Source of the DNA: a bacterium
GTDB lineage: Bacteria > Bacillota > Sulfobacillia > UBA995
Length of the DNA stretch: 64,000 nucleotides
Reading direction: 5' to 3'
Assembly (NCBI GenBank): GCA_031082145.1
Contig: JAVHLP010000001.1
Location: forward strand, 124,001-188,000
The notes beneath the pieces are model-generated. The model worked only from the letters and a program-made list of their open reading frames with translations. It made no database searches and was not told the origin of the DNA. The stretch's first letter is position 1. Each line of letters begins with the position of its first letter. Positions 1-64,000 of this stretch are shown here, piece after piece. A program made the position numbers and the translations under genes.

Positions 1-393
1 GGCTTCCTCCACCGCCTCGGGGGCGATGACGTCTCCCCAGGCGGCTTCCACCACAATGACCTCCGCCCCGCAGCGACCGGCGATATCGGCCATGCGCTGG
101 CCGAAGAGGCCGTTCACCCCCACTACCGCCCGGTCGCCCGGCTCCAGGAGGTTCACCAGAACCGTCTCCATACCGGCGCTGCCCGTCCCCGACACGGGGA
201 AGGTGACCCGGTTGCCGGTCCTGAAGACGTGCCGCAGGAGTTCCATGACCTCGTTCATGATCTCCAGGAAGGCGGGATCGAGATGCCCCAGCAAGGGGGC
301 GGAGAGGGCCCTGAGCACCCGGGGATCAACGTCACTGGGCCCGGGGCCCATCAGGATCCGCGGCGGAGGGCTCAGGTCGGTCAGCTGAGACAT
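1..393 (-). CDS. Class V aminotransferase (alanine-glyoxylate / serine-pyruvate type), N-terminal part
   Basis: Only the first 131 codons are inside the window; the gene runs off the left edge. The N-terminus has the typical opening of the alanine-glyoxylate/serine-pyruvate aminotransferase family: the [12 protein letters not shown] segment, LLGHLDPAF, then [13 protein letters not shown], where the family binds the PLP phosphate, and [14 protein letters not shown]. These enzymes move an amino group from alanine or serine to glyoxylate or pyruvate with PLP. The PLP lysine lies outside the window. The ATG start is 20 bases after the pncB stop, so it is probably the last or a late gene of the same transcript. 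Substrate cannot be decided here. Confidence 0.88.
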
Positions 394-413
394 GGCAGCC
401 TCCAATCCCCGCA

Positions 414-1445
414 TCAGATCACCTTGACCAGGCGGGGGGTTGGGGTCCGGCCGGGGATGCGGCCGCGCTTGGCCACCGGCCGGCCGTCGATCTCCTTGAG
501 GTCCATGGTCATGTCAATGGGACGGGCCCGCGAGATATAGCTGCCGACGCCGAAGGCGTCGGCGCCCGCCCGCACCAAGGCGGGCATACGCTCGGGAGTG
601 ATCCCGCCTGACACAAAGATCTTGACTTGCTTGTGGCCTGCGGCGTCGAGACGAGCGCGGACCTCCGCGACGAGCTCGGGGGTAACGCCCCCCCGTTCCC
701 AGGGGGTATCCAGGCGCACCGCGTCCAGCCGGTCACCCAGGGCGGCGGCCACCCGCAGCGATTCCTCGGCCTCATCCTTGAAGGTGTCCACCAGGATCAC
801 CCGCGGCTGGCCAGGGGGCATGATCCGATCATAAGCTTGGGCTACCGCCAGCGTGTCGCCGGCGATGAGGATGGCGGCGTGGGGTATGGTGCCGGACGGC
901 TCGCGGCCGCCCAGCCAGGCGCCCAGCAGGCAGCTGGCCCCAGCGGCGCCACCGGCGATGGCCGCTCTCTCCATCGCCGGGGCCACGGCGGGGTGCACGT
1001 GTCTGGCCCCAAAGCTCAGAAACGGCTTCCCCTGAGCCGCTTCGCGGCATTCCCGGGCCGCGGTAGCCCAGCCCGCGCTCGAGGCCAGGATCCCCAATAG
1101 AGCCGTCTCGAAGACGCCGAAGCGGTCGTAGGCTCCTTCCACCCGCAAGACCACCTCGCGCTCGGCGAAGCTCTCGCCGTCGGGCACCGCTTCCATGGTT
1201 ACCCCCCGCCCCAAGAGGAGCTGCCGGCATTCCTCACCGCCGCACATGATCCCCGATCGGCTGGGGAAGACCTCGGCCGTGACCGGGGTCTCCAGCAGGC
1301 CGAGTTCCTGGAGGACTTCCCTGGTCTTCACAAAGTAGACGTCTGTGGTCGCCCCCGCCAGGATGTCTTCGTGATTGGCGGAGTGGAAACGCCGGCCGGT
1401 CACATCCATGGCCCTGACTTCGGCCAAAGTCCTTATCTCGGTCAA
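414..1445 (-). CDS. pncB: Nicotinate phosphoribosyltransferase
   Basis: 343 residues. It converts nicotinate and PRPP to nicotinate mononucleotide in NAD salvage. The protein matches the short nicotinate phosphoribosyltransferase family: N-terminal [12 protein letters not shown], the [13 protein letters not shown] segment in the middle, [15 protein letters not shown], and the C-terminal phosphate-binding stretch [11 protein letters not shown] followed by [12 protein letters not shown]. Its ATG overlaps the stop of the preceding nicotinamidase gene by four bases (ATGA), so the two are translationally coupled and form a two-step nicotinamide to NaMN route. The downstream neighbour is a class V aminotransferase. 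Family assignment is firm; EC-level activity is inferred from family. Confidence 0.9.
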
Positions 1446-1990
1446 CCCTTCCGGCCTCCCGCGCGCTCAGGTATCACCTGGACCCCCAGCGTCCTTCCAA
1501 GTTCCTTAAGGGCGAAGCGATGGGCCTCCTCGTCGAAGGACGCCACCGCGTCCGCCGGTACCGTGACGGCATAGTTGAGCATGTGGGCGTCGGCCGCCGT
1601 GTAGAGCACGCAGATGTTAGTGCAGACACCGACCAGCCGGATCTCCTCTACCCCGGCCTCGCGCAAGGTGGCGTCCAGATCGGTACCCGAAAAGCCACTG
1701 AACTTCCGCTTGGCGATGATCCTGTCCGACGGCCGGGGCTTGAGCTCGGGGCAGATCTCCGCTCCGGGAGTCCCCTCAACGCAGTGGGGCGGGAACATCC
1801 GGAACTCCAGATCGTCCGGGCGGTGACGGTCACACAGGTAGACAATGGTTTCACCCTTCGCCCGGGCCTCGTCCAGTTCCTCCCTGACGCGAGGGACTAT
1901 GGCCCTGGCCGCGTCGCCGCAGTAGAGCGTGCCGCCGGGGGCCATGAAGTCCACCAGCATGTCGACGATCACCAGTGCTCTTTTCGCCAC
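1442..1990 (-). CDS. pncA: Nicotinamidase / isochorismatase-family hydrolase
   Basis: 182 residues from a GTG start at 1990, chosen because AGGAGG lies 7 bases upstream and the conserved family start RALVIVDMLVDFM follows directly. The catalytic triad of the cysteine-hydrolase family is visible: Asp in VDMLVDF, Lys in IIAKRKFSGF, and Cys in VGVCTNICV. It deamidates nicotinamide to nicotinate, which the overlapping pncB gene then uses; that neighbour is the main reason to prefer nicotinamidase over other isochorismatase-like hydrolases. The first 140 bases also lie within the open frame of the upstream pseudouridine synthase gene, an unusually long overlap. Confidence 0.85.
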   Translation of the reverse strand: MAKRALVIVDMLVDFMAPGGTLYCGDAARAIVPRVREELDEARAKGETIVYLCDRHRPDDLEFRMFPPHCVEGTPGAEICPELKPRPSDRIIAKRKFSGFSGTDLDATLREAGVEEIRLVGVCTNICVLYTAADAHMLNYAVTVPADAVASFDEEAHRFALKELGRTLGVQVIPERAGGRKG

Positions 1991-2753
1991 CTTGTCCCCT
2001 CCTCGCCGCCGTAGTCTCGCCCAGGCCGACCAGTTCCCTGAGCGCACGCACCTCCGCCGGGCCGAGTTCCCGGTGCTCCCCGCGCCCTAGCCCGCCCAAG
2101 GAGAGGGGGCCAAAACGCGATCGCCGGAGTTGAAGCACTGGGTGGCCGACCGCCTCCAGCATCCGGCGCACCAGGTGGTGGCGCCCTTCGTGAACCTCGA
2201 GTTCCACCCATGCCCGGCCCTCATCGGACGCCATGATCGCGATCGAGTCAGCCCGGGCCGGCCCGTCTTCCAGGTCCACTCCCCGCCGCAGGCGCTCCAG
2301 GGTCTCCAGGCCGGGCACACCCGTGACCCTGGCCCGGTAGGTCTTGCCGACCTGGAAACGGGGATGCGTCAGCCGGTGGGCCAGTTCGCCGTCGTTGGTG
2401 AGGAGGAGCAGGCCCTCGGTGTTCCGGTCGAGCCTTCCCACCGGGTAGACGCGTTCGTCGACCCCCTTCACGATGTCCAGCACGGTAGGCCGGCCTCGCG
2501 GATCCCGCACTGCCGTGAGGTACCCCCGGGGTTTGTTCATGATCAGATACCTGAGCGACGGAGGGCGGGCGGTCACCGGTTGCCCGTCCACCTCCACCCG
2601 GTCCCGGCCGGTGACCACCTTCACTCCCGGACGGGTGACAACCTCGCCGTTGACCCGGATCCGGCCGGAGGCGATCAGCCCCTCGCACTCCCGCCGCGAC
2701 GCCAGTCCGGCCCGGGCCAGGAACACATGCAGACGCACCGGGGTCGGGTCCAC
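1851..2753 (-). CDS. rluB: 23S rRNA pseudouridine synthase, RluB/RsuA family
   Basis: 300 residues from a GTG start. The N-terminus is an S4 RNA-binding domain (RLHVFLARAGLASRRECE, then GRIRVNGEVVTRPG). The catalytic domain follows, with the motif PVGRLDRNTEGLLLLTNDG carrying the catalytic Asp, then KTYRARVTG and GRHHLVRRMLEAVGHPV. It isomerises uridine to pseudouridine in large-subunit rRNA. The family part ends near residue 245; the last 55 or so residues are a low-complexity Arg/Gly-rich tail read across the start of pncA in another frame (140-base overlap), so the natural stop may have been lost or a frameshift is present. It follows a RidA gene, 27 bases away. Confidence 0.87.
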   Translation of the reverse strand: MDPTPVRLHVFLARAGLASRRECEGLIASGRIRVNGEVVTRPGVKVVTGRDRVEVDGQPVTARPPSLRYLIMNKPRGYLTAVRDPRGRPTVLDIVKGVDERVYPVGRLDRNTEGLLLLTNDGELAHRLTHPRFQVGKTYRARVTGVPGLETLERLRRGVDLEDGPARADSIAIMASDEGRAWVELEVHEGRHHLVRRMLEAVGHPVLQLRRSRFGPLSLGGLGRGEHRELGPAEVRALRELVGLGETTAARRGQGGEKSTGDRRHAGGLHGPRRHALLRRRGQGHSPSRQGGTGRGPGEG

Positions 2754-2780
2754 CCCAGGCCCTCCTCTCCGCCGGCCGCG

Positions 2781-3245
2781 CTAGCCGGCGGCCACCTCGG
2801 CCACCAGGTCGACCTCAACCGGTGCGCCAAGGGGCAGTTCGGCCACTCCCACCGCCGCCCGGGCGTGCCGGCCACGGTCGCCAAACACCTCCAGCAGCAG
2901 CTCGGAAGCGCCGTTAACCACTTGTGGCTGCCCGGTGAAGCCAGCGGCGCTGGCGACAAACCCGGTCACCTTCACCATCCGCACCACGCGGTCGAGGTCA
3001 CCCACCTGGGCCTTCAGGGCCGCCAGGCAGTTCAACGCACAGGTGCGGGCAGCCTGGCGGCCTTGTTCCACGGATATCTCGGCTCCCAGTTTCCCCTCGG
3101 CGATGAGCCGGCCCGCCACCACCGGTAGCTGGCCAGAGACAAAGACGTGGCAGCCGCTGTGCACGGCCGGCACGTAGGCGGCGAGCGGGGGCGCCACCGC
3201 CGGCAGTTCCAGACCCATGACTCTGAGCTTCTCCTCCGGTCTCAC
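2781..3245 (-). CDS. RidA/YjgF/UK114-family protein
   Basis: 154 residues from a GTG at 3245 with AGGAGA 6 bases upstream; the open frame continues far upstream but looks non-coding there (Pro/Thr/Arg-rich). The sequence fits the longer YjgF-like subfamily: VHSGCHVFVSGQLPVV, then a GRQAARTCALNCLAALKA helix, and LPLGAPVEVDLVAEV at the end. RidA proteins hydrolyse reactive enamine/imine intermediates made by PLP enzymes and so protect other PLP enzymes. Here the exact substrate is unknown, and this subfamily lacks the clear Arg of classic RidA in the place where I would expect it, so deaminase activity is not assured. Confidence 0.8.
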   Translation of the reverse strand: MRPEEKLRVMGLELPAVAPPLAAYVPAVHSGCHVFVSGQLPVVAGRLIAEGKLGAEISVEQGRQAARTCALNCLAALKAQVGDLDRVVRMVKVTGFVASAAGFTGQPQVVNGASELLLEVFGDRGRHARAAVGVAELPLGAPVEVDLVAEVAAG

Positions 3246-3777
3246 ATCAGGTCTCCTCTCGTGATCGCCTGACTCCCTTATACTCCCGTGCCTTACCGGT
3301 TTTCCTGCGTCATGGGTCATCGGGTCTAAAAAACACACCCCGGGGCAGACTGATCCCGGGTCTGTGGCGGCCGAGCGCAGACGGGTCCGGGCTTCCTTAG
3401 GGTGTCCGTCCCCGTCGGGCAAAGGTTGCCGTGGGTTGCGGGTCGGGTCACACGGTGGGCGCCCTGGTGTTGTGGGGTCGTCCAGCGTCCCTGTCACCCC
3501 GGGATCCGCGTCAGCCGGAGTCGAAGATGGCGGCCGGTTCGCAACGGGTCCATGCCGGTCGGGACCGGCGGGCTCGGGCAGGATCGACCCTCGTCGGGCT
3601 AAGATCGCCGTCGTTGCGGCAGTGGTCTGGCTCGGCCCGGAGGCCGGGCCGGGCTGCACAAGGAGCGCCGGCGGTTGAGTCAAGGTCTCGGCGGGCGCCG
3701 CAGGGGTCGGCCGCGGCCGCAAGGCGCCGCTGGCTCCACAGGTGCTCGCCGGGGCCGGGTCGAAGGTCGCCACAGGC
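3246..3777. other. Gene-less GC-rich stretch between the polymerase and ridA genes
   Basis: About 530 bases without a convincing gene. Open frames exist on both strands but translate to Pro/Ala/Arg/Thr-rich sequence without any recognisable motif, as expected by chance at this base composition. The only clear element is a terminator-like hairpin with six T residues on the minus strand near 3328-3361. The 400 bases upstream of it could be a long 3' untranslated region or a structured RNA; I recognise no RNA family. Confidence 0.6.
3328..3361 (-). terminator. Probable intrinsic terminator
   Basis: Read on the minus strand: a CCCGGG arm, about ten bases of loop, a CCCCGGGG arm, then GTG and six T residues. 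It would end transcripts coming from the ku/ligase/polymerase operon or from an RNA encoded in the gene-less stretch, and separate them from ridA. Confidence 0.6.
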
Positions 3778-4662
3778 CTACTCTATCCCCAATGCCCGCA
3801 GGGCATTGCCCACGTCCTGGGGATCCTCCAGTACCGGCCGGAAGAGATCGCCCACCCGGGACAGGCGTTCCCCGAGTGACTCCAGGTTCAGGTCCCCCGG
3901 CTTCAGGCGGGGTAGTTCATCCCAGGCGACCGGGGCCGAGACCGGGGCCCCCGGCAGGGGCCGGAGGCAGTAGGGAGCGGCCAGGGTTTTCCCCATGGCG
4001 TTCTGCAGGTGGTCAATATACACGCCCCGCCGCCGCGCTACGACCCGCTCCCGGGTGGTACGCCCCGGACAGGCCTCGTGGATGATATCGGCTACCCCGG
4101 CAACCAGACGGGCGATCGTTGAGTAGCTGGGCCCGCGGCAGAGCGGCAGGTAGATGTGAATGCCGGTGGCTCCCGATGTCTTCGGGTAAGCGCGCAGGCC
4201 CAGTTGGCCCAGGATGGTCCTGACCATGAAGGCAACCTCCACCGACTCGGTGAAGCCGGCCGGGGGGCTGGGGTCAAGGTCGAAGACGGCGAAGTCGGGG
4301 AAAGCGGGGGCGTCAGACCGGGAGAGCCAGGGGTGGATCTCGATTACCCCCCACTGGGCAAGCCAGACGAGGGTGGCAGGGCTGTCGGCAAGGCAGTAGT
4401 TGATGGTCCGCTCACCATGCCGGAAGGGTCCCCGCCGGATCCACGCCGGCGCACTCGGAGGGATGTTCTTCTGGTAGAAGCGCTTGCCGTGAATCCCATC
4501 GGGGTACCGGGTGAGCGAGAGGTACCGGTCCCGCAGATGAGGCAGCAGGTGGGGCGCCACTTCCTGGTAGTAGGCCACCAGTCGGCCCTTGGTGTACCCG
4601 TCCTGGGGCCAGAAAGGCTTGGCCAGGTTGGTCAGCTTGAGCGCGACGGGATCAGAGGTCAA
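3778..4662 (-). CDS. ligD-pol: LigD-type polymerase/primase domain protein (NHEJ)
   Basis: 294 residues from a TTG start at 4662 that overlaps the ligase stop codon (TTGA). It is the stand-alone polymerase domain of LigD: LTNLAKPFWPQDGYTKGRL at the start, then YLSLTRYPDGIHGKRFYQKN, the metal-binding DLDPSP motif, KTSGATGIHIYLPL, and the late VYIDHLQNAMGKTLAAPY segment. In bacterial end joining this domain adds nucleotides, often ribonucleotides, to fill gaps at broken ends brought together by Ku. It is the last gene of the gerW-ku-ligase-polymerase run. A longer frame with an upstream ATG exists inside the ligase gene, but the family start fits the TTG. Confidence 0.9.
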   Translation of the reverse strand: MTSDPVALKLTNLAKPFWPQDGYTKGRLVAYYQEVAPHLLPHLRDRYLSLTRYPDGIHGKRFYQKNIPPSAPAWIRRGPFRHGERTINYCLADSPATLVWLAQWGVIEIHPWLSRSDAPAFPDFAVFDLDPSPPAGFTESVEVAFMVRTILGQLGLRAYPKTSGATGIHIYLPLCRGPSYSTIARLVAGVADIIHEACPGRTTRERVVARRRGVYIDHLQNAMGKTLAAPYCLRPLPGAPVSAPVAWDELPRLKPGDLNLESLGERLSRVGDLFRPVLEDPQDVGNALRALGIE

Positions 4663-5540
4663 CAGCCGCCCACCAACCCCCGGTAGACCGGTTGTCGCAG
4701 CAAGCCCTCGGCCGTCAGTTCGGTGTACTCCACCCGACAACGAAGGCCCGGCTCGACCCAGCGGACCGGTCCCGGCACCCGACCGGAGTCGGCCAGCGGG
4801 GAGTCGGCCCGCAGCCGCAGGCGTCGCACCAGGTCCTCCCCTTCCGCCCCGGAATACCCGGTGCCGACCCTTCCGATGTAGCTCAGGCCATCACCGCCGG
4901 CGACGGCCAGCACCAGCGATCGTGGGTAGCGGGGATGGATCCCAGTGTAACCGACAATGGTGGCCTCCAGCACCTTCCGGTGGCGAACCTTCAGCCAGTA
5001 GCGGGAGCGTTCGCCCGGCAGATAGGGGCTTGCCACCTCCTTGGCGACGATTCCCTCCAGGCCCCGATCGGTGACCGCCCGGTAAAGGGCCAGGCCCTGG
5101 CCCACCACGTGTTCGGAGAAAACCAGGCTCGTCCCGCATGCGGGTACTACCTCCCGCAGGGCCTCCCTCCGGGCCTCCAGCGACTCCGCCATCAGATCCC
5201 GCCCGTCACGGTGCAAGAGATCGAATACCACGTAGACGACCGGCCCCTGGCGGTCCTGCAGGGCACCGAAGTCCGGCCGGGCTCCCCGCATGGCCACCAA
5301 CTCGCCGTCCAGGATCGCCTCCCTCGCTCTCACCCAGCCGGGGAGGGGCGCCAGTTCAGGGTAGAAGGAGGTGAGATCGCGGAGGTTCCGGCTCTGTAAC
5401 CGCATGACTCCGTTCTCGACAAAGGCCAGGCAACGGTAGCCATCCCACTTGACCTCAAACCAGTGCCGGGGCGAGTCGAAGGCTCGCTCGCTTGTCCGGG
5501 CCAGCATGGGCCGCACCAGCCGGCCGAGCACCCCGACCAC
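4659..5540 (-). CDS. ligD-lig: ATP-dependent DNA ligase (LigD ligase domain, NHEJ)
   Basis: 293 residues from a GTG, 3 bases after the ku stop. The nucleotidyltransferase motif I is FEVKWDGYRCLAF, where the Lys takes the AMP. Further motifs are LDGELVAM (III), VFDLLHRDG (IIIa), EGIVAKEV (IV) and YWLKVRHRK (V). The OB-fold domain follows (EATIVGYTGIHP to the end). It seals double-strand breaks with Ku. In many bacteria ligase and polymerase are fused in LigD; here they are separate adjacent genes, and there is no 3'-phosphoesterase domain in this window. Confidence 0.93.
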   Translation of the reverse strand: MVGVLGRLVRPMLARTSERAFDSPRHWFEVKWDGYRCLAFVENGVMRLQSRNLRDLTSFYPELAPLPGWVRAREAILDGELVAMRGARPDFGALQDRQGPVVYVVFDLLHRDGRDLMAESLEARREALREVVPACGTSLVFSEHVVGQGLALYRAVTDRGLEGIVAKEVASPYLPGERSRYWLKVRHRKVLEATIVGYTGIHPRYPRSLVLAVAGGDGLSYIGRVGTGYSGAEGEDLVRRLRLRADSPLADSGRVPGPVRWVEPGLRCRVEYTELTAEGLLRQPVYRGLVGGC

Positions 5541-5543
5541 GGC

Positions 5544-6347
5544 TCAGTCCTCCGCCCCCAGCGGGGCGCCGTCGCCATCGCCCTGGGTCATGTCGACGCT
5601 CGCTCGCAGGGCCTCCAGGAGGTCCACCACTTCGGCAGTGGCGGGCTCGCGGTATTCGAAGACTTGCCTCCCTTCCACCTTGGCTAGCACCAGTTCCTGG
5701 AGGGCTTCCCGGCGGCGGTCGAGGTACCGGCCGGGTGTGAAAGGGTGGGTCAGGTTGTCCACAAGAGTGAGGGCCATCTCCAGTTCGGCCGGCTTCAGTT
5801 CAGGGATCCCCAGAGGGCCTTCCAGCCCGGCGGCTGACCGGACCTCGTCCGGCCAGAACATGGTGGACAGGGCAAGGACGTCGCCGTAGCCGCGAAGGGC
5901 CGCCAGGGTCTCCTTGTCCCGGATGGCCACCCGGGCCACGGCGACCCGGTCACGCTCCCGCATCACCTGTCGGAGGAGATGGTAGGCCTTGTGACCCCCG
6001 TCGGCCGGTTCCAGGAAGTAATTCTTCTCGTAGTAGACAGGGTCGATCTCGGCCAGCCGCACGAAGTCAAGGATCTCCACCGTCCGGCGCGAGAACCCGG
6101 GCAAGGCGGCCAGGTCGTCGTCCCCGATCAGCACGAAACGGTCCCGCTCGTACTCGTAGCCGGATACCAGGTCTTCGCCGGCGACCTCGGTCTCGCAGTT
6201 GGGACACCATTTCCGGTAGCGGATAGGCGTACGGCAGCGCCCGTGGAGCCATCGAAAACGGAGAGCGCGCCGGGCGGTCGCCGCGTAGAGGCGCACCGGG
6301 ATGTGCACCAGGCCGAAGCTGATGGCGCCCTTCCACAGGGGCCGCAA
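5544..6347 (-). CDS. ku: Ku DNA end-binding protein (NHEJ)
   Basis: 267 residues from a TTG start 5 bases after the gerW stop. The opening MRPLWKGAISFGLVHIPVRL is almost diagnostic for bacterial Ku. A CPNCETEV zinc-like pair, GYEYERDRFVLI and the YYEKNYFLEP segment of the beta-barrel follow, then the LVDNLTHPFTPGRYLDRRREAL helix of the dimer arm. Ku forms a homodimeric ring on DNA ends and recruits the ligase and polymerase encoded next. Its position directly behind gerW, under a forespore-type promoter, suggests expression in the developing spore, as known for ku/ligD of Bacillus subtilis. Confidence 0.95.
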   Translation of the reverse strand: MRPLWKGAISFGLVHIPVRLYAATARRALRFRWLHGRCRTPIRYRKWCPNCETEVAGEDLVSGYEYERDRFVLIGDDDLAALPGFSRRTVEILDFVRLAEIDPVYYEKNYFLEPADGGHKAYHLLRQVMRERDRVAVARVAIRDKETLAALRGYGDVLALSTMFWPDEVRSAAGLEGPLGIPELKPAELEMALTLVDNLTHPFTPGRYLDRRREALQELVLAKVEGRQVFEYREPATAEVVDLLEALRASVDMTQGDGDGAPLGAED

Positions 6348-6352
6348 TCAGG

Positions 6353-6835
6353 TCAGCTCCCCGGGGTGGGGGTGGGCCTGCGGCCAACCGTTCGCCGGGG
6401 AGGAGCGGCCGGTACGGCCGCCTGGTACGCCTGGCCGTCACCGCGGACCAGGCCCGCCACCTGATCCAGCACTTGCGGCGCCAGGTCGATGAGGCGGTCG
6501 ATGATGGCCCTCCCATCCACGGGGAGGAGCCGCACCGTACCTTGTCCCACTACCAGGAAGCCTATAGGCTGGATGCTCACGCCGGCCCCGCTGCCGCCAC
6601 CAAAAGGCAGGGTCGCCTGGCCACCCGTGTCGGCTTGCCCCTGACGCTTGCCGTTGCGATCCGACTCGTACTCGGTCCCCCCGGCGGCGAAGCCGAAGCT
6701 CACCCGGGAGATGGGGACGATCACGTTGCCATCCGGCGTCTCAACGGCATCGCCGACGATGGTGTTGACATCCACCATCTCCTTGATGGCTTCCATGGCC
6801 GTCTTCATCAAGCCCTGGATGGGATGGTCGCTCAT
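6353..6835 (-). CDS. gerW: GerW-family sporulation/germination protein (YtfJ)
   Basis: 160 residues, ATG start. The N-terminal part matches the YtfJ/GerW family: an amphipathic MKTAMEAIKEMVDVNTIVG helix, DGNVIVPISRVSFGFAAGG, a glycine-rich FGGGSGAGVSIQPIGFLVV and then VRLLPVD. In B. subtilis GerW is made in the forespore and is needed for a normal germinant response. The Ala/Pro/Arg-rich C-terminus is probably disordered. A sigma-F/G-type promoter lies about 30 bases upstream, inside the end of the DUF2953 gene, and the ku gene follows after 5 bases. Confidence 0.88.
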   Translation of the reverse strand: MSDHPIQGLMKTAMEAIKEMVDVNTIVGDAVETPDGNVIVPISRVSFGFAAGGTEYESDRNGKRQGQADTGGQATLPFGGGSGAGVSIQPIGFLVVGQGTVRLLPVDGRAIIDRLIDLAPQVLDQVAGLVRGDGQAYQAAVPAAPPRRTVGRRPTPTPGS

Positions 6836-7449
6836 ATCCCGACTCCTTCCTGCCCGCTCTCCCGCCTAATATTGCTCCCGCCGGGCCGGGCTATGCGGCG
6901 CCAGATGAGCGGGAGCACCCGCCAGGCAAGCCGGAAGCCGAACCCGATCAGCCGGGCCACCCGGAGAGCGACAGCAGCCCTGAAATCGACCTCAAGCACG
7001 CTACGACCGTATTCCGGCCGTAGACTTAGCCGCGGCCGGATTCCTGTCCAGGGGGCCACCAGCCCGAGACCCGCCCAGCACCAGCCCACGAGCAGCGCGG
7101 TGGAGGCGGCGTCGCCGGTGCCGACCCGGGCGGACAAGCTCGCCTCGGTGATCCGGGTACCTCGTAGCATCCACCGCAGCAGGGGAAGTTGGGCCCGAAG
7201 AAGCCCCAGCCACTCGCCAAGGGGGATTTCGGAGAAGCCGTCGGCTATCCGGCCGGGGTCGGTGAGAGCGACGCTGAGCCGCTGGAACACCCGCGGTCCC
7301 AGTTCGCGCCGGAAGGAGATGCCCAGAGCAGACACGGTCAGTATCCCCGGCCCGCCCTCGGGAAGGCGGAAGCTGAAGCGGACCGGAAGCCAACTCCAGG
7401 CCACGACCGAGGCCAGGGCCAAGCCCGCGGCCCCAAGCCACCATGCCAT
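6832..7449 (-). CDS. DUF2953 domain membrane protein (YtfI-like)
   Basis: 205 residues, ATG start; the stop overlaps the gerW start by four bases. It begins with a hydrophobic segment (residues 3-20), followed by a DUF2953-type body with LSLRPEYGRSVLEVDFRAAV and a hydrophobic C-terminal stretch GFRLAWRVLPLIWRRI. The pairing of DUF2953 with YtfJ/GerW is conserved in spore formers, which supports a sporulation-associated role, although no biochemical function is known. It follows scpB after 23 bases. Confidence 0.8.
   Translation of the reverse strand: MAWWLGAAGLALASVVAWSWLPVRFSFRLPEGGPGILTVSALGISFRRELGPRVFQRLSVALTDPGRIADGFSEIPLGEWLGLLRAQLPLLRWMLRGTRITEASLSARVGTGDAASTALLVGWCWAGLGLVAPWTGIRPRLSLRPEYGRSVLEVDFRAAVALRVARLIGFGFRLAWRVLPLIWRRIARPGGSNIRRESGQEGVGI
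6867..6896 (-). promoter_or_regulatory. Forespore (sigma-F/sigma-G) type promoter for gerW-ku-ligase-polymerase
   Basis: Minus strand: -35 GCATA at 6892-6896, 15-base spacer, -10 AGCAATATTA at 6867-6876. This fits GYATA and nine of ten positions of GGNRANAHTW. It lies inside the 3' end of the DUF2953 gene and gives a leader of about 25 bases before the gerW ATG. Matched by eye against the known consensus; no score was computed. Confidence 0.6.
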
Positions 7450-7472
7450 GGCAGGCCCGTCCTCCCCGGCGG

Positions 7473-8027
7473 CTAGCCTTCCCGCTCCTCCGGTGAATCA
7501 TGCGGGGCAGGGGCCAAGGGGGGCAGCTCTGCCAGCGACCGGAGGCCGAAGTGACGCAAGAAGCCGGGCGTGGTCGCGTAAAGGATGGGCCGGCCCACGG
7601 TCTCGACCCGGCCCACCTCCTGGATCAACTCCCGCTCGACCAGGACTGCGAGCACCTTCTCGCAGTTGACTCCCCGGACCATCTCAACCTGGGCCCGGGT
7701 GATGGGCTGGCGGTAAGCCACCACGGCCAGGGCCTCCAGGGCGGCGGGGGAGATGCCGACGGGGGCCTCGGCCGGGCTCAAGGCGCGCACCAGGGGGGCC
7801 AACTCGGGACGGGTGGCGAGGCGGAACCCCCCCGCCACCTCCTGGAGTTCGAACCCCCGCCCCTCCCTGCGGTATTCGGCGGCGAGCTCACCCAGAAGGG
7901 CCAGGACCTCGCCTTCGTCGACCTCGAGGACACGGGCAGCGGTCGCCGCCGGGAGAGGCTCCGGGGAGACCAGCAGGAACGCCTCCAGGGCCGCCCGCAG
8001 GCCTAGCCCTCCCGGTGCTTCTTTCAC
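7473..8027 (-). CDS. scpB: Segregation and condensation protein B
   Basis: 184 residues from a GTG at 8027 that overlaps the scpA stop (GTGA). Two winged-helix domains are seen: LRAALEAFLLVSPEPLPAA to GFRLATRPELAPLV, then SPAALEALAVVAYRQPITR, VRGVNCEKVLAVLVERELI and GRPILYATTPGFLRHFGL. ScpB binds ScpA and the SMC ATPase in the condensin complex that compacts and segregates the chromosome. Length and order next to scpA are those of most Firmicutes. Confidence 0.93.
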   Translation of the reverse strand: MKEAPGGLGLRAALEAFLLVSPEPLPAATAARVLEVDEGEVLALLGELAAEYRREGRGFELQEVAGGFRLATRPELAPLVRALSPAEAPVGISPAALEALAVVAYRQPITRAQVEMVRGVNCEKVLAVLVERELIQEVGRVETVGRPILYATTPGFLRHFGLRSLAELPPLAPAPHDSPEEREG

Positions 8028-8755
8028 CTCTGAGCCGCCTTCCGCCGGATCTGTATGGAACCGTAGGTGCGATCTTGACCCACGATGACCCAACCCAACC
8101 GCATCAACTCCAGCAGGGCCAGGAAGGTCACGATGATCTCCCGCCGCCCGGCGCCCCGCCGGAACAGGGCTCGGAAGGAGACCGCCCGGCCGGGGGCCCG
8201 GCGCAGGGCACGGGCAATGGCCCGCATCTGATCCCGGACCGTGAACTCATCCCGCTCGATCTCCCGCGGCTCCTCGGGAGGCTTCTCCTTCAGCAACTCC
8301 TCAAGGGCCGACAGAAGGTCGCCGGGCCCGATCCCCTCCAAGGTCAATGCGGGCCGGGCAGCCACGACAGTGGGTGTCCGGACGAAGGAGTTCCCCGCCT
8401 CGCATTCGCGTTCCTTCAGGAGCTCGGCCGCCCGGCGGAAGAGCCGGTATTCGAGTAGCCGACGCACCAGTTCGGCCCTCGGGTCCGGCTCTGCCCCGTC
8501 CTCGCCTGCGGTTTCGCCCGGCCCCCGGGGAAGCAGCAGGCGGGCCTTGATCTCCATGAGGGTCGCAGCCATCAACAGGAAGTCTGCCGCCCGATCCAGG
8601 TCCAGCCGGTCAAGCTCCCTCAGGTACTCAAGGTACTGCCACGTGATCCGGGCAATGGGGATGTCGTGGATGTCCACGGCTTCCTCCTGGATGAGGTGCA
8701 GCAAGAGGTCCAGGGGACCTTCGAAGACTTCCAGGCGCACGCGGTAGGCGTCCAC
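8024..8755 (-). CDS. scpA: Segregation and condensation protein A
   Basis: 243 residues from a GTG start. The kleisin opening LEVFEGPLDLLLHLIQEE is very typical, followed by VDIHDIPIARITWQYLEYL, FLLMAATLMEIKARLLLP, and a C-terminal winged helix with REIIVTFLALLELMRLGWV. It bridges the SMC heads and binds ScpB, encoded by the overlapping next gene. Confidence 0.94.
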   Translation of the reverse strand: MDAYRVRLEVFEGPLDLLLHLIQEEAVDIHDIPIARITWQYLEYLRELDRLDLDRAADFLLMAATLMEIKARLLLPRGPGETAGEDGAEPDPRAELVRRLLEYRLFRRAAELLKERECEAGNSFVRTPTVVAARPALTLEGIGPGDLLSALEELLKEKPPEEPREIERDEFTVRDQMRAIARALRRAPGRAVSFRALFRRGAGRREIIVTFLALLELMRLGWVIVGQDRTYGSIQIRRKAAQR

Positions 8756-8764
8756 GGCGATCCT

Positions 8765-9412
8765 CTAGAACGGCCGGATTAGCCGGGACAGGCCGTCCGC
8801 CAGCCGCAAGATGGCCTCCATCACCGTTCCCGAGAGGGCGAAGACCACACCGGCGCCAACGCCACTGAGAAGCACGATCAGGAGCAAGAAGGGGCCTATT
8901 TGCTCCAGACGATCCAGCAGGTGCGCCTGCCTCCCGGGAAGGAGCCCCGCCAGGACCTTGGACCCGTCCAAGGGAGGGATGGGGATCAGGTTGAAGACGG
9001 CCAAGACCACGTTGAGCTGGAAGGTGACCATGATCAGGCGGGGGAGGTAGGGCACGCCGGCCAAGAGGCCCCAGCGGAGGCCAAAGACGATCAACAGGGC
9101 AAACAGGAAGGCCAGCAGGAGGTTGGCGACGGGCCCGGCCAGGGCGGTCCAGAGCAGGCCCCGCCGGGGATCCACGCGGTAGAAGTAGGGGTTGGTGGGC
9201 ACCGGCTTGGCCCAGCCGAAGCCGTAGAATACGATCAAGAGGGTCCCGATAGGGTCCAGGTGGGCCCAGGGTTCCAGGGTCAGTCGGCCCATGCGGCGGG
9301 GCGTGGGGTCACCGAGGCGGTTGGCCATCCACGCGTGCGCGAACTCGTGGAAAGTGAGGGCCAGCAAGAGCGCAGGAAGCCGGAGGGCCATGGTCACGAT
9401 GTCAAACCGCAT
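8765..9412 (-). CDS. Site-2 protease family (M50) membrane metalloprotease
   Basis: 215 residues, ATG start with GGGAGGA upstream. The zinc-binding HEFAHA motif sits in the first membrane helix (LLLALTFHEFAHAWMANRL). The second conserved region is the FNLIPIPPLDGSKVLAGLLP motif, whose Asp completes the zinc site. About five membrane segments. It belongs to the compact M50 group related to B. subtilis YwhC, lacking PDZ domains; substrates are unknown. It is the first gene of the M50-scpA-scpB-DUF2953-gerW run and has its own promoter. Confidence 0.87.
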   Translation of the reverse strand: MRFDIVTMALRLPALLLALTFHEFAHAWMANRLGDPTPRRMGRLTLEPWAHLDPIGTLLIVFYGFGWAKPVPTNPYFYRVDPRRGLLWTALAGPVANLLLAFLFALLIVFGLRWGLLAGVPYLPRLIMVTFQLNVVLAVFNLIPIPPLDGSKVLAGLLPGRQAHLLDRLEQIGPFLLLIVLLSGVGAGVVFALSGTVMEAILRLADGLSRLIRPF

Positions 9413-9437
9413 TGAGCGTCCTCCCCGTCATCTCCCC

Positions 9438-9446
9438 ATTATAGCA
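9438..9446 (-). promoter_or_regulatory. Extended -10 promoter for the M50-scpAB run
   Basis: Minus strand reads TGCTATAAT: a perfect TATAAT box with an upstream TG, i.e. an extended -10. No good -35 hexamer is seen at 16-18 bases, which extended -10 promoters tolerate. The M50 gene starts about 26 bases downstream. Confidence 0.5.
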
Positions 9447-9500
9447 TAGGCTGAGAGGCGATGCTTCGGGGCGCACGCCGGCAGGCGGAGCCAGGGACCA

Positions 9501-9840
9501 CTATGTCGGCGGAGCCCCCAGTTCCTCGAGCACCTCTCCCTGCATCGTGTCCGGCAGTCCCGCGGCCTGCATCGCCCGCACCATAAAGGCCAGATCGCAG
9601 TCCCTGGCAGGCAAAAGGGTCAGCAGCGGCCGGTAACGGTCGACCCTGCCACGGTAGAGCTCGGTGATCAGCCGCAGTTCAAGTCCCACGGTCGGTACCG
9701 AGTCAGGACCGTAAGGGAGAAGGACGAACCGCTCCGATGAACCGCGGCCGAAGGTCTCGATGGTGTCAAGCCCGGTGCGATACCGCCTGGAGCAACGCAT
9801 CGGCGTAGGAGGAGCTAAACACACGTGTGCGTCGGGCATC
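9501..9840 (-). pseudogene. Orphan 3' gene fragment beyond the IS remnant
   Basis: About 100 codons in frame with the tail of the degraded transposase, ending at a stop at 9501. The translated sequence (from RYRTGLDTIETFG to LEELGAPPT) has ordinary globular composition, e.g. LRLITELYRGRVDRYRPLL and LPARDCDLAFMV, but I do not recognise the family. It has no start of its own and directly abuts the transposase remnant, so it is probably the C-terminal remainder of a gene cut by the insertion. Confidence 0.4.
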
Positions 9841-9844
9841 TGAG

Positions 9845-10745
9845 CGGGGCGTGCGAGAAAGCGAGGAGGTTCGGGGGCCTGAAGGGACCTCAAGAGTTGA
9901 GCCTGTTGCTTCGTCGTCTCAGTACGTTGCAGGACCCAGCCGTCCTTCGACCCGAACTCGCCCACATGCAGCCTCTGCAGGACCCGGTGCAGTTCGTCCC
10001 AGGTCAACCCCGTGCGTACCGCGGCGATCCGGATGAGCAAGAGCGCCAGCCATCAGACGATCGCGTGAGACCGTATCCGGTCCTCCAGCCGGTGGTCGAT
10101 CAGTCGTAGGCAAAGAGTGGTCTTGAGCGTTCGGAACGCGTCCTCCACCTCGTACAACTGCCTGAACCCAAGAGCCCCGTCCTCCGGTGACAGCGAGTCG
10201 TCCGAGGTGCTGAGCAGGGACTTGCCCGTCAAGCTTCTCCTCTTCCCTGATCTTCGCCTTGTTCAGCCGGGGCTGGCCGTTGCGGTCCGCACGTACATAG
10301 CGGCCCAACACCGGGTGGGCGACCAGAGCACACAAGCCGTGCTGTGAGGAGCACCCTTGAGGTCCCCGATCCGCCTGAGCTCTGCCTTCACCTGAGCCAG
10401 AGTAGACTCCCGGTCCCTACTGTCCCTCTCCGCTTCCCGGGGGTTGCGGACCAGGACGAAGCGCTGGCGTCTCTCCCCGTCGCCAACCACGATCTCCTTG
10501 ACCTCGAGGTTGTCCCGCACCGTGTTGAACCGACCGGGTCGGGACAGAGCATCGTTCGTATCCTGGGCTCCGGAACGCAACCGCTCCCCGACAATGTAGT
10601 GACCCCAGGACCGTTGGAGCGTCCTGAGGTTCTCCTCCGAGGAGAAGCCACGGTCCACCACGATGACCACCCGGCCCAGCCGCCAGCCGCTCAAGTCCCG
10701 TTTGACCTCCTCGTTCACACTGGCGTGACTTTCGTTACCCATCCC
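9845..10745 (-). mobile_element. Degraded IS1634-type transposase (truncated, frameshifted)
   Basis: Three frames carry consecutive parts of one transposase. First VVIVVDRGFSSEENLRTL to HYIVGERLRSG and VVGDGERRQRFVLVRNP; then, shifted, RYVRADRNGQPRLNKAK and REEEKLDG; then, shifted again, RQLYEVEDAFRTLKTTL, HRLEDRIRSHAIV, an in-frame TGA, and WLALLLIRIAAVRTGLTW to PEPPRFL. The order and motifs are those of IS1634-family DDE transposases. The N-terminal third is missing: similarity starts abruptly near 10745, at the end of the DegT-type gene. The element is dead and marks the left edge of the accessory island. Confidence 0.8.
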
Positions 10746-11829
10746 GGTCAGATCGGCCGAGACGGTCGCGCAGCAACGAAGCAAGTGCATCTATCTGTCG
10801 GGGCGAGACACCCTGGTGCACGGGCAAGGCCACCACCCGGTCGGCCAACCAAGCTGCTTCCGGGAACTCGACTCTCGAAGCGCTGTCAGGCAGGCTCCTC
10901 CACATCCTCGCCGCATACGAGCCTGCCCTTCTCAGCACGGTGACAGCAAGGTCTGGATCATCGACGACCGCGGGAAAGACAAGGGGTACTACTCCCTCCG
11001 GGAGTGATCCGTGAAGCGGTCTGCAGGGACCCGAACTCCCAAGCAGTCCGAGCCAGGCGGCGAAGTTGGCGCGCCGCTGGTCGGCCACCCATTGGAAGTC
11101 GATGCGAGGGAGCAACGCCCTTGTGAGAGGCGACATGGCGCTGTGAAAGGGCCGGAATGAGCTCAATCGCGGCTCCCACTTGATTGGCCCAACACCAAGC
11201 CGACTCTGAACCGCTTGCACCAACCTAGCCGTAGTGCCTCCGAGCTGCCAGCAAACGTCGTAACGGTAAGCATGAGAGCTCAAGGTTAACCCGGGCCGGT
11301 TAAGGACCAGGGCTGCCCCGTCAGGAACGCCCAGCGTCTTCCGGAAGCTGAACACAACCAAGTCCCCGACGACTCCAACCGGGGTGTTGTCCAGGGTCGA
11401 GAGGAAGGCATGGGCGCAGTTACGGATAAGCCAGATACCCCTCTCAGTGCAGAATTGGCCGAACTCCTCCTGGGAAGGCTGAGGAAACCCGAAGTAATCA
11501 ACCAACACCAGCGCCTTAGTACTGGCATCGGCTTTCCGGATTGCGTCCTCGATCAAGGCCGTCCCTCGGCTCGAGACCTCGAAGAAGCGAACCGTTATGT
11601 TCCTGGCACGGAACGGCGTGGCTACTACTGGGCACACGAAGGCGGGCAGCAGGACGGTATCCCCAGGCCCCAGTTCAAGCGCGGCAACTGCCCCGTCCAA
11701 GGCGTACCTGGCATGCGAGTAGAACCGCAACTTGGATGGACACTCGTCGAGGGGATAGGGCATTGACCGGGTGCGCCGCACCCGGTCACTCACTAACCTA
11801 TCGATGGGGCAGTACCTGGGTATGTACAC
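10735..11829 (-). CDS. DegT/DnrJ/EryC1-type PLP aminotransferase, possibly clipped at its C-terminus
   Basis: 364 residues from a GTG at 11829 with a G-rich Shine-Dalgarno; an ATG at 11763 (giving MPYPLDECPSKL) is the other possible start and directly follows a perfect palindrome. The fold-type-I body is visible: HARYALDGAVAALELGPGD, LLPAFVCPVVATPFRA, VLVDYFGFPQPS, RNCAHAFLSTLDNTPVG and VVFSFRKTLGVPDGAALV, where the Lys is the likely PLP Schiff-base residue. Related enzymes transaminate sugar nucleotides or other ketones. The reading frame ends at a TAA lying at the junction with the transposase remnant, so the natural C-terminus may be lost. Last gene of the island operon. Confidence 0.72.
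   Translation of the reverse strand: MYIPRYCPIDRLVSDRVRRTRSMPYPLDECPSKLRFYSHARYALDGAVAALELGPGDTVLLPAFVCPVVATPFRARNITVRFFEVSSRGTALIEDAIRKADASTKALVLVDYFGFPQPSQEEFGQFCTERGIWLIRNCAHAFLSTLDNTPVGVVGDLVVFSFRKTLGVPDGAALVLNRPGLTLSSHAYRYDVCWQLGGTTARLVQAVQSRLGVGPIKWEPRLSSFRPFHSAMSPLTRALLPRIDFQWVADQRRANFAAWLGLLGSSGPCRPLHGSLPEGVVPLVFPAVVDDPDLAVTVLRRAGSYAARMWRSLPDSASRVEFPEAAWLADRVVALPVHQGVSPRQIDALASLLRDRLGRSDRDG
11764..11788. repeat. Perfect 25-bp palindrome (12-bp arms, 1-bp centre)
   Basis: The arms are TGACCGGGTGCG and its exact reverse complement, separated by a single base. It abuts the ATG at 11763 of the DegT-type gene on the minus strand. As RNA it would be a very stable hairpin without a T-tract; as DNA it could be a dimeric regulator operator or a mobile-element target. 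Confidence 0.75.
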
Positions 11830-11880
11830 TCGCCCGCCCCCCTACAGGCTCTCCTCTGTGACTGTGTCGCCCCTGCTCCC

Positions 11881-13347
11881 TCACTCAAGGGTATCGGCCA
11901 GGATCGCCAGCATCCGGAAGAGCGCCCGCACCACCCAACGCGCCTCTGGTTCCAGCAGGTTACCTTGCGGATCGGTCGTACCCAGGCCGGGCCCGACGAT
12001 CATGTTGCCGTCGTATCCCAGGGGTGGAACCAACCCCATTTCGCGAAGCCCGGATTGGATGAGGTTGGTGCCAGAGTACATGTCCTCGATCGAGAACACC
12101 GGCAGACCCATCCTCCCCGGCTGCCAGGTCCGCTCATAGCTGATCTCGGTACCCAACGAGTTGTAGCTCTTGGTGATGGTGAAACCTTCGGCGAAGCAGC
12201 CCAGGTCATCTCTGATCCCCTCAAACTCCTCGAGGACGATGGCGTGAAACTCGTCGACTGGCTTAGAGAGGCGCTCGGGGGTCTCCAGGAGGATGCGGAG
12301 GATGGCGATCAAGGCCGCCATACACTCTTGACCCGGATCTGCCATCACGAATCCGGCTTTCCCGTGCGAAGCGCTCGTACCCCAACGCTGACCATGAATG
12401 CCAATCGCACGGCGAATTGGGACCATCACGTCTTCACGTCCGATGATGAGGCCACCTGTGGGCCCGGGGAATGCCTTGTCCGTGCTGTACACGATAAGGT
12501 CGGCCTTGACAGCACGTAGGTCGGTACCGATAAAGGGAGTCCCACGGGCGTTGTCGACGACGTAAGGTACATCAAAGGCCGATGCCAACTCGCCAATGCC
12601 TCTCATGAGAACTGATTCCCCGCTTTGGCCCCGCTGGCCGTAACCGTAGCCGGGAGTGTCATAGCCCATCGAGGCAAAGCCGGATAAGAACGGACGGTGA
12701 ACCTCAGCCGTCTTTGCCAACTGCGCCACGGCCCTTCCAGCATCTACACCCTGCATCAGAGTACAAGGGTGGTACTTGATGCCATGACAGGTGTAGTCCG
12801 CACCGGGCAGGGGCACTAGCAGAACCTCCAGGTTGGTCAGCCGCTTCGCCTGGAGGCCGAGCTCACCCGCCGTTACCCCGCGGTCTGCGGTAACGTCCTT
12901 GTACTTAGGGGGTACGGGCGAGCCATAGGCTGCCTGGTGATGTATGTGTCTCTCATAAGGGGCGATGTACCGGAACACGCTGCTCAAACCCCGGGCCATC
13001 GATGGCATGAACAGCACGCTATAGGCTACCCATAGGGCCGCTTCACAGGTGGACATGACAGCGCCATCGTAATCATCGCCGTAATGCTGCTTGATGAGCC
13101 GTCGAACCTCAACATCCAGGGTGGCCAACCGTGTTAGCTTGCGTGCACTGTGGTTCATAGCATCAACGCAGTCCTGGAGCATCATAGCGTGGGTGGCCGA
13201 CCCGCCCGACAGCCCCAGGTCCGGAAGCTTGCTCTTCGGAATGCCGATCTCTTCCGGCACTCTCCTAGCCCTGTCCAGAATCTCCCCCTGCTTTTTCTCA
13301 AGTTGTTCGTACATGTCCATCCGGAATCTGTATGGCACGTCTCGCAC
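11881..13347 (-). CDS. SelA-like PLP-dependent enzyme of unknown function
   Basis: 488 residues, GTG start with a purine-rich GAGAAGGG upstream. The central part is a fold-type-I PLP enzyme most like the SelA/cysteine desulfurase superfamily: FDVPYVVDNARGTPFIGTD gives the cofactor Asp, and ADLIVYSTDKAFPGPTGG carries the likely Schiff-base Lys, in the place of the SGGK-type motif of SelA relatives. Large N-terminal (about 180 residues) and C-terminal parts show no family I recognise. Reaction unknown. It lies 20 bases after a class V aminotransferase gene, and is one of four PLP enzymes in the island, so a lyase or transferase step on an amino-acid substrate is likely but not shown. Confidence 0.65.
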   Translation of the reverse strand: MRDVPYRFRMDMYEQLEKKQGEILDRARRVPEEIGIPKSKLPDLGLSGGSATHAMMLQDCVDAMNHSARKLTRLATLDVEVRRLIKQHYGDDYDGAVMSTCEAALWVAYSVLFMPSMARGLSSVFRYIAPYERHIHHQAAYGSPVPPKYKDVTADRGVTAGELGLQAKRLTNLEVLLVPLPGADYTCHGIKYHPCTLMQGVDAGRAVAQLAKTAEVHRPFLSGFASMGYDTPGYGYGQRGQSGESVLMRGIGELASAFDVPYVVDNARGTPFIGTDLRAVKADLIVYSTDKAFPGPTGGLIIGREDVMVPIRRAIGIHGQRWGTSASHGKAGFVMADPGQECMAALIAILRILLETPERLSKPVDEFHAIVLEEFEGIRDDLGCFAEGFTITKSYNSLGTEISYERTWQPGRMGLPVFSIEDMYSGTNLIQSGLREMGLVPPLGYDGNMIVGPGLGTTDPQGNLLEPEARWVVRALFRMLAILADTLE

Positions 13348-13366
13348 CAGCCCTTCTCTCCTGTAG

Positions 13367-14503
13367 TCAACAGCGATGGGACGGCAAAGCTGCTAGAAAC
13401 CGTTCGATCTCCTCCGGCGTGTTGTAGAAGTGAGGCGCCACTCGTATGGCACCTTCCCGCAAGGACGTTATGATCTTGGCCTCTTTAAGCCGCACGAAGA
13501 CATCCTCCGACGAGTGTGTGTCGCTCCGGAAGGACACCGTGCCCGACTTCTCAGCCGGAGACCGATGCGAGAGAAGCCGGTAGCCGCCGCTCCTCAAACC
13601 ATCACAGAGCTGGTCCGTAAGCATCAGTACACGTTCCTCGATGCAGTCCATGCCCACTTCCTCGAAGAGTTTGAGTGATTCGTGGAAGCCAAAGGCTCCC
13701 GGGTAGTTGTGGACGCCGCCTTCGTATTTCTCAGCACTAGGGCGGAAGTTCAGGGCATAGTCCGTGTAATTCTCTGTGTTCTGCTGCACCGACAGATGGC
13801 CGACCTCACAGGGCCACAGTTCCGGTTGCAGCGCTTGCCTGACATACAGGAAGCCTATCCCCAGGGGAGCCAGCAGCCACTTGTGGGCCCCACTGGCCAG
13901 GAAGTCGATGGGCGTGCGGTCCACCCGCAGTCGAAGCACGCCCAGCCCTTGGATGGCGTCAACGCAGAAGTAGATTCCCCGTTCGCGGCAGAAGGCACCA
14001 AGAGATTCCACGTCGGCCCGGTATCCGTTGGAGAACTGGACGAAGCTCACAGTCACCAACCTGGTCCGCTCATCACAGGCGGCGATGATGTCATCAACCG
14101 CCACCTTGCCGTCATGTGTCTTTACAAGCCTGGTATTGACCCCGTATCTAACCTCCAGGTTCATCCACGGGTAGATGTTGGCGGGGAACTCCATGTCGTT
14201 GGTAACCACGTTATCCCCTTCGCGCCACAGAACACCACTTGCCACTGTACTTAGCCCCTCCACTGTGTTGCGGACGAGGGCTATCTCGGCCGGTGAGGCT
14301 CCGATCAGCCGGGCTATTCTCTCCTTGAGCGGAGCTATCCGGTCCCTCCACACCGGGTACCCTACTGACCCTTCAGCCTGAGCCTCAAGGGCTTCTCCGA
14401 CGGCCTCTCGGACGGCGATGGACAGCGGTCCGATGGCGCTGTGATTGAGGTACACGAAGCGTCCCAGCAAGGGGAACCGCTCCCTAATCCGAGCCAGGTC
14501 CAT
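13367..14503 (-). CDS. Class V aminotransferase / cysteine desulfurase-like PLP enzyme
   Basis: 378 residues from the ATG at 14503, chosen over an upstream ATG because AGGGAGGG sits 9 bases before it and the product then begins MDLARIRERFPLLG. Family motifs: YLNHSAIGPLS, VRNTVEGLSTVASG, VCFSF-like VTVSFVQFSNG, CVDAIQGLGVL with the cofactor Asp and Gln, and SGAHKWLLAPLGIGFLYV with the PLP Lys. The C-terminus ends with EGAIRVAPHFYNTPEEIERF. The overall pattern resembles the isopenicillin-N-epimerase/cysteine-desulfurase-like group, which includes epimerases, lyases and desulfurases; there is no obvious active-site Cys loop, so sulfur transfer is unlikely. Confidence 0.8.
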   Translation of the reverse strand: MDLARIRERFPLLGRFVYLNHSAIGPLSIAVREAVGEALEAQAEGSVGYPVWRDRIAPLKERIARLIGASPAEIALVRNTVEGLSTVASGVLWREGDNVVTNDMEFPANIYPWMNLEVRYGVNTRLVKTHDGKVAVDDIIAACDERTRLVTVSFVQFSNGYRADVESLGAFCRERGIYFCVDAIQGLGVLRLRVDRTPIDFLASGAHKWLLAPLGIGFLYVRQALQPELWPCEVGHLSVQQNTENYTDYALNFRPSAEKYEGGVHNYPGAFGFHESLKLFEEVGMDCIEERVLMLTDQLCDGLRSGGYRLLSHRSPAEKSGTVSFRSDTHSSEDVFVRLKEAKIITSLREGAIRVAPHFYNTPEEIERFLAALPSHRC

Positions 14504-14577
14504 AGCATTGAGCCCTCCCTTTGCCGCACTCTTCTCCACCGATCGGTGCCAGACAGCGATCTCTGGCCGTCATGCGG

Positions 14578-15681
14578 TCAGGACCCCCAAACGTCCTCGT
14601 AGACCCGCAAGGCGTTATCACCCAGCACCTTCTGGACATCGGCATCGGCATACCCGCGCCTGAGCAGTTCGGCGGTCACATTGGACAGTTCCGAGTAGCT
14701 GCCAAAGCCCTCCGGGTAGACGGCACGCCACACACCGACATCAGAAAACAGTCTTTCATAGGCTTCCGTCGGGTAAAAGGTGGGTTCAACGATGTTGGGC
14801 CCCAGCCCGACATGGTCAATGCCCACCACAGCGGCAATGTGATCGATGTGGTCCACGAACTCGCTCAGCGTGGGTTTGGGGCTGGAACTCACCAGCTTCC
14901 CATTGGCGTGCAAACCGATGACTCCGCCCTTCTGAGCCACCGCACGCAGTTGATCGTCGGTGAAGTTGCCCGAGAAGCCGTGCACGGCAACGGCATTCGT
15001 GCATGACGCGATGATCGGTCCATCAACCAAGTCCACTATGTCCCAGAACCCTTGCCTGGAGACATAGGATACATCAACGACCATCTTCAGCCGGCAGGCT
15101 CTCGTGACGATCCCCCTTCCCAGTTGACTTAGGCCATAACTTGGGTTAGCGAGGTAGCTGCCCACCGCCCCGTTACCATGGATGTTCGCCATCCCCACAA
15201 CTCGAAGTCCAAGCCGGTGATACACGTCCAGCAGGGCCGGCTCATCCTCTAACGGCGTGACACCTTGCGTGGACAGGACAACCGCGATCTTTCCGTCCGC
15301 TGCCAAGCGCCGGATGTCTGCCGCCGTGTGAGCTAGACCGAATGCGGCCTGGCTTTCATCCAGATCGGCCAGCATCCCCTCCAGTATCTTCAGTGAGTGC
15401 TTCAGGAGGCTCGGATTGTAGAGTTTCCCCCCGGAGAATGCCGTGAGCAGATCCCGGGTTGGAAACGATTGTGTCTCAAACGTTTCGCCGATGACGTGAT
15501 CACATATGCAGCGCACTCCGGCCTGCCTGAAGACCTCTGCATGACGACGGGCCAGGATCCGCGTTTCGCCGAGACTACGGCGCTCCGAGACATCGGCGAT
15601 CAAGTCGGTGTGCATGGCCACGGTCACGGTCTCACGCTGAAGCCGTCGCACGCGAGACCCAAGCTCTGCGGGAACACTCAT
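14578..15681 (-). CDS. M19 (membrane dipeptidase) family protein with most metal ligands replaced
   Basis: 367 residues from the ATG at 15681 (GAGGTGG upstream). The M19 TIM-barrel is recognisable from end to end, yet only the first ligand pair (His-x-Asp in VAMHTDLI) is intact. The bridging Glu is Gln (VLSTQGVTP), the first late His is Tyr (VVDVSYVS), the second is Cys (IIASCTNAV), and the conserved Asp of the GSDFDG region is Asn (HVGLGPNIVEP). A classical two-zinc dipeptidase centre cannot form. It may be a pseudoenzyme, use one metal, or perform another reaction. It sits between the MmgE/PrpD gene and a class V aminotransferase gene in the island. Confidence 0.82.
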   Translation of the reverse strand: MSVPAELGSRVRRLQRETVTVAMHTDLIADVSERRSLGETRILARRHAEVFRQAGVRCICDHVIGETFETQSFPTRDLLTAFSGGKLYNPSLLKHSLKILEGMLADLDESQAAFGLAHTAADIRRLAADGKIAVVLSTQGVTPLEDEPALLDVYHRLGLRVVGMANIHGNGAVGSYLANPSYGLSQLGRGIVTRACRLKMVVDVSYVSRQGFWDIVDLVDGPIIASCTNAVAVHGFSGNFTDDQLRAVAQKGGVIGLHANGKLVSSSPKPTLSEFVDHIDHIAAVVGIDHVGLGPNIVEPTFYPTEAYERLFSDVGVWRAVYPEGFGSYSELSNVTAELLRRGYADADVQKVLGDNALRVYEDVWGS

Positions 15682-15725
15682 GCTAGACCACCTCTCTGCG
15701 CCCATCCAGACCCGGAGCCGGCTTC

Positions 15726-17108
15726 CTACGGAGCCAACAAGGGGAACAGGGGCACGATGTCAGGGAGAGCCGGCAATGCCTCGAACACGCTGAGCAACCG
15801 CTGTGCTCGCTGTCTGGAGAACACCAAGGAGATGAGATGTTCCGCCTTCCTCTCAATCTCAGCCGTCGTCATACGCCTGATGTCGGGTATGACGGGACTC
15901 CTGAGAACCGAACCGTCCTTCAGGTAGACTATGACTTGGGCCGGGCCGCCTGATTCCTGCTTGACTTCACCGAACTCGGTGTCTACAACCGGCTCGACCA
16001 GGGTCATCAGGCGCACCAAGGCAGGGTTCTTCAGGGCTGACTCTGACACTGCCTCCGGCAGGATGTTCCCCGTCAAGACGGCCGTGGCGACCCCGAAAGC
16101 CAGGCTCATCTGGGCCGAGGTCAGCGTCCGGACGGCAAATCCGGTGGTCGACTTCTGCGACCGGGCGTTGGTCCTTACCACGATCTTACTGATATCATCG
16201 GGCGCAAAGGACTCTCTGGCCCTCAACTCACACGCTGCCTCAACGGCATGTTGGGCGGAGGTAATGATGGGGTATCGTTTGGCGTGCACATGGACACAGT
16301 GAAACGTCTGCCCCAGGTCTTTCAAGACCCGGCTGAAGTCGAAACTGCTGCTATGCATAGAATAGAAGCCGCCCTGGGCTGCTTCGAGAATGTTCTCAAC
16401 GCCCGTGAAACCCCTTCGCGCCAGCATGGCCCCCATTACCCCGCCCTCCGCCGCCCGGCCATTGACGAGCTGCTTGACCATCGAGTCCGGAGGGACAGTG
16501 AGCAGGGCGCCCACATACGCACCGGCCGCACCCAGTGCCCACTGCATCTCCTGGCTGTCCAGACCCAGCAGCCGGCCGGCAGCCGCGGCCGCTCCGAAGG
16601 TGGAGCAGAGCGCGGTGTAGTTGTGCCCGCACGGCGCCGAGGTGACCCCCATTCTCACCCTGACTGCCACCTCGTGCCCAGTGGTCAAGGCAGTCACGAA
16701 ATCGCGGCCGGAGGCGCCTCCGAGCATCTCGCTGACGGCGACAGCGGCGGGAACCACGTTGTTGCCGGGATGGATGCCAAAACCTGACCAGACATAGGTG
16801 TCATCGTATTCAAAGGCGTTCTGAGCATGGCTGTTGGCCCTGACGGCTACCGGCACCGGGAGCTTCGAGGGCCGCCCCCAAACCGTAGCCTGGGGCGCAC
16901 CTCCGAGTTCCTCCCACAACTCAGTAGCGAGGATGACCTGGGTGAGACTGGAACCGAAGATGCCCACCGCAACGGAATCCAGGGCGTCATCACGCATCAC
17001 CGACAGGACTTCCTCGGGGATCTCTTCATAGGCCAACCCTGCGGCGAAGTCAGCAAGTTTCCGGGTCAACGGCGGCGGGACCAATGAAGAGTCACCTTGC
17101 CCATGCAT
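15726..17108 (-). CDS. MmgE/PrpD-family protein
   Basis: 460 residues, ATG start. The family comprises 2-methylcitrate dehydratase, cis-aconitate decarboxylase and many uncharacterised lyases or isomerases of small carboxylic acids. Visible features: opening LTRKLADFAAGLAYEEIP, HAQNAFEYDDTYVWSGFGIHPG with the conserved Asp and His, the NYTALCSTFGAAAAAGRLLGL segment, LVNGRAAEGGVMGAMLARRG, and AKRYPIITSAQHAVEAA. No prpB or prpC accompanies it, so propionate metabolism is not indicated; more likely it acts on an acid made in the island pathway. Confidence 0.85.
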   Translation of the reverse strand: MHGQGDSSLVPPPLTRKLADFAAGLAYEEIPEEVLSVMRDDALDSVAVGIFGSSLTQVILATELWEELGGAPQATVWGRPSKLPVPVAVRANSHAQNAFEYDDTYVWSGFGIHPGNNVVPAAVAVSEMLGGASGRDFVTALTTGHEVAVRVRMGVTSAPCGHNYTALCSTFGAAAAAGRLLGLDSQEMQWALGAAGAYVGALLTVPPDSMVKQLVNGRAAEGGVMGAMLARRGFTGVENILEAAQGGFYSMHSSSFDFSRVLKDLGQTFHCVHVHAKRYPIITSAQHAVEAACELRARESFAPDDISKIVVRTNARSQKSTTGFAVRTLTSAQMSLAFGVATAVLTGNILPEAVSESALKNPALVRLMTLVEPVVDTEFGEVKQESGGPAQVIVYLKDGSVLRSPVIPDIRRMTTAEIERKAEHLISLVFSRQRAQRLLSVFEALPALPDIVPLFPLLAP

Positions 17109-17141
17109 CCTCTCACCACTCCCTTCGGATCCAACCCGACA

Positions 17142-18125
17142 TCAGACCATGAGCCCTCTCGCGCGCTCCAGGCACTCTAAGACTCCGTCCTGGAAGGTCC
17201 AGTGCGGCCGGTAGCCAAGATCACGGCACGCGCGCCGGATGTCTAAAACGCCGGTACGGCCGGGGCTGGCGCCTTCGCCGAAGTCATGCCCGGCACCGAT
17301 GTCGATCCGGGTGCCGGGGACGGCTAACCGCAGTACATGAACCAAATCGGCAATCGTTTTGGCTTGGCCGGAACCTACGTTGTACACGGCACTTGGGAGG
17401 GACGGGGCTTCCCCGGCCAACACGAACGCTCGGGCTAGGTCTCCCACATAGACACAGTCTACCTTCCTCTCGGAGCCGGCAGCGTACGTGGTGGGCCGGC
17501 CTCGAAGGGAGTTGAGCATCAGGGTATGCATCTTCTCTATCAAGGCCCCGCTGCGGTCATTGGCAGCGACTATGCGTTCGGCGGCATAGTAGGTGGCGAA
17601 GCGGAAAGCTGCGAACTCCAGGCCGAATCGGGAACGGTAAAACATACCCATGCGCTCGGCCGTGAACTTCATGACCTCGTACGGTGCCTGGGGATCAGGA
17701 GGGTACTCCTCGGGAACCGGTAGGTAGGAGGGAGGCCCATGGGGCGTGCCTTCGAAACTGCGGTAGACATTCCGGCTCGAAGCCATCACGAGCCTGCGTA
17801 CCCCGGTCAACCGGGCTGCCTCAAACACGTTCATTGTGCCCTCAAGGTTAACCCGGAACGGTACCATTGGCTGGTGATAAGAGGCGCGTCCGGTCAGGGC
17901 GGCCAGGTGGAAGATGGTACTGACTCCGTGGGTTTGGCAGAGCTCCAACATCACCGAAAGCTCACGGATGTCAGCGGCATAGTAGTCCGCTGTGCCGGCC
18001 AACTGGTCGTGTGACCCCGCAGGAGGTGCCAGGTCCACCACTACGGGCCTGTGCCCGCACCGCACGAGTTCGCGGACGACGTACGACCCGACGATTCCGG
18101 TGCCTCCGGTCACCATGATCTTCAC
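17142..18125 (-). CDS. NAD-dependent epimerase/dehydratase (extended SDR)
   Basis: 327 residues, ATG start. The Rossmann motif is MVTGGTGIVGSYVV; the active site is Ser in VMASSRNVY and Tyr-x-x-x-Lys in PYEVMKFTAE. Downstream, VDCVYVGDLARAFVLA and VYNVGSGQAKTIADLV are typical of the extended SDRs that act on nucleotide sugars, but closely similar enzymes such as threonine dehydrogenase and D-erythronate dehydrogenases act on amino or sugar acids. In this amino-acid-type cluster a 2-amino-3-hydroxy acid or related substrate is as likely as a nucleotide sugar. Confidence 0.82.
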   Translation of the reverse strand: MKIMVTGGTGIVGSYVVRELVRCGHRPVVVDLAPPAGSHDQLAGTADYYAADIRELSVMLELCQTHGVSTIFHLAALTGRASYHQPMVPFRVNLEGTMNVFEAARLTGVRRLVMASSRNVYRSFEGTPHGPPSYLPVPEEYPPDPQAPYEVMKFTAERMGMFYRSRFGLEFAAFRFATYYAAERIVAANDRSGALIEKMHTLMLNSLRGRPTTYAAGSERKVDCVYVGDLARAFVLAGEAPSLPSAVYNVGSGQAKTIADLVHVLRLAVPGTRIDIGAGHDFGEGASPGRTGVLDIRRACRDLGYRPHWTFQDGVLECLERARGLMV

Positions 18126-18171
18126 GTGGGCTCCTCTCCCTCCCTTCTTCGGATGATGGCAAGGGCGTCCG

Positions 18172-19377
18172 TCAAGCCCCTCCGGCTGCTTGCAGCAGAC
18201 GGCTCACAACGGGCTCTAGGCGCCGGGTGGCCTCTTGGAGTGTTGCGGCCGGGTGAACGAGTCCGATCCGTACTGTGCCCGCTGCCTGGGTTCCGAAGTC
18301 TGACCCCGGAGATACCAGGACACGCGCTTCACGCAGGAAGACTCTCGTCACATCAATGGCCGACAGGCCGAGAGGTTTGACGTCAAGCAGCCCAATATAG
18401 GTGCCGTTGGGAACCTGCTGCGGCAATCCCATCCGGGTCACGGCGCCGAAGAAACCGATCCGCCGTTCATCAAGGATCCAGTAGATCCTCTCGTAGTAGG
18501 ACCGGGCAGCCTCGGAAAGCGCGGCCAACGCAGCCCATTGGCTGGCCGTCGGCGAGACCATGGATATTGCGTAGCGCATCTTCGCCAGATGACCGGCCAG
18601 CCAGGACGGCGCCGCAATCCATCCCAATCGCCATCCGGTCATGCAGTAGGATTTCGAGAACCCGTTTATGGTGATGACCCGGTTCCCAGCGCCTTCGAAC
18701 GACGCGGCCGAGATGTGTCGCAACCCGCCGTATACGTAGCGCTCAAACAGTTCGTCAAAGACCAGGATGATATTCCGCTCATGGGCGACTTCCAACAAGC
18801 GCTTCAGTGTTTGCTCCCGCAGCACAACACCTGTTGGGTTGCCCGGATTGGCGCATATGAACGCTTTCGTGCGGACAGTAATGCGCCGCTCCACTTCGTT
18901 GGGGTCCACCTCCCAGGCATCCTCTTTCCCCGTTGGCACGAATACCGGCACTCCACGGGCGGTCAGAATGGCCCCCACATGTCCACCGTAGTACGGGTCG
19001 GTCGTCAACACCTCATCACCCGGCGCCAGAAGGGACTGGAACACAACCGTGCTGGCTTCAGCCGCTCCGTTGGTTATGATCACCTGAGTGTCCGGATCAA
19101 CAGTGACACCATTGTCGAGGGCGAGCTTGCGGGCGACGGCGGCTCGCAGCTCCGGCAACCCCCCGTGCGCATACCGCGTTCTGCCCTCGCGAATGGCTTC
19201 CACGGCCGCCTCAACCACCGGCGGTGGTGCCGTGAAGTCCAGATCTCCGGAGTTGAAGTTGATTACATCGTCCAAGCTCATGGCCTCCCGCATGAGCTCC
19301 ACTCTCAGGGCTCCGGCCGCACCCCGCGGCTGGAATCCCCGTACCTGGGCCGGGAGAAACCGTTCAGCCAGATCCAT
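18172..19377 (-). CDS. Class I/II PLP aminotransferase (aspartate-aminotransferase-like)
   Basis: 401 residues from the ATG at 19377, preferred over an upstream ATG because AGGAGG lies 8 bases before it. Fold-type-I landmarks: RTRYAHGGLPELRAAVARKL, NGAAEASTVVFQSLL, the ANPGNPTGVV segment, DELFERYVYG and GFSKSYCMTGWRLGW with the PLP Lys. The Arg that binds the substrate carboxylate is in VRIGLVHPA. It transaminates an amino acid against a 2-oxo acid; the specific pair cannot be read from the sequence. Neighbours are the SDR gene and the deacylase gene. Confidence 0.87.
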   Translation of the reverse strand: MDLAERFLPAQVRGFQPRGAAGALRVELMREAMSLDDVINFNSGDLDFTAPPPVVEAAVEAIREGRTRYAHGGLPELRAAVARKLALDNGVTVDPDTQVIITNGAAEASTVVFQSLLAPGDEVLTTDPYYGGHVGAILTARGVPVFVPTGKEDAWEVDPNEVERRITVRTKAFICANPGNPTGVVLREQTLKRLLEVAHERNIILVFDELFERYVYGGLRHISAASFEGAGNRVITINGFSKSYCMTGWRLGWIAAPSWLAGHLAKMRYAISMVSPTASQWAALAALSEAARSYYERIYWILDERRIGFFGAVTRMGLPQQVPNGTYIGLLDVKPLGLSAIDVTRVFLREARVLVSPGSDFGTQAAGTVRIGLVHPAATLQEATRRLEPVVSRLLQAAGGA

Positions 19378-19415
19378 GCCACCGGCCTCCTGTACAACCA
19401 TGCGCCGCATGACCT

Positions 19416-20411
19416 CTAATCAACGTGGGTTTCGTCCAGTACGCTGTAGATGCTGGCCACGATGCGGCCCGGGTATGCCAGACAACTGCCGGGCAACCCC
19501 ATCACCCGTCCCTCCAGTGGTGACCGCACCTCCTCAAGCAGATTGCCCAAGTAGTCCAAGATGTCGCACAGGACTTCTCCCTTCTCCACTTCCGCCTCAA
19601 TGTCGAGCCAGTCCCTGGTCACGACCACCCCGCCCGCGTTCGTCTTGACGTTGTACTTCTTGATCCTGTGGATGGGATTCGATCGACGTGAGTGCCCTTC
19701 GATCAGGCCGCAGGCAATCATGAGGTTCCTCAGACCGCGGTGGAACTCATCTCTCACGTGGGTAAGCTGAGCCGGCGCCCGGTGACTAGCCCCGCCCAGT
19801 TCCATCATGACGCTCGGAATGCCGTTGTCCCAGCAGTGCTGCGACAGAGTTCCGGTCAGCGGGCTGAGCGCGGAATCAGGGGCGTCGGTATACCGCTGCC
19901 ACCCTATGGACTTGACGACCCGCAAGATTTCGGGCGCGAGGATCGGAACGTTGACCGCCCCGGCGTGGTAGAACACTCCGCCTCCGCCATGGAGGCTCAC
20001 GTGAACGGTGGCAAGCTTGACCACGTCCTCGAAGTACCTTGCGGCAATCCGCTTGGTAATGGTGCCCGTCTGCTCACCGGGGAAGGCGCGGTTCATATCG
20101 TATACATGCAGTTCAGAGGGGTTGCCGCGGGTGCCGGCTTCGAACGCCGGGCCGTTGAGGACCGGTACTCCGATCAGGGTACCGGTCAAGGTGGCCGGAT
20201 CCATATCTCTGAGAAGTTCCAGCAGGGCGATGACACCCTCGTGTTCGTCACCGTGGATGCCGGCGTCAACGACCAGCACAGGGCCCTCCCGGCGCCCATG
20301 GATTACCACCACCGGAATCCGGATCGCACCTCCCGAGGGCAGTTGCGCGATATCAATCCACCCACTGGCTCTGCTACCAGCCGACACTCTCATGCCTGCC
20401 ACGTTGAACAC
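19416..20411 (-). CDS. Succinylglutamate desuccinylase/aspartoacylase-family deacylase
   Basis: 331 residues from a GTG at 20411, preceded at 10 bases by GGAGGAGG. Zinc ligands of the AstE/AspA family are visible: His and Glu in VDAGIHGDEHEGV and the later His in VSLHGGGG; the substrate Arg/Asn region appears as YDMNRAFPGE. A C-terminal domain with YLGNLLEEVRSPLEGRVMG, typical of the DoeB-like members, is present. These enzymes cleave an amide bond between an acyl group and an amino acid (N-acetyl-diaminobutyrate, N-succinylglutamate, N-acetylaspartate). In this cluster an N-acyl amino acid is the natural guess. Confidence 0.85.
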   Translation of the reverse strand: MFNVAGMRVSAGSRASGWIDIAQLPSGGAIRIPVVVIHGRREGPVLVVDAGIHGDEHEGVIALLELLRDMDPATLTGTLIGVPVLNGPAFEAGTRGNPSELHVYDMNRAFPGEQTGTITKRIAARYFEDVVKLATVHVSLHGGGGVFYHAGAVNVPILAPEILRVVKSIGWQRYTDAPDSALSPLTGTLSQHCWDNGIPSVMMELGGASHRAPAQLTHVRDEFHRGLRNLMIACGLIEGHSRRSNPIHRIKKYNVKTNAGGVVVTRDWLDIEAEVEKGEVLCDILDYLGNLLEEVRSPLEGRVMGLPGSCLAYPGRIVASIYSVLDETHVD

Positions 20412-20476
20412 GCCTCTGTTACCTCCTCCTCTACCGGGAGCTTGTGCAGGGCTCACTGGCCGGTCTCTTCCTGTGA

Positions 20477-21310
20477 CTAGTTGCGCCTGACAAAGCGCGG
20501 GTCTATGGCTTGACGAAGGCCGTCACCCAAGAGGTTGATCCCGAGCACTGACATACCCAAGGCCAATCCCGGATACGTGACCAGATGTGGGGCTGATCGC
20601 ATATGCAGACGACCTTGAGCCATCATGCTGCCCCACTCGGGAGTGGGCGGCCGAATCCCCAGTCCTAGGTAGCTTAGGCTACCGGCGATGAGAATGGCAG
20701 CCGCCATGGAGAAGGTCAACTGCACCGCTATCGGCCCAACTAGGCCGGGCAATACGTGGCGGAACATGATCCTCGCATCCCGGCCGCCCATGGCCTTGGC
20801 GGCCGCTACATAGTCGAGTTGGACAAGCTTCAAACTCAGGGAACGAGCAAGGCGGGCGAATATCGCAATGTCGGGAAGGCCAACCGCAAGAACCAAGGTC
20901 CAGAACCCTACGCCATAGGTCGCCACGATTACAATGGCCAACAGGATGCGCGGAATGCTGAGAAGCACGTCAACCATCCTCATCATCACGCTGTCCAGCC
21001 AGCCCCCGTAGTAACCGCTTACGAGGCCCATGGGAATCCCCAAGAACGCGCCGAACATGAGGGCCAGGCACCCGATGCAGAGCGAGACCCGCGCACCGTG
21101 AAGAATCCGGGAAAGGACATCGCGTCCGAGCTGATCGGCTCCGAGAAGGTATCCGCGGTGACCCGGAGGCCGGAGCGAGGACCCAAGATCCTGAGTATAG
21201 GGATTCCGGGGAGCAAGAAGGGGAGCAAAGAGGGCTGCGCCCAAGAACAGGAGGCATATGGCTGTGCCGAGTACGCTGGATTTCGAGCGCAGCAGAATAC
21301 TCAAGCTCAA
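20477..21310 (-). CDS. Peptide-type ABC transporter permease (DppC/OppC)
   Basis: 277 residues, ATG start. N-terminal membrane segment (residues 12-34) followed by NPYTQDLGSSLRPPG and HRGYLLGADQLGRDVLSR, the signature of DppC/OppC proteins, and then the EAA loop YVAAAKAMGGRDARIMFRHV that contacts the ATPase. It pairs with the DppB-type permease gene 12 bases upstream and the binding-protein gene further up. No OppD/OppF ATPase gene occurs in the island. Confidence 0.92.
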   Translation of the reverse strand: MSLSILLRSKSSVLGTAICLLFLGAALFAPLLAPRNPYTQDLGSSLRPPGHRGYLLGADQLGRDVLSRILHGARVSLCIGCLALMFGAFLGIPMGLVSGYYGGWLDSVMMRMVDVLLSIPRILLAIVIVATYGVGFWTLVLAVGLPDIAIFARLARSLSLKLVQLDYVAAAKAMGGRDARIMFRHVLPGLVGPIAVQLTFSMAAAILIAGSLSYLGLGIRPPTPEWGSMMAQGRLHMRSAPHLVTYPGLALGMSVLGINLLGDGLRQAIDPRFVRRN

Positions 21311-21322
21311 GAGAAGCCCCTC

Positions 21323-22243
21323 CTATCCGTGCCGGATTCTCGGGTCCAGAACGGAGTAAAGCAGGTCCACGCCCAGGTTGACCATGCAGATGGTCAGCGC
21401 GATCACCAGAACACCTCCTTGAACGACTGGGAAATCGCGGAAGCTGACGCCCTGAACGACCATCCTTCCGATGCCGGGGACGGCGAAGATGGTCTCGGTT
21501 ATGACCATGCCTCCCAGCAAGGCACCGAATCTCAGTCCAGCGACGGTTACCACTGGGAGCATGGCGTTGCGAAGGGCATGCTTGTACTGCACAACGCGCT
21601 CTGCGAGCCCCTTCGCCCGGGCGGTGCGTACGTAGTCCTCAAGGAGCACCTCTACCATCATCGAACGGGTCATGCGTGCCAACAGAGCCAGTGTGCCGGA
21701 ACTAGTGACCAGGGCGGGCATAATGAGGTGACGCCACGTACCCCAACCGGACGACGGCAACCAGCCCAGCTGCAAGGCAAAGAGCAGTATAAGGAGTAGT
21801 GCGAGCCAGAAGAGCGGAACAGACATCCCGGCTACCGACAATCCCATAACAGCCAAGTCCAGGCTGCTGTCGCGGTGGGTCGCAGCCAAGATTCCCAACG
21901 GAATACCCATAACGATGGCCACCACCATCGAGGCGCTGGCCAGCCGCAGACTGATGGGATAGGCGCTGGCTATGTCCGGCCCGACCGGCCGCCCCGCCCG
22001 ATGCGATGAGCCGAGATCGCCGCTTGCGACACGTTGAACCCAGTTCCAGTACTGGATCAGGAGCGGGTCATCCAGGCCGTAGAGTTCTCGGATCATGGCG
22101 ATTTCGGTTTCTGTGGCCAGTTCGCCACCTATCATGGCCGCTGGATCCCCGGGAGCGAGATGCAGCATGGAGAACGCCAGAAAAGACACAACCACAACGG
22201 TTAGAAGGGCTTGTGCGATTCGCCTTGCCGCGTATTCAAGCAC
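21323..22243 (-). CDS. Peptide-type ABC transporter permease (DppB/OppB)
   Basis: 306 residues, GTG/TTG-type start giving MLEYAARRIAQALLTVVVV. The N-terminal family signature LGDPAAMIGG-like stretch (LAPGDPAAMIGGELATE) and YGLDDPLLIQYWNWV follow, with six membrane helices and the EAA loop YVRTARAKGLAERVVQYKHAL. It forms the channel with the DppC-type partner. The ATP-binding subunits must come from elsewhere in the genome. Confidence 0.92.
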   Translation of the reverse strand: MLEYAARRIAQALLTVVVVSFLAFSMLHLAPGDPAAMIGGELATETEIAMIRELYGLDDPLLIQYWNWVQRVASGDLGSSHRAGRPVGPDIASAYPISLRLASASMVVAIVMGIPLGILAATHRDSSLDLAVMGLSVAGMSVPLFWLALLLILLFALQLGWLPSSGWGTWRHLIMPALVTSSGTLALLARMTRSMMVEVLLEDYVRTARAKGLAERVVQYKHALRNAMLPVVTVAGLRFGALLGGMVITETIFAVPGIGRMVVQGVSFRDFPVVQGGVLVIALTICMVNLGVDLLYSVLDPRIRHG

Positions 22244-22285
22244 AGCCGGCCTCCATCCGCAAACGCCCGAAGAACTGGTGTCAGT

Positions 22286-24295
22286 TCAAGCATCAAGTTC
22301 ACATGATCGCAGGTGCCGGTCAAACCAATCCAGGATACGGCGCAGTCTCTCTATACGGTGAACGGGTCGTCCCGTGCGCGAGAAGTCGTGGCTCTCTCCC
22401 CGGAATAGAACAAACTCCACTGCTCGGCCCAGGTAACGCAGGGCCTGAAACCACTGCTCGGCCTGGTCCAGGGGGCAGCGGTAATCCTCTTCAGCGTGTA
22501 TGATCAGCACTCGAGCCCGTACTTTCTCAACGTGAGCGAGCGGTGATTTGATCCAGTATTCCCGTGGCTTTTCCCAGGGCGTCCCCCCGACATTGGCCAG
22601 GGTATGGGTTGAGCCCAGGTCGGAGGTACCGAACATACTAGTCCAGTTGGAGATGCTACCTTCGGTGACCACGGCCAGGAAGCGATCGGTCCGAGACGCA
22701 AGCCAGTTAGAGTAGAAGCCGCCGGCGCTCAGACCAATGGTCCCCACCCTCGCCCCGTCGACGTAGGGGAAATCCACGGCTGCCTCCACTCCACGGAGCA
22801 TCTCGTCCACATCTGGACCGCCCCAGTTACCAGCCTGGGCCATGGCATACAATTGGCCATATCCCTGCGCCCCGACATGGTTGCAGTACAGCACCGAGTA
22901 ACCGTGCGCCGCCAGTACTTGATACTCATGGAAGAAGGCCTGGCCGAACGCTCCCCGGTGAGTGGCCAGGATCAACGGGTATCTCCTGTCTTCTTCACGG
23001 GGCACAGGCCCCATGATCCACGCGTCCACGGCTTGCCCAAGCGTACCCAAGAACGTGAAGTGTTGCGGCTGTGACAGCGTCATGCCGCTCAGGATTGACT
23101 GGTTCACCTCACTCCGCTGGCGTTCACGGCCGCCGGCGTCAAGGGTGAAGACATCCCCGGGGTGAACTGCGTTCTGAGCACAGAAGGCTACCTGGCCACC
23201 AGGTCCGGTGCTGAACGAGAAGACAGCGCGGGGGCCGCCCACAACCTGCTCAATGCGCTCGGCCGTGGCGCGATACAGACCGGCTGAGCCGCGCTCGGAA
23301 GCTATGAAGTAGATGCCGTGGGCCGTCCATTCGAGTAGCCGGGCGGTCTCCGGTAGCCGGAAGTCACTCCGGACCCACAGACCCAAGGTCGGCCCGAAGT
23401 GTTCGGTCAGGCATTCCGGGGCTGTGCCGGCAAGGTCAGTCACATAGATGCCGGCCTGGATGCGATCCTGCCCTTTATCCCCCATCAACTGGCCGATGAA
23501 CGCCAGCCGGGTTCCGCAGGGGGCCCAGGCTATATCGGTGATAGGACCCCAGCCTCCCCCGATCCTGCAGAGGTGACCACCGCCGATGGGAACGGTCCAG
23601 AGATAGCGGCAGACGGTGCGGTCGGCGTCGGGATCCCGGTGAGCTATGAAAGCGACCAGCGAGCCGTCAGGCGAGATGGTCGGCCTCAGGTGATCGAAGT
23701 CCCCCGATGTGAGGCGGTGCGTGTGCCCGCTGCGTACGTCCACAGTCCACACCTGCTGCCTCCGGCCATCGCGATAACCACCTAGACCCGGCCTCGCGCC
23801 GTGAGCTACTTCGGTCAAATCCGACCGGTAGTCAAGTTGGCGTATTACCCTTACTTCCGGAACCGGTTCACCCGGTCTGCCTGCAACCGATTGCACAACC
23901 TCTGGAGCGTTGAAGACCAGGTGCGTTCCGTCCGGGCTCCATTCCGCGGCCCCCGTCACGCCCAACGTGACGTCTGTCACCCGGGTCGGGGTTCTCCCGT
24001 CCCAGGGATCGAGCAGCCACACTTGAGGATTTCCGGAGCGGTCGGAGACGAAAGCAATCTCCGTGCCCTTCGGAGACCAGCGTGGCGAGCGATCCCGGCA
24101 GAAACCCCGGGTCAGTGATCGGGGGCGCTTGCCGTCACCGACCACTTCAAGACCAGACTGGTAATTCCAGGTCACAGGATCTACGCAAGTCTGCACATAA
24201 ACAACGCTCCGGCCATCGGGATGGAGCCGGGGCTCATTGACCCACCTTAACCTCAACAGATCCTCGGGAACCATGGTGCGCGTGTCACCGGACAT
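22286..24295 (-). CDS. S9-family (prolyl oligopeptidase / acylaminoacyl-peptidase type) serine peptidase
   Basis: 669 residues from the ATG at 24295 (AGAGG about 11 bases upstream; a GTG 12 bases earlier is possible). Residues 20-400 form the beta-propeller with TolB-like repeats (SPRWSPKGTEIAFVSDRSG, AEWSPDGTHLVF, TISPDGSLVAFIAH). The alpha/beta-hydrolase part has the catalytic Ser in GTIGLSAGGFYSNW, the Asp in IIHAEEDYRCP and the His in FRGESHDFSRTG. No signal peptide, so it works in the cytoplasm, where it would cleave short imported peptides or release N-acylated residues. Confidence 0.88.
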   Translation of the reverse strand: MSGDTRTMVPEDLLRLRWVNEPRLHPDGRSVVYVQTCVDPVTWNYQSGLEVVGDGKRPRSLTRGFCRDRSPRWSPKGTEIAFVSDRSGNPQVWLLDPWDGRTPTRVTDVTLGVTGAAEWSPDGTHLVFNAPEVVQSVAGRPGEPVPEVRVIRQLDYRSDLTEVAHGARPGLGGYRDGRRQQVWTVDVRSGHTHRLTSGDFDHLRPTISPDGSLVAFIAHRDPDADRTVCRYLWTVPIGGGHLCRIGGGWGPITDIAWAPCGTRLAFIGQLMGDKGQDRIQAGIYVTDLAGTAPECLTEHFGPTLGLWVRSDFRLPETARLLEWTAHGIYFIASERGSAGLYRATAERIEQVVGGPRAVFSFSTGPGGQVAFCAQNAVHPGDVFTLDAGGRERQRSEVNQSILSGMTLSQPQHFTFLGTLGQAVDAWIMGPVPREEDRRYPLILATHRGAFGQAFFHEYQVLAAHGYSVLYCNHVGAQGYGQLYAMAQAGNWGGPDVDEMLRGVEAAVDFPYVDGARVGTIGLSAGGFYSNWLASRTDRFLAVVTEGSISNWTSMFGTSDLGSTHTLANVGGTPWEKPREYWIKSPLAHVEKVRARVLIIHAEEDYRCPLDQAEQWFQALRYLGRAVEFVLFRGESHDFSRTGRPVHRIERLRRILDWFDRHLRSCELDA

Positions 24296-24332
24296 TGCCC
24301 AAGCCACCTCTGCTCAGGGGCCAAGCGACCCC

Positions 24333-24539
24333 TTATGGCTGGCCGCCGCCGTCGCGGTGGTCCAGCCAGAGTTCACCCGCCACGGCGTAATCCTCTTCCG
24401 CCAGGTCGCGAATCAGGATCCGCACTCCGTCAGGCGCTATCTTCAGGACCTCGCACAGCGTCTTGGTTGCCTCGCTCACCAGCGACCGCTTCTGGTCGGC
24501 GGTATAACCCTTCTTGAGGGCGATCTGGACCGTCGGCAT
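24333..24539 (-). CDS. 4-oxalocrotonate tautomerase family protein (copy 1)
   Basis: 68 residues from the ATG at 24539 with GGAGG 9-10 bases upstream. After removal of Met the N-terminal Pro (PTVQIALKKGYTADQKR) is the catalytic base of the tautomerase superfamily; the conserved Arg is in VRILIRDLAEEDYAVAGE. The family isomerises enol and keto forms, or dehalogenates or hydrates small unsaturated acids. A diverged paralogue sits 66 bases upstream. Confidence 0.85.
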   Translation of the reverse strand: MPTVQIALKKGYTADQKRSLVSEATKTLCEVLKIAPDGVRILIRDLAEEDYAVAGELWLDHRDGGGQP

Positions 24540-24605
24540 AAGGAGTACCCTCCGGTGAGTCTTTGCCAGTTGATTATCGGGACTCATCACCGCCGGGGCG
24601 GACGA

Positions 24606-24839
24606 TCATGTGGCCGGCGGGCTCCCATACCGGATGTTGTCCCGAAACGGTTCCGGATGGTCAAGCCACAACTCACCGCCCACGGCGTAGTGCTCCGGAG
24701 TCAACTCGCGAAGGATGATGCGCACCCCCGCGGGATGGACCCCCAGCACGCTGCACACCGTAGCCGTCAGATCGCGGACGAGTGTTCGTTTCTGTTCTGT
24801 TGTCCGGCCCCGCTTCAAATCGATCTCAATCGTCGGCAA
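24606..24839 (-). CDS. 4-oxalocrotonate tautomerase family protein (copy 2)
   Basis: 77 residues from a TTG at 24839, chosen because GGAGG is 9 bases upstream and because it yields Met-Pro-Thr, placing the catalytic Pro second as the mechanism requires. The body (IEIDLKRGRTTEQKRTLVRDL, VRIILRELTPEHYAVGGE) aligns without gaps to copy 1, roughly half identical. The two may form a hetero-hexamer, as in some dehalogenase and tautomerase pairs. The Pro/Arg-containing C-terminal extension (PEPFRDNIRYG) is unique to this copy. Confidence 0.84.
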   Translation of the reverse strand: MPTIEIDLKRGRTTEQKRTLVRDLTATVCSVLGVHPAGVRIILRELTPEHYAVGGELWLDHPEPFRDNIRYGSPPAT

Positions 24840-24913
24840 CAGAACCAACCTCCTTAGCCATGCTGCCGGATAGGGGGGACGGTACACCGTCCCCCCTCCG
24901 TCAGCCTAGGTCG

Positions 24914-25855
24914 TCAACTCAGACCCAGGACACGAGCGGGATTCCTCTTGAGCATCATGTCTATGCCAGCCTCCGTTATACCCAACCGTATCATGATCTC
25001 GGCAAAACACCGTAATCCTTCCACGGGCGGGGGCGAAGACCAGATCCCCATGTCTGACGACATGACACAATGCTTAGGGCCTACGGCCTGGATGGCCTCA
25101 GCTATCTTGACGGGGTTCTGACCGGCCCCGGTGGCCTTCGGCTGCGTGTAACCCCAGGAGTGCTCCAGCAGAGCACCCAGCCGAGCCAGTTCCTTCTGTT
25201 CCGCGAGCGTAGCGCCTATGATGTCGGCGGTAGGATGAGTCACAATAACCTGCTCAACCCGACGTTCCTTGGCGAGCTGCACAAGTGCAAGTGACTCTCG
25301 GGGGGAGAGGTGGCTGGTGGCTAGAACCACACCGGGCGCTGCAGCAACCAGGTCAACGATCTGGACCACTTCATCCAGGATCCGCCCATCCGCGTTGAAG
25401 ATGGAGAGACAGGCCGAACCGAACACACGGTCTTTGTAGAAGGGAACCTCTGCGGTCTTGGCTCGAGTGTGGGCCGAGTCGAATAGGGGCATCCAGACGA
25501 ACTTGGCCCCCGCCTGGATGGCAAGCTGCACCGTCGTAGGACTTAAGCCGCCCGCCACCTGGTCAAGGGTAACCCCCCCGAATACATCCACGGTAGGTGT
25601 GGCTTTCCGCGCGGCGTAGGCGGCATCCATGGTGGCGAAGTAAAGAGGCTTGTACACCAGTGCCCGCATCCCGATCCTGGCGGCGTCTGCGGCGGCGTCA
25701 AAGAAGTCAACGCTGCGGGGGCTGACGGTGGGTCCTGGGTGCAGATGAAGATCAATGGCTCCCTCAAGAATGGCATAGCGTGGATGCGCCAACTGGCATT
25801 GGGCGTACTCCCCGAGCAGAGCCGTCTGTCTGTCTCCCTCTCCCACGCGCGCCAC
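24914..25855 (-). CDS. Amidohydrolase-like TIM-barrel protein (resembles DUF6282)
   Basis: 313 residues from a GTG at 25855 (AAGGAGGT 8 bases upstream); the frame is open for 73 further codons upstream but those look non-coding. Early metal-type motif AIDLHLHPGPTVSPRS, then IGMRALVYKPLYF, GAKFVWMPLFDSAHT, ATSHLSPRESLAL with a His, VIVTHPTADIIG with a His, and CVMSSDMGIWSSPPP with an Asp. The order of His/Asp residues matches metal-dependent hydrolases of the amidohydrolase superfamily; the detailed pattern recalls proteins called DUF6282. Substrate unknown. Confidence 0.7.
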   Translation of the reverse strand: MARVGEGDRQTALLGEYAQCQLAHPRYAILEGAIDLHLHPGPTVSPRSVDFFDAAADAARIGMRALVYKPLYFATMDAAYAARKATPTVDVFGGVTLDQVAGGLSPTTVQLAIQAGAKFVWMPLFDSAHTRAKTAEVPFYKDRVFGSACLSIFNADGRILDEVVQIVDLVAAAPGVVLATSHLSPRESLALVQLAKERRVEQVIVTHPTADIIGATLAEQKELARLGALLEHSWGYTQPKATGAGQNPVKIAEAIQAVGPKHCVMSSDMGIWSSPPPVEGLRCFAEIMIRLGITEAGIDMMLKRNPARVLGLS

Positions 25856-25898
25856 GGTATCTACCTCCTTCGCACAAGATACCCCGGCCAGCAGCGAT

Positions 25899-27473
25899 CT
25901 ACCGGGTTTCCACCCACAGGTACCGGAGGTAGTACTGGTCGGTGGGCAAGAGCTCCACGCCTTTGATACCCTTTCGGACCACCGCCGAATGGGTGAACGA
26001 CCAAAGGAAAGTCCAAGCCTGGTCAGCCCACAGCAGTTCTTGCGCCTTCTGGTAGGCTGCGACCCGCTCCGCATCGGTCAGCGCGGTCCGTCCCGCATCC
26101 AGTGCGGCGTCCACAGCCGGATTTGAGTAGAAGTTGCGGTTGGAACTCCGTGGCGCCCACTCGCTACTGTGAAACGGCAACCGCAAGGCATAGTCCGGTT
26201 CCCCTGTCGCTGCGGCCCAAGTGTAGAAGGTCAGGTCATAGGCCATCACCTCGGGCGCCTGTCTGATCCGGGCGAGCCACGCAGCGTGCTCCATAATGTC
26301 GAGCTCCGCCCGGATCCCGACTTCCAGGAGCATCCCCTGCACGGCCTCAGCAATGGCCTCTATCCCGGGGATCTGGCCCACGGGCACCAGCAGCTTCGTG
26401 GCAAGCCCGTTGGGGTAACCCGCATCCGCCAGCAACCGCCTCGCCTTTGACGGGTCATAGTTGAAGGCAGGTTGCTGCGACCGGTACGAGTAGAAACCCC
26501 TCGGGAGAGCGGAGTCGGCAACCATGGCGAACCCATGCATGAAAGTGTCCACCAGCGCCTGGCGGTCGATAGCATGAGTGATGGCCTGTCGAACGCGAAC
26601 GTCATCGAACGGTTGCTTGTGCTGGTGCCCCATGATAGCCAGCAGCCGTAGTCTCGGTAGGTTGAGAGCCACGAACTCGGGGCTCTTGGACAGTCGGTTC
26701 GCCTCGAAAGGGTCGATGATGGGCACGATATCCAATTCGCCGGTCTCCAGGCCGATTGCCCGCGAGAGATCTTCGGGAATGACCCGGAACTCAATTATAT
26801 CGACGTTTGTCTTGTCGGCTTCCCAGTGGCCGGGGTTCTTCTCCAACACGATGCTCGTTCCGCGAACCCACTCCTTGAAGACGTAGAGTCCTGAGCCGAC
26901 CGGATTGCCCGCGAAGGTCTTCAGATCCGCCGCCGCCGTGGGACTCACAATGGACGCCGTCTCGTCGGCCAGGATATTCAGGAAGAATGGACTCCTGTTC
27001 TTGAGCTTAAACACCACGGTGTACTGCCCAACATCGGCTATGCTCTCTATCGCCGCGAAGAGGGAGCGCCGGATGAAGGGGTTCTCGGGGTTCAGCAGCC
27101 GCTCGAAGCTCAACTTGACCGCCTCGGCGGTGACGGGGGTCCCATCGTGGAAAAGGTGACCTTCGCGCAGTCGGAAGGTCCAGGTCAATCCGTCTGCGGA
27201 GACATCCCAATCTTTGGCCAACTGCGGGACAGGCTTCACGTCCTTATCTAGTCTGACCAGCCGATCGTACACCAATGGCAGGATATGCCGCCCTGTTACA
27301 AGGGTGTTGTCGTGACCGTCGAGTGAGGGAGGGTCCCCTGCCAGCGAAACGACCACCTTTATAGGGCCCTCTGGGCCTTTGACTGCGGACTGCTGTCTAC
27401 AGCCCGGGACGAACACGAGAACCAGAAGAAGAGCGAACACAAGCATCTGCCCCTCAGTACGTCTGCAGCCCAT
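25899..27473 (-). CDS. Peptide-type ABC transporter substrate-binding lipoprotein (family 5)
   Basis: 524 residues, ATG start. Signal peptide with a lipobox: hydrophobic MLVFALLLVLVFVPGC, Cys24 as lipid anchor. The SBP family 5 landmarks are GDPPSLDGHDNTL, YDRLVRLDKDVKPVPQLA, DGLTWTFRLREGHLFHDG, VRQAITHAIDRQALVDTF, and the C-terminal TWAAATGEPDYALRLPFHS. It captures an oligopeptide, dipeptide or similar solute outside the cell and passes it to the two permeases encoded downstream. The regulator gene lies upstream, 77 bases away. Confidence 0.92.
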   Translation of the reverse strand: MGCRRTEGQMLVFALLLVLVFVPGCRQQSAVKGPEGPIKVVVSLAGDPPSLDGHDNTLVTGRHILPLVYDRLVRLDKDVKPVPQLAKDWDVSADGLTWTFRLREGHLFHDGTPVTAEAVKLSFERLLNPENPFIRRSLFAAIESIADVGQYTVVFKLKNRSPFFLNILADETASIVSPTAAADLKTFAGNPVGSGLYVFKEWVRGTSIVLEKNPGHWEADKTNVDIIEFRVIPEDLSRAIGLETGELDIVPIIDPFEANRLSKSPEFVALNLPRLRLLAIMGHQHKQPFDDVRVRQAITHAIDRQALVDTFMHGFAMVADSALPRGFYSYRSQQPAFNYDPSKARRLLADAGYPNGLATKLLVPVGQIPGIEAIAEAVQGMLLEVGIRAELDIMEHAAWLARIRQAPEVMAYDLTFYTWAAATGEPDYALRLPFHSSEWAPRSSNRNFYSNPAVDAALDAGRTALTDAERVAAYQKAQELLWADQAWTFLWSFTHSAVVRKGIKGVELLPTDQYYLRYLWVETR

Positions 27474-27550
27474 CTCTGTGATCCCCCCCGTGGACTAGGC
27501 TCGCTTGGTCTCTGTCCCTGCGTACAGCCTTGCGGATTATCCTCAAACGG

Positions 27551-28249
27551 TCATCCCTCCTTGAGAATCTGTTCGGCAGAAGCCAGCGCGTTGCGGCGAT
27601 GAACCAGAGCCTCCATCCGCGCCCTGTCCCCGTCCCCGCGCTCAATCGCCTCGGCGATACGCGAGTGCTCGTCGATGATCGCCTCCCATCGACCCGGCAT
27701 GCGCGTAGATGATAGACGCAGCAGAATCGCCCATACATGACACCGGGCCAACATCTCTTCCAGGAACCGATTGTGAGCCGCTGAGCCCACGGCACCGTCG
27801 AAGGCGTCGTTGGCTTCCGCTAGGGCGACCAAGTCCCCGCGCTCAAAGGCCTCCCTGGACCGTTCCAGGGCACTGCGGATACGCGCAATGTCCTCGTCCG
27901 TTCGGCGCGAACTCGCCATGGCCGCCGCCAAACTCTCCAGGTTCTCACGTAGTTCGTAGACGGAGGTCAGTTCATCCAGAGTCGGCCGCCGGATCTCAAA
28001 CCCCCGCCCGGGAGAGAAGACCACGAACTCTTCCATGTTGAGCCTCTGCAGGGCTTCTCTAACGGGCGTACGGCTGACCTGGAACTTGCGCGCCAAGTGG
28101 TCAATGTTGAGCTTCTCGCCAGGCTCAAAGGCTCCGACTCTGATGCTGGTTCTTAAGGCTTCATAGACGCTATCCCGCAGCGGCTTACGGGACAGCGGGA
28201 AGAGAACACCCTTGGCCTCTTCCTCCCCGTCTCCCAGCAGGGGCTTCAT
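27551..28249 (-). CDS. GntR-family regulator with FCD ligand domain
   Basis: 232 residues from the ATG at 28249, which overlaps the stop of the dehydrogenase gene (ATGA) and follows GGGGAGGAGG. The winged helix covers residues 20-90 (SVYEALRTSIRVGAFEPGE, KFQVSRTPVREALQRL). The FCD helical domain follows (YELRENLESLAAAMA, FDGAVGSAAHNRFLEEML, EHSRIAEAIERGDGDRA), with Asp and His residues of its metal/carboxylate site. FCD regulators usually sense organic or amino acids and repress a catabolic operon. Likely the local regulator of the island operon. Confidence 0.9.
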   Translation of the reverse strand: MKPLLGDGEEEAKGVLFPLSRKPLRDSVYEALRTSIRVGAFEPGEKLNIDHLARKFQVSRTPVREALQRLNMEEFVVFSPGRGFEIRRPTLDELTSVYELRENLESLAAAMASSRRTDEDIARIRSALERSREAFERGDLVALAEANDAFDGAVGSAAHNRFLEEMLARCHVWAILLRLSSTRMPGRWEAIIDEHSRIAEAIERGDGDRARMEALVHRRNALASAEQILKEG

Positions 28250-29013
28250 ACCGGCACCATGCCTCCTCCCCGACGAACACACAGCCGCTTGGCTGTCTGG
28301 TAGGCCGATTCGGGAGTGTACACTCCGGTCACTCCTGCCTGCGGCCGGCTGGCGATACGGAAGCTGAACTCGACTCCTGGGCCCTTCGCCTCGATGATGT
28401 GCTCGAGGACGTCACTGGCAGGATCCGAAACCAGAACGGATACTGTTCGGTCAAACCCCAAGCCGGCCAAGGCAACGGCCGCGTGCACGTTGACGTTTCG
28501 GGGAAACCGCCGGCAGGCCTCACGGGTGATACCTTCGAACAGCACCTGGCGCCTCCGGTCATCGCGCCCGAGGGATCGGGGCGGCTTAGAGGTCGAAACT
28601 CGCACCTCCGTGATGATTGAACGGGCATCGTGAAGACCGTCAAGACCAGCTATGGCGCCGTGCGGCAGATAGATGATCGCAGCGCTGGCTCGAGCCACCT
28701 CAAGGGCGGTCTTGTTAAACTCAACATCCGCAGAGGCCGTGAGCGAAAACGGGAGCAGGTTGGCTTCGCTCAGCACGCGAGGGGCGACCCTCTTCAAGGC
28801 CTCCGGCCCGGCCGCTTCTATTACCAGATCGACACCTAAGGGAGCAGGGTCCAAGCAGTCCCGGAGAGTCAGGCCGAGAGCATCGACTCGGGCTTGATCT
28901 ATGTCAGCGCCGAACACGATCCGAAACGCATCCTCCTCGATAGCCCGCCTGGCAATATGAGCACCTATGGTTCCACAGCCGATGATCCCCACCCTTGCCC
29001 CGTCAGTCCTCAT
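28246..29013 (-). CDS. L-aspartate dehydrogenase-like oxidoreductase (NadX type)
   Basis: 255 residues, ATG start. NAD(P)-binding motif VGIIGCGTIGAHIARRA; family segments DLVIEAAGPEALKRVAP, IIYLPHGAIAGLDGL and the FPRNVNVHAAVALAGLG stretch of aspartate dehydrogenases. The His of the catalytic region is in LEHIIEAKG. The late NPKTS motif of true aspartate dehydrogenases appears altered (TGVYTPESAYQTAK), so the substrate may be a relative of aspartate. It would oxidatively deaminate an amino acid or reductively form one. It overlaps the upstream small gene by 11 bases. Confidence 0.8.
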   Translation of the reverse strand: MRTDGARVGIIGCGTIGAHIARRAIEEDAFRIVFGADIDQARVDALGLTLRDCLDPAPLGVDLVIEAAGPEALKRVAPRVLSEANLLPFSLTASADVEFNKTALEVARASAAIIYLPHGAIAGLDGLHDARSIITEVRVSTSKPPRSLGRDDRRRQVLFEGITREACRRFPRNVNVHAAVALAGLGFDRTVSVLVSDPASDVLEHIIEAKGPGVEFSFRIASRPQAGVTGVYTPESAYQTAKRLCVRRGGGMVPV

Positions 29014-29383
29014 GGTTGCTTCCCGCTTGCGAAAACACGATCGGATCTAGCAACCTCGCTCCCAGTGAAATACCATCGCCACACTCGTCGGTGCAGGTCA
29101 CAACAAGGTTAAGATGGTTTGGCGCATGGGTTCCGTCGAACCCGGCTATCCTCCCAAGCGCCCGTCCTCTCCAGAGTACATGGTCACCTACCAGCACCAC
29201 TCCGCTGTTCTCAATGCGCACAAAGCCGAGGTAGGCCACCCGATCTATCACTGACCCCGGACCACCAGTCTCCTTGGTCAAGATCACCTCGTGTACATGC
29301 TCCCGCACCAGGCAGCGGCTGTATTCCTGACCCAGGCGCAAGCCCCGGCGCTCCCTGGAGGAGCCCAGGATCATGACTAACAC
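29003..29383 (-). CDS. Small conserved-looking protein heading the island operon (possibly DUF6917)
   Basis: 126 residues if the GTG at 29383 is used (GGAAGA about 10 bases upstream); the open frame runs 43 codons further up. The body looks globular and all-beta: LGQEYSRCLVREHVHEVIL, YLGFVRIENSGVVLVGD, RALGRIAGFDGTHAPNHLN and LGARLLDPIVF. I associate this pattern only loosely with proteins called DUF6917. Function unknown. The stop overlaps the dehydrogenase start by 11 bases, which supports co-translation and a shared role. Confidence 0.6.
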   Translation of the reverse strand: MLVMILGSSRERRGLRLGQEYSRCLVREHVHEVILTKETGGPGSVIDRVAYLGFVRIENSGVVLVGDHVLWRGRALGRIAGFDGTHAPNHLNLVVTCTDECGDGISLGARLLDPIVFSQAGSNHED

Positions 29384-29737
29384 GCCTGCTACATCTTCCT
29401 TTTGTCCCCGTGGAGGACAGTCGGGTGGCCACTTGCATCCCGGCGCCGATCGTCTCACTCTCTCATCCTCCCAGGTTGTGCTACGAACCCTGACGAGTGC
29501 GCCAATCCACAATATAGGTACCGAATTCTAAGTTATTTGTATCATATTTTGCATTTCGACGTCAAGATCCAAGATCGTTGGGACCAAGACTGCTTGACGA
29601 TCAACCAGCGTGCTGGCATCGGCGCCGAGATGATTGCGCATGAAGATGAGCGGTCCGGACCCGGCGGCGAACTGTAGTCGGCAACCCCCGCGGGGGAACG
29701 GGCTCAACCACACCTGAGCCGTCAAGACCTCGGCCGA
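29384..29737. other. AT-richer leader/promoter region of the island operon
   Basis: No gene is supported here. The segment 29515-29566 is much more AT-rich than the surroundings and holds the best promoter candidate. The remainder is untranslated leader of the small gene, and beyond 29600 the stop-containing tail of the decayed activator gene. Confidence 0.5.
29536..29565 (-). promoter_or_regulatory. Candidate sigma-A promoter of the island operon
   Basis: Minus strand: TTGACG at 29560-29565 (5 of 6 to TTGACA), 18-base spacer, TACAAA at 29536-29541 (4 of 6 to TATAAT). It lies in the only AT-rich patch nearby. No convincing palindromic GntR operator was recognised. Confidence 0.35.
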
Positions 29738-30240
29738 TCAAGATGCGCGCGCTCCCCAGGCCCCCATCACCCGGAAGTGTTCCGGCACCTCCACCGGGAA
29801 GCCCAGGCTGCGCCGGAAGGCCTCCACGATGCCACCATTGGCGGCCACCCCACCCTGGAAGAGCACGGGGGGCAGGATGCGCTTGCCCCGGGCCACGTTG
29901 GTCAAGTAGTTGGTGACCAGGGCGGCGCAGAGTCCGGCCACCAGGTCCTCCTTGGCCCACCCCATCTGCTACTTGTGGAATCAGGTCCGATTCGGCGAAG
30001 ACGCCGCAAGGGCGGCCACGCGGGCCGGGTTCAGGGAGCGCAGGGCATACTCGCCAAGCTACTTGATAGACAGTCCCACCGTGATCGTAGCCGGGGCGCC
30101 GGAGGAGTCTTTCCTGGACGGCCGCATACCAGCCCACGAGGTCTTCCCTTATCGCCCGCGGTGACGATGGTGTCCGCACCGGCCGCCGGGCAACGCCGCA
30201 TCTGACCGCCATGGCCTTACCCACCGGCCACTGACGCGTG
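29738..30240 (-). pseudogene. Decayed BadF/HgdC-type activator (2-hydroxyacyl-CoA dehydratase activase)
   Basis: The best part, ending at 29738, reads GWAKEDLVAGLCAALVTNYL, VARGKRILPPVLFQGGVAANGG and VEAFRRSLGFPVEVPEHF, the C-terminal pattern of CoA-enzyme activase ATPases (family BadF/BadG/BcrA/BcrD). Upstream pieces are scattered over other frames: LAEYALRSLNPARVAAL, then CGVFAESDLIPQ, which corresponds to the family's CTVFAES motif, with stops between them. No start or intact N-terminal ATPase part is found. The gene is broken by frameshifts and truncated. Confidence 0.75.
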
Positions 30241-30439
30241 CGCGGCGGTGCAGGTGCGGCTGTTGTTCCCATCTCCTATTCAATGCCAGCCGGCCGCGGC
30301 TGACGTTTTGGGGTGTGAGACGGAATCCCTTCTTCACGGGGACGTGACCCCCGGCCCGTGCCCCCGGGCACAGGTGGTCCTCCACGTGACAACGAACAGG
30401 TACCGTGCTGGGAGTGCCCTGGTCCGGGAGGAGTCCGGC

Positions 30440-31006
30440 ATGCGCATCGTGGAAGAGCAGGTCGGAGAGGCCCTGGGGGCTCACGCGACGGTTCCGATCG
30501 CCTTCGAAGTCACCTGCCGGCTGCGACTGGAGCTGGTGGACCGGGGACTGCATGGTATCCGTCTCATCCGCGAACCCGTTGATCCTCCCTACGTGAAGGA
30601 CTACGACCAGGAGGAGCACCCGCTCCGATGGCAGGAGACCTGGGATACCCGCAACTGGGGATTGATCTCGGCGCTGGACGGCACCCGTCGGGCCGGCGGG
30701 GCGGTCATCGCCTGGCGCACTGCGGGAGTCAACATGCTGCGGGGCAGAGACGACCTGGCGGTCCTGTGGGACATCCGCGTCCACCCCGGCTACAGGCGGC
30801 AAGGGGTCGGCCGCAGGCTGTTCGCGGCGGCCGTTGATTGGGCCCGGGCCCGGGAGTGCGCTGACTTCCTGGTGGAGACGCAGAACATCAACGTCCCGGC
30901 TTGCGCGCTCTACGCGAGCATGGGGTGTGAGCTGGCGGCGATCAGCTCGTTCGCCTACCCGCGGCAACCGGAAGAAGCGCAGCTGCTGTGGAGGCTCAGG
31001 CTGTGA
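30440..31006 (+). CDS. GNAT acetyltransferase, resembles streptothricin acetyltransferases
   Basis: 188 residues from an ATG at 30440 with GGGAGGAG 6 bases upstream; the frame is open further up but without a better start. The acetyl-CoA loop is in VHPGYRRQGVGRRLFAAAV, followed by FLVETQNINVPACALYASMG. Together with PYVKDYDQEE this recalls the SatA streptothricin N-acetyltransferases, but many GNAT proteins share parts of this, so the substrate stays open. It is the only clear plus-strand gene in the window, convergent with spoVAF. Confidence 0.75.
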   Translation: MRIVEEQVGEALGAHATVPIAFEVTCRLRLELVDRGLHGIRLIREPVDPPYVKDYDQEEHPLRWQETWDTRNWGLISALDGTRRAGGAVIAWRTAGVNMLRGRDDLAVLWDIRVHPGYRRQGVGRRLFAAAVDWARARECADFLVETQNINVPACALYASMGCELAAISSFAYPRQPEEAQLLWRLRL

Positions 31007-31092
31007 GGGACTGCCCCGGCCCAGCGACCTCCGCCTGGAGACGCCAAGTCGAAGCCACATCCCGGCGAAGAAGGGCCGGAGATAGTACTAGC

Positions 31093-32634
31093 TCATGGCC
31101 CGGGGGATGACGACCCCGACTCGTCATCGCCGTCGAAGGGCCACTCCAGCTCGGGATCGGTCGCCGGGCCCCGTCCCGCCATCCGGTCCGGGTCCCTGAC
31201 CCCCAGGAAGCGCGGCCGCAACCTGGCCTGGGGGACGGGCGTGCGTATCGCTATGCTGACCAGCGAAGGGAAGTGGAGGGGCCAGAGCGGCCACATGTAG
31301 GGCACGCCGAAAGAGCGCATGCGGGTCAGGGCGATAGCCAGTATGACGACGGCTACCGCCAGCCCGGGCAGTCTGAGGCCGGCCACCACCACCAGGAGGA
31401 TCAGCCGTGTGAGCCGCACCGCCTGGGCGAACTCAAGACTGGGGGTGGCAAAGGTCCCGATGGCGGCCACCGCGACGTAGAGAATGGCTTCGGCGGTGAA
31501 CAGGCCCACCCGGATGGCTACTTCACCCAGCAGAATGGCGCCTATGAACCCGAGCGAGGTGGCCAGGGCATTGGGGGTGTGGATGAGCGCCAGGCGGACC
31601 AGATCGATCCCCACTTCCCCGAGGATGAACTGCAAGGGCAGGGGGACCAGGGCCGGGTCGCGCGGTCCCAGGAAGTCTAGCAGCCCGCCGAAAAGCTGCT
31701 TGTCCAGGACCAGGGCCACCCACAGGGGCGGCCCAATCCAGGACAGGCCGATGGCCAGGAACCGCACCCAGCGCAGGTAGACGCCGACGGCCGGATCCTG
31801 CCGGTAATCCTCGGCGTGCTGCATGTGGTGGAAGATGGTCACCGGCAGCAGCATGAGCCCTGGCGAGGTATCAACGGCGACCGCCACGTGCCCTTCCAGC
31901 AGGTGCACGGCCACGACATCGGGCCGTTCGGTATAGCGGACCACCGGGAACGGGTTCCACCAGGCCCGCTTTCCGGTGATGAACTCCTCCAGGGACTTCT
32001 CACCCATGGGCAAGCCGTCCACGTCCACGGCCTGGATGCGCTCGGCGATCATGCTGACCAATCCGGGATTGGCGATGTCCCGTATGTAGAGCAGGGCCAC
32101 ATCGGTCCGGGACCGGCGGCCCACGGTGTACAGGCGAACACGCAACTGGGGGTCGCGTAGCCGGCGGCGGACCAGCGCGGTGTTGAACACGATGGTCTCC
32201 GCGAACCCGTCGCGGCTGCCACGGACGACCCGTTCCAGTTCGGGCTCTTCCAGGGCCCGCACCGGGTACTCGCGGGCATCGATGGCCAGAGCCTTGTCCT
32301 CTCCGTCGAGGAGAAAGACCAGGGGCCCGGACAGGATCTGCTCGATGGCGCCGTCGAGGTCCTTGACCGCCGTCACCTCGATGAAGGGAAGCCAGCGGCG
32401 ATTCAGCACCTCCAACGGGGACGGGGTGAGGTCGGAACGCTCAAGCGGAGCGAGAGTGCGCAGGATCTGGGTGACCACGTCTTCCTTGACCAGGCCATCG
32501 ATGAAGACAAGGGCGGCCCCACGCCCGGCTACCTGGAGGCGGCGGATGATGACGTCGAAGCTCTCTTCCGCCCCCAGGACCTCGCCCAGTATTCCAAGGT
32601 TGTCCTCCAGCTTGGCAGCGAGGGGTCGCGACAC
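31093..32634 (-). CDS. spoVAF: Stage V sporulation protein AF (GerA-family membrane protein)
   Basis: 513 residues, GTG start sharing its base with the TAG of the previous gene. The GerA-type soluble N-domain spans about 280 residues (GRGAALVFIDGLVKEDV, YIRDIANPGLVSMIAERI, RPDVVAVHLLEGHVAVAVD), followed by a membrane domain with PPLWVALVL, LIHTPNALATSLGFIGAILL and SLEFAQAVRLTRLILL. SpoVAF belongs to the spoVA region of several spore formers and associates with germinant receptors and the dipicolinate channel. The acidic C-terminus (DDESGSSSPGP) is probably disordered. Confidence 0.9.
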   Translation of the reverse strand: MSRPLAAKLEDNLGILGEVLGAEESFDVIIRRLQVAGRGAALVFIDGLVKEDVVTQILRTLAPLERSDLTPSPLEVLNRRWLPFIEVTAVKDLDGAIEQILSGPLVFLLDGEDKALAIDAREYPVRALEEPELERVVRGSRDGFAETIVFNTALVRRRLRDPQLRVRLYTVGRRSRTDVALLYIRDIANPGLVSMIAERIQAVDVDGLPMGEKSLEEFITGKRAWWNPFPVVRYTERPDVVAVHLLEGHVAVAVDTSPGLMLLPVTIFHHMQHAEDYRQDPAVGVYLRWVRFLAIGLSWIGPPLWVALVLDKQLFGGLLDFLGPRDPALVPLPLQFILGEVGIDLVRLALIHTPNALATSLGFIGAILLGEVAIRVGLFTAEAILYVAVAAIGTFATPSLEFAQAVRLTRLILLVVVAGLRLPGLAVAVVILAIALTRMRSFGVPYMWPLWPLHFPSLVSIAIRTPVPQARLRPRFLGVRDPDRMAGRGPATDPELEWPFDGDDESGSSSPGP

Positions 32635-33293
32635 TACCTATCCCCTTTCTCCGGTGACGCCCGGCAGGATCCCCTCCCCGTCCGCCGGCTCAGGTCCTGC
32701 CCCGGTTCAGGCGGTGACACGGGGGGATGATATCCGTTGCGGCTGAGGATCTCCCTGATCGCCCGGGCGGTCACGGGGGCGCCCCGTTCGGGATCGTCCC
32801 GTCCGTCCATCTTGCCGGGATCGCCGGCGCCCACCACGGGACCACTGTACGCCCGGGCCACGTCCACCGTGTCGCCGCGCTGCCGCCCGCGCCCGGGCAG
32901 GGCCCGTCCCGCCTTGTCCACGGGTCCTACCACTACCCGCCCTTCGCGGGTGACCGACGCGTCCACCCTCACTCCCCGGACATGGGGGGTGTTGGCGGCT
33001 ACCGCCACTACTCCCAGTACCTCCGCGTCGGGGTGTACCAGGAGATCGCGGAGGGCTTGCTCGCCCTGATCGAGGCCAGGCTCACCGCAGTCGTCCACCA
33101 GCACCAGGACCGGGCCGGGGGGCGCGGAGCGGGCCAGGTTCACAATCTCATCGCCGCTCAGCGGGGTCGGTCTTCCGGCCGACCGGGAGATGCAGCGCAG
33201 GCCGAGGTCGGCGGCAATCCGCTCCGCAACTCGCAAGGCAGTTGCGTCTCCATCGGTGATGACGATCAGCTGGACTTCTTTCTTGGCAGCCAC
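32634..33293 (-). CDS. spoVAEA: Stage V sporulation protein AEa
   Basis: 219 residues, GTG start. The N-terminal 130 residues fit the soluble SpoVAEa family: VQLIVITDGDATALRVAERI, LRCISRSAGRPTPLSG, PVLVLVDDCGEPGLDQGE and LGVVAVAANTPHVRGV. The C-terminal 80 residues are rich in Arg, Gly and Pro and look unstructured; the family is otherwise about 200 residues. It lies 3 bases after spoVAEb and abuts spoVAF. In the forespore the SpoVA proteins bring calcium dipicolinate into the spore. Confidence 0.87.
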   Translation of the reverse strand: MAAKKEVQLIVITDGDATALRVAERIAADLGLRCISRSAGRPTPLSGDEIVNLARSAPPGPVLVLVDDCGEPGLDQGEQALRDLLVHPDAEVLGVVAVAANTPHVRGVRVDASVTREGRVVVGPVDKAGRALPGRGRQRGDTVDVARAYSGPVVGAGDPGKMDGRDDPERGAPVTARAIREILSRNGYHPPVSPPEPGQDLSRRTGRGSCRASPEKGDR

Positions 33294-33296
33294 CGG

Positions 33297-33647
33297 TTAC
33301 CCCCGGGGGTTAAAGAGGACGGCCATCAGGAGACCGGACACCACTGCCACCGTCAGCCCCAGGGCGACAGCGGTGAGCCCCCCGGTCAGAAGGCCCGTCG
33401 GCCCCACCTTGCCGAACTCCCGGATGATCCCCTGAACCAGGGCATGGCCGAAGGCCGGCAGGGGTACGATGGCCCCGGCGCCGCCCACCCGGATCAAGGG
33501 GTCATACAGGCCTAACCCGCTGGCAACGGCCCCCAGGCTGACGAAAAGGACCATGACGTGGGCGGGGGTGATCCGGCTGAGATCCAGCACCAGTTGTGCG
33601 GCCACGCACAGGAGGCCTCCCACCACGAACGCCAGCAGGAACTCCAT
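33297..33647 (-). CDS. spoVAEB: Stage V sporulation protein AEb (membrane)
   Basis: 116 residues, ATG start. Four hydrophobic segments: FLLAFVVGGLLCVAAQLVL, HVMVLFVSLGAVASGLGLY, the conserved GGAGAIVPLPAFGHALVQGI, and AVALGLTVAVVSGLLMAVLF. This is the short membrane subunit that with SpoVAC and SpoVAD forms the minimal dipicolinate channel module. Confidence 0.92.
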   Translation of the reverse strand: MEFLLAFVVGGLLCVAAQLVLDLSRITPAHVMVLFVSLGAVASGLGLYDPLIRVGGAGAIVPLPAFGHALVQGIIREFGKVGPTGLLTGGLTAVALGLTVAVVSGLLMAVLFNPRG

Positions 33648-33661
33648 GGTTGACGACCTCC

Positions 33662-34699
33662 CTACCCCGGTGCGTCCTGGGTCTCCAGGGCCACCGCGTG
33701 GGCGATGCCGGGTATGCTCTCCCCTTGCTGGTAGCTCGTGGGGCTGAAGAGGGCCCCGGTACAGACCAGCAGCAGGCGGCGGTAACGCCCACCCAACATC
33801 CCCTGCATCAGGTAGCCACTGAAAACGGCGGCAGAGCAGCCGCAGCCGCTGGCCCCGGACTCAACACCCTGGCTCGGTTCGTATATTGCCGAGCCGCAGT
33901 CGAAGAGACGGCCGGCCACATCCAGGCCCTTGCGTTCAAGCAAGTCGGCGGTGATCTGCTTGCCGACGTCGGCCAGGTCACCGGTCACGATCAGGTCGTA
34001 GTCTTCCGGAGTCCGGCCCGTATCCTCGAAGTGACGCAGAATGGTGTCCGCCGCGGCCGGCGCCATGGCGGCCCCCAGGTTGAGGGGGTCCTTCAGCCCC
34101 GGGTCGGTCACCCGGCCGATGGTGGCCATGGTGATCGCCGGACCATCACCTTGAGCGGCCATCAGGACCGCGCCCGCCCCGGTCACGGTCCACTGGGCGC
34201 TAGGCGGAGGCTGGTTGCCGAACTCGGTGGGGAAACGGAACTGGCGCTCGGCGGTGCAGTGATGGCTGGAGACGCCGACCAGCAGGCTGGTAGCGTACCC
34301 GCCATCGATCATCATCGACCCCACAGCCATGCCCTCGGCAAAAGTAGAGCAGGCCCCGAAAATGCCGAGGAACGGGAGTTTGAGCTCGCGGGCCACAAAG
34401 CTGGAGGAGGTGATCTGGTTCAGGAGATCGCCGGCAACCAGGTAGTCAACATCCTTCAGGGAGTGACCGGCTTTGCGCAGGGCCAGCCGGCAGGCCTCGG
34501 TCAGCATCCGGGCCTCGGCCCGTTCCCAACTCTTCTCGCCCAGGAGATCGTCCTCCTTGACGACGTCGAAGTAGTCTCCCAGCGGTCCTTGCCCTTCCTT
34601 GGGGCCCACCACCGCCGCCGCCGCCACCACGGCGGGGGTGAGCTCGAAGCTGATCGTCTGCCGTCCCCGGCGGCGAGTTCTGGTGATGGTTGTGGCCAT
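33662..34699 (-). CDS. spoVAD: Stage V sporulation protein AD
   Basis: 345 residues, ATG start. Thiolase/KAS III-like fold without the normal condensation chemistry; SpoVAD binds dipicolinate on the inner membrane surface. Visible family parts: EKSWERAEARMLTEACRLAL, YLVAGDLLNQITSSSFVARE, LGIFGACSTFAEGMAVGS with the Cys of the thiolase-like site, GYATSLLVGVSSHHCTAERQFRFP, and SGASGCGCSAAVFSGYLM near the end. Operon order spoVAC-AD-AEb-AEa-AF is kept. Confidence 0.95.
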   Translation of the reverse strand: MATTITRTRRRGRQTISFELTPAVVAAAAVVGPKEGQGPLGDYFDVVKEDDLLGEKSWERAEARMLTEACRLALRKAGHSLKDVDYLVAGDLLNQITSSSFVARELKLPFLGIFGACSTFAEGMAVGSMMIDGGYATSLLVGVSSHHCTAERQFRFPTEFGNQPPPSAQWTVTGAGAVLMAAQGDGPAITMATIGRVTDPGLKDPLNLGAAMAPAAADTILRHFEDTGRTPEDYDLIVTGDLADVGKQITADLLERKGLDVAGRLFDCGSAIYEPSQGVESGASGCGCSAAVFSGYLMQGMLGGRYRRLLLVCTGALFSPTSYQQGESIPGIAHAVALETQDAPG

Positions 34700-34711
34700 G
34701 GACAGAGCCTC

Positions 34712-35158
34712 CTACCCGATCGCCCCGAGGAGCCACAGGAAGGCTCCCACCAGGACGGACACCAGCACGGCGTAGACAATGACGGGACCCGCCACCGTGA
34801 ACATGCGGGCTCCAACTCCGAGCACAAAGCCTTCCCGCTTGAACTCCATGGCGGGAGCCACGATGGCGTTGGCGAATCCGGTGATCGGCAGAAAGGCACC
34901 CATCCCTCCCCGCCGGCCGATCCGGTCGTAGACGCCGAGACCGGTCAGCACTGCCCCCAGGAAGATCATGGTCGCCGCCGTGACCGCACTCGCCTCGGTG
35001 AGAGGCAGGCCCCGCCCTCGGAAGAAGCCCAGGAAGAACTGGCCGATGGTACAGATCGCCCCCCCTACCAGGAACGCACGAACGGTGTTCAGGAGGATTG
35101 GCCGGGGAGGGGTCCGCCGCCGGATAAGATCTTGGGTCTCCCGGTCAGCCGGGACCAT
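34712..35158 (-). CDS. spoVAC: Stage V sporulation protein AC (membrane)
   Basis: 148 residues, ATG start overlapping the stop of the dodecin gene (TAATG). Hydrophobic membrane protein: LLNTVRAFLVGGAICTIGQF, EASAVTAATMIFLGAVLTGL, PITGFANAIVAPAMEFKREG, then a last membrane stretch VIVYAVLVSVLVGAFLWLL. SpoVAC of B. subtilis behaves as a mechanosensitive dipicolinate channel in germination. spoVAA and spoVAB are absent here, as is common in Clostridia. Confidence 0.93.
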   Translation of the reverse strand: MVPADRETQDLIRRRTPPRPILLNTVRAFLVGGAICTIGQFFLGFFRGRGLPLTEASAVTAATMIFLGAVLTGLGVYDRIGRRGGMGAFLPITGFANAIVAPAMEFKREGFVLGVGARMFTVAGPVIVYAVLVSVLVGAFLWLLGAIG

Positions 35159-35376
35159 TAGACCCGGCGACGGTCGGGATCCACGGTGAAGGCCACCTTC
35201 ACATTGGCCTTGTACTGGACTATCCGGCCCTGCTCAACGTTGGCGGTCCAGTTGCATACCTCGACCCCGGTGATGTTATCCACCGTCCGGGCTGCTTCCG
35301 TCACCGCCCGGCTGGCCGCCTCCTGCCAGCTCTCGGGGGACTCGCCGACGAGTTCCAAGACCTTGACCACGCTCAT
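35158..35376 (-). CDS. Dodecin family flavin-binding protein
   Basis: 72 residues from the ATG at 35376, with GGAGGTG 10 bases upstream. It matches dodecins end to end: VVKVLELVGESPESWQEA, then a helix AASRAVTEAARTVDNI, VCNWTANVEQGRIVQYKA with the flavin-stacking Trp, and VKVAFTVD. Dodecins assemble to hollow dodecamers that store flavins. Its stop overlaps the spoVAC start (TAATG), so it is translated together with the spoVA genes, a location that implies production in the forespore. Known spoVA operons of B. subtilis contain no dodecin. Confidence 0.9.
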   Translation of the reverse strand: MSVVKVLELVGESPESWQEAASRAVTEAARTVDNITGVEVCNWTANVEQGRIVQYKANVKVAFTVDPDRRRV

Positions 35377-35566
35377 CCCGCATCGACACCTCCGGCAACC
35401 TGATCGGAGAGCCTCCCCAGACCGAAATGGTCTCGCCCTGGACGCGGCCCTCGACATAGACGGGGTACACTTCGCCGCCCAGTTCGTCCCCCGCGCTCGT
35501 CCCCCGGCCCTGTTCCACAAGCATGGTCAGCCGCCGCAGGCGCTCCCGCTTCTCATTCCACGCCAA
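35276..35566 (-). CDS. Small unknown protein between sigF and the dodecin gene
   Basis: 96 residues from a TTG at 35566 with GGAGGG 7 bases upstream. The first 62 residues look like a real small protein: EKRERLRRLTMLVEQGRG followed by a beta-rich EVYPVYVEGRVQGETISVWG and IRLPEV; the last 34 residues lie over the dodecin gene in another frame and are Arg/Gly-rich. I recognise no family. Its position just after a forespore-type promoter and before dodecin-spoVA suggests sporulation expression. The 101-base overlap with dodecin is unusual; the true stop could be earlier if a frameshift occurred. Confidence 0.5.
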   Translation of the reverse strand: MAWNEKRERLRRLTMLVEQGRGTSAGDELGGEVYPVYVEGRVQGETISVWGGSPIRLPEVSMRDERGQGLGTRRRVPRELAGGGQPGGDGSSPDGG

Positions 35567-35585
35567 GGGTGTCCCTCCGTGCCGC

Positions 35586-35614
35586 TATTGTGCCCGGAGG
35601 AGGTTGGCCTATGC
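35586..35614 (-). promoter_or_regulatory. Forespore (sigma-F/sigma-G) type promoter for the dodecin-spoVA genes
   Basis: Minus strand: -35 GCATA at 35610-35614, 14-base spacer, -10 GGGCACAATA at 35586-35595 (nine of ten to GGNRANAHTW). It lies in the short gap between the sigF stop and the small gene, giving a leader of about 13 bases plus the Shine-Dalgarno. Spacer is one base shorter than in the other three sites found here. Confidence 0.58.
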
Positions 35615-35630
35615 CACGGCCGAGGGAGGC

Positions 35631-36311
35631 TCAGGCCTCAAGCTGGCCGCGCATCAGGGCGAGGGCTTGCTTCTCGAGGCGGGAGACCTGGGCCTGGGAG
35701 ATGCCCAGCCGGGCGGCAACGGTGGCCTGGGTCAACTCGGCGAAGAAGCGGAGTTCGAGGATGAGCCGTTGTCGGGGCGGCAGTCGCCGGAGAGCCTGAC
35801 CCAGTGCGATGTGGTCCAGGACCTCGGCGTCCGACTCCCGGCCGGGGATGCGATCGAGGACCAGCCCCGCGGAGTCGTCGTCAGACAGAGGCTCGTAAAG
35901 GGATATGGGGGGAATCGAGGCCTCCATGGCGTCCACCAGTTCGTCGGCGGTCACCCCGGTGGCAACGGCAAGCTCCTCCAGGGTAGGCTCCCGGCCGAGG
36001 CGTGCCGTCAGACCCGTCCGGACCTGAGCGGCCCGGCCCGCAACCTCCTTGAGGCGGCGGCTCACCCGGAGGGGACCATGGTCGCGCAGATGTCGCCGTA
36101 TTTCACCCATCACCGTGGGCACGGCGAAGGTGCTGAACTGGGTGCCGAAAGCCGGATTGAAGCGGTCGGCTGCTTTCAGGAGGCCAATGCAGCCAACCTG
36201 GAAGAGATCGGCCGTGTCCTCGCCTCGCCCCCGGAAACGGTTGACGATGTCCCAGACCAGGCGGCCGTGTTCCTCAATAAGGCGTTGCCGCGCTTCGGGG
36301 TCGCCACCCAC
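35631..36311 (-). CDS. sigF: RNA polymerase sporulation sigma factor F
   Basis: 226 residues from a GTG with GGAGGGG upstream. Region 2: GRLVWDIVNRFRGRGEDTADLFQVGCIGLL and FGTQFSTFAVPTVMGEIRR (shown in parts of the same block). Region 3: GREPTLEELAVATG. Region 4 helix-turn-helix: LTQATVAARLGISQAQVSRLEK. Sigma-F starts gene expression in the forespore and is held by SpoIIAB until SpoIIAA frees it. The gene order dacF-spoIIAA-spoIIAB-sigF is the classical spoIIA locus. Confidence 0.95.
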   Translation of the reverse strand: MGGDPEARQRLIEEHGRLVWDIVNRFRGRGEDTADLFQVGCIGLLKAADRFNPAFGTQFSTFAVPTVMGEIRRHLRDHGPLRVSRRLKEVAGRAAQVRTGLTARLGREPTLEELAVATGVTADELVDAMEASIPPISLYEPLSDDDSAGLVLDRIPGRESDAEVLDHIALGQALRRLPPRQRLILELRFFAELTQATVAARLGISQAQVSRLEKQALALMRGQLEA

Positions 36312-36323
36312 CCCAACCCCTCC

Positions 36324-36782
36324 TCAAGCGCTGCTCGAGCCCTCTTCCCGCGGAACCGCCGCCGGCTGCTTGACCATGAAGACGCGGGTTCCCCCTGCCG
36401 GGCCGGGTCCCACTTCGAGCCGATCGGAGAACGCCTCCATGAACGAGAAGCCCAGGCCCATCCGTTCCGGGTCAGTGGTATAAGAAGCCTGGCGGGCCAG
36501 AGCGACGTCGGCGATGCCCTGGCCATCGTCGTCAACCGTCAACTCCAGCAAGCTCCCCGACAGGCGAGCGTTCACCCGGACCCATCCCCGGCGGCCGGGG
36601 TAAGCATGGACTACCGCGTTGGTCACCGCCTCAGAGACCGCCAGGCGGATCTCCTCCACGTCGCTGAGGGTGAACTCGGCCTGGGCGGCAAAGGTGGCCA
36701 CCGCGTTCCGTGCCACGCCCACATTGGCCGGTAGATTCAGGAACTCCAGCCGCATCATGTTGTCGGGCCGGTCCAGGTCCAC
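36324..36782 (-). CDS. spoIIAB: Anti-sigma F factor / serine kinase
   Basis: 152 residues from a GTG 3 bases after the spoIIAA stop (GGAG at about 9 bases). GHKL-type ATPase: the N-box VEEIRLAVSEAVTNAVVHAY, G1 box VDDDGQGIAD and G2 region ERMGLGFSFMEAFSD. SpoIIAB binds sigma-F and also phosphorylates SpoIIAA on serine. Slightly longer at the C-terminus than B. subtilis SpoIIAB. Confidence 0.95.
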   Translation of the reverse strand: MDLDRPDNMMRLEFLNLPANVGVARNAVATFAAQAEFTLSDVEEIRLAVSEAVTNAVVHAYPGRRGWVRVNARLSGSLLELTVDDDGQGIADVALARQASYTTDPERMGLGFSFMEAFSDRLEVGPGPAGGTRVFMVKQPAAVPREEGSSSA

Positions 36783-36785
36783 GAC

Positions 36786-37127
36786 TTATCGCTCCTTCAC
36801 ATAGGCCAGCGCGCGATCCAGAGACTCGTGCAGGGGGATGATGCCGGTGATCCCGGCTACTTCCAGTAGTGAGGCTACCCGCGGACTGGCCCCGTAGACG
36901 GCCATCCTGCCGGCCGAATCCAGGACTTGCCGGTACCGGCCCAGAATGGCGCCAAGGCCCGAACTGTCAACGAACTCAACCCCGGTCAGGTCCAGGATGA
37001 CAGATCGGCCAGTCCCCCCCCGGAGCAGGTTCTCGGCGGCCAAGCGCAACTCCTGGGCGCCCCTGATATCCAGGTCGCCCCGCAGGCGCAGGAGGAGCGT
37101 ATTACCCATTACTTCGTGACTGACCAC
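36786..37127 (-). CDS. spoIIAA: Anti-anti-sigma factor SpoIIAA
   Basis: 113 residues, GTG start. STAS domain: LLLRLRGDLDIRGAQELR, VILDLTGVEFVDSSGLG, where the second Ser of the DSSGLG motif is the residue phosphorylated by SpoIIAB, and MAVYGASPRVASLLEVAG. Dephosphorylated SpoIIAA displaces sigma-F from SpoIIAB in the forespore. Confidence 0.95.
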   Translation of the reverse strand: MVSHEVMGNTLLLRLRGDLDIRGAQELRLAAENLLRGGTGRSVILDLTGVEFVDSSGLGAILGRYRQVLDSAGRMAVYGASPRVASLLEVAGITGIIPLHESLDRALAYVKER

Positions 37128-37187
37128 TCCACCGCCTCCCCCCAGTGGGGAGAGGTTCGACCCGGTGGGATATTCTTCCTGCCGCTC

Positions 37188-38354
37188 CTAGCGCAAGGTC
37201 TTCTGGATTAGCCGCCCGACCACGGCCGGCCACCCGAGGGCGGGGATAGCCGTGGCGGCGACCAGCGAGGTGCGGCCGATCTCCGTCCCGTCCAGGCAGA
37301 GGACCAGTTCCCCCAGAACCGCCCCCGCTCTGATAGGGGCCCGGAGATACCCCGGCACTTCAAGCACTCGTTCCACACCTTGCTGCTTGCCCTTGGGGAC
37401 GACCACCCCGAAGTCATCGGCCGCCAACAAGTCGATCCCGCCGAACAGCCCCAGGTCAACCGGTACCCGGGCCACCGCCTCGCCCCGGGACGCGCCCCGG
37501 ACGGCCGCGTAGTTGCCGAACCCGTAGTTCAGCAGGGTTCGGGCATCAGCGTCCCGGGCGTCGCGACTTGCGGAGGCCATGATCACGGCGATGAAGCGGG
37601 TGCCGCCCCGCTGCGCGGTGGCCGCCAGGCAGTAGCCCGCAGCGGTGGTCCAGCCTGTCTTCAGCCCGTCGGCGCCGGGGTAAAACCGAACCAGGCGGTT
37701 CCGGTTGAGGATCTCGGTGTGATCCGCCCCCAGGTGTTGCCGCACGTAGTCGAGGTATACCGAGGTCAGTTCCAGGACCTCGGGGTGATGCAGCACCAAC
37801 TCGCGGGACAGGACGGCGATGTCGCTGGCGGTGGTGAACTGATCCTCGGCGTCGAGGCCGTGGGCGTTCTGAAACCGGGTGCCGGTCATGCCCAGGGCGG
37901 AAGCCCGCTCATTCATGAGGGCCACGAACTCACCCTCCGACCCCGCGATGTGCTCTGCCAGTGCTGCGGCGGCGTCGTTGGCCGAACCGACGGCCACCGC
38001 CCGGATTATGTCGCGGAGTTCCATCTCCTCGCCGGGGTAGAGCCAGATCTGGGTTCCCCCCAGTTCGGCCGCAGCCGGAGAGGCAACCACCCTGTCATCA
38101 AGGCTGACCTTGCCGGCGGCGAGGGCCTCGTACGCCAGGAGGAGCGTCATGAGCTTGGTCACGCTGGCCGGGGCCGCCTGCAGGTCGGCGTCCCGCTCCC
38201 ACAGAATGCGCCCGCTCACCGGCTCCATGAGGAGGGCAGAGGGCGCGAGGATCTTGAGTTCCGCCGTCCGCTGGGCGGTCGTTCCCCCCGCCGGGCTGAC
38301 CAGGCCCAGGACCAACACAACAGCCAGCCAGAAGGCGAACCTGCGCATTCTCAT
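37188..38354 (-). CDS. dacF: D-alanyl-D-alanine carboxypeptidase (DacF-type, S11)
   Basis: 388 residues, ATG start. Signal peptide RRFAFWLAVVLVLGLVSPAGG. Active-site motifs of penicillin-binding S11 enzymes: SxxK in APASVTKLMT, SxN in AVGSANDAAAAL, and KTG in ADGLKTGWTTAAGYC. A C-terminal beta domain and an amphipathic tail (WPAVVGRLIQKTL) for membrane attachment follow. It trims peptidoglycan side chains; DacF acts in spore cortex formation. First gene of the spoIIA locus, with a forespore-type promoter in front. Confidence 0.93.
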   Translation of the reverse strand: MRMRRFAFWLAVVLVLGLVSPAGGTTAQRTAELKILAPSALLMEPVSGRILWERDADLQAAPASVTKLMTLLLAYEALAAGKVSLDDRVVASPAAAELGGTQIWLYPGEEMELRDIIRAVAVGSANDAAAALAEHIAGSEGEFVALMNERASALGMTGTRFQNAHGLDAEDQFTTASDIAVLSRELVLHHPEVLELTSVYLDYVRQHLGADHTEILNRNRLVRFYPGADGLKTGWTTAAGYCLAATAQRGGTRFIAVIMASASRDARDADARTLLNYGFGNYAAVRGASRGEAVARVPVDLGLFGGIDLLAADDFGVVVPKGKQQGVERVLEVPGYLRAPIRAGAVLGELVLCLDGTEIGRTSLVAATAIPALGWPAVVGRLIQKTLR

Positions 38355-38370
38355 CCCACCCCCGTGGATC

Positions 38371-38400
38371 TATGCTCTCCGGACCGCAGGAGCTTGATAC
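38371..38400 (-). promoter_or_regulatory. Forespore (sigma-F) type promoter for dacF-spoIIA
   Basis: Minus strand: -35 GTATC at 38396-38400 (4 of 5), 15-base spacer, -10 GGAGAGCATA at 38371-38380 (nine of ten to GGNRANAHTW). About 17 bases before the dacF ATG. The same regulation of dacF by sigma-F is known in B. subtilis. Confidence 0.5.
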
Positions 38401-38419
38401 CGTAGCGCCGGAGGAGGAG

Positions 38420-39559
38420 TCAGTCGCCGAAGGCGAGATGGATGTCCCGGAGGGCTTCCCGGACATTGAGGGTCTGGGGGCAGGCCGCCTCGCACTGCCC
38501 GCAGTCGGTGCAGCGCGAAGCGTCACCCTGGCGCTCGGCAAACCATTGGTACATAGCCTGGGTTTCCCGCCGGGGCAGATCGTACATGGCGGCCTGGTTA
38601 TACTCGTAGAAGATGTCGCGGATGCGCACTCCCGCCGGACAGGGCAGGCAGTACCCGCAGCCCGTGCAGTTCACCTTGGTGCGTCGCCGGTAGATCTCCC
38701 GCACCTCCCGGATGAGGTCCAGCTCAGCGGAAGACAGGGAGCACGGCCAGGCCTCCCCGGCGATGCGGCTGTTCTCCTCGATCTGCTCCATGGTGTTCAT
38801 GCCGCTCAGAACCGTCGTGACCTCCGGCTGATTCCAGACCCAGCGTAGGCCCCACTCGGCGGGAGTGCGGCCGACGGGCGCCCGCGCCCAGACCGCCCGC
38901 ACCTCCTCCGGCTGCGTCCCCGCCAGCCGGCCCCCCAGCAGCGGTTCCATGATCTGCACGGCCAAGCCCCGGCCGGCTGCGTACCGCAGGCCCTCGATCC
39001 CCGCCTGGCTGTCGACGTCCATGTAGTTAAGCTGGATCAGGCAGCAGTCCCAGTCGTAAGCGTCCACAATCTGCTTGAACAGGGGTAGCCGGTCGTGGAA
39101 GGAGAAACCGGCGTACTTGATGCGGCCATCGGCTCTCGCCCGGTCCAGAAAGGCCAGCACGTCGTGCCCGCAGAGCTTGGGCCAGCTCTCCTTGTTCAAG
39201 GCATGTAGCAGGTAGCAGTCGACCTGCGCGGTCTGGAGCCGCTCCAGTTGTTCTCCCAGCAAGCGGTCCATGTCTTCCGGCTTCTCCACCAGCCAGTGCG
39301 GCAGCTTGGTGGCCACCATGACCTCGTCGCGACGGCCGCCGGCCAGGGCTTTGGCCACCACCGCTTCGCTTCTCCCGCCGTGATAGGAGTAGGCCGTGTC
39401 AAGGTAGCTTATCCCCTTGTCGATCGCGTGGCGCAGCAGGGCGACGGACAAGGACTCATCGAGTTCGCGGCTCTCCGGGCTCAAGGTGGGCATACGCATG
39501 GCACCGAAGCCGAGGACCGGCACCTCCGAGCCTTGCCTGCCAAACTTCCTCTTCTGCAC
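38420..39559 (-). CDS. Aldo/keto reductase with C-terminal 4Fe-4S domain
   Basis: 379 residues, ATG start. The AKR barrel spans about residues 1-280: VPVLGFGAMRMPTL, ISYLDTAYSYHGGRSE with the catalytic Asp and Tyr, VMVATKLPHW with the Lys, and QVDCYLLHALNKE with the His. The C-terminus has two clusters, VNCTGCGYCLPCPAGV and CTDCGQCEAACPQTL, typical of the ferredoxin-bearing AKRs of anaerobes. Likely substrates are aldehydes or ketones, with electrons passing between NAD(P)H and ferredoxin; not established. It lies alone between dacF and pdp. Confidence 0.9.
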   Translation of the reverse strand: MQKRKFGRQGSEVPVLGFGAMRMPTLSPESRELDESLSVALLRHAIDKGISYLDTAYSYHGGRSEAVVAKALAGGRRDEVMVATKLPHWLVEKPEDMDRLLGEQLERLQTAQVDCYLLHALNKESWPKLCGHDVLAFLDRARADGRIKYAGFSFHDRLPLFKQIVDAYDWDCCLIQLNYMDVDSQAGIEGLRYAAGRGLAVQIMEPLLGGRLAGTQPEEVRAVWARAPVGRTPAEWGLRWVWNQPEVTTVLSGMNTMEQIEENSRIAGEAWPCSLSSAELDLIREVREIYRRRTKVNCTGCGYCLPCPAGVRIRDIFYEYNQAAMYDLPRRETQAMYQWFAERQGDASRCTDCGQCEAACPQTLNVREALRDIHLAFGD

Positions 39560-39587
39560 CTTCGCCCTCCTTGCCTGAGCGTGGGAG

Positions 39588-40910
39588 CTACTCTCCGCTC
39601 AGGACCTCGACCACCAGGGGTGGCGGCGTGACCGGCCGGTCGCTGAATGTAAAGGCCTGGGCCAGCCGCGCCGTGGCGGGCGCGACTTGACCGGCCGACC
39701 GGGCATGAACAGTGGCCAGGACGTCGCCCGCTTCCACCCGGTCGCCTACCTTCACGGCCAAAACCACGCCCACCGCCGGATCGACCCGCTGGTCATGGGC
39801 GAGCCTGCCCGCTCCCAGCAGGGCGGCGACCTCGCCGACGCCTCGCGCGTCCAGCCGGGCCACCCACCCTTGACGGGGGGCGGTGACAGAAGCGGAAACG
39901 GGGGCCCGGGGCAAGTACAGGCCGGGTGAGCCGGTCAGCCCGGGAGGACCGCCCTGGGCCTGCACCATGGACGTGAAGCTGGCCAGGGCTTGGCCGGAAT
40001 GCAGGAGGGCGCTGAGGCGGTCGCGAGCCGCCGCGGCCGACGTCTCCAGGCCGGCGAGGCATAGGGCCAGGCTCGCCAGTTCCAGGGATAGCTCCTCCAG
40101 GTCGGCCGGCCCCGCTCCCTTGAGGCACCCTATGGCCTCCTCGACCTCCAGGGCGTTGCCCACCGCCCAGCCCAATGGCTGGTCCATATCACTGAGGACG
40201 GCGCCCACGCGCCGCCCACAGCCGGCGCCAATGGCCAGCATGGCCTCGGCCAGCCGGCGAGCTTCCTGGCGCCCGCCCACCAGCGAGCCGCTTCCAAACT
40301 TGACGTCCAGGACAATCGTCTGGGCCCCGGTGGCCAGCTTCTTGGCCATGATGCTGGAGGCTATCAGGGGCGGCGAGTCCACCGTGGCGGTGACGTCACG
40401 GATCGCGTACAGACGGCCGTCGGCCGGGACCAGCCGCTCGGATGCGGCGGCCAGACCCAGCCCGGTCTCGCTCACCAGGGCCGCCAGTTCGGCCGGCGTG
40501 AAGGTAGTGCGGAATCCCGGAATCGCCTCCAGCTTGTCGGTCGTACCACCGGTGTGGCCCAACCCCCGGCCACTCATCTTGATCACCCTTGCCCCGGCGG
40601 CGGCCAGCAGTGGAGCCACTACAAGCGTCGTCTTGTCACCCACCCCGCCCGTGGAATGCTTGTCCATGACCGGCGGCAACAGGGCGCCCGCCGGCACTTG
40701 GTCACCCGAGCGAGCCAGGGCCAGCGTCAGGTGCAGTGTCTCGCCTGCCGTCATGCCCCTCAGGTACACCGCCATGAGGACGGCGGCGGCCTGGTAGTCG
40801 GGGATACTTCCCCGAGCGATACCCTCCACCAGGAAGTCGATCTCCCGCCCGGTGAGTTCTTCCCCGTCACGTTTCCTGCGGATGAGATCTACCGCCCGCG
40901 AGGCCCTCAC
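39588..40910 (-). CDS. pdp: Pyrimidine-nucleoside phosphorylase
   Basis: 440 residues from a GTG. Signature of thymidine/pyrimidine phosphorylases: MRASRAVDLIRRKRDGEEL-type opening, the glycine loop DKHSTGGVGDKTTLVV, KMSGRGLGHTGGTTDKLEAI, MAKKLATGAQTIVLDVK and the C-terminal barrel-sandwich domain (VGDRVEAGDVLATVHA). It splits pyrimidine nucleosides to base and (deoxy)ribose-1-phosphate. The first 44 bases overlap the end of the purine nucleoside phosphorylase gene, and deoB stands ahead of that, forming a nucleoside salvage operon. Confidence 0.94.
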   Translation of the reverse strand: MRASRAVDLIRRKRDGEELTGREIDFLVEGIARGSIPDYQAAAVLMAVYLRGMTAGETLHLTLALARSGDQVPAGALLPPVMDKHSTGGVGDKTTLVVAPLLAAAGARVIKMSGRGLGHTGGTTDKLEAIPGFRTTFTPAELAALVSETGLGLAAASERLVPADGRLYAIRDVTATVDSPPLIASSIMAKKLATGAQTIVLDVKFGSGSLVGGRQEARRLAEAMLAIGAGCGRRVGAVLSDMDQPLGWAVGNALEVEEAIGCLKGAGPADLEELSLELASLALCLAGLETSAAAARDRLSALLHSGQALASFTSMVQAQGGPPGLTGSPGLYLPRAPVSASVTAPRQGWVARLDARGVGEVAALLGAGRLAHDQRVDPAVGVVLAVKVGDRVEAGDVLATVHARSAGQVAPATARLAQAFTFSDRPVTPPPLVVEVLSGE

Positions 40911-41718
40911 CTCCCACCAGGTCGGGAGCCATGGCTTCCAGCAGGGCGCCCAGGCGCTGCCCGGCCGCCCGGGCCACGGCCAGTACGTCGTGATGACTGG
41001 GGCTGTCCGCCCCGCACAGGGAGTTCGTGATACAGGAAATCGCCAACACTCGCACGCCCGCGTGGCAAGCGGCGATGACCTCGGGCACGGTGGACATGCC
41101 GACCGCGTCGGCGCCTGCCCATCGCAGGAAACGCGCCTCGGCGGGAGTCTCGTAGCTGGGACCGGCCACTGCCGCGTACACCCCCTGGGCCAGCCTCAGG
41201 CCCAGACGGCCGGCGGCCGCCAGCGCGGCTTGTATGAGGTCGGGTGAGTAAGCCCTGGCCAGGGCGGGAAAGCGGGGGCCGAGTGCGGCCAGGTTGGGGC
41301 CTCGCAAGGGGTTGTCGCCCAGGAAGTTGAGGTGATCGGTGATCAGCATTAGGTCCCCCGGCCCCAGTTCGGGGGCCAGCCCTCCCGCCGCGTTGGTGAG
41401 CACCAACACCCGGACCCCCAGCCGGATGAGCACCCGGATCGGGAAGACCACCGCTGCCAGGGTATAGCCCTCATAGTGGTGGAGACGTCCCTGGAGGATC
41501 AGGGCTTCGACGCCGCCGACTCTCGTGCGGACCAGCCTTCCCGCGTGCCCGTCCACGGTGGCCGGCGGAAAGCCCGGGATGGAGGCGAAGGGCAATGCGG
41601 CCTCGATCTTCCCCTCGTCGGCCAAAAAGCCCAGGCCCGATCCCAGGACAATACCCAGGTCTGGACCCTCGAATCCCTGGCGCCGGAGGACGGCTGTCGT
41701 CGCTTCCAGTTCGTCCAT
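40867..41718 (-). CDS. Purine-nucleoside phosphorylase (trimeric type)
   Basis: 283 residues, ATG start. GIVLGSGLGFLAD carries the phosphate-binding Ser; GRLHHYEGYTLAAVVFPIRV, LTNAAGGLAPELGPGDLMLI, GVYAAVAGPSYETPAEA and GADAVGMSTVPEVIAA follow, with ISCITNSLCG near the end. It cleaves inosine and guanosine (and deoxy forms) to base and sugar-1-phosphate. It lies between deoB and pdp; the C-terminal 15 residues overlap pdp. Confidence 0.93.
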   Translation of the reverse strand: MDELEATTAVLRRQGFEGPDLGIVLGSGLGFLADEGKIEAALPFASIPGFPPATVDGHAGRLVRTRVGGVEALILQGRLHHYEGYTLAAVVFPIRVLIRLGVRVLVLTNAAGGLAPELGPGDLMLITDHLNFLGDNPLRGPNLAALGPRFPALARAYSPDLIQAALAAAGRLGLRLAQGVYAAVAGPSYETPAEARFLRWAGADAVGMSTVPEVIAACHAGVRVLAISCITNSLCGADSPSHHDVLAVARAAGQRLGALLEAMAPDLVGGEGLAGGRSHPQET

Positions 41719-41730
41719 GCTCGGCTCCCC

Positions 41731-42891
41731 TCAGCCCTCTAGCTCGCGGGCGAAACTCCGGCCGGTCCCTCCGGCAGGCAACTCCAGGAGGTCGCCCACG
41801 GTGGCCGCCAGGTCGGCCATCGTCGCCCGGGTACCCACGTCCACCGCCCTCATCACTCCCCCGACCAGCACCGGAACGTACTCCCGGGTGTGATCGGTCC
41901 CGGCCGAAGTGGGATCGCAGCCGTGGTCTGCGGTCACGAACAGGCGGTCGGTAGGGCCCAGAGTTGCGGCCAGCCTGGCCAGGTAGCCGTCCAGGCACTC
42001 GAGCTCCCGGGCGAACCCCTGGGGGTCGTTCCGGTGGCCGTAGCGGCTGTCGGTATCCGCCAGGGTGGCCAGCACCAGCCCCGAACCGGCCAGGCGGGCG
42101 CTCGTCGCCAGGCCCGCGGCCACCTCTCGGTTTCCCGAACCGCGCACGGACCGCGTGACACCACGGCCGGCGAAGATATCCTCGACCTTGCCAATAGCCC
42201 AGACCTCATGGCCGGCTTCGGCCACCCGATCAAGCAAGGTCGGCCCCGGGGGTGGCAGCGCGTAGTCCCGCCGCCCCTCGGTGCGAGCGAACGCCCCCGG
42301 CTCACCTCGAAAAGGCCGGGCTATAACCCTCCCCACCGGGAAGAGGGCCCGGGCCGCCGCACAGATCCGGTATAGCTCGGTGGGAGGCACCACCTCCTCG
42401 TGGGCCGCCAGTTGAAGTACGCTGTCGGCTGATGTGTAGAGGATGGGCCATCCTGTCCGCAGGTGCTCGGCCCCCAGTTCGTCCAGGATGCGCGTTCCCG
42501 AAGCGGGCCGGTTGCCCAGAAAACGGGTTCCCGCGGCCAGCTCGAGATCACGCACCAGGCCGGCGGGGAAGCCTCCGGGGTACACCGGAAACGGCTCCTC
42601 CCGCACAAGCCCCATCAACTCCCAGTGGCCGCTGAGAGTGTCCTTACCCCCGGCGGCCTGGGCCATGCGCCCGTGGGCCCCCGACACGGATCCCCCGGCC
42701 TGGGGCAGTAACCGGGCCTCGGGAACCACGGCACCCAGGCCCAGACCTGCCAGGTAAGGGAGGAGGACGCCGCCGGCCACCCGGGAGACGTGGACCAGGG
42801 TGTTGGTTCCCTCGTCGCCGAAGCTGGAGGCATCAGGCAGGGCCCCCACGCCCAAGCCATCGATCACCACCACAAATACACGAAAGGCCAA
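41731..42891 (-). CDS. deoB: Phosphopentomutase
   Basis: 386 residues from a TTG with GAGGTGGAG upstream. Alkaline-phosphatase-fold metalloenzyme: VVIDGLGVGALPDASSFGDE, KDTLSGHWELMGL with the Thr that is phosphorylated, SADSVLQLAAHEEVVP, and the C-terminal metal site LFVTADHGCDPTSAGTDHTRE. It converts (deoxy)ribose-1-phosphate to the 5-phosphate, feeding sugars released by the two nucleoside phosphorylases into central metabolism. Confidence 0.95.
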   Translation of the reverse strand: MAFRVFVVVIDGLGVGALPDASSFGDEGTNTLVHVSRVAGGVLLPYLAGLGLGAVVPEARLLPQAGGSVSGAHGRMAQAAGGKDTLSGHWELMGLVREEPFPVYPGGFPAGLVRDLELAAGTRFLGNRPASGTRILDELGAEHLRTGWPILYTSADSVLQLAAHEEVVPPTELYRICAAARALFPVGRVIARPFRGEPGAFARTEGRRDYALPPPGPTLLDRVAEAGHEVWAIGKVEDIFAGRGVTRSVRGSGNREVAAGLATSARLAGSGLVLATLADTDSRYGHRNDPQGFARELECLDGYLARLAATLGPTDRLFVTADHGCDPTSAGTDHTREYVPVLVGGVMRAVDVGTRATMADLAATVGDLLELPAGGTGRSFARELEG

Positions 42892-42930
42892 GGCTCCACC
42901 TCCCGGCAGAGATGGCGGTAGCCAGGCAGG

Positions 42931-43926
42931 TCAGGCCCGGGGATGAGCCCGGGCATACACTTCCTTGAGCCGGCCCCGGGTCACATGGGTGTAAATCTGG
43001 GTAGTAGATATATCGGCGTGACCCAGCATCTCCTGGACTGCCCTGAGGTCAGCCCCGTTCTCCAGCAGGTGGGTGGCGAAGGAGTGACGCAGCGTGTGGG
43101 GAGTGATCTCCTTGGCGATCTTCGCGTCGCCCGCGTACCGCTTGACTATCTTCCAGAAACCCTGGCGGGTCAGCCGCCGGCCGTGGTGATTGACGAAGAG
43201 CGCCCCGGGATCCAGTTGATTCTTGACCAGAAGGGGCCGCGAGTGGAGGAGGTACTCCCCCACCCAGCGCTTGGCGATCGACCCCAGCGGGATCACCCGC
43301 TCCCGCGCTCCCCGGCCCGAGCAGCGAACGTAGCCCAGAGCCAGGTTTGCGTCGTCCCGGTCGAGAGACACCAGTTCGGAGACCCTGATGCCCGTCGCGT
43401 ACAGGAGCTCAAGCATGGCCCGGTCGCGGAGCCCGGCCGCATCGTCCGATCGTGGCTGCTGCAGAAGAAGCTCCACCTCGTCGATGGTGAGCACCCGGGG
43501 GAGTCGCTTCTGGAGCTTCGGCGACTCAAGGTTGACGGTGGGATCGCGATCCACCACCCGGGTCCGGACCAAGTACTGGTAGAATGCCTTCAGGGCGGCG
43601 AGGCGGCGCGCGATGGTGGCGGTTGCCTTGCCTTGCTTCTCCATGTGCAGCAAGTACGAGATGATGGTTGCCCGGGAGGCTTCGGCGGGCGACGTAATCT
43701 TCCCCTTGGCCAGGAAGCCGCCGTACTGCCGGAGGTCGCGCCCGTAGGACTCCAGCGTGTTGACCGCCAACCTCCGCTCCGACCCCAGGTAACTGATGAA
43801 ACTACCGATCAACTCGTCCAAAGCGCGGGTCTCCTCTGCGGCGGTGGTCCTCGCCCCTATTGTGGCCCCTACCCGCCACGGGCTATGCGTCTGGCTTCCT
43901 TTCCATGTCTTCTTCCTGTTCAACAT
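42931..43926 (-). CDS. xerD: Tyrosine recombinase XerD
   Basis: 331 residues from the ATG at 43926; longer frame upstream is in the small membrane gene's region and is not needed. SAM-like N-domain from FISYLGSERRLAVNTLESY to RRLAALKAFYQYLV, catalytic domain with Arg in LLYATGIRVSELVSL, HTLRHSFATHLLENG, and LGHADISTTQIYTHV with the Tyr nucleophile. With XerC it resolves chromosome dimers at dif. Position ahead of deoB is usual in Firmicutes. The first 30 residues (MLNRKKTWKGSQ...) look like a non-conserved extension, so a shorter start is possible. Confidence 0.9.
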   Translation of the reverse strand: MLNRKKTWKGSQTHSPWRVGATIGARTTAAEETRALDELIGSFISYLGSERRLAVNTLESYGRDLRQYGGFLAKGKITSPAEASRATIISYLLHMEKQGKATATIARRLAALKAFYQYLVRTRVVDRDPTVNLESPKLQKRLPRVLTIDEVELLLQQPRSDDAAGLRDRAMLELLYATGIRVSELVSLDRDDANLALGYVRCSGRGARERVIPLGSIAKRWVGEYLLHSRPLLVKNQLDPGALFVNHHGRRLTRQGFWKIVKRYAGDAKIAKEITPHTLRHSFATHLLENGADLRAVQEMLGHADISTTQIYTHVTRGRLKEVYARAHPRA

Positions 43927-44201
43927 AATTCGCCAAATCCCTCTATTATGGAAACGCTTCCCGTCGACCTTGCCCCCTCCATGAAGCCGCGCAACTGCTG
44001 AAGCAGCCAGAGTAGCCACTGGGAGAGGATGTCCCAGAGGCCGAGGGGCCTGCCATCGGCGCCCACCTGACCCGGCGGGAACAGGAGGTCCCCCATTCGC
44101 CCCAGCAGACGAGGGAGGACCAGCCCGAGGAAGGCCAGCAGGCCCACCAGGACGAGGAGTCGCAAGTAGGGGCGAAAACGCGTCAGCGATAAGACGTGCA
44201 C
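43920..44201 (-). CDS. Small single-pass membrane protein
   Basis: 93 residues from a GTG with AGGGGGAG about 10 bases upstream. One strong membrane segment near the N-terminus, YLRLLVLVGLLAFLGLVLP, then a short polar linker and a second amphipathic or hydrophobic stretch LWDILSQWLLWLLQQLRGF. Its TGA overlaps the xerD start by 7 bases, which suggests coupled translation. I do not recognise a family; the good ribosome site and membrane signature argue that it is real. Confidence 0.55.
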   Translation of the reverse strand: MHVLSLTRFRPYLRLLVLVGLLAFLGLVLPRLLGRMGDLLFPPGQVGADGRPLGLWDILSQWLLWLLQQLRGFMEGARSTGSVSIIEGFGELC

Positions 44202-44275
44202 TGGCGTCCGCTCCCCCTCTCGTCCGGGTAAATGCTTATGACAACCGGGGTCGGATATTCCCGCCGGGAAAGCCT

Positions 44276-44300
44276 GAGCGGGGGCCGCAGACCCCCGCTC
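44276..44300 (-). terminator. Intrinsic terminator-like hairpin after ald
   Basis: Perfect 9-bp arms GAGCGGGGG and CCCCCGCTC around a 7-base loop, 22 bases after the alanine dehydrogenase stop. The following minus-strand sequence AGGCTTTCCC holds only a short T run, so termination strength is uncertain. A 12-bp palindrome GCTACCGGTAGC lies between the stop codon and this hairpin. Confidence 0.6.
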
Positions 44301-44321
44301 GGAGCAGCTACCGGTAGCCGG

Positions 44322-45440
44322 TTAGCTGAGTAGGGCTTGCAGGGGACGGTAGTTCACGCCGATGGCGGTTGCCACCGCCTCGTAGGTAACCTCTCCCGCC
44401 AGCACGTTTACGCCTTTGGCCAACGCCAAATTGGCCCGGAGGGCCTCCCGCAATCCCTTGTCGGCGAGTTCCCGGGCGTAGGGAAGGGTCACGTTGGTCA
44501 GGGCGAAGGTGGACGTCCGCGGAACCGCCCCGGGGATGTTGGGCACCGCGTAGTGGACGACGCCGTGCCGGACGTAGGTGGGCTCGGAATGGCTGGTCAC
44601 ACGGTCGATGGTCTCAACCGAACCTCCCTGGTCGATCGCCACGTCGACGATGACCGAGCCCGGCTTCATGTCCGCTACCATCTCCTCGGTCACCAGTTTG
44701 GGAGCACGGGCACCGGGGATCAACACCGCCCCCACTAGGAGGTCGGCCCGGCGGACGGCAGAGCCGAGGTTGAAGGGGTTCGACATCAAGGTCAAGATGC
44801 GGCCGTGGAACACGTCGTCGATGTAGCGGAGGCGGTCAGCGCTGATATCCAGGATCACTACCTGGGCGCCCATGCCGAGGGCCACCCTGGCGGCGTTGAG
44901 GCCCACCGCCCCTCCACCCACGATGACCACGTCGGCCGGGGGGACTCCGGGGACCCCGCCCAGCAGAACCCCTCTACCTCCCTGGGGCTTCTCGAGCAGG
45001 CGGGCCCCGATCTGGGTAGCCATGCGGCCGGCCACCTCGCTCATGGGATTGAGGAGGGGCAATGACCCATCGGGAAGCTGCACCGTCTCATACGCTAGGG
45101 CCGCCACCCGGCGCCGCATCAGAGCACGGGTCAACTCCGGCTCAGGCGCCAGGTGCAGGAACGTGAAGAGGATCTGGCCCTCGCGGAAGAGGTCGAACTC
45201 CTCCGGCTGGGGCTCCTTCACCTTCAGGATGAGATCGGCGCGAGCGAAGACATCCTCCCGTGCCGGGGCCGTTCGGGCCCCCGCCGATCGGAACTCCTCA
45301 TCGTCAAAGCCGCTTCCGGCTCCGGCCCCCCGCTCCACGATCACCTGGTGACCGCGCTCGACGAAAGCCGCCACCCCGCCGGGGGTGATGGCGATCCGGT
45401 TCTCATCCCGCTTGATCTCCCTGGGCACACCGACGATCAT
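44322..45440 (-). CDS. ald: Alanine dehydrogenase
   Basis: 372 residues, ATG start. Classical Ald: MIVGVPREIKRDENRIAITP, then VKEPQPEEFDLFREGQILF with the substrate Lys, LTYLHLA-like FTFLHLAPEPELT containing the catalytic His, VVIVGGGAVGLNAARVALGMGA for NAD binding, and VDVAIDQGGSVETIDRVTSH. It deaminates L-alanine to pyruvate and ammonia with NAD, in sporulating Firmicutes often needed for alanine use in spore formation and outgrowth. Own transcript: terminator-like hairpin downstream and a 98-base gap upstream. Confidence 0.95.
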   Translation of the reverse strand: MIVGVPREIKRDENRIAITPGGVAAFVERGHQVIVERGAGAGSGFDDEEFRSAGARTAPAREDVFARADLILKVKEPQPEEFDLFREGQILFTFLHLAPEPELTRALMRRRVAALAYETVQLPDGSLPLLNPMSEVAGRMATQIGARLLEKPQGGRGVLLGGVPGVPPADVVIVGGGAVGLNAARVALGMGAQVVILDISADRLRYIDDVFHGRILTLMSNPFNLGSAVRRADLLVGAVLIPGARAPKLVTEEMVADMKPGSVIVDVAIDQGGSVETIDRVTSHSEPTYVRHGVVHYAVPNIPGAVPRTSTFALTNVTLPYARELADKGLREALRANLALAKGVNVLAGEVTYEAVATAIGVNYRPLQALLS

Positions 45441-45538
45441 GCCTGTTCCTCCCCGCCTTCCTGGAAGAGAAAGCTGTCAGCGCTACTCGAAGTAGGTTAT
45501 ACCCTGCCGGGGGGAAATCCTGCCTGGGGGGAAAGGCG

Positions 45539-46186
45539 TCAGCGGACTGCAAAGCCGGCTATCAGCCGCATGAACACCGGTGAGATATAGGCCTCCAGGA
45601 AACCCGCTCCCACCATGAGGCCGCCCATCAAGAGGACCAGGAAGCTGTAGCCCATGAACTCCTCCGCAAGGGGCCGGCAGGAACGATCCCACCGCCGGCG
45701 GAGCAGCAAGAGCGAGAATGACAGGGCCGATACGGCCGTGATCACCAGGGCAGGAAGCGCGAGGAGGTTCTGGGGCAGTACGGCGAGAGCGGCCAGAAAG
45801 AAACCGGCGGCCCCCATCTCCTTCACCAGGAAGCCTACGGTGAAACCGACCACCAGCCCCCGCAGGAAGACCACCGCCGCGATGGCCGGTACCCCGATGA
45901 CGGTGAGACCCAGGATCCACAGAGAACCCACCGTCTTGAGGTTCTGCAGGCAGGCAGCCCTGAGGGCTAGAGGGGGATCGGTGCGGAGTTGACCGTCAAC
46001 CAGCCCACGCAGGAAGACCTCGAGGTATCCGGCGAGTTCAAGCCGCTCCGACTGGTCCAGGACGTTGACCGTCAGGGCTCCTATCGCCAGCCCGAGTACC
46101 AGCAGGATCAGAACCACCAGGTAGAGAATGGCCGTTGACCGTAGGTAGCCGGGAAAGCCGCTTCGGAAGCTCTCGACGAAGGACAC
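45539..46186 (-). CDS. spoIIM: Stage II sporulation protein M
   Basis: 215 residues, ATG start. Integral membrane protein with about five helices: TAILYLVVLILLVLGLAIGA, NLKTVGSLWILGLTVIGVP, VVFLRGLVVGFTVGFLVKEMG, LAVLPQNLLALPALVITAVSA and the C-terminal FLVLLMGGLMVGAGFLEAYISP. SpoIIM forms the DMP complex with SpoIID and SpoIIP that degrades septal peptidoglycan and drives engulfment. The Asn/Pro pattern LPQNLLALPAL is typical of the family. It stands last in the run endoQ-spoIIM. Confidence 0.93.
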   Translation of the reverse strand: MSFVESFRSGFPGYLRSTAILYLVVLILLVLGLAIGALTVNVLDQSERLELAGYLEVFLRGLVDGQLRTDPPLALRAACLQNLKTVGSLWILGLTVIGVPAIAAVVFLRGLVVGFTVGFLVKEMGAAGFFLAALAVLPQNLLALPALVITAVSALSFSLLLLRRRWDRSCRPLAEEFMGYSFLVLLMGGLMVGAGFLEAYISPVFMRLIAGFAVR

Positions 46187-46215
46187 GGCCCACCTCCCCG
46201 CCGTACCCTACAAGG

Positions 46216-47427
46216 CTATGCCGGGCGGCACGGGTTCTTAACCACCCGGCCGTAGTGTCCACCACCCCCCGGGCGGATGCACAACTCCCCCCGGCGAGCC
46301 CGGGCGATCAGGTTGGCCCGGTCCTCGCCGACTACTCCGGCCAGGTCCGCTTCCTCGGCCCGGTGGAGGACAGCCATCTCGGTACCAAAAGCCTCCAGCA
46401 GCACCCGCCGAGTGGCAGGGCCGATCCCGGGCAAGTCGGCCAGGGGAACCTGATGGACATAGGGGGGCCGGCCGGCCGGAGGGCGGACCGGCGCCGACCC
46501 CGAGCGCTCCATTACCCGGTCCAGGACTCCTACCACCGGCTCCGGGTTGCCGCAAAGGGGGCACTCCAAAATTGGAGGCGACTCTCCGGCCGTCCTGGCG
46601 CAATGCTGACACCAGGTGCGATGGTACTTGCCGAGCCGGGGGTCCAGCCCATAGTTGGCCCTGATCCGGCGCCCCTGGCTCCCGCCCGGCCCGTCCAGGG
46701 CCAGCCGCAGTTCGTGGAGGGACAGCTCTTCCAGTTCCAGGGCCATGTACTCGCGGGCCACCGTCCCCAGCGAGTGGGCATCGGAGTTGGACAGGAAGCT
46801 CAGGGAGGCCAGTTCCGGCAGGCGGTCGGCCAGTTCGGAGTCGGCGGAGAGCCCCAGCTCGACGGCCGGGAGATAGCTGTCCCCGGCCAGGGCGGCCGGT
46901 GAAGGTGCTCCGGGCCGGCCCAGGAGCCCCTTGTACGGAGTGAAGAGGTGGGCCACCACGGCAAATCCACCTTCGGCAGCCGCCACCGCCGCCAGCTCGG
47001 CCGGGTCACTCCGCACGCGCTGGGTTGACAGATGGGGGTTGGCCACCCGGACCGCCAGCCAGCGGCTCACGGCCTCCAGGCTGGTTCGATCAGGCAGGTA
47101 CAGGATAAGATGGGCGGAGCCGCCGGAACCTGCTCCCACCTCTACTTCCACCGCCGGGATGAACCCGAGGCCCCCCGAGGTCAGGTAGCCGCCGCCGGCC
47201 AGGGGAGCCATCTCTCCCCGGTCCACCAGGAAGTCGATATCCCGCCGGACGCCGGGGGCGGCAGCATCTACTACCGCCACCAGGTCCAGCCCTTTGATCC
47301 CCCGGGCCGTCTCCAGCACCCGGGAGAGATCCATGGCCCCGGATGCCGTCACCTTGACCGGCCGGCCGTCACCGGTCCGGCCGAGGTGCAGATGGAGATC
47401 GGCAAAGGCGGGAGCCCCTGGGTTCAC
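46216..47427 (-). CDS. Endonuclease Q family protein (PHP, zinc finger, helix-hairpin-helix)
   Basis: 403 residues from a GTG that overlaps the nudF stop (GTGA). PHP metal site: FADLHLHLGRTGD at the N-terminus, VVAHLFTPYKGLLG and FLSNSDAHSLGTVAREY. Next comes a zinc finger (CQHCARTAGESPPILECPLCG) and a helix-hairpin-helix region LADLPGIGPATRRVLLEAF. This architecture is that of EndoQ, which nicks DNA 5' of deaminated bases and abasic sites, known in some archaea and Bacillus-related bacteria. Neighbourhood with nudF and spoIIM is conserved in Firmicutes. Confidence 0.88.
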   Translation of the reverse strand: MNPGAPAFADLHLHLGRTGDGRPVKVTASGAMDLSRVLETARGIKGLDLVAVVDAAAPGVRRDIDFLVDRGEMAPLAGGGYLTSGGLGFIPAVEVEVGAGSGGSAHLILYLPDRTSLEAVSRWLAVRVANPHLSTQRVRSDPAELAAVAAAEGGFAVVAHLFTPYKGLLGRPGAPSPAALAGDSYLPAVELGLSADSELADRLPELASLSFLSNSDAHSLGTVAREYMALELEELSLHELRLALDGPGGSQGRRIRANYGLDPRLGKYHRTWCQHCARTAGESPPILECPLCGNPEPVVGVLDRVMERSGSAPVRPPAGRPPYVHQVPLADLPGIGPATRRVLLEAFGTEMAVLHRAEEADLAGVVGEDRANLIARARRGELCIRPGGGGHYGRVVKNPCRPA

Positions 47428-47936
47428 CAGCCCAGCCGGTAGGCGGCGAGCAACAGCCCGGCGACGGACTTGGCGTCTCGCAGGCGGCCGTCGCGGGCCA
47501 TGGCCAGAGCCTCGACCGGCCTGAAGCGCTTGAGCTCGATCTCCTCGTCCAACTCGGGTCGGGCCAGGGTTGACCGCAGATCGGTGGCCAGGAAGACATG
47601 CATGAACTCACTGCAGAAGCCGGGCGTCAGGAAGAAGGCGGCCAGTAGTTCCAACCGGCCTGGGCTATACCCCGTCTCCTCCGCCAGTTCTCGGCGGGCG
47701 CAACTCTCGGGTTCCTCGCCTGCCCCCAGGGTGCCCGCCGGCAGTTCCAGGAGCCGCTCGCCGGCTCCCGCACGGCACTGCTCGACCATCAGGACCTCAC
47801 CGCCGTTGGTGACCGGCACCAGGGCGACCGCCCCGGGGTGCTCGACAACTTCCCGGGAAGCTCTCCGGCCGGAAGCCAACGTGATCTCGTGCACCTTCAC
47901 CGTGAGGAGCCTCCCCCGGTAGACCGTTTCTGTCAA
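47424..47936 (-). CDS. nudF: NUDIX hydrolase, ADP-ribose pyrophosphatase
   Basis: 170 residues from a TTG. The Nudix box is complete: GTLGAGEEPESCARRELAEETGY, with the REL-EE metal residues (shown only in part here as RRELAEETGY). The N-terminus TVYRGRLLTVKVHEITL and the aromatic EVVEHPGAVALVPV region match ADP-ribose pyrophosphatases. It hydrolyses ADP-ribose to AMP and ribose-5-phosphate. The start lies inside the open frame of the DUF3866 gene, a 140-base overlap. Confidence 0.88.
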   Translation of the reverse strand: MTETVYRGRLLTVKVHEITLASGRRASREVVEHPGAVALVPVTNGGEVLMVEQCRAGAGERLLELPAGTLGAGEEPESCARRELAEETGYSPGRLELLAAFFLTPGFCSEFMHVFLATDLRSTLARPELDEEIELKRFRPVEALAMARDGRLRDAKSVAGLLLAAYRLGW

Positions 47937-49002
47937 CGACCTCTCCCCCCGCTTGGGCCACCAGCCGGGCCGCCACCGCCCCGGCGGCCCCGGCCGCCAG
48001 GAAGAAGGCCGGGTCCTGGCCGGCGTCCCGGCCCATGGTGGCGACTTCCAATCCCTCCTGCTCCAGGCAGGCGAGGGCCGCCTCGCCCGCCGCCCCGGCG
48101 AGCGTGTGGCGCCCGGCCAGCCCGGCCTCCTCCAGTTGCCGCCTCACAAGGGCCGCCTGCCCGCGTGGCAGCCGGGGTACTGCGATCACGCCCCGGGTCC
48201 GGGCTACCTTGCCCAGAGCGGTAAGGCAATGGTGACTGACCCCGCGGTGGCGAGAGCGGGAGTCGGCGAAACTGATCCGCAGGGCCGCCACCGGCCGCCC
48301 TCCCAGGAGATTCACCCGGTCCACGATCTCTCCCTGCTCGATAGCCGTGAATCCGTAGGTACTGCCGGTGCCCACCACCCCCGGCCCCATGGCCACCACG
48401 GCTACGTGCGCCCGCACCACCGCGGCTGCGCAGAGCAGCGCGGTGTAGAGGTTGACGGTCTCGTAGTCGCCCCCGAAAGCGTGGCCAGAGGTTATGGTGG
48501 CATTGAGCCAGCCGCGTTCAGCGAGTTCGGCGACAGTCCGGCTGAAAGCCAGGGGCAAGGCCCCGCCGTCGGTCATCACGTAGGCCACACGGGGAGGAGG
48601 GCTCATCGCGGCCCGCAGACCGGCGACGGTGGGGGCAAGCTGGCTATGCAGGCAGCCGGCAATGACGACCATGCCGCCCAGGTCCCTGGCGGCGGCCACC
48701 TGGGCGTGGGCCGGATGGGCCTCTTCCTCCACGGCCAGGCATCGGATCTGCAAGGGAGTGTAGCGGAGCTTCATGATGTGGCCGGGCCCCGTCAGGTCCC
48801 GCCGCTCCCGGCCCGGCACCGCGAGCACAAAATGGTATCCACCGCTGCCGAGTCCCAGGCTGACGGCAGTGGTATTCAGGAGTACGCGATCACCGGGACC
48901 CACTGCCCCGGTCAGGCCGTCGTAGTTCATGGCCCGGCCGTGACCGGGAGGGTCCTCTATCTCCACCCTGAGTAAGCTGACGCCGGGCCAGCCTCCGGTC
49001 AC
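47797..49002 (-). CDS. DUF3866 family protein
   Basis: 401 residues if the GTG at 49002 is used. DUF3866 features: NYDGLTGAVGPGDRVLLNTTAVSLGLGSGGYHFV (in that order), GHIMKLRYTPLQIRCLAVEE, VYVMTDGGALPLAFSRTVAEL-like VAYVMTDGGALPLAFSRTV, GHAFGGDYETVNLYTALLCA, and GSTYGFTAIEQGEIVDRVN. Function unknown. Family members usually start with a segment like LRLATVTAV, which is encoded just upstream of 49002 after a GGGGAGG and a CTG codon at 49035, so a CTG start is possible. The last 45 or so residues lie over nudF and look unnatural. Confidence 0.82.
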   Translation of the reverse strand: MTGGWPGVSLLRVEIEDPPGHGRAMNYDGLTGAVGPGDRVLLNTTAVSLGLGSGGYHFVLAVPGRERRDLTGPGHIMKLRYTPLQIRCLAVEEEAHPAHAQVAAARDLGGMVVIAGCLHSQLAPTVAGLRAAMSPPPRVAYVMTDGGALPLAFSRTVAELAERGWLNATITSGHAFGGDYETVNLYTALLCAAAVVRAHVAVVAMGPGVVGTGSTYGFTAIEQGEIVDRVNLLGGRPVAALRISFADSRSRHRGVSHHCLTALGKVARTRGVIAVPRLPRGQAALVRRQLEEAGLAGRHTLAGAAGEAALACLEQEGLEVATMGRDAGQDPAFFLAAGAAGAVAARLVAQAGGEVVDRNGLPGEAPHGEGARDHVGFRPESFPGSCRAPRGGRPGAGHQRR

Positions 49003-49073
49003 TGCCGTGACGGTAGCCAGCCTGAGTTCAACCAGGACTCATCCTCCCCTCCGGGATCAGCCTTCCCCGGAGT

Positions 49074-49583
49074 TCAGGCGTCCCTCAAGGTGAACTCCCA
49101 GGCGCACCAGTGCCCGCCCGGCGGGGGGTCCGGAGGGCAGGTGAGGCAGCGCACTTCCAGGCGGGGATCGATGGTGCGGGCGAACTCACCATACTCAACG
49201 AGTCCAACTCTCTTGCAGGGGAAGTCCGGCAGGCCGGCCCGGGCCCGGGCCTCCTGAACCCTGCACTCCAGCATGCGGAAGACCGCCCGCCGGTCGGTAA
49301 CCTCGATCGTCTCCTGCCGGTTGAGCAAGGCATACAGGCGGTGCTCGATGGCCTCAACCAGGAGGGGAATGCCGCCGCCGGGTTCGCGGCCCAACCGGGC
49401 GAGGATGCGACGGGCCTCTATGGGCGAGAACCGCCGCCAGGCCTCCGCATCCAGGCGGATCGCCTCCTCCGTGCCCAAGGCCCGCTCCACAGCCTGGAAC
49501 CAGAGGCCATCGTGGGCCAGCCAGAGTTTGGCGGCGTCTCTCAGCCAGCCCTCCAGTTCAGCCCGGTCCAGTTCCCGCCTCAT
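49074..49583 (-). CDS. DUF6125-like cytosolic protein
   Basis: 169 residues, ATG overlapping the stop of the gamma subunit gene (ATGA). The N-terminal AKLWLAHDGLWFQAVERALG and LDAEAWRRFSPIEARRIL resemble small proteins annotated DUF6125. A Cys-containing C-terminus, VRCLTCPPDPPPGGHWCAWEF, follows an ECRVQEARARAGLPDFPCK stretch, so there are about four Cys that might bind a metal. Function unknown; constant linkage here to a 2-oxoacid:ferredoxin oxidoreductase points to a role in the same pathway. Confidence 0.65.
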   Translation of the reverse strand: MRRELDRAELEGWLRDAAKLWLAHDGLWFQAVERALGTEEAIRLDAEAWRRFSPIEARRILARLGREPGGGIPLLVEAIEHRLYALLNRQETIEVTDRRAVFRMLECRVQEARARAGLPDFPCKRVGLVEYGEFARTIDPRLEVRCLTCPPDPPPGGHWCAWEFTLRDA

Positions 49584-50140
49584 CCGGCTTCCCGCCCCAG
49601 TCGCTCCCGGGCGAGCTGTCTCCCCCGCTCCAGTGCCTGCTGGTTCAGCGGGATGAGGTTGTGGCGGTGGGGCGGCAAGGCCTTCTTCAGCGAGTCCAGC
49701 ACCGACTCGGGTTTAACCTGCCCTGTCGCCTCGAGGAGAGCGCCCAGGGCCACCATGTTGGCCACCCGCTCGTTGCCGAGCTCGGCGGCCAGCCCGGTGG
49801 CGGGTATGAGTAGGACGGTCACATCGTCTCGGCTGGGCCGGCGGGCCACCAGGGTCGAGTTGACGATCAAGAGCCCGCCGGGGATCACCTTGCCCTCGAA
49901 CTTGTCGAGTGAAGGCAGGTTCATGGCAATCACCGCCGAGGGTCGACCCACCACCGGCGACCCGATGCTCCGGGAAGACAGGATGACCGTGCAGTTGGCC
50001 GTCCCGCCCCGCTGCTCCGGGCCGTAGGACGGCATCCAGGTCACCTGTCGGCCCTCGAGCATACCGGCGTAGGCCAGGAGCTGTCCCATAGACATGACCC
50101 CCTGCCCGCCAAAGCCGGCGATGATGACCTCGTACTTCAT
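49580..50140 (-). CDS. vorC: 2-oxoacid:ferredoxin oxidoreductase, gamma subunit
   Basis: 186 residues from the ATG at 50140, overlapping the beta stop (ATGA). Gamma-domain signature: YEVIIAGFGGQGVMSMGQLL, then WMPSYGPEQRGGTANCTVIL, and AVIAMNLPSLDKFEGKV. In the heterotetrameric enzymes this subunit helps bind CoA. The best family match of the operon is the branched-chain (Vor) or 2-oxoglutarate (Kor) type; the two amino-acid dehydrogenases upstream favour branched or aromatic 2-oxoacids. Confidence 0.88.
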   Translation of the reverse strand: MKYEVIIAGFGGQGVMSMGQLLAYAGMLEGRQVTWMPSYGPEQRGGTANCTVILSSRSIGSPVVGRPSAVIAMNLPSLDKFEGKVIPGGLLIVNSTLVARRPSRDDVTVLLIPATGLAAELGNERVANMVALGALLEATGQVKPESVLDSLKKALPPHRHNLIPLNQQALERGRQLARERLGREAG

Positions 50141-50919
50141 GGCTGACTCCCTCGCTTTCCGGCCGGACCCCCGCCGGGGTCCCCAGGCTCGGTGCGGAAC
50201 TCCCCCGGGGGGTAGTACTCCGTCATCACCTCGTCCACCCACCGCAGGGCCTCGCGGGGGGGCATCCCCCAGCCGGTGGGACAGCTGGACAGGAGCTCTA
50301 CCAGGGCGAAGCCCTTGCCCTCGAGTTGGGTCTGGAAAGCCTTGCGCACCGACGACCGCGCCCGGGCCACGTTGGCCGGGCTGGTCAGGGGAATTCGGGC
50401 CAGGTAAGCCACTCCTCGCACCCGCTCCAGGAGCTCGCAGACCCGGATCGGAAACCCTTCCCGTCCGGGTTCCCGGCCGGCAGGCGAAGTGCTGGTGTGC
50501 TGGCCCAGGAGAGTGGTCGGGGCCATCTGGCCGCCGGTCATACCGTAGATCGCGTTGTTGATGAACACCACGGTTATGCACTCACCCCGCGCGGCGGCGT
50601 GCACGAGTTCGGCCATTCCAATGGAAGCCAGGTCACCGTCTCCCTGGTAGGTGAAGACCACAGCGTCCGGCCGGGCCCGCTTGAGTCCGGTCGCCACCGC
50701 CGGCGCCCGGCCGTGGGCGGCCTGCACCATGTCGCAGTCGAAGTAGTTGTAGGCAAGAACCGAGCAGCCCACAGGTGCGATGCCCACCGCCCGGTCGAAG
50801 ACCTTCAGTTCCTCGAGTGTCTCGGCCACCAGCCGGTGGGCGATGCCGTGAGTGCAGCCGGGGCAGTAGTGAGTGGGGATATCGGCCAGGGCCGACGGCC
50901 GCTCAAAGGCCACCCGCAT
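50137..50919 (-). CDS. vorA: 2-oxoacid:ferredoxin oxidoreductase, beta subunit (thiamine-diphosphate binding)
   Basis: 260 residues from the ATG at 50919 (AGGAGG upstream). Cys motif [17 protein letters not shown], the [19 protein letters not shown] region, and the ThDP/Mg motif [19 protein letters not shown] ending near [19 protein letters not shown]. The start lies 17 bases inside the alpha gene. C-terminal Gly/Pro/Arg-rich tail. The subunit decarboxylates the 2-oxoacid on ThDP and passes electrons to the ferredoxin subunit. Confidence 0.91.
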
Positions 50920-51991
50920 TGGCGGCGCCTCCTTCCAGCAAGGCTCTGACGTGTTCCTGAATCTCCTCCGGTTGCGGGACCATACCGCCCGCACGCCCGT
51001 AGAAGTGCACCGGCACCCGGCCGCGGGCCGCCAAGCGGACGTCTTCCACCATTTGACCGGCGCTCATCTCCACCGCAAGCAGGGACCGTACCTTGCCACC
51101 CTCGATCAAGGCGTCCAAGGCCTCGTCGGGAAAGGGCCACAGGCTTATCGGGCGGAAAAGCCCGACGGGGACTCCCCTCTCACGCAGCCCTTCCAGACCG
51201 GTGCGGCAGATCCGGGCCGTGGTGCCGTAGGCCACCACCACCAACTCGGCGTCTTCCGTCGCCACTGTCTCCCACCGCTTCTCGGTGGCCGCCATCTCGC
51301 AGTACTTCGCCTGAAGCTCGCGGTTGTGATCCTCGCACTTCTCGGGTTCCAGGTAGAGCGAGTTCAGCAGTCGCTTGGGCCCGCCCCGGCGCCCATTGGT
51401 GGCCCAGGGTTTCTCCGGGAGTCCGGCCGGGTCGACCGCTGCCGGGAAGCGAACCGGCTCCATCATCTGACCCAAGATCCCGTCCCCCAAGACAAGCACC
51501 GGGTTCCGGTAGTGATCGGCGCGACCGACCGCCAGGTAGGTCAGGTCAACCATCTCCTGGACCGATGCCGGGCCGTAGACGAGTACCCGGTAATCGCCGT
51601 GACCGCCACCCTTCACGGCCTGGAAGTAGTCGGATTGCGCCGGTTGAATGGTCCCCAGGCCGGGCCCGCCACGGATCATGTTCACGATGAGGGCGGGCAG
51701 TTCCGAGCCGCACAGGTAGGAGATGCCTTCCTGCTTCAGGCTGATGCCCGGCGACGAGGAAGAGGTCATCGCCCGCGCGCCGGCCGCGGCGCACCCGTAG
51801 ACCATGTTGATGGCAGCCAATTCGCTCTCGGCTTGGACGAAGACCCCGCCGACTTCCGGCAGCCGCCTGGACATGTACTCGGGGATCTCGTTCTGGGGAG
51901 TTATCGGGTAACCAAAGAAGAAGCGGCAGCCGGCCCGGATGGCCGCCTCCCCTACCGCCTCGTTCCCCTTCATCAGGACGAGCTCGTCCAA
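50903..51991 (-). CDS. vorB: 2-oxoacid:ferredoxin oxidoreductase, alpha subunit (VorB/KorA type)
   Basis: 362 residues from a TTG at 51991 (AGAGGAGG about 10 bases upstream). The alpha domain opens with [19 protein letters not shown] and [52 protein letters not shown] and [17 protein letters not shown] follow. This is the pyrimidine-binding half of the ThDP site. Order delta-alpha-beta-gamma is that of Vor/Kor operons of anaerobes and archaea. The oxidised product is an acyl-CoA, giving reduced ferredoxin for energy conservation. Confidence 0.91.
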
Positions 51992-52008
51992 AACACCCCC
52001 GCCTCCTC

Positions 52009-52245
52009 TCAGCTGACGGCCTTGGTCGGGCGCTCCGGCCGGTACACGGTGATGACCAGGTCCGGGCACATCCGGGCACACAGCGCGCAACCCGTACAGC
52101 GCTCCTGGTCGGTGACCGCGGCCGGGTGAAAGCCCTTGCCGTTCATGTGTTCCGCCATGAAGATGATCTTCTGCGGGCAAGCGTCCAGGCAGAGCTCGCA
52201 ACCCTTGCAGCGGTCTTCAGTGAAAAGGACACGCTTCTCCACCAC
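52009..52245 (-). CDS. vorD: 2-oxoacid:ferredoxin oxidoreductase, ferredoxin (delta) subunit
   Basis: 78 residues, GTG start. Two 4Fe-4S motifs, [13 protein letters not shown] and [15 protein letters not shown], with the spacing of the small 2x4Fe-4S delta subunits. It is the electron outlet of the complex encoded by the next three genes. Stands 17 bases before the alpha TTG. Confidence 0.92.
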
Positions 52246-52261
52246 TTCAGCCCCCTTTTGC

Positions 52262-52906
52262 TCAGATCCCCCCAGGCCCGAAAGGAGGGCCCAGGCAGGG
52301 GCGGATCACCACGACCGGCGGGGGAAAGGTCTCCGGATCGGCGAGTCCCTCCCGGATGACCAGGAAAGCAACGGGCAGCCCGAGTTGCCGGGCGGCGTGG
52401 CGGATCACCCGGTCACCCTCCAGGACCACCCCAGGGGTAGTCCGGCTCCCCAGGTGGGTATTGGAGACCAGATCGGTGACCTTGATCCGGGCTACAGACT
52501 CCAGTTCGCCCACCGCCCGGGCAATCCCCGCGGCGTCGCCGGTGAAGGGCCGGCAGGCGTTAACCACGAACAAGGCCCGGTACTGGCCAGGCACCATGTA
52601 GTCCCGCCAGGCTCCCAGGACCCGGGCACCCGCCCGGTCGCCCCCCAGGTCGATCACTACCGGATCATCACCGGCCTGTAGGGCCGAGTGAATCTCCGGG
52701 GGCAGGGCCGGCAGATCGGCATGGGCCGCCGAGGCCACCACCCTCGCGCCGGACTCTTCCAGGCGTTCGCGCAGGTCACGGCTACGGAAGAAGGGTGTGA
52801 CGGTATCCAGATCCACCAACCACGGCCTGGCCCCGGCACGAGCCAGGGCCAGAGTGTGGTTGATGGCGATCTCCGTCTTGCCGCTGCCGAACTTACCCAG
52901 ATACAC
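52262..52906 (-). CDS. P-loop ATP/GTP-binding protein in the oxidoreductase operon
   Basis: 214 residues from a GTG at 52906. The Walker A motif comes immediately: YLGKFGSGKTEIAINHTLAL; a switch-like VDLDTVTPFFRSRDL and Walker B-like DPVVIDLGGDRAGA follow, then LFVVNACRPFTGD and VSNTHLGSRTTPGVVLEG. The layout resembles MinD/ParA-like or CobB-type P-loop proteins, family not recognised. No clear Shine-Dalgarno close to the start, and codons just upstream (GRRPRITV) might belong to the protein. It lies between the leucine-type dehydrogenase and the ferredoxin subunit, perhaps helping maturation of the complex. Confidence 0.72.
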   Translation of the reverse strand: MYLGKFGSGKTEIAINHTLALARAGARPWLVDLDTVTPFFRSRDLRERLEESGARVVASAAHADLPALPPEIHSALQAGDDPVVIDLGGDRAGARVLGAWRDYMVPGQYRALFVVNACRPFTGDAAGIARAVGELESVARIKVTDLVSNTHLGSRTTPGVVLEGDRVIRHAARQLGLPVAFLVIREGLADPETFPPPVVVIRPCLGPPFGPGGI

Positions 52907-52950
52907 GGTTATCCGGGGTCGTCTGCCCTCCGTGGCCTGTGCCTCCCGGG

Positions 52951-54021
52951 TCAGCGCGGCATGTACATCTGGTGCAACTGGCCGATGCGAGCTATGCGGT
53001 CCTCGGCCAGGCGGTCGGCCGCCAGGTAGGTCGGAATGCCCTCCTGGCGGGCAATCGCCAGCACACGCCGGACGTTGTCATGGATTGCCGCGGCCTTCTT
53101 CATGGCCCGGTCCCGATTGTACTGCCCCTGCATCTCATCGGCAACGTTGATGACGCCGCCGGCGTTGATTATGTAGTCTGGCACGTACATTATACCACGC
53201 CGCTCCAGTTCATCACCATCGGCCTCGGTTGCCAACTGGTTGTTGGCGCCGCCGGCCACGATCCGGCACTTGAGCTCGGGAATCGTCCTCCCGTTGAGGA
53301 CGGCCCCCAAGGCGTTGGGTGAGAATATGTCGCAGGGCACGGCGTGGATAACCGCGGGGTCCACCGTCTCGGCGCCGAACTCACGGGCCACGCGCTCCGC
53401 TTTCGTGCCGTCGACGTCGGCCACAACGAGCCGGGCGCCTTCCTCGGCCAAGTGTTGGGCCAAGCTGAAACCCACGTGACCGGCTCCCTGCAGGGCGATA
53501 GTTCTGCCCCGCAGCGATTCGTCCCCCAGGCACTCTCCGGCGGCCGCCTTCATGCCCCGCCAGACGCCGAAGGCGGTTACCGGCGAGGGGTCGCCGCTCG
53601 AGCCGGAGGTGGAGAGGCCCATCACATAGTCGGTCTCCGACCGCATCACATCCATGTCCTCCACCGACGTGCCGGAGTCCTCGGCCGTGTAGTAGCGGCC
53701 CCCAAGGGTCTGCACAAAGCGGCCGAAAGCCCGCAGCAAGGCCTCAGTCTTGTCCCGCCGGGGGTCACCGATGATCACCGACTTCCCTCCACCCAGGTTT
53801 AGCCCGGCCGCCGCATTCTTGTAGGTCATCCCCTTGGCGAGCCGCAACACGTCAACTATGGCGTCGTCTTCCTGCTGATAGGGGTACATACGGCAGCCGC
53901 CCAAGGCCGGACCCAGAGTGGTGTTGTGAAGGGCGATCAAGGCTTTCAGCCCCGAAACCCGGTCGTAGCACGCAATCAGCTGCTCGTAGCCATACTCAGT
54001 CATGTAGGTGAGGATCTCCAA
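52951..54021 (-). CDS. Leu/Phe/Val/Glu dehydrogenase family, copy 1 (leucine-dehydrogenase-like)
   Basis: 356 residues from a TTG (GGGAGG about 10 bases upstream). Catalytic landmarks: GCRMYPYQQEDDAIVDVLRL, GMTYKNAAAGLNLGGGKSVI with both key Lys residues, the GRYYTAEDSGTSVEDMDVM segment and the NAD motif ALQGAGHVGFSLAQHLAEEG; PDYIINAGGVINVADE near the end. It deaminates a branched-chain or aromatic L-amino acid to its 2-oxo acid, which the ferredoxin oxidoreductase downstream then oxidises. Very close to leucine dehydrogenases of Bacillus type. Confidence 0.9.
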   Translation of the reverse strand: MEILTYMTEYGYEQLIACYDRVSGLKALIALHNTTLGPALGGCRMYPYQQEDDAIVDVLRLAKGMTYKNAAAGLNLGGGKSVIIGDPRRDKTEALLRAFGRFVQTLGGRYYTAEDSGTSVEDMDVMRSETDYVMGLSTSGSSGDPSPVTAFGVWRGMKAAAGECLGDESLRGRTIALQGAGHVGFSLAQHLAEEGARLVVADVDGTKAERVAREFGAETVDPAVIHAVPCDIFSPNALGAVLNGRTIPELKCRIVAGGANNQLATEADGDELERRGIMYVPDYIINAGGVINVADEMQGQYNRDRAMKKAAAIHDNVRRVLAIARQEGIPTYLAADRLAEDRIARIGQLHQMYMPR

Positions 54022-54042
54022 AACCGCTCAGCCTCCCACCAG

Positions 54043-55134
54043 TTAGTCAGCGTCAGTCCGGGGGCGGACGGGAACGTGGATCCTGGCCACTCCGGCCAGC
54101 GCGTCTAGCCGGCGTTTCACCATCAGGTCGGCCGCCTTATAGGTCGGAATGCCCTCTTGCCGTGAGATGGCGAAGATCTCCTTGAGCCGGTGGTAGATGG
54201 CGGCCGCGCGGGCCATGGCCCGTTCGCGGCGGAAGCGGGGGAACTCCTCCGATACCTGGATAAGGCCGCCGGCGTTGATCACGTAGTCGGGAGCATAGAC
54301 AATGCCCAGCTCGTGCAGGCGGTCGCCGTGGCGATCCTCGGCCAACTGGTTGTTCGCCGCGCCCCCGATCGCCTTGCATCGGAGAAGGGGGATGGTCTTG
54401 TGGTTGAGCACGCCCCCCAAGGCACAGGGAGCGAAGACGTCACAGGGAACCTCATAGATGGCGTCGGAGGCACACGTCTCCACCGCATGCTCGGCTCCCA
54501 CCGCCCTGACCCGGGCGGGATCGATGTCGGTCACCGTGACCCGCGCCCCTTCCTGGCACAGGTAGCCCAAGAGCTTGGCTCCCACCTTCCCCAGCCCCTG
54601 GACGGCAATGGTCCGGCCTCGTAGGGAGGGATCCCCCGTAACCTCCTCGACGCAGGCTTTGATGCCCTTCCAAACGCCAAAGGCCGTAGTAACCGAGGAA
54701 TCGCCGCTCCCGCCATACTCCTCGGGTAAGGCTACCAGGTATCCGGTCTCCGCCGATGCCGCCACGAAATCATACGCGGCCGTCCCCACGTCGGTGCCCG
54801 TTATGAAGCGGCCACCCAGAGACTGGACATGTAGGCCCAGGGCCCGGAACAGCTCCTCGCTCTTATCCTGGTTAGGATCGCCCCAGACAACCACCTTGCC
54901 TCCCCCGAAGTTGCTGCCTGAGGCCGCGCACTTCGCGGTCATGCCCTGAGAAAGGCGTAAGACGTCCTCCACCGCATCGTCCTGGCAAGCATACGGGTAC
55001 ATGCGGGTACCACCGATGGCCGGTCCTAGCGTGGTATCGTGGATGCCGATGATGGCCCTGAGTCCCGCCGGCCTCGTAGCACAAAAAACGAGCTGTTCGT
55101 GGCCGGATCTAGTCATTAGCTCGAAAAGGCCCAC
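54043..55134 (-). CDS. Leu/Phe/Val/Glu dehydrogenase family, copy 2 (diverged)
   Basis: 363 residues from a GTG at 55134, chosen because GGGAGGG lies 6 bases upstream and this N-terminus (GLFELMTRSGHEQLVF) aligns with copy 1 from its first residue; a GTG at 55176 would add 14 residues. Active site: TRMYPYACQDDAVEDVLRL, MTAKCAASGSNFGGGKVVVWG with both Lys present, GTDVGTAAYDFVA, NAD motif VQGLGKVGAKLLGYLC, and PDYVINAGGLIQV. About half of the residues are the same as in copy 1, with changes around the substrate pocket, so a different side chain is likely. Confidence 0.88.
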   Translation of the reverse strand: MGLFELMTRSGHEQLVFCATRPAGLRAIIGIHDTTLGPAIGGTRMYPYACQDDAVEDVLRLSQGMTAKCAASGSNFGGGKVVVWGDPNQDKSEELFRALGLHVQSLGGRFITGTDVGTAAYDFVAASAETGYLVALPEEYGGSGDSSVTTAFGVWKGIKACVEEVTGDPSLRGRTIAVQGLGKVGAKLLGYLCQEGARVTVTDIDPARVRAVGAEHAVETCASDAIYEVPCDVFAPCALGGVLNHKTIPLLRCKAIGGAANNQLAEDRHGDRLHELGIVYAPDYVINAGGLIQVSEEFPRFRRERAMARAAAIYHRLKEIFAISRQEGIPTYKAADLMVKRRLDALAGVARIHVPVRPRTDAD

Positions 55135-55176
55135 TCGCAACCCTCCCGGGCGGGGAGTATTTGTTTTTGCAGTCAC

Positions 55177-56028
55177 TTATTCTTCGGGAGGTCCGGAACT
55201 CCTCTCCATTTCCTCCTCTTTGGCTTGCCTACGCCCTCCGAGCACTCCCCCCAAGCCCTCCAACAGCCGCGAGAGGGAGCCGAATTCGGCAACCAGGTGC
55301 AGCAGGACCAGGAACACCAGGGCAACCTCCCGCCCTGCCGGAGACAGGCTCCGGACGGCGAACAGGCCGGCCGCCGCCCCCAAAGCGTTGGCGCCGGTGT
55401 CGCCCAGCATCGCCCGGGCCCCGAGGTCCCATGGCCCCAGCACGGCGGTGGCGGCCAGCAGGGGAAGCAGGGGTAACACTTCCTGGCGGGCCCCGGCGGC
55501 TACGACCACCATCGTGGCCAACCAGAAGCCCAGTAGGGTACGGCCCGGACGGACGTCCAGGAGATTGGCCGCGTTGGCCCCCAGGGCGATGAGGCCGGCG
55601 TCGACCAGCAGACCCGGTGGCGGTCGGTGGGCGCCGGCGAGGGCCAAAGCGACCAACGCCGCTCCTACCGCCTTCAGCATTCCTCCACCCAGGCGTCCCG
55701 TGCGAAGGAAGGTGGCCGTGTAACTGCGGATCCCACCGTGTTGGTCGCGCCCCAGCACGTCGTCAGCTAGCCCGAAGAATCCCACCCCCGTCACCGCCAC
55801 CAAGTAGGGCAAGGCCTGAACCCAGGGCCGCCCCAGCACCAGGCTCCCCGCCGCGGCACCGGCCAGGTATGCCGTTACCAGGGCGATCCCCAGCGGTCGG
55901 GGTACCGCCCGGCCCTGGAAGTTCCGCGTCACGAGCCCCCCCGACGTCAGCAAACCCACCGTTTGGCCCGCCAGCCAGTGGGCGGCCATGGCGGCGGCGA
56001 TCGACGCCACGAGCGTCGCCCCCGTCAC
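55177..56028 (-). CDS. MraY/WecA-like undecaprenyl-phosphate sugar-1-phosphate transferase
   Basis: 283 residues from a GTG at 56028 overlapping the glycosyltransferase stop (GTGA), with AAGGAGG upstream. Polytopic membrane protein of the glycosyltransferase 4 family: FQGRAVPRPLGIALVTAYLAG, VTGVGFFGLADDVLGRDQ with the Asp-Asp metal motif, NAANLLDVRPGRTLLGFWL and ARAMLGDTGANALGAAAGLF with the GDTGAN-type motif. It would load a sugar phosphate on undecaprenyl phosphate. Common next to steA/steB and spo0A in Clostridia; target polymer unknown. Confidence 0.85.
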   Translation of the reverse strand: MTGATLVASIAAAMAAHWLAGQTVGLLTSGGLVTRNFQGRAVPRPLGIALVTAYLAGAAAGSLVLGRPWVQALPYLVAVTGVGFFGLADDVLGRDQHGGIRSYTATFLRTGRLGGGMLKAVGAALVALALAGAHRPPPGLLVDAGLIALGANAANLLDVRPGRTLLGFWLATMVVVAAGARQEVLPLLPLLAATAVLGPWDLGARAMLGDTGANALGAAAGLFAVRSLSPAGREVALVFLVLLHLVAEFGSLSRLLEGLGGVLGGRRQAKEEEMERSSGPPEE

Positions 56029-56696
56029 TCCGGCCTCCTTCGCCTGCCGAGAGCCGCCAGGACATCCCCGAGTTGCCGGGCCCGGTGCAAGACGCCGGCC
56101 AGGTCGTTGCCGGTAGGCCGGTAGCTGATGTCGACCGGCACCTCCCGCACCACCAGGCCCCGCCGGATCGCGTCCACCGTCATGCCGACCTCCACTCCGT
56201 AGCCCCGGGCCAGCGGCAGCAACGACTCCAGGTCCCGCCGGGAGACAGCCCGCTGTCCGGAAAGGGGGGCTCTTAGCCACACCCCCGCCAGCAGACCCAC
56301 CCCCCAGCGGGCAGCCGTCCTCACCAATCCCCAGCCACCGGCGCCGGGTGGCGAGGGTAGGACCGCCACCGTCAGGTCGGCCTCGCCTGCCAGCACAGGT
56401 GGGAGCAGCATGCGCGCCTTAGCGGCCTCGGTGCCCAGGTCGGCGTCAACCAGCAGCAGCACCTCGCCGGCAGCGGCACCGATGCCCGCCTCCAGGGCTT
56501 TCCCCTTGCCTCGGTTCGGCCACAGCTGGACCACCCTGGCCCCGGCCTCCCCGGCTTGCCGCGCCGTGGCATCACCGGAACCGTCGTCCACAACGATCAC
56601 CTCGCCTATCTCGGACACCGAAAGCAGTGACCGCACCGTAGCCCCCACGTACCGCTCCTCGTTGTGAGCAGGCACGACTGCGGTCACCTTCGTCAT
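56025..56696 (-). CDS. Family 2 glycosyltransferase
   Basis: 223 residues from the ATG at 56696 overlapping the stop of the MctB-like gene (ATGA). Dolichol-phosphate-mannose-synthase-like GT2: KVTAVVPAHNEERYVGATV, VIVVDDGSGDATARQAGEAG, LWPNRGKGKALEAGI, VLLLVDADLGTE with the DxD-like metal motif, and LSGQRAVSRRDLESLLPLA. No membrane anchor. It likely works with the following MraY-like transferase in making a cell-surface glycan. Confidence 0.88.
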   Translation of the reverse strand: MTKVTAVVPAHNEERYVGATVRSLLSVSEIGEVIVVDDGSGDATARQAGEAGARVVQLWPNRGKGKALEAGIGAAAGEVLLLVDADLGTEAAKARMLLPPVLAGEADLTVAVLPSPPGAGGWGLVRTAARWGVGLLAGVWLRAPLSGQRAVSRRDLESLLPLARGYGVEVGMTVDAIRRGLVVREVPVDISYRPTGNDLAGVLHRARQLGDVLAALGRRRRPE

Positions 56697-57553
56697 GGCC
56701 AATCCCCCCGGGGAAGAAGCGCCGGGGGCTCGATGCGGCGCCCCAGCGGACCGGGATCACCGGCCACGAGGTAGACCAGGCTGACGAGGCCGGCCGGGCT
56801 GTCCAGGTGGTCCAGGCAGGGTATGCCCGCTCGGAGGTAGTGCTCGGTGTAGCTGACGGAGGCGCCCCCGGTCTCGGCTCCCACCACCCTGAGCCCCCCC
56901 CGTCGCAAGGCATCCGCCAGCGGCAGGTCGATCTCCGTCGCCCGGGCCTGCGAGGCGGAGCGAGATCCGCCAAGTAGCAGCACGGTCGTCGGGGATTGCC
57001 TGTAGTCGCCGTCCACGGTAACCAGCCCGGCAGCCGCCAGTCTCTCCCGGTGAGCCTGTTCAGGGTGAAGAAGCATCCCCGCCACCGCCTCGGCCAGGGT
57101 GCGTGGCGGCGCGTCATCCGCCGATAGCGCCTCCTCGACGCGGCGGGCGAAGTCGCCCGGCTCGATGTCGGCGGTGATCCGGGTCACGGAGATGAGTTCC
57201 GCCCCCGCTACCCTCAGGACTCGTGCCACCGAGTCGGACGGTGTCTCCCCGGCGGTGGCCACCACCGCCACTCGCTGGCCGGCCAGCTTGCCCGTCACCG
57301 CTAGCCCGACCATCCCTTGGAGGAGGGCCTCGCCTGCTACCAGTTCCTCCCGCAGCGCCTCCATCTCAACCCGCTGGCGGCGGTTCTCTGCGCGAAGCCG
57401 CTCAAACTCCGCCTCAAGATGGGTGACCAGGGCGTCATGACGGGCGGTCAGGCCTTCCTCGCCCATCACCACCCCTCCTATCACCATGCCGAGGGCGAGC
57501 GCGAGGAAGACCCCCACCAAGGTGACGACCAGGTATCTGAGGTCAAGACCCAC
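56693..57553 (-). CDS. MctB/SteB-like membrane-anchored protein (copper transporter family name)
   Basis: 286 residues, GTG start. One N-terminal membrane anchor, YLVVTLVGVFLALALGMVIGG, then a coiled coil (FERLRAENRRQRVEMEALREEL) and an external domain with GQRVAVVATAGETPSD and SPTTVLLLGGSRSASQAR. The same build is found in MctB of Mycobacterium, called a copper transporter, and SteB of Corynebacterium, which works in cell division with SteA. Adjacent steA-like gene supports the SteB view. Confidence 0.83.
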   Translation of the reverse strand: MGLDLRYLVVTLVGVFLALALGMVIGGVVMGEEGLTARHDALVTHLEAEFERLRAENRRQRVEMEALREELVAGEALLQGMVGLAVTGKLAGQRVAVVATAGETPSDSVARVLRVAGAELISVTRITADIEPGDFARRVEEALSADDAPPRTLAEAVAGMLLHPEQAHRERLAAAGLVTVDGDYRQSPTTVLLLGGSRSASQARATEIDLPLADALRRGGLRVVGAETGGASVSYTEHYLRAGIPCLDHLDSPAGLVSLVYLVAGDPGPLGRRIEPPALLPRGDWP

Positions 57554-57559
57554 AGCTGC

Positions 57560-58693
57560 TCAAACCCCCAACCTGACCCTGATCTGCAGCAGCAGCAGGC
57601 GCAAGAGTGATCGAGCGGGGCCGGACAAGGTGGCAAGTGCCGTCAAGGGCAGGAGGGCGGCCAGTACCAGTTGGGCCAGGTAGGCGGGCCGGAAGCGCCG
57701 GGGATAGAGCTGGCTAACCCCCTTGGCGTCCACCAGGATGGGACCGACTTTGGAACGGACCAGGAAAGTGCTGCCCATCCCAGGCCGGCCCTTCTCCAGA
57801 AAGTCAATGATGTTCGAGTGCGTTCCGACGGCAACGATGAGGGCCGCCCCGCTCTCGTAGGCCAGTAACATCGCCACGTCCTCACTGGTGCCCGGGGCAG
57901 GAAAGTGGGCGGCCTCCAGGCCCAAGGCGCGTACCCGAGCCAAGCCGGGAGCCCGGCCGTCGGGATAGGCGTGGACCACCAACTCCGCCCCCGATCGGAG
58001 GGCCTGGTCGCTGACACTGTCCATGTCCCCTACAATGAGGTGCGGCCGGTAACCAGCTTCCAGCAAGGCATCCGCGCCCCCGTCGACCCCCACCAGCACC
58101 GGGCGAAGATCGTGAACGTAGGGGCGGATGGCAGCAAGGTCCTCCAGGTATCCTCTGCCCCTGACCACTACCAGCACGTGCCGCCCGTCCAGCCTGGTCC
58201 GGCAGCGGGGAACGGCCAGTTCGCCCAGGACCAGGACTTTCTCCCGCAGGGCATGCCGCATAGTGTTCTCCAGGAAACCGTCCAGTTCGCGTTCCAGGTT
58301 GGCCCGGGCTGCCTTCAGGCGCTGGCCCAGTCTTTGCCGGGTGAGAACCCGGCCCCTGGCCACCGCTCGCCCGCCGGAGTACACGGTTTCACCTCGGATC
58401 TCAAGGAACCGGCCGTCAAGGGCGGGAGCATACAGGGGAGTGCCGGCGGGGGCCCGGACCTGGTCGAGTACGGTCAGTCCTGCCTGCAGCAGGACTCGAG
58501 GTCCCAGATTGGGGTAGCGGCCGGTAACACTGCAGGCCAAGTTAAGCACGGCCCGCCCCCCGGCCCGGACGATGGCCCGGGCGGCAACTTCATCCAGGTC
58601 GGGGTGGTCGATCAGGGCTATGTTCCCCGGCCTTAGCCTCCGGACCAGGTCTTTTGTTCGGGGATCGTACCTGGCAAGCCCCCGTACGACCAT
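57560..58693 (-). CDS. SteA-like protein (thiamine-pyrophosphokinase-like fold, cytokinetic ring protein)
   Basis: 377 residues, ATG start. Conserved parts of the family: YDPRTKDLVRRLRPGNIALIDHPDLD, RAVLNLACSVTGRYPNLGP, VVVRGRGYLEDLAAIRPYV, PVLVGVDGGADALLEAGY and HLIVGDMDSVSDQALRSGAEL, the last being the pyrophosphokinase-like active-site region. A C-terminal membrane stretch (LAQLVLAALLPLTALATLSG) anchors it. In Corynebacterium SteA forms part of the division ring with SteB; in Clostridia the gene is linked to spo0A without known function. Confidence 0.87.
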   Translation of the reverse strand: MVVRGLARYDPRTKDLVRRLRPGNIALIDHPDLDEVAARAIVRAGGRAVLNLACSVTGRYPNLGPRVLLQAGLTVLDQVRAPAGTPLYAPALDGRFLEIRGETVYSGGRAVARGRVLTRQRLGQRLKAARANLERELDGFLENTMRHALREKVLVLGELAVPRCRTRLDGRHVLVVVRGRGYLEDLAAIRPYVHDLRPVLVGVDGGADALLEAGYRPHLIVGDMDSVSDQALRSGAELVVHAYPDGRAPGLARVRALGLEAAHFPAPGTSEDVAMLLAYESGAALIVAVGTHSNIIDFLEKGRPGMGSTFLVRSKVGPILVDAKGVSQLYPRRFRPAYLAQLVLAALLPLTALATLSGPARSLLRLLLLQIRVRLGV

Positions 58694-58753
58694 CGACTAA
58701 GTCCCCAGAAGCTATTATGCTTCGGCCGTCCTGCTCGCCAACCCAGGGCGGGA

Positions 58754-58789
58754 CGAAGGCCCCCCGGGGTATACCCGTGGAGGCCCTCG
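58754..58789 (-). terminator. Imperfect hairpin after spo0A, possible terminator
   Basis: Two arms of about 17 bases with four mismatches (one arm starts CGAGGGCCTCC, the other ends GGGGGGCCTTCG) lie in the 115-base gap between spo0A and the steA-like gene. No T run follows, so it may weaken rather than stop transcription. Confidence 0.35.
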
Positions 58790-58808
58790 AAGGCGTACTG
58801 GGAATTAG

Positions 58809-59594
58809 TTAGCTGGCTTTCAACTCCATTCGTAACTTGTCCGCGACCATGGCGATGAACTCCGAGTTGGTAGGCTTGCCACGGTCGAGGTTGATGGTGT
58901 AACCGAACAGGCTGTTGATGACCTCCAGGTTGCCGCGGCTCCAAGCCACCTCAATGGCATGGCGGATGGCCCGCTCCACCCGGCTGGGCGTTGTCTTGAA
59001 CTTTATGGCAATCGACGGGTACAGCTCCTTCGTGATCGCACCCAGGAGGTCGATCCGGTCAATCACCATCAGGATCGCCTCACGCAGGTACATATAGCCC
59101 TTGATATGGGCGGGGATGCCGATCTCATGGATGACGTTGGTGACTTCCATGTCCAAGCTGCGGCTTTTCACCGGTCTTGAGACCGACCGGACGCCCGAAC
59201 TGGCCAGTTCGCGAACCCGGTTCCCCAGGACCTCAAGGTTGAAGGGCTTGAGGATGTAGTAGTCGGCTCCCAGTTCGACGGTACGCTGGGTGATGCTCTC
59301 CTGGCCGATGGCGGTGAGGATCACGACCTTGGGCCGCCGGGCCAGGTTCATGGTCGCCATCCGCTCCAACACCGCAATCCCGTCCAGATGAGGCATTATG
59401 ATGTCCAGGATGATGACGTTGGGGGACTTGCGCTCCAGCTCTTCCAGGACCTCCTTGCCGTTGTGGACCAGTCCGACCAGTTCCATATCCCCCTGGCCGT
59501 CGATGTAGGAGCGAAGCACTTCACAGAACTCGCGGTTATCGTCGGCAACCATCACCTTGATGGGCGGGGCGATGGCGGGTGCGCAGTCGATCAC
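58809..59594 (-). CDS. spo0A: Stage 0 sporulation protein A, master response regulator
   Basis: 261 residues from a GTG with GGGGAGG upstream. Receiver domain: [14 protein letters not shown] with the acidic pair, [20 protein letters not shown] carrying the phosphorylated Asp, and ILTAIGQES and [12 protein letters not shown] with the Lys. The effector domain [40 protein letters not shown] and [20 protein letters not shown] is nearly invariant in spore formers. Phosphorylated Spo0A turns on entry into sporulation, including the spoIIA locus in this window. Confidence 0.97.
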
Positions 59595-59696
59595 AGGCTC
59601 GTCCTCCCCTGGGATGAATGTCGGATGGGCTTCTACGGTCGGTTACCATTATCCTCCTCCGGGACCTGGGAAACCCACAACCAGATTCTACCCCCT

Positions 59697-61085
59697 TCAA
59701 CTGCCTCCGACAGCCGCTCTCGCCGGTTCTCGAGCCGGGGCGTCGCCGGCCCCTTCGGCGCCGGCCAGGTCGCCTAGCCCCACCAACCCGGCCTCCAGGG
59801 CCATCCACTCCGCGAAAACGCCGTACCCTCGGGTGGGGTCGGTGACGAAAACGTGGGTCACCGCCCCCACCAACCGGCCTTGCTGGATGATGGGGCTGCC
59901 GCTCATGCCCTGGACGATGCCGCCAGTGCGGGCCAGCAGTCTCCGGTCGGTAATGCGGATGGTCAGCCCCTTGGGGGCCGGATAGCGCTGGTGGACGTCG
60001 GCGCGGAGAATGTCGACCTCGAAGCTCTCCACGATGTCGCCGTCCACCACAGTCAGGATCTGCGCCGGCCCGCGGCGAACCTGGTGAACCAGGGCGAGAG
60101 GAATCGGCTGGTCGTAGAGGCCAAGCGGGAACTCGTTCAGGCTGCCCACGATTCCCAATTCAGTGTTGCGATGGATGACCCCCAGCGGAGAACCGCCCTC
60201 GGGTCGCAGGTGGCCCACTTTCTCGCCCGGATAACCACGCCGGCCCTGTCGGATCCGGGCCACCGAGGCATCCACGATGGCACCGTCCCTGATGTCAACC
60301 GGCAGGTTGGTGTCCACGTCGGTCACCACGTGACCGAGGGCCGCGAAGACCTTGCTGGAAGGGTGGTAGAAGGTGAGCGTCCCCACGCCCGCCGTTCCGT
60401 CCCTGACCCACAGTCCGATCCGGTATTGGCCCGTCTCGCGGTCAAGAGCCGGCACCGCTTCCAGCGTCAGCAGTCTACCGTCACGACGGACTCCCAGGTG
60501 CGACACCTGTCCCTGACGACCGGCCCGGTCAACCAGCTCCGTGAGGTCATCCTCAGACATGACCGGCTCACCATTCACAGTGAGGATCAGATCCCCCGGC
60601 GCCAATCCCGCGTCGCGGCCCGGCTGACGGGCCCGGCCGGAGGGAGTCGTCACCGCCCGGTAACCCACGACCAGAACTCCGTCGGCACGCACCATGATCC
60701 CGATCGACTGGCCACCGGGCACCAGCCCCAACCCGGGCAAAACCTCGAGCACCATTTCTCGGACCGGGATCAACCCCAGGAGACAGAAACGCAGGCGATA
60801 GCTGCCGACGGCCGCGGCGGAGAGGCGGAAGCTCTGCCGCCCATCGAGAGGCCCAAAGCGCGGGCCGATCTGCTTCCCGTCCACATTGATGCCGGGACGG
60901 TCGGCCGAGAGATATACCTTCAGCGGAAGCCCGAAGAGGAGTTCCTCGTCCTCCCCCTCGAAGGCCCGCAGGTGCCGGGGAAAGGCAGAGAAGGCCAGCC
61001 AGGACGGGCTCAGAGCCAGGATCACCAGGAGGGCGACGAGGAGAATCCCGATTTCGCCCCGGCGGCGGCCCGGTGATTCCCGCAA
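59697..61085 (-). CDS. spoIVB: SpoIVB serine peptidase (S55)
   Basis: 462 residues from a TTG with GGGAGGT upstream. N-terminal membrane anchor GILLVALLVILALSPSWLAF, a PDZ domain (GRDAGLAPGDLILTVNGEPV), and the S55 catalytic domain with His in FAALGHVVTDVD and Ser in VQGMSGSPIIQQGRLVG. SpoIVB is secreted from the forespore into the space between membranes and cuts SpoIVFA to trigger pro-sigma-K processing. The C-terminal Ala/Glu-rich tail is non-conserved. Forespore-type promoter upstream. Confidence 0.94.
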   Translation of the reverse strand: MRESPGRRRGEIGILLVALLVILALSPSWLAFSAFPRHLRAFEGEDEELLFGLPLKVYLSADRPGINVDGKQIGPRFGPLDGRQSFRLSAAAVGSYRLRFCLLGLIPVREMVLEVLPGLGLVPGGQSIGIMVRADGVLVVGYRAVTTPSGRARQPGRDAGLAPGDLILTVNGEPVMSEDDLTELVDRAGRQGQVSHLGVRRDGRLLTLEAVPALDRETGQYRIGLWVRDGTAGVGTLTFYHPSSKVFAALGHVVTDVDTNLPVDIRDGAIVDASVARIRQGRRGYPGEKVGHLRPEGGSPLGVIHRNTELGIVGSLNEFPLGLYDQPIPLALVHQVRRGPAQILTVVDGDIVESFEVDILRADVHQRYPAPKGLTIRITDRRLLARTGGIVQGMSGSPIIQQGRLVGAVTHVFVTDPTRGYGVFAEWMALEAGLVGLGDLAGAEGAGDAPAREPARAAVGGS

Positions 61086-61115
61086 GTTCCGTCACCTCCC
61101 TGGGTTGAGATTGAA

Positions 61116-61136
61116 AACCGCAGCTAAATGCGGCTT
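61116..61136 (-). other. Hairpin at the start of the spoIVB leader
   Basis: Minus strand: AAGCCGCA, six-base loop, TGCGGTTT, followed by TC. It sits at or just after the expected start point of the spoIVB promoter, about 30 bases before the TTG. It might stabilise the mRNA end or act as terminator for read-through from recN; stem is short (8 bp with one G-T pair). Confidence 0.4.
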
Positions 61137-61166
61137 TAACCTCTCCCCGGAAGGCGGCCTTTATGC
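61137..61166 (-). promoter_or_regulatory. Forespore (sigma-F/sigma-G) type promoter for spoIVB
   Basis: Minus strand: -35 GCATA at 61162-61166, 15-base spacer, -10 GGAGAGGTTA at 61137-61146 (nine of ten to GGNRANAHTW). It lies in the 208-base gap after recN. spoIVB of B. subtilis is transcribed by sigma-F and sigma-G, which agrees with the placement. Confidence 0.62.
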
Positions 61167-61293
61167 CCTAGTCCAGCACATAACGCACTTGATTTGATTG
61201 CCAAGGTCAGGATCTCATCAGGAGTCAAGACACGACGGCAAGAGCCGGCCGATCAATGCAGGTGATTTGCGTGGCGGCGGGCTAGCGTGGGGA

Positions 61294-63060
61294 TCAGGGG
61301 GCGGGCACGCCGGGTTTGAGAGCCGGCCGCCCCTGGTCCTTCCAGCGGTTACCGGCGGCGAGCATCTCCTCCGCATGGCTGAGGGTAATCGCGGAGACCT
61401 GGGCTCCCGCCATCATCCGGGCGATCTCCTGGACCCGGTCCGCCTCGCCCAGACGCTCGACAGAGGTCACGGTCCGCCCGCGGCGTACGTCTTTGGCAAT
61501 CCGGAAGTGGGCGTCCGCCAGGCAGCCGATGGGTGCCAGGTGAGTCACCAGCAGCACCTGGCGCCGGGCGCCTACCACGCACAGTTTCTGCCCGACGGCG
61601 GCCGCGGCGCTTCCCCCTACCCCGGCGTCAACCTCGTCGAAGATAACCGTCGGAACCTCGTCCACCTCGGCGACCAGCGCCTGAAGGGCCAGCATCACCC
61701 GCGAGAGCTCCCCACCCGAGGCGATGCGGGCGAGGGGGCGCGGCGGCTCGCCGGGATTCGGCGAGAACAAGAACTCCGCCCGATCCACGCCTCGGGACGT
61801 GCAGGACAGAAGGGCGTCGCCCACCGGCACCCCATCGGGGTCCTCTTCCTGCTCGAGGTTGACGCGGAAACAGACCTCATCCATTCCGAGATCTCCCAAC
61901 TCTGCCTCAACCCGGCGCTCGAGTTCGCCGGCAGCTCGGCCCCGCAGGACCGATAGCTGCCCGGCGAGTTCGCCCAGGGCCTGTCGGGTCTCGTCCAGTT
62001 CAACTTCGAGTTGGCGGGCGGTAGCCTCTCCGGCCTGAATCCTCTCCAGGTCGGCAAGAGCCCTTTCGCGAAAGGCCAGCACATCTTCCAAGGCCGGCCC
62101 GTACTTCCGCTTGAGGCCGTTCAGCAGGTCGAGTCGCCGCTCAACTTCCTCCAGCCGGCGGGGGTCATACTGCAGGCCTTCGAGGTACCGACGGAAATCT
62201 CGCGTCAGATCCTGCACCTGGTAGCCTAAGGACTCGAGAAGCTCGCGAGACGGGTTCAGGGCGGCGTCGATACGGGCGGCCTCACTCACCCTGGCGGTTA
62301 ACCGGCCCCATCTTTCCACCAGGGACTGGCCTTCGAGCTGCTCGCTGAGGTCCGAATAGGCCTCGGTGACCAGTTCCCGGAGTCTCTCCACGCTCCCCAG
62401 GACGGTGCGCTCGGCGAGCAACTCCGCTTCTTCACCAATCCTGATCCTGGCCTGTCTGATCTCCTCAGCCTGGAAGCGGAGCAGGTCGCGCTGGCGCTGG
62501 CGCTGGTCACCATCACCGGCCAGAGCGGCGCGGGCGGCCTCAAGCTCCCGGCGGCGGGCGTGCCCGCGCTCTACCCGGTGACGGAGTTCAAGCACCCTCT
62601 CCCCTCCATAGCTGTCCAGGAAGTCCACATGGCGCTCCGGGCGGAGCAGTGACTGGTGCTCGTGCTGACCGTGGATGTCAACCAGGTGCTGGGTGATCTC
62701 CCGCAGCATGCCCACGCTGGCCGGCCGGCCGTTGGCCCGGCCGGTGTTCCTGCCACCGCGGGCGACCTCTCGGGTCAGCGTCAGGAGACCGTCCGGCCCC
62801 AGTTCAACTCCCAGTTCATCCAGGCACCGGCGGGCGGGAGAAGAACTGGCGACCGTGAAGACGGCCTCCACCACCGCCCGGTCGGCCCCGCTTCGGATGT
62901 AGTCCGCGGAAGCCCGGCCACCCAGTGCTACCTCCATGGCGTCGATCAGGATCGACTTGCCGGCTCCGGTCTCACCCGTGAGCACGTTGAAGCCCGGCTC
63001 GAAACACAATCCGAGCCGGTCGATGATAGCAAAACTGTCCACCGTCAGCTCTCGCAACAT
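61294..63060 (-). CDS. recN: DNA repair protein RecN
   Basis: 588 residues from the ATG at 63060, 5 bases before the argR stop; a longer frame exists but the family starts with MLRELTVDSFAIID. Walker A is NVLTGETGAGKSILIDAM; two long coiled-coil arms follow (residues 150-380, with VERGHARRRELEAARAAL and similar), then the ABC signature ARIASGGELSRVMLALQAL and Walker B VIFDEVDAGVGG. RecN is an SMC-like ATPase that tethers broken DNA ends in recombination repair. Order argR-recN-spoIVB-spo0A is classical. Confidence 0.95.
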   Translation of the reverse strand: MLRELTVDSFAIIDRLGLCFEPGFNVLTGETGAGKSILIDAMEVALGGRASADYIRSGADRAVVEAVFTVASSSPARRCLDELGVELGPDGLLTLTREVARGGRNTGRANGRPASVGMLREITQHLVDIHGQHEHQSLLRPERHVDFLDSYGGERVLELRHRVERGHARRRELEAARAALAGDGDQRQRQRDLLRFQAEEIRQARIRIGEEAELLAERTVLGSVERLRELVTEAYSDLSEQLEGQSLVERWGRLTARVSEAARIDAALNPSRELLESLGYQVQDLTRDFRRYLEGLQYDPRRLEEVERRLDLLNGLKRKYGPALEDVLAFRERALADLERIQAGEATARQLEVELDETRQALGELAGQLSVLRGRAAGELERRVEAELGDLGMDEVCFRVNLEQEEDPDGVPVGDALLSCTSRGVDRAEFLFSPNPGEPPRPLARIASGGELSRVMLALQALVAEVDEVPTVIFDEVDAGVGGSAAAAVGQKLCVVGARRQVLLVTHLAPIGCLADAHFRIAKDVRRGRTVTSVERLGEADRVQEIARMMAGAQVSAITLSHAEEMLAAGNRWKDQGRPALKPGVPAP

Positions 63061-63064
63061 CCGA

Positions 63065-63517
63065 CTACCGCCCCAACTCGCGAAGACGGGCCAGGAGGCC
63101 AGGAGCCTGGACCTTGTCCCGCGCGACAACCAGGATGGTGTCATCGCCGGCCAGCGTGCCCACGACTTCCGGCCAGTTCAGGCCGTCGATCCCCGAAGCC
63201 ACGGCATTGGCCGTTCCCGGCAGGGTTCTCACGACAACCAGGTTCTCGGCCACGTCCATGTTCACCAGGGAGTCCTGCAGGTAGCGCCTGAGCCGCTCCA
63301 GGCGGTTGACCGAGGCCGGGTCCTCAGGCACGGCATACCGGTAGCGGCCGTTGTCTCCCGGTACCTTCACGAGCCGCAGGTCCTTGATGTCGCGCGATAC
63401 CGTGGCCTGGGTCACCTCGATCCCGTCCTCCCGCAGGGCTTCGGTTAGCTGGTGCTGGGTCTCCACATGGCGGTCCCGGACCACCTCGAGGATTTTCATC
63501 TGCCGCCTCAGCTTCAT
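63065..63517 (-). CDS. argR: Arginine repressor
   Basis: 150 residues, ATG start. N-terminal winged helix: HQLTEALREDGIEVTQATVSRDIKDLRLV, with the typical ATVSRDI recognition helix. C-terminal hexamerisation and arginine-binding domain: NLVVVRTLPGTANAVASGID and VGTLAGDDTILVVARD, where GTANAV and the Asp pair contact arginine. Represses arginine biosynthesis and activates catabolism. It lies between nadK and recN as in most Firmicutes. Confidence 0.95.
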   Translation of the reverse strand: MKLRRQMKILEVVRDRHVETQHQLTEALREDGIEVTQATVSRDIKDLRLVKVPGDNGRYRYAVPEDPASVNRLERLRRYLQDSLVNMDVAENLVVVRTLPGTANAVASGIDGLNWPEVVGTLAGDDTILVVARDKVQAPGLLARLRELGR

Positions 63518-63532
63518 GCCGGCTCCTCCTCC

Positions 63533-64000
63533 TTAGCCCCCATCCCGCAGGCCACCCTCGGGCAGCTTGGCCCCCAGGACACGGTAGAAGCTCCAGCCAC
63601 GCCGCCGGAGCAGCCGCGCCCGTCCCGTCGCCAGGCCAACCGTCACCTCGTCCCCGGCTTCCAGGGTGACCCCCTCCTGGCCGTCAACGGTCAGAACGGT
63701 CTCCGCGGCTTCCCCCAGCACCCGGACACCAATACGCTCGCCCGCCGGTACGGCCAGAGCCCTGGCATAGAGGGTATGGGCGCAAATCGGCGTGATCAGG
63801 GTGGCCTCGACGCCCGGGTGCAGGATCGGCCCGCCGGCCGAGAGGCTATAGGCGGTGGATCCGGTGGGAGTAGCCACGATCACGCCATCGGCCGGGTAGG
63901 TGGCCACCGGTTGGCCCCCCGCCAACACCTGGATCTCGATGGGGCGGGCGAAGGGACGCTTGCTCACTGTCGCCTCGTTCAGGGCCGGTCGTCGCCAGAC
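63533..64000 (-). CDS. nadK: NAD kinase, C-terminal part
   Basis: The gene enters from the right edge; 155 codons plus stop are inside the window. It contains the family block PADGVIVATPTGSTAYSLSAGG, visible as ATPTGSTAYSLSAGGPIL, after an ALNEATVSKRPFARPIEIQV segment, and the ICAHTLYARALAVPAGE region before the end. NAD kinase makes NADP from NAD and ATP. The ATP-binding GGDGT motif lies outside the window. Confidence 0.93.
   Translation of the reverse strand, partial: VWRRPALNEATVSKRPFARPIEIQVLAGGQPVATYPADGVIVATPTGSTAYSLSAGGPILHPGVEATLITPICAHTLYARALAVPAGERIGVRVLGEAAETVLTVDGQEGVTLEAGDEVTVGLATGRARLLRRRGWSFYRVLGAKLPEGGLRDGG

Follow-up and report, generated by a model that had tools for sequence, protein, structure and literature searches.

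Linkage of non-homologous end-joining genes to gerW behind a forespore-type promoter in a class of spore-forming Bacillota

Forespore end joining and the gerW cluster

In Bacillus subtilis, ku and ligD are expressed in the forespore under the control of sigG and SpoVT (PMC3656841), and the ykoV-ykoU gene pair has been described as a forespore system for non-homologous end joining (NHEJ) (Wang et al., 2006, as cited in PMC3656841). Expression of gerW (ytfJ) is also forespore-specific, in this case attributed to sigF, and strains of two Bacillus species deleted for the gene showed no germination phenotype (PMC4366231). The initial annotation of the locus described here gave the B. subtilis Ku and LigD proteins as made in the forespore under sigma-G, in agreement with this literature, and treated gerW as a germination gene, which the deletion phenotypes contradict.

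The window (the whole stretch of 64,000 nucleotides that was analyzed) carries in its first 9.4 kb, on the minus strand, the gene order M50-scpA-scpB-ytfI(DUF2953)-gerW-ku-ligase-polymerase. The features of this cluster are:

8765-9412, minus strand: M50 (site-2) protease, with which the contiguous cluster begins (PF02163, 51 bits)
8024-8755, minus strand: scpA (PF02616, 121 bits), order kept in relatives
7473-8093, minus strand: scpB (PF04079, 177 bits), order kept in relatives
6832-7449, minus strand: ytfI, DUF2953 protein and host of the promoter (PF11167, 27.5 bits, above cut-off), position kept in relatives
6867-6896, minus strand: forespore-type (sigF/sigG) promoter site in the 3' end of ytfI, conserved in relatives
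6353-6835, minus strand: gerW/ytfJ, forespore protein (TIGR02874, 183 bits, cut-off 116; PF09579, 104 bits)
5544-6347, minus strand: ku, DNA-end-binding protein (TIGR02772, 287 bits, cut-off 150; PDB Ku, 1.5e-60)
4659-5540, minus strand: stand-alone LigD-type ATP-dependent DNA ligase (TIGR02779, 240 bits, cut-off 228; PDB 1vs0, 1.8e-39)
3778-4662, minus strand: stand-alone LigD-type primase-polymerase (TIGR02778, 238 bits, cut-off 215; PF21686, 278 bits; PDB 5dmu, 2.5e-50)

The gerW product matches the GerW/YtfJ family profile above its curated cut-off, and the three genes behind it provide a bacterial-type Ku (single copy in the genome), a LigD-type ligase domain, and a LigD-type polymerase domain. 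The full-length LigD profile TIGR02776 is not reached, a single multidomain polypeptide being optional and split forms being known, and no LigD phosphoesterase domain (PF13298), which is optional for bacterial NHEJ and absent in B. subtilis, was found in the genome. The translations retain the K-WDG motif of the ligase and the FDLDP motif of the polymerase, so both enzymes look active. The polymerase reading frame is open to 4740, and its start is probably the TTG at 4662, which lies in a TTGA overlap with the ligase stop. That gerW, ku, ligase, and polymerase follow one another with gaps or overlaps of 3-5 bases, as first annotated, holds exactly: 5 nt separate gerW and ku, 3 nt separate ku and the ligase, and the ligase and polymerase overlap by 4 nt. 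ytfI and gerW also overlap by 4 nt (ATGA), and the feature reaches beyond the earlier limit of 6896, taking in ytfI and the contiguous genes up to the M50 gene (9412). We found nothing resembling a terminator from gerW to the polymerase gene.

Two neighboring stretches are of separate note: the M50 gene is separated from an aminotransferase-like reading frame by apparent broken-frame remains of a transposase, recognized by eye (9500-10790, minus strand), and about 540 GC-rich nucleotides between the polymerase gene and rid (3241-3777) show neither a clear gene nor an Rfam match.

Like ykoV (ku) and ykoU (ligD) of B. subtilis, the locus pairs Ku with LigD-type polymerase and ligase and lacks the phosphoesterase domain, and it carries a forespore-type expression signal in a sporulating host. 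Unlike that pair, the ligase and polymerase are separate genes here, and instead of forming a private operon the set stands behind the gerW promoter in an scpAB-ytfI-gerW cluster. The ligase and polymerase share their catalytic domain families with mycobacterial LigD and with stand-alone NHEJ enzymes in the PDB (1vs0, 5dmu, and 6nhx), whereas the domains of those enzymes are fused, or separate in other contexts. We know of no association with spores for the mycobacterial or the stand-alone enzymes. The gerW gene resembles that of Bacillus (PMC4366231) in protein family and in having a sigF-type forespore promoter upstream, and gerW occurs together with ytfI across the phylum.

Linkage of gerW and ku across class and phylum

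Our class sample consists of 61 genomes, that of the window and 60 class relatives, and 47 of them encode both Ku and YtfJ. The two genes lie on the same strand less than 5 kb apart in 42 of the 47, and gerW and ku are directly adjacent in 35, belonging to 26 families. The initial annotation, which had suggested looking for gerW-ku adjacency in related genomes and spoke of an arrangement "in this lineage," was right about the arrangement but understated its scope, since the linkage spans about 30 families of the class. As for the unlinked genomes, two (G031 and G057) have apparent contig breaks at the right place, and in three (G011, G044, and G055) Ku and YtfJ are apparently separate. The order scpA-scpB-ytfI-gerW-ku-lig-pol recurs in about 40 loci with a median gerW-ku gap of 30 nt, the M50 gene keeps its position in part of the class only, and in four families (f2, f4, f26, and f27) a D,D-carboxypeptidase gene (dac) stands between gerW and ku. 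Symbiobacterium, Thermaerobacter, and Sulfobacillus form one group in an engulfment-protein tree from the literature (PMC7924749).

Outside the class, Ku was found within 10 kb of YtfJ in none of 125 Bacillota genomes that have both genes, a sample in which the two share one contig in only 36 genomes and lie on different contigs in 89; in the 36 single-contig genomes the closest distance is 68 kb. Non-class gerW was seen near ku in none of the genomes examined, and the gene right after it encodes a D,D-carboxypeptidase in 8 of 20 non-class loci. Because dac follows gerW in these loci, the ancestral order may have been gerW-dac, with ku-lig-pol entering behind it. The class Ku genes do not form one clade in the Ku tree, whose weak backbone is compatible with a single origin. 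We found no description of the gerW-ku linkage or of the borrowed promoter in the open-access library searched; the arrangement and the borrowed promoter appear to be new, forespore NHEJ itself being already known.

Two departures from the common order were seen. A relative in the window's own family (G003, locus L123) lacks ku-lig-pol at this locus, where rid and rluB come immediately after gerW. In family f18 (loci L089, L120, and L126, the last cut at a contig end), sigG and scpAB-ku-lig-pol are kept and ytfI and gerW are lost; the clear promoter is lost as well, leaving only a weak N19 match near ku. The NHEJ set kept without gerW in this family shows that gerW is dispensable for it.

The linkage provides a testable clue to the function of GerW. 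If GerW worked together with the end-joining enzymes in the spore, for example as a spore-core protein with the chromosome or the NHEJ proteins as its target, and had been retained before ku across the class for this joint action, the absent germination phenotype of gerW mutants would be accounted for; we consider such a partnership distinctly improbable.

A promoter nested in ytfI

The promoter-like GCATA site reported about 30 bases before gerW is real: it reads GCATA-N15-AGCAATATTA and occupies 6896-6867, with 31 nt from its end to the gerW ATG. In the form GCATA-N18-AATATTA, it agrees with the sigF/sigG pattern GHATR-N18-CATNNTA at 9 of the 10 positions, and with its upstream bases it also fits the sigF pattern. 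The forespore type of the annotated promoter stands, while an assignment to sigG is too specific, as sigF fits equally and the sequence of the site does not distinguish the two. We rejected judging the site from the window's sequence alone, where its score is at chance level: N18 sites scoring at least 9 number 4 in the 64-kb window, whereas chance alone would give about 3 (3.4 in shuffles).

Conservation at the DNA level is observed in the relatives, the absence of a GCATA-type site from them having been named beforehand as evidence that would count against the forespore reading. In 32 of 49 class loci, the 200 nt upstream of gerW contain a site scoring at least 9, compared with 0.2 in shuffled sequence, and about a third of gerW loci have no such site. 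The consensus form in the class is GHATA-N18-CATNNTA, and the score effect has a sharp peak at spacing 18. Sites scoring at least 9 were not found before ku (0/48), lig (0/46), or pol (0/44), nor before scpA or scpB in the class loci, and the four found before ytfI are at loci where start calls are uncertain. The same promoter precedes gerW in 16 of 20 non-class loci, which makes it older than the class; since it occurs elsewhere in the phylum, the step specific to the class is the hooking of ku-lig-pol behind it.

Within ytfI the ancestral site occupies the 3' end and keeps the frame of a conserved motif of the protein (DCIxxxxRxGHII), and the constraints of coding and promoter function therefore had to be separated. 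A site in this position could be just the DNA image of the ytfI motif or, as the chance-level score of the window's own site would allow, a chance match. The codons argue otherwise: in the homologous ytfI column all 29 of 29 isoleucine codons are ATA, where 3.1 would be expected (P about 2e-34, relatedness ignored); over these loci ATC dominates, and ATA accounts for about a tenth of the isoleucine codons. This test uses the aligned ytfI column and replaces a version on sites chosen by motif, which was biased. The old position has been lost in the window's family (G000, G001, and G003) and in families f15, f21, and f28, and each of these families has a fresh site upstream of gerW, at a distance of 30-65 nt; those of f15 and f28, like the sites of three non-class genomes, are out of frame or outside ytfI altogether. 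With such sites also lacking in front of the three repair genes and of scpA and scpB, an origin in the protein motif or in chance is scarcely credible.

The window's own site was considered as a representative of the ancestral ytfI column and rejected as such, the ytfI protein alignment placing it elsewhere, closer to gerW; it is this displacement that underlies our reading of turnover. Without promoter function, this replacement of one site by another is difficult to account for. The locus also documents a promoter inside coding sequence that can be traced across the phylum, with its turnover visible in four families.

Sporulation context and probable source of the ku transcript

We think it likely that a single operon ties end joining to sporulation across the class, with one forespore transcript serving gerW and the NHEJ genes. 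An ancient sigF/sigG-type promoter in the last codons of ytfI would start transcription just before gerW, and ku-ligase-polymerase would have been inserted behind gerW, or behind gerW-dac, in this class, such that a single forespore mRNA yields GerW and a whole minimal NHEJ machine. The repair enzymes would then probably be made together with GerW inside the developing spore and, once enclosed in it, would mend breaks in the dormant and the germinating spore, whose single chromosome leaves no template for recombination. This would parallel the rejoining of breaks by B. subtilis Ku and LigD, which act from their own sigG promoter. From the comparison of genomes we infer co-transcription, dependence on a forespore sigma factor, packing into spores, and a role of NHEJ there. 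The arrangement suggests that end joining and the forespore have been connected by a second construction besides that of B. subtilis, through a borrowed older forespore promoter, and that this construction has been kept across a deep class of high-GC spore formers.

Six class genomes have no full sigG match, and both Ku and YtfJ are absent from all six; these lineages appear to have lost sigG. Ku is present in 50 of the other 55 class genomes (Fisher P 8e-6, without correction for relatedness); a few of these 55 are counted as sigG-positive from matches that are split or fragmentary. Ku is thus missing where the full sigG match is missing even though scpAB is a housekeeping pair, a pattern unexpected if ku-lig-pol were mainly part of a chromosome-maintenance operon (M50-scpA-scpB-...) of vegetative cells and owed their expression to read-through in growing cells, with the gerW promoter serving gerW and adding little to ku. 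Such read-through, with the M50 gene as a possible source, would fit the contiguity of scpAB-ytfI-gerW-ku, whose genes are joined by short gaps or overlaps without terminators, and the presence of scpAB directly before ku in f18, where gerW is absent. The lack of a terminator applies equally between the gerW promoter and ku. Moreover, where the gerW-ku gap exceeds 60 nt, a forespore-like site scoring at least 8 lies directly before ku in 6 of 15 class loci, as against 1 of 27 tight pairs. We therefore regard vegetative read-through as an unlikely main source of ku expression, though it may contribute some Ku as well.

The same ku-proximal sites in some wider-gap members bear on another reading, in which ku is driven by a promoter of its own and the inherited neighborhood behind gerW is a relic without present function. 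Non-class Ku genes are indeed enriched for sigG-like sites of their own (score at least 8 in 43 of 98, compared with 18 in shuffled sequence), which agrees with the control by sigG reported for B. subtilis (PMC3656841). In most class members, however, the gap of 0-50 nt is too short to hold an intergenic promoter for ku alone and the ku-proximal site is absent, which makes a mere relic very improbable.

Two marks of a forespore regulon are present in the host: the promoter is conserved in relatives, and the genome encodes both sigma factors. The sigG match reaches 497 bits; the sigF-like gene (35631-36311), behind spoIIAA-AB, scores 246 bits to TIGR02885, below the 321-bit cut-off of that profile. 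This gene belongs to a second forespore cluster in the window (31093-38354, minus strand), which comprises dacF-like, spoIIAA, spoIIAB, sigF-like, spoVAC, spoVAD, spoVAE, and GerXA/SpoVAF-like genes. The first gene of its spoVA part is dodecin-like (35158-35520, minus strand), an arrangement that is not known from B. subtilis. Directly before it, a GCATA-N17-CACAATA site at 35614-35586 precedes the spoVA cluster, and in the same genome GGATA-N17-CATTCTA stands 49 nt upstream of one SASP gene; both sites serve as internal calibrations of the forespore pattern.
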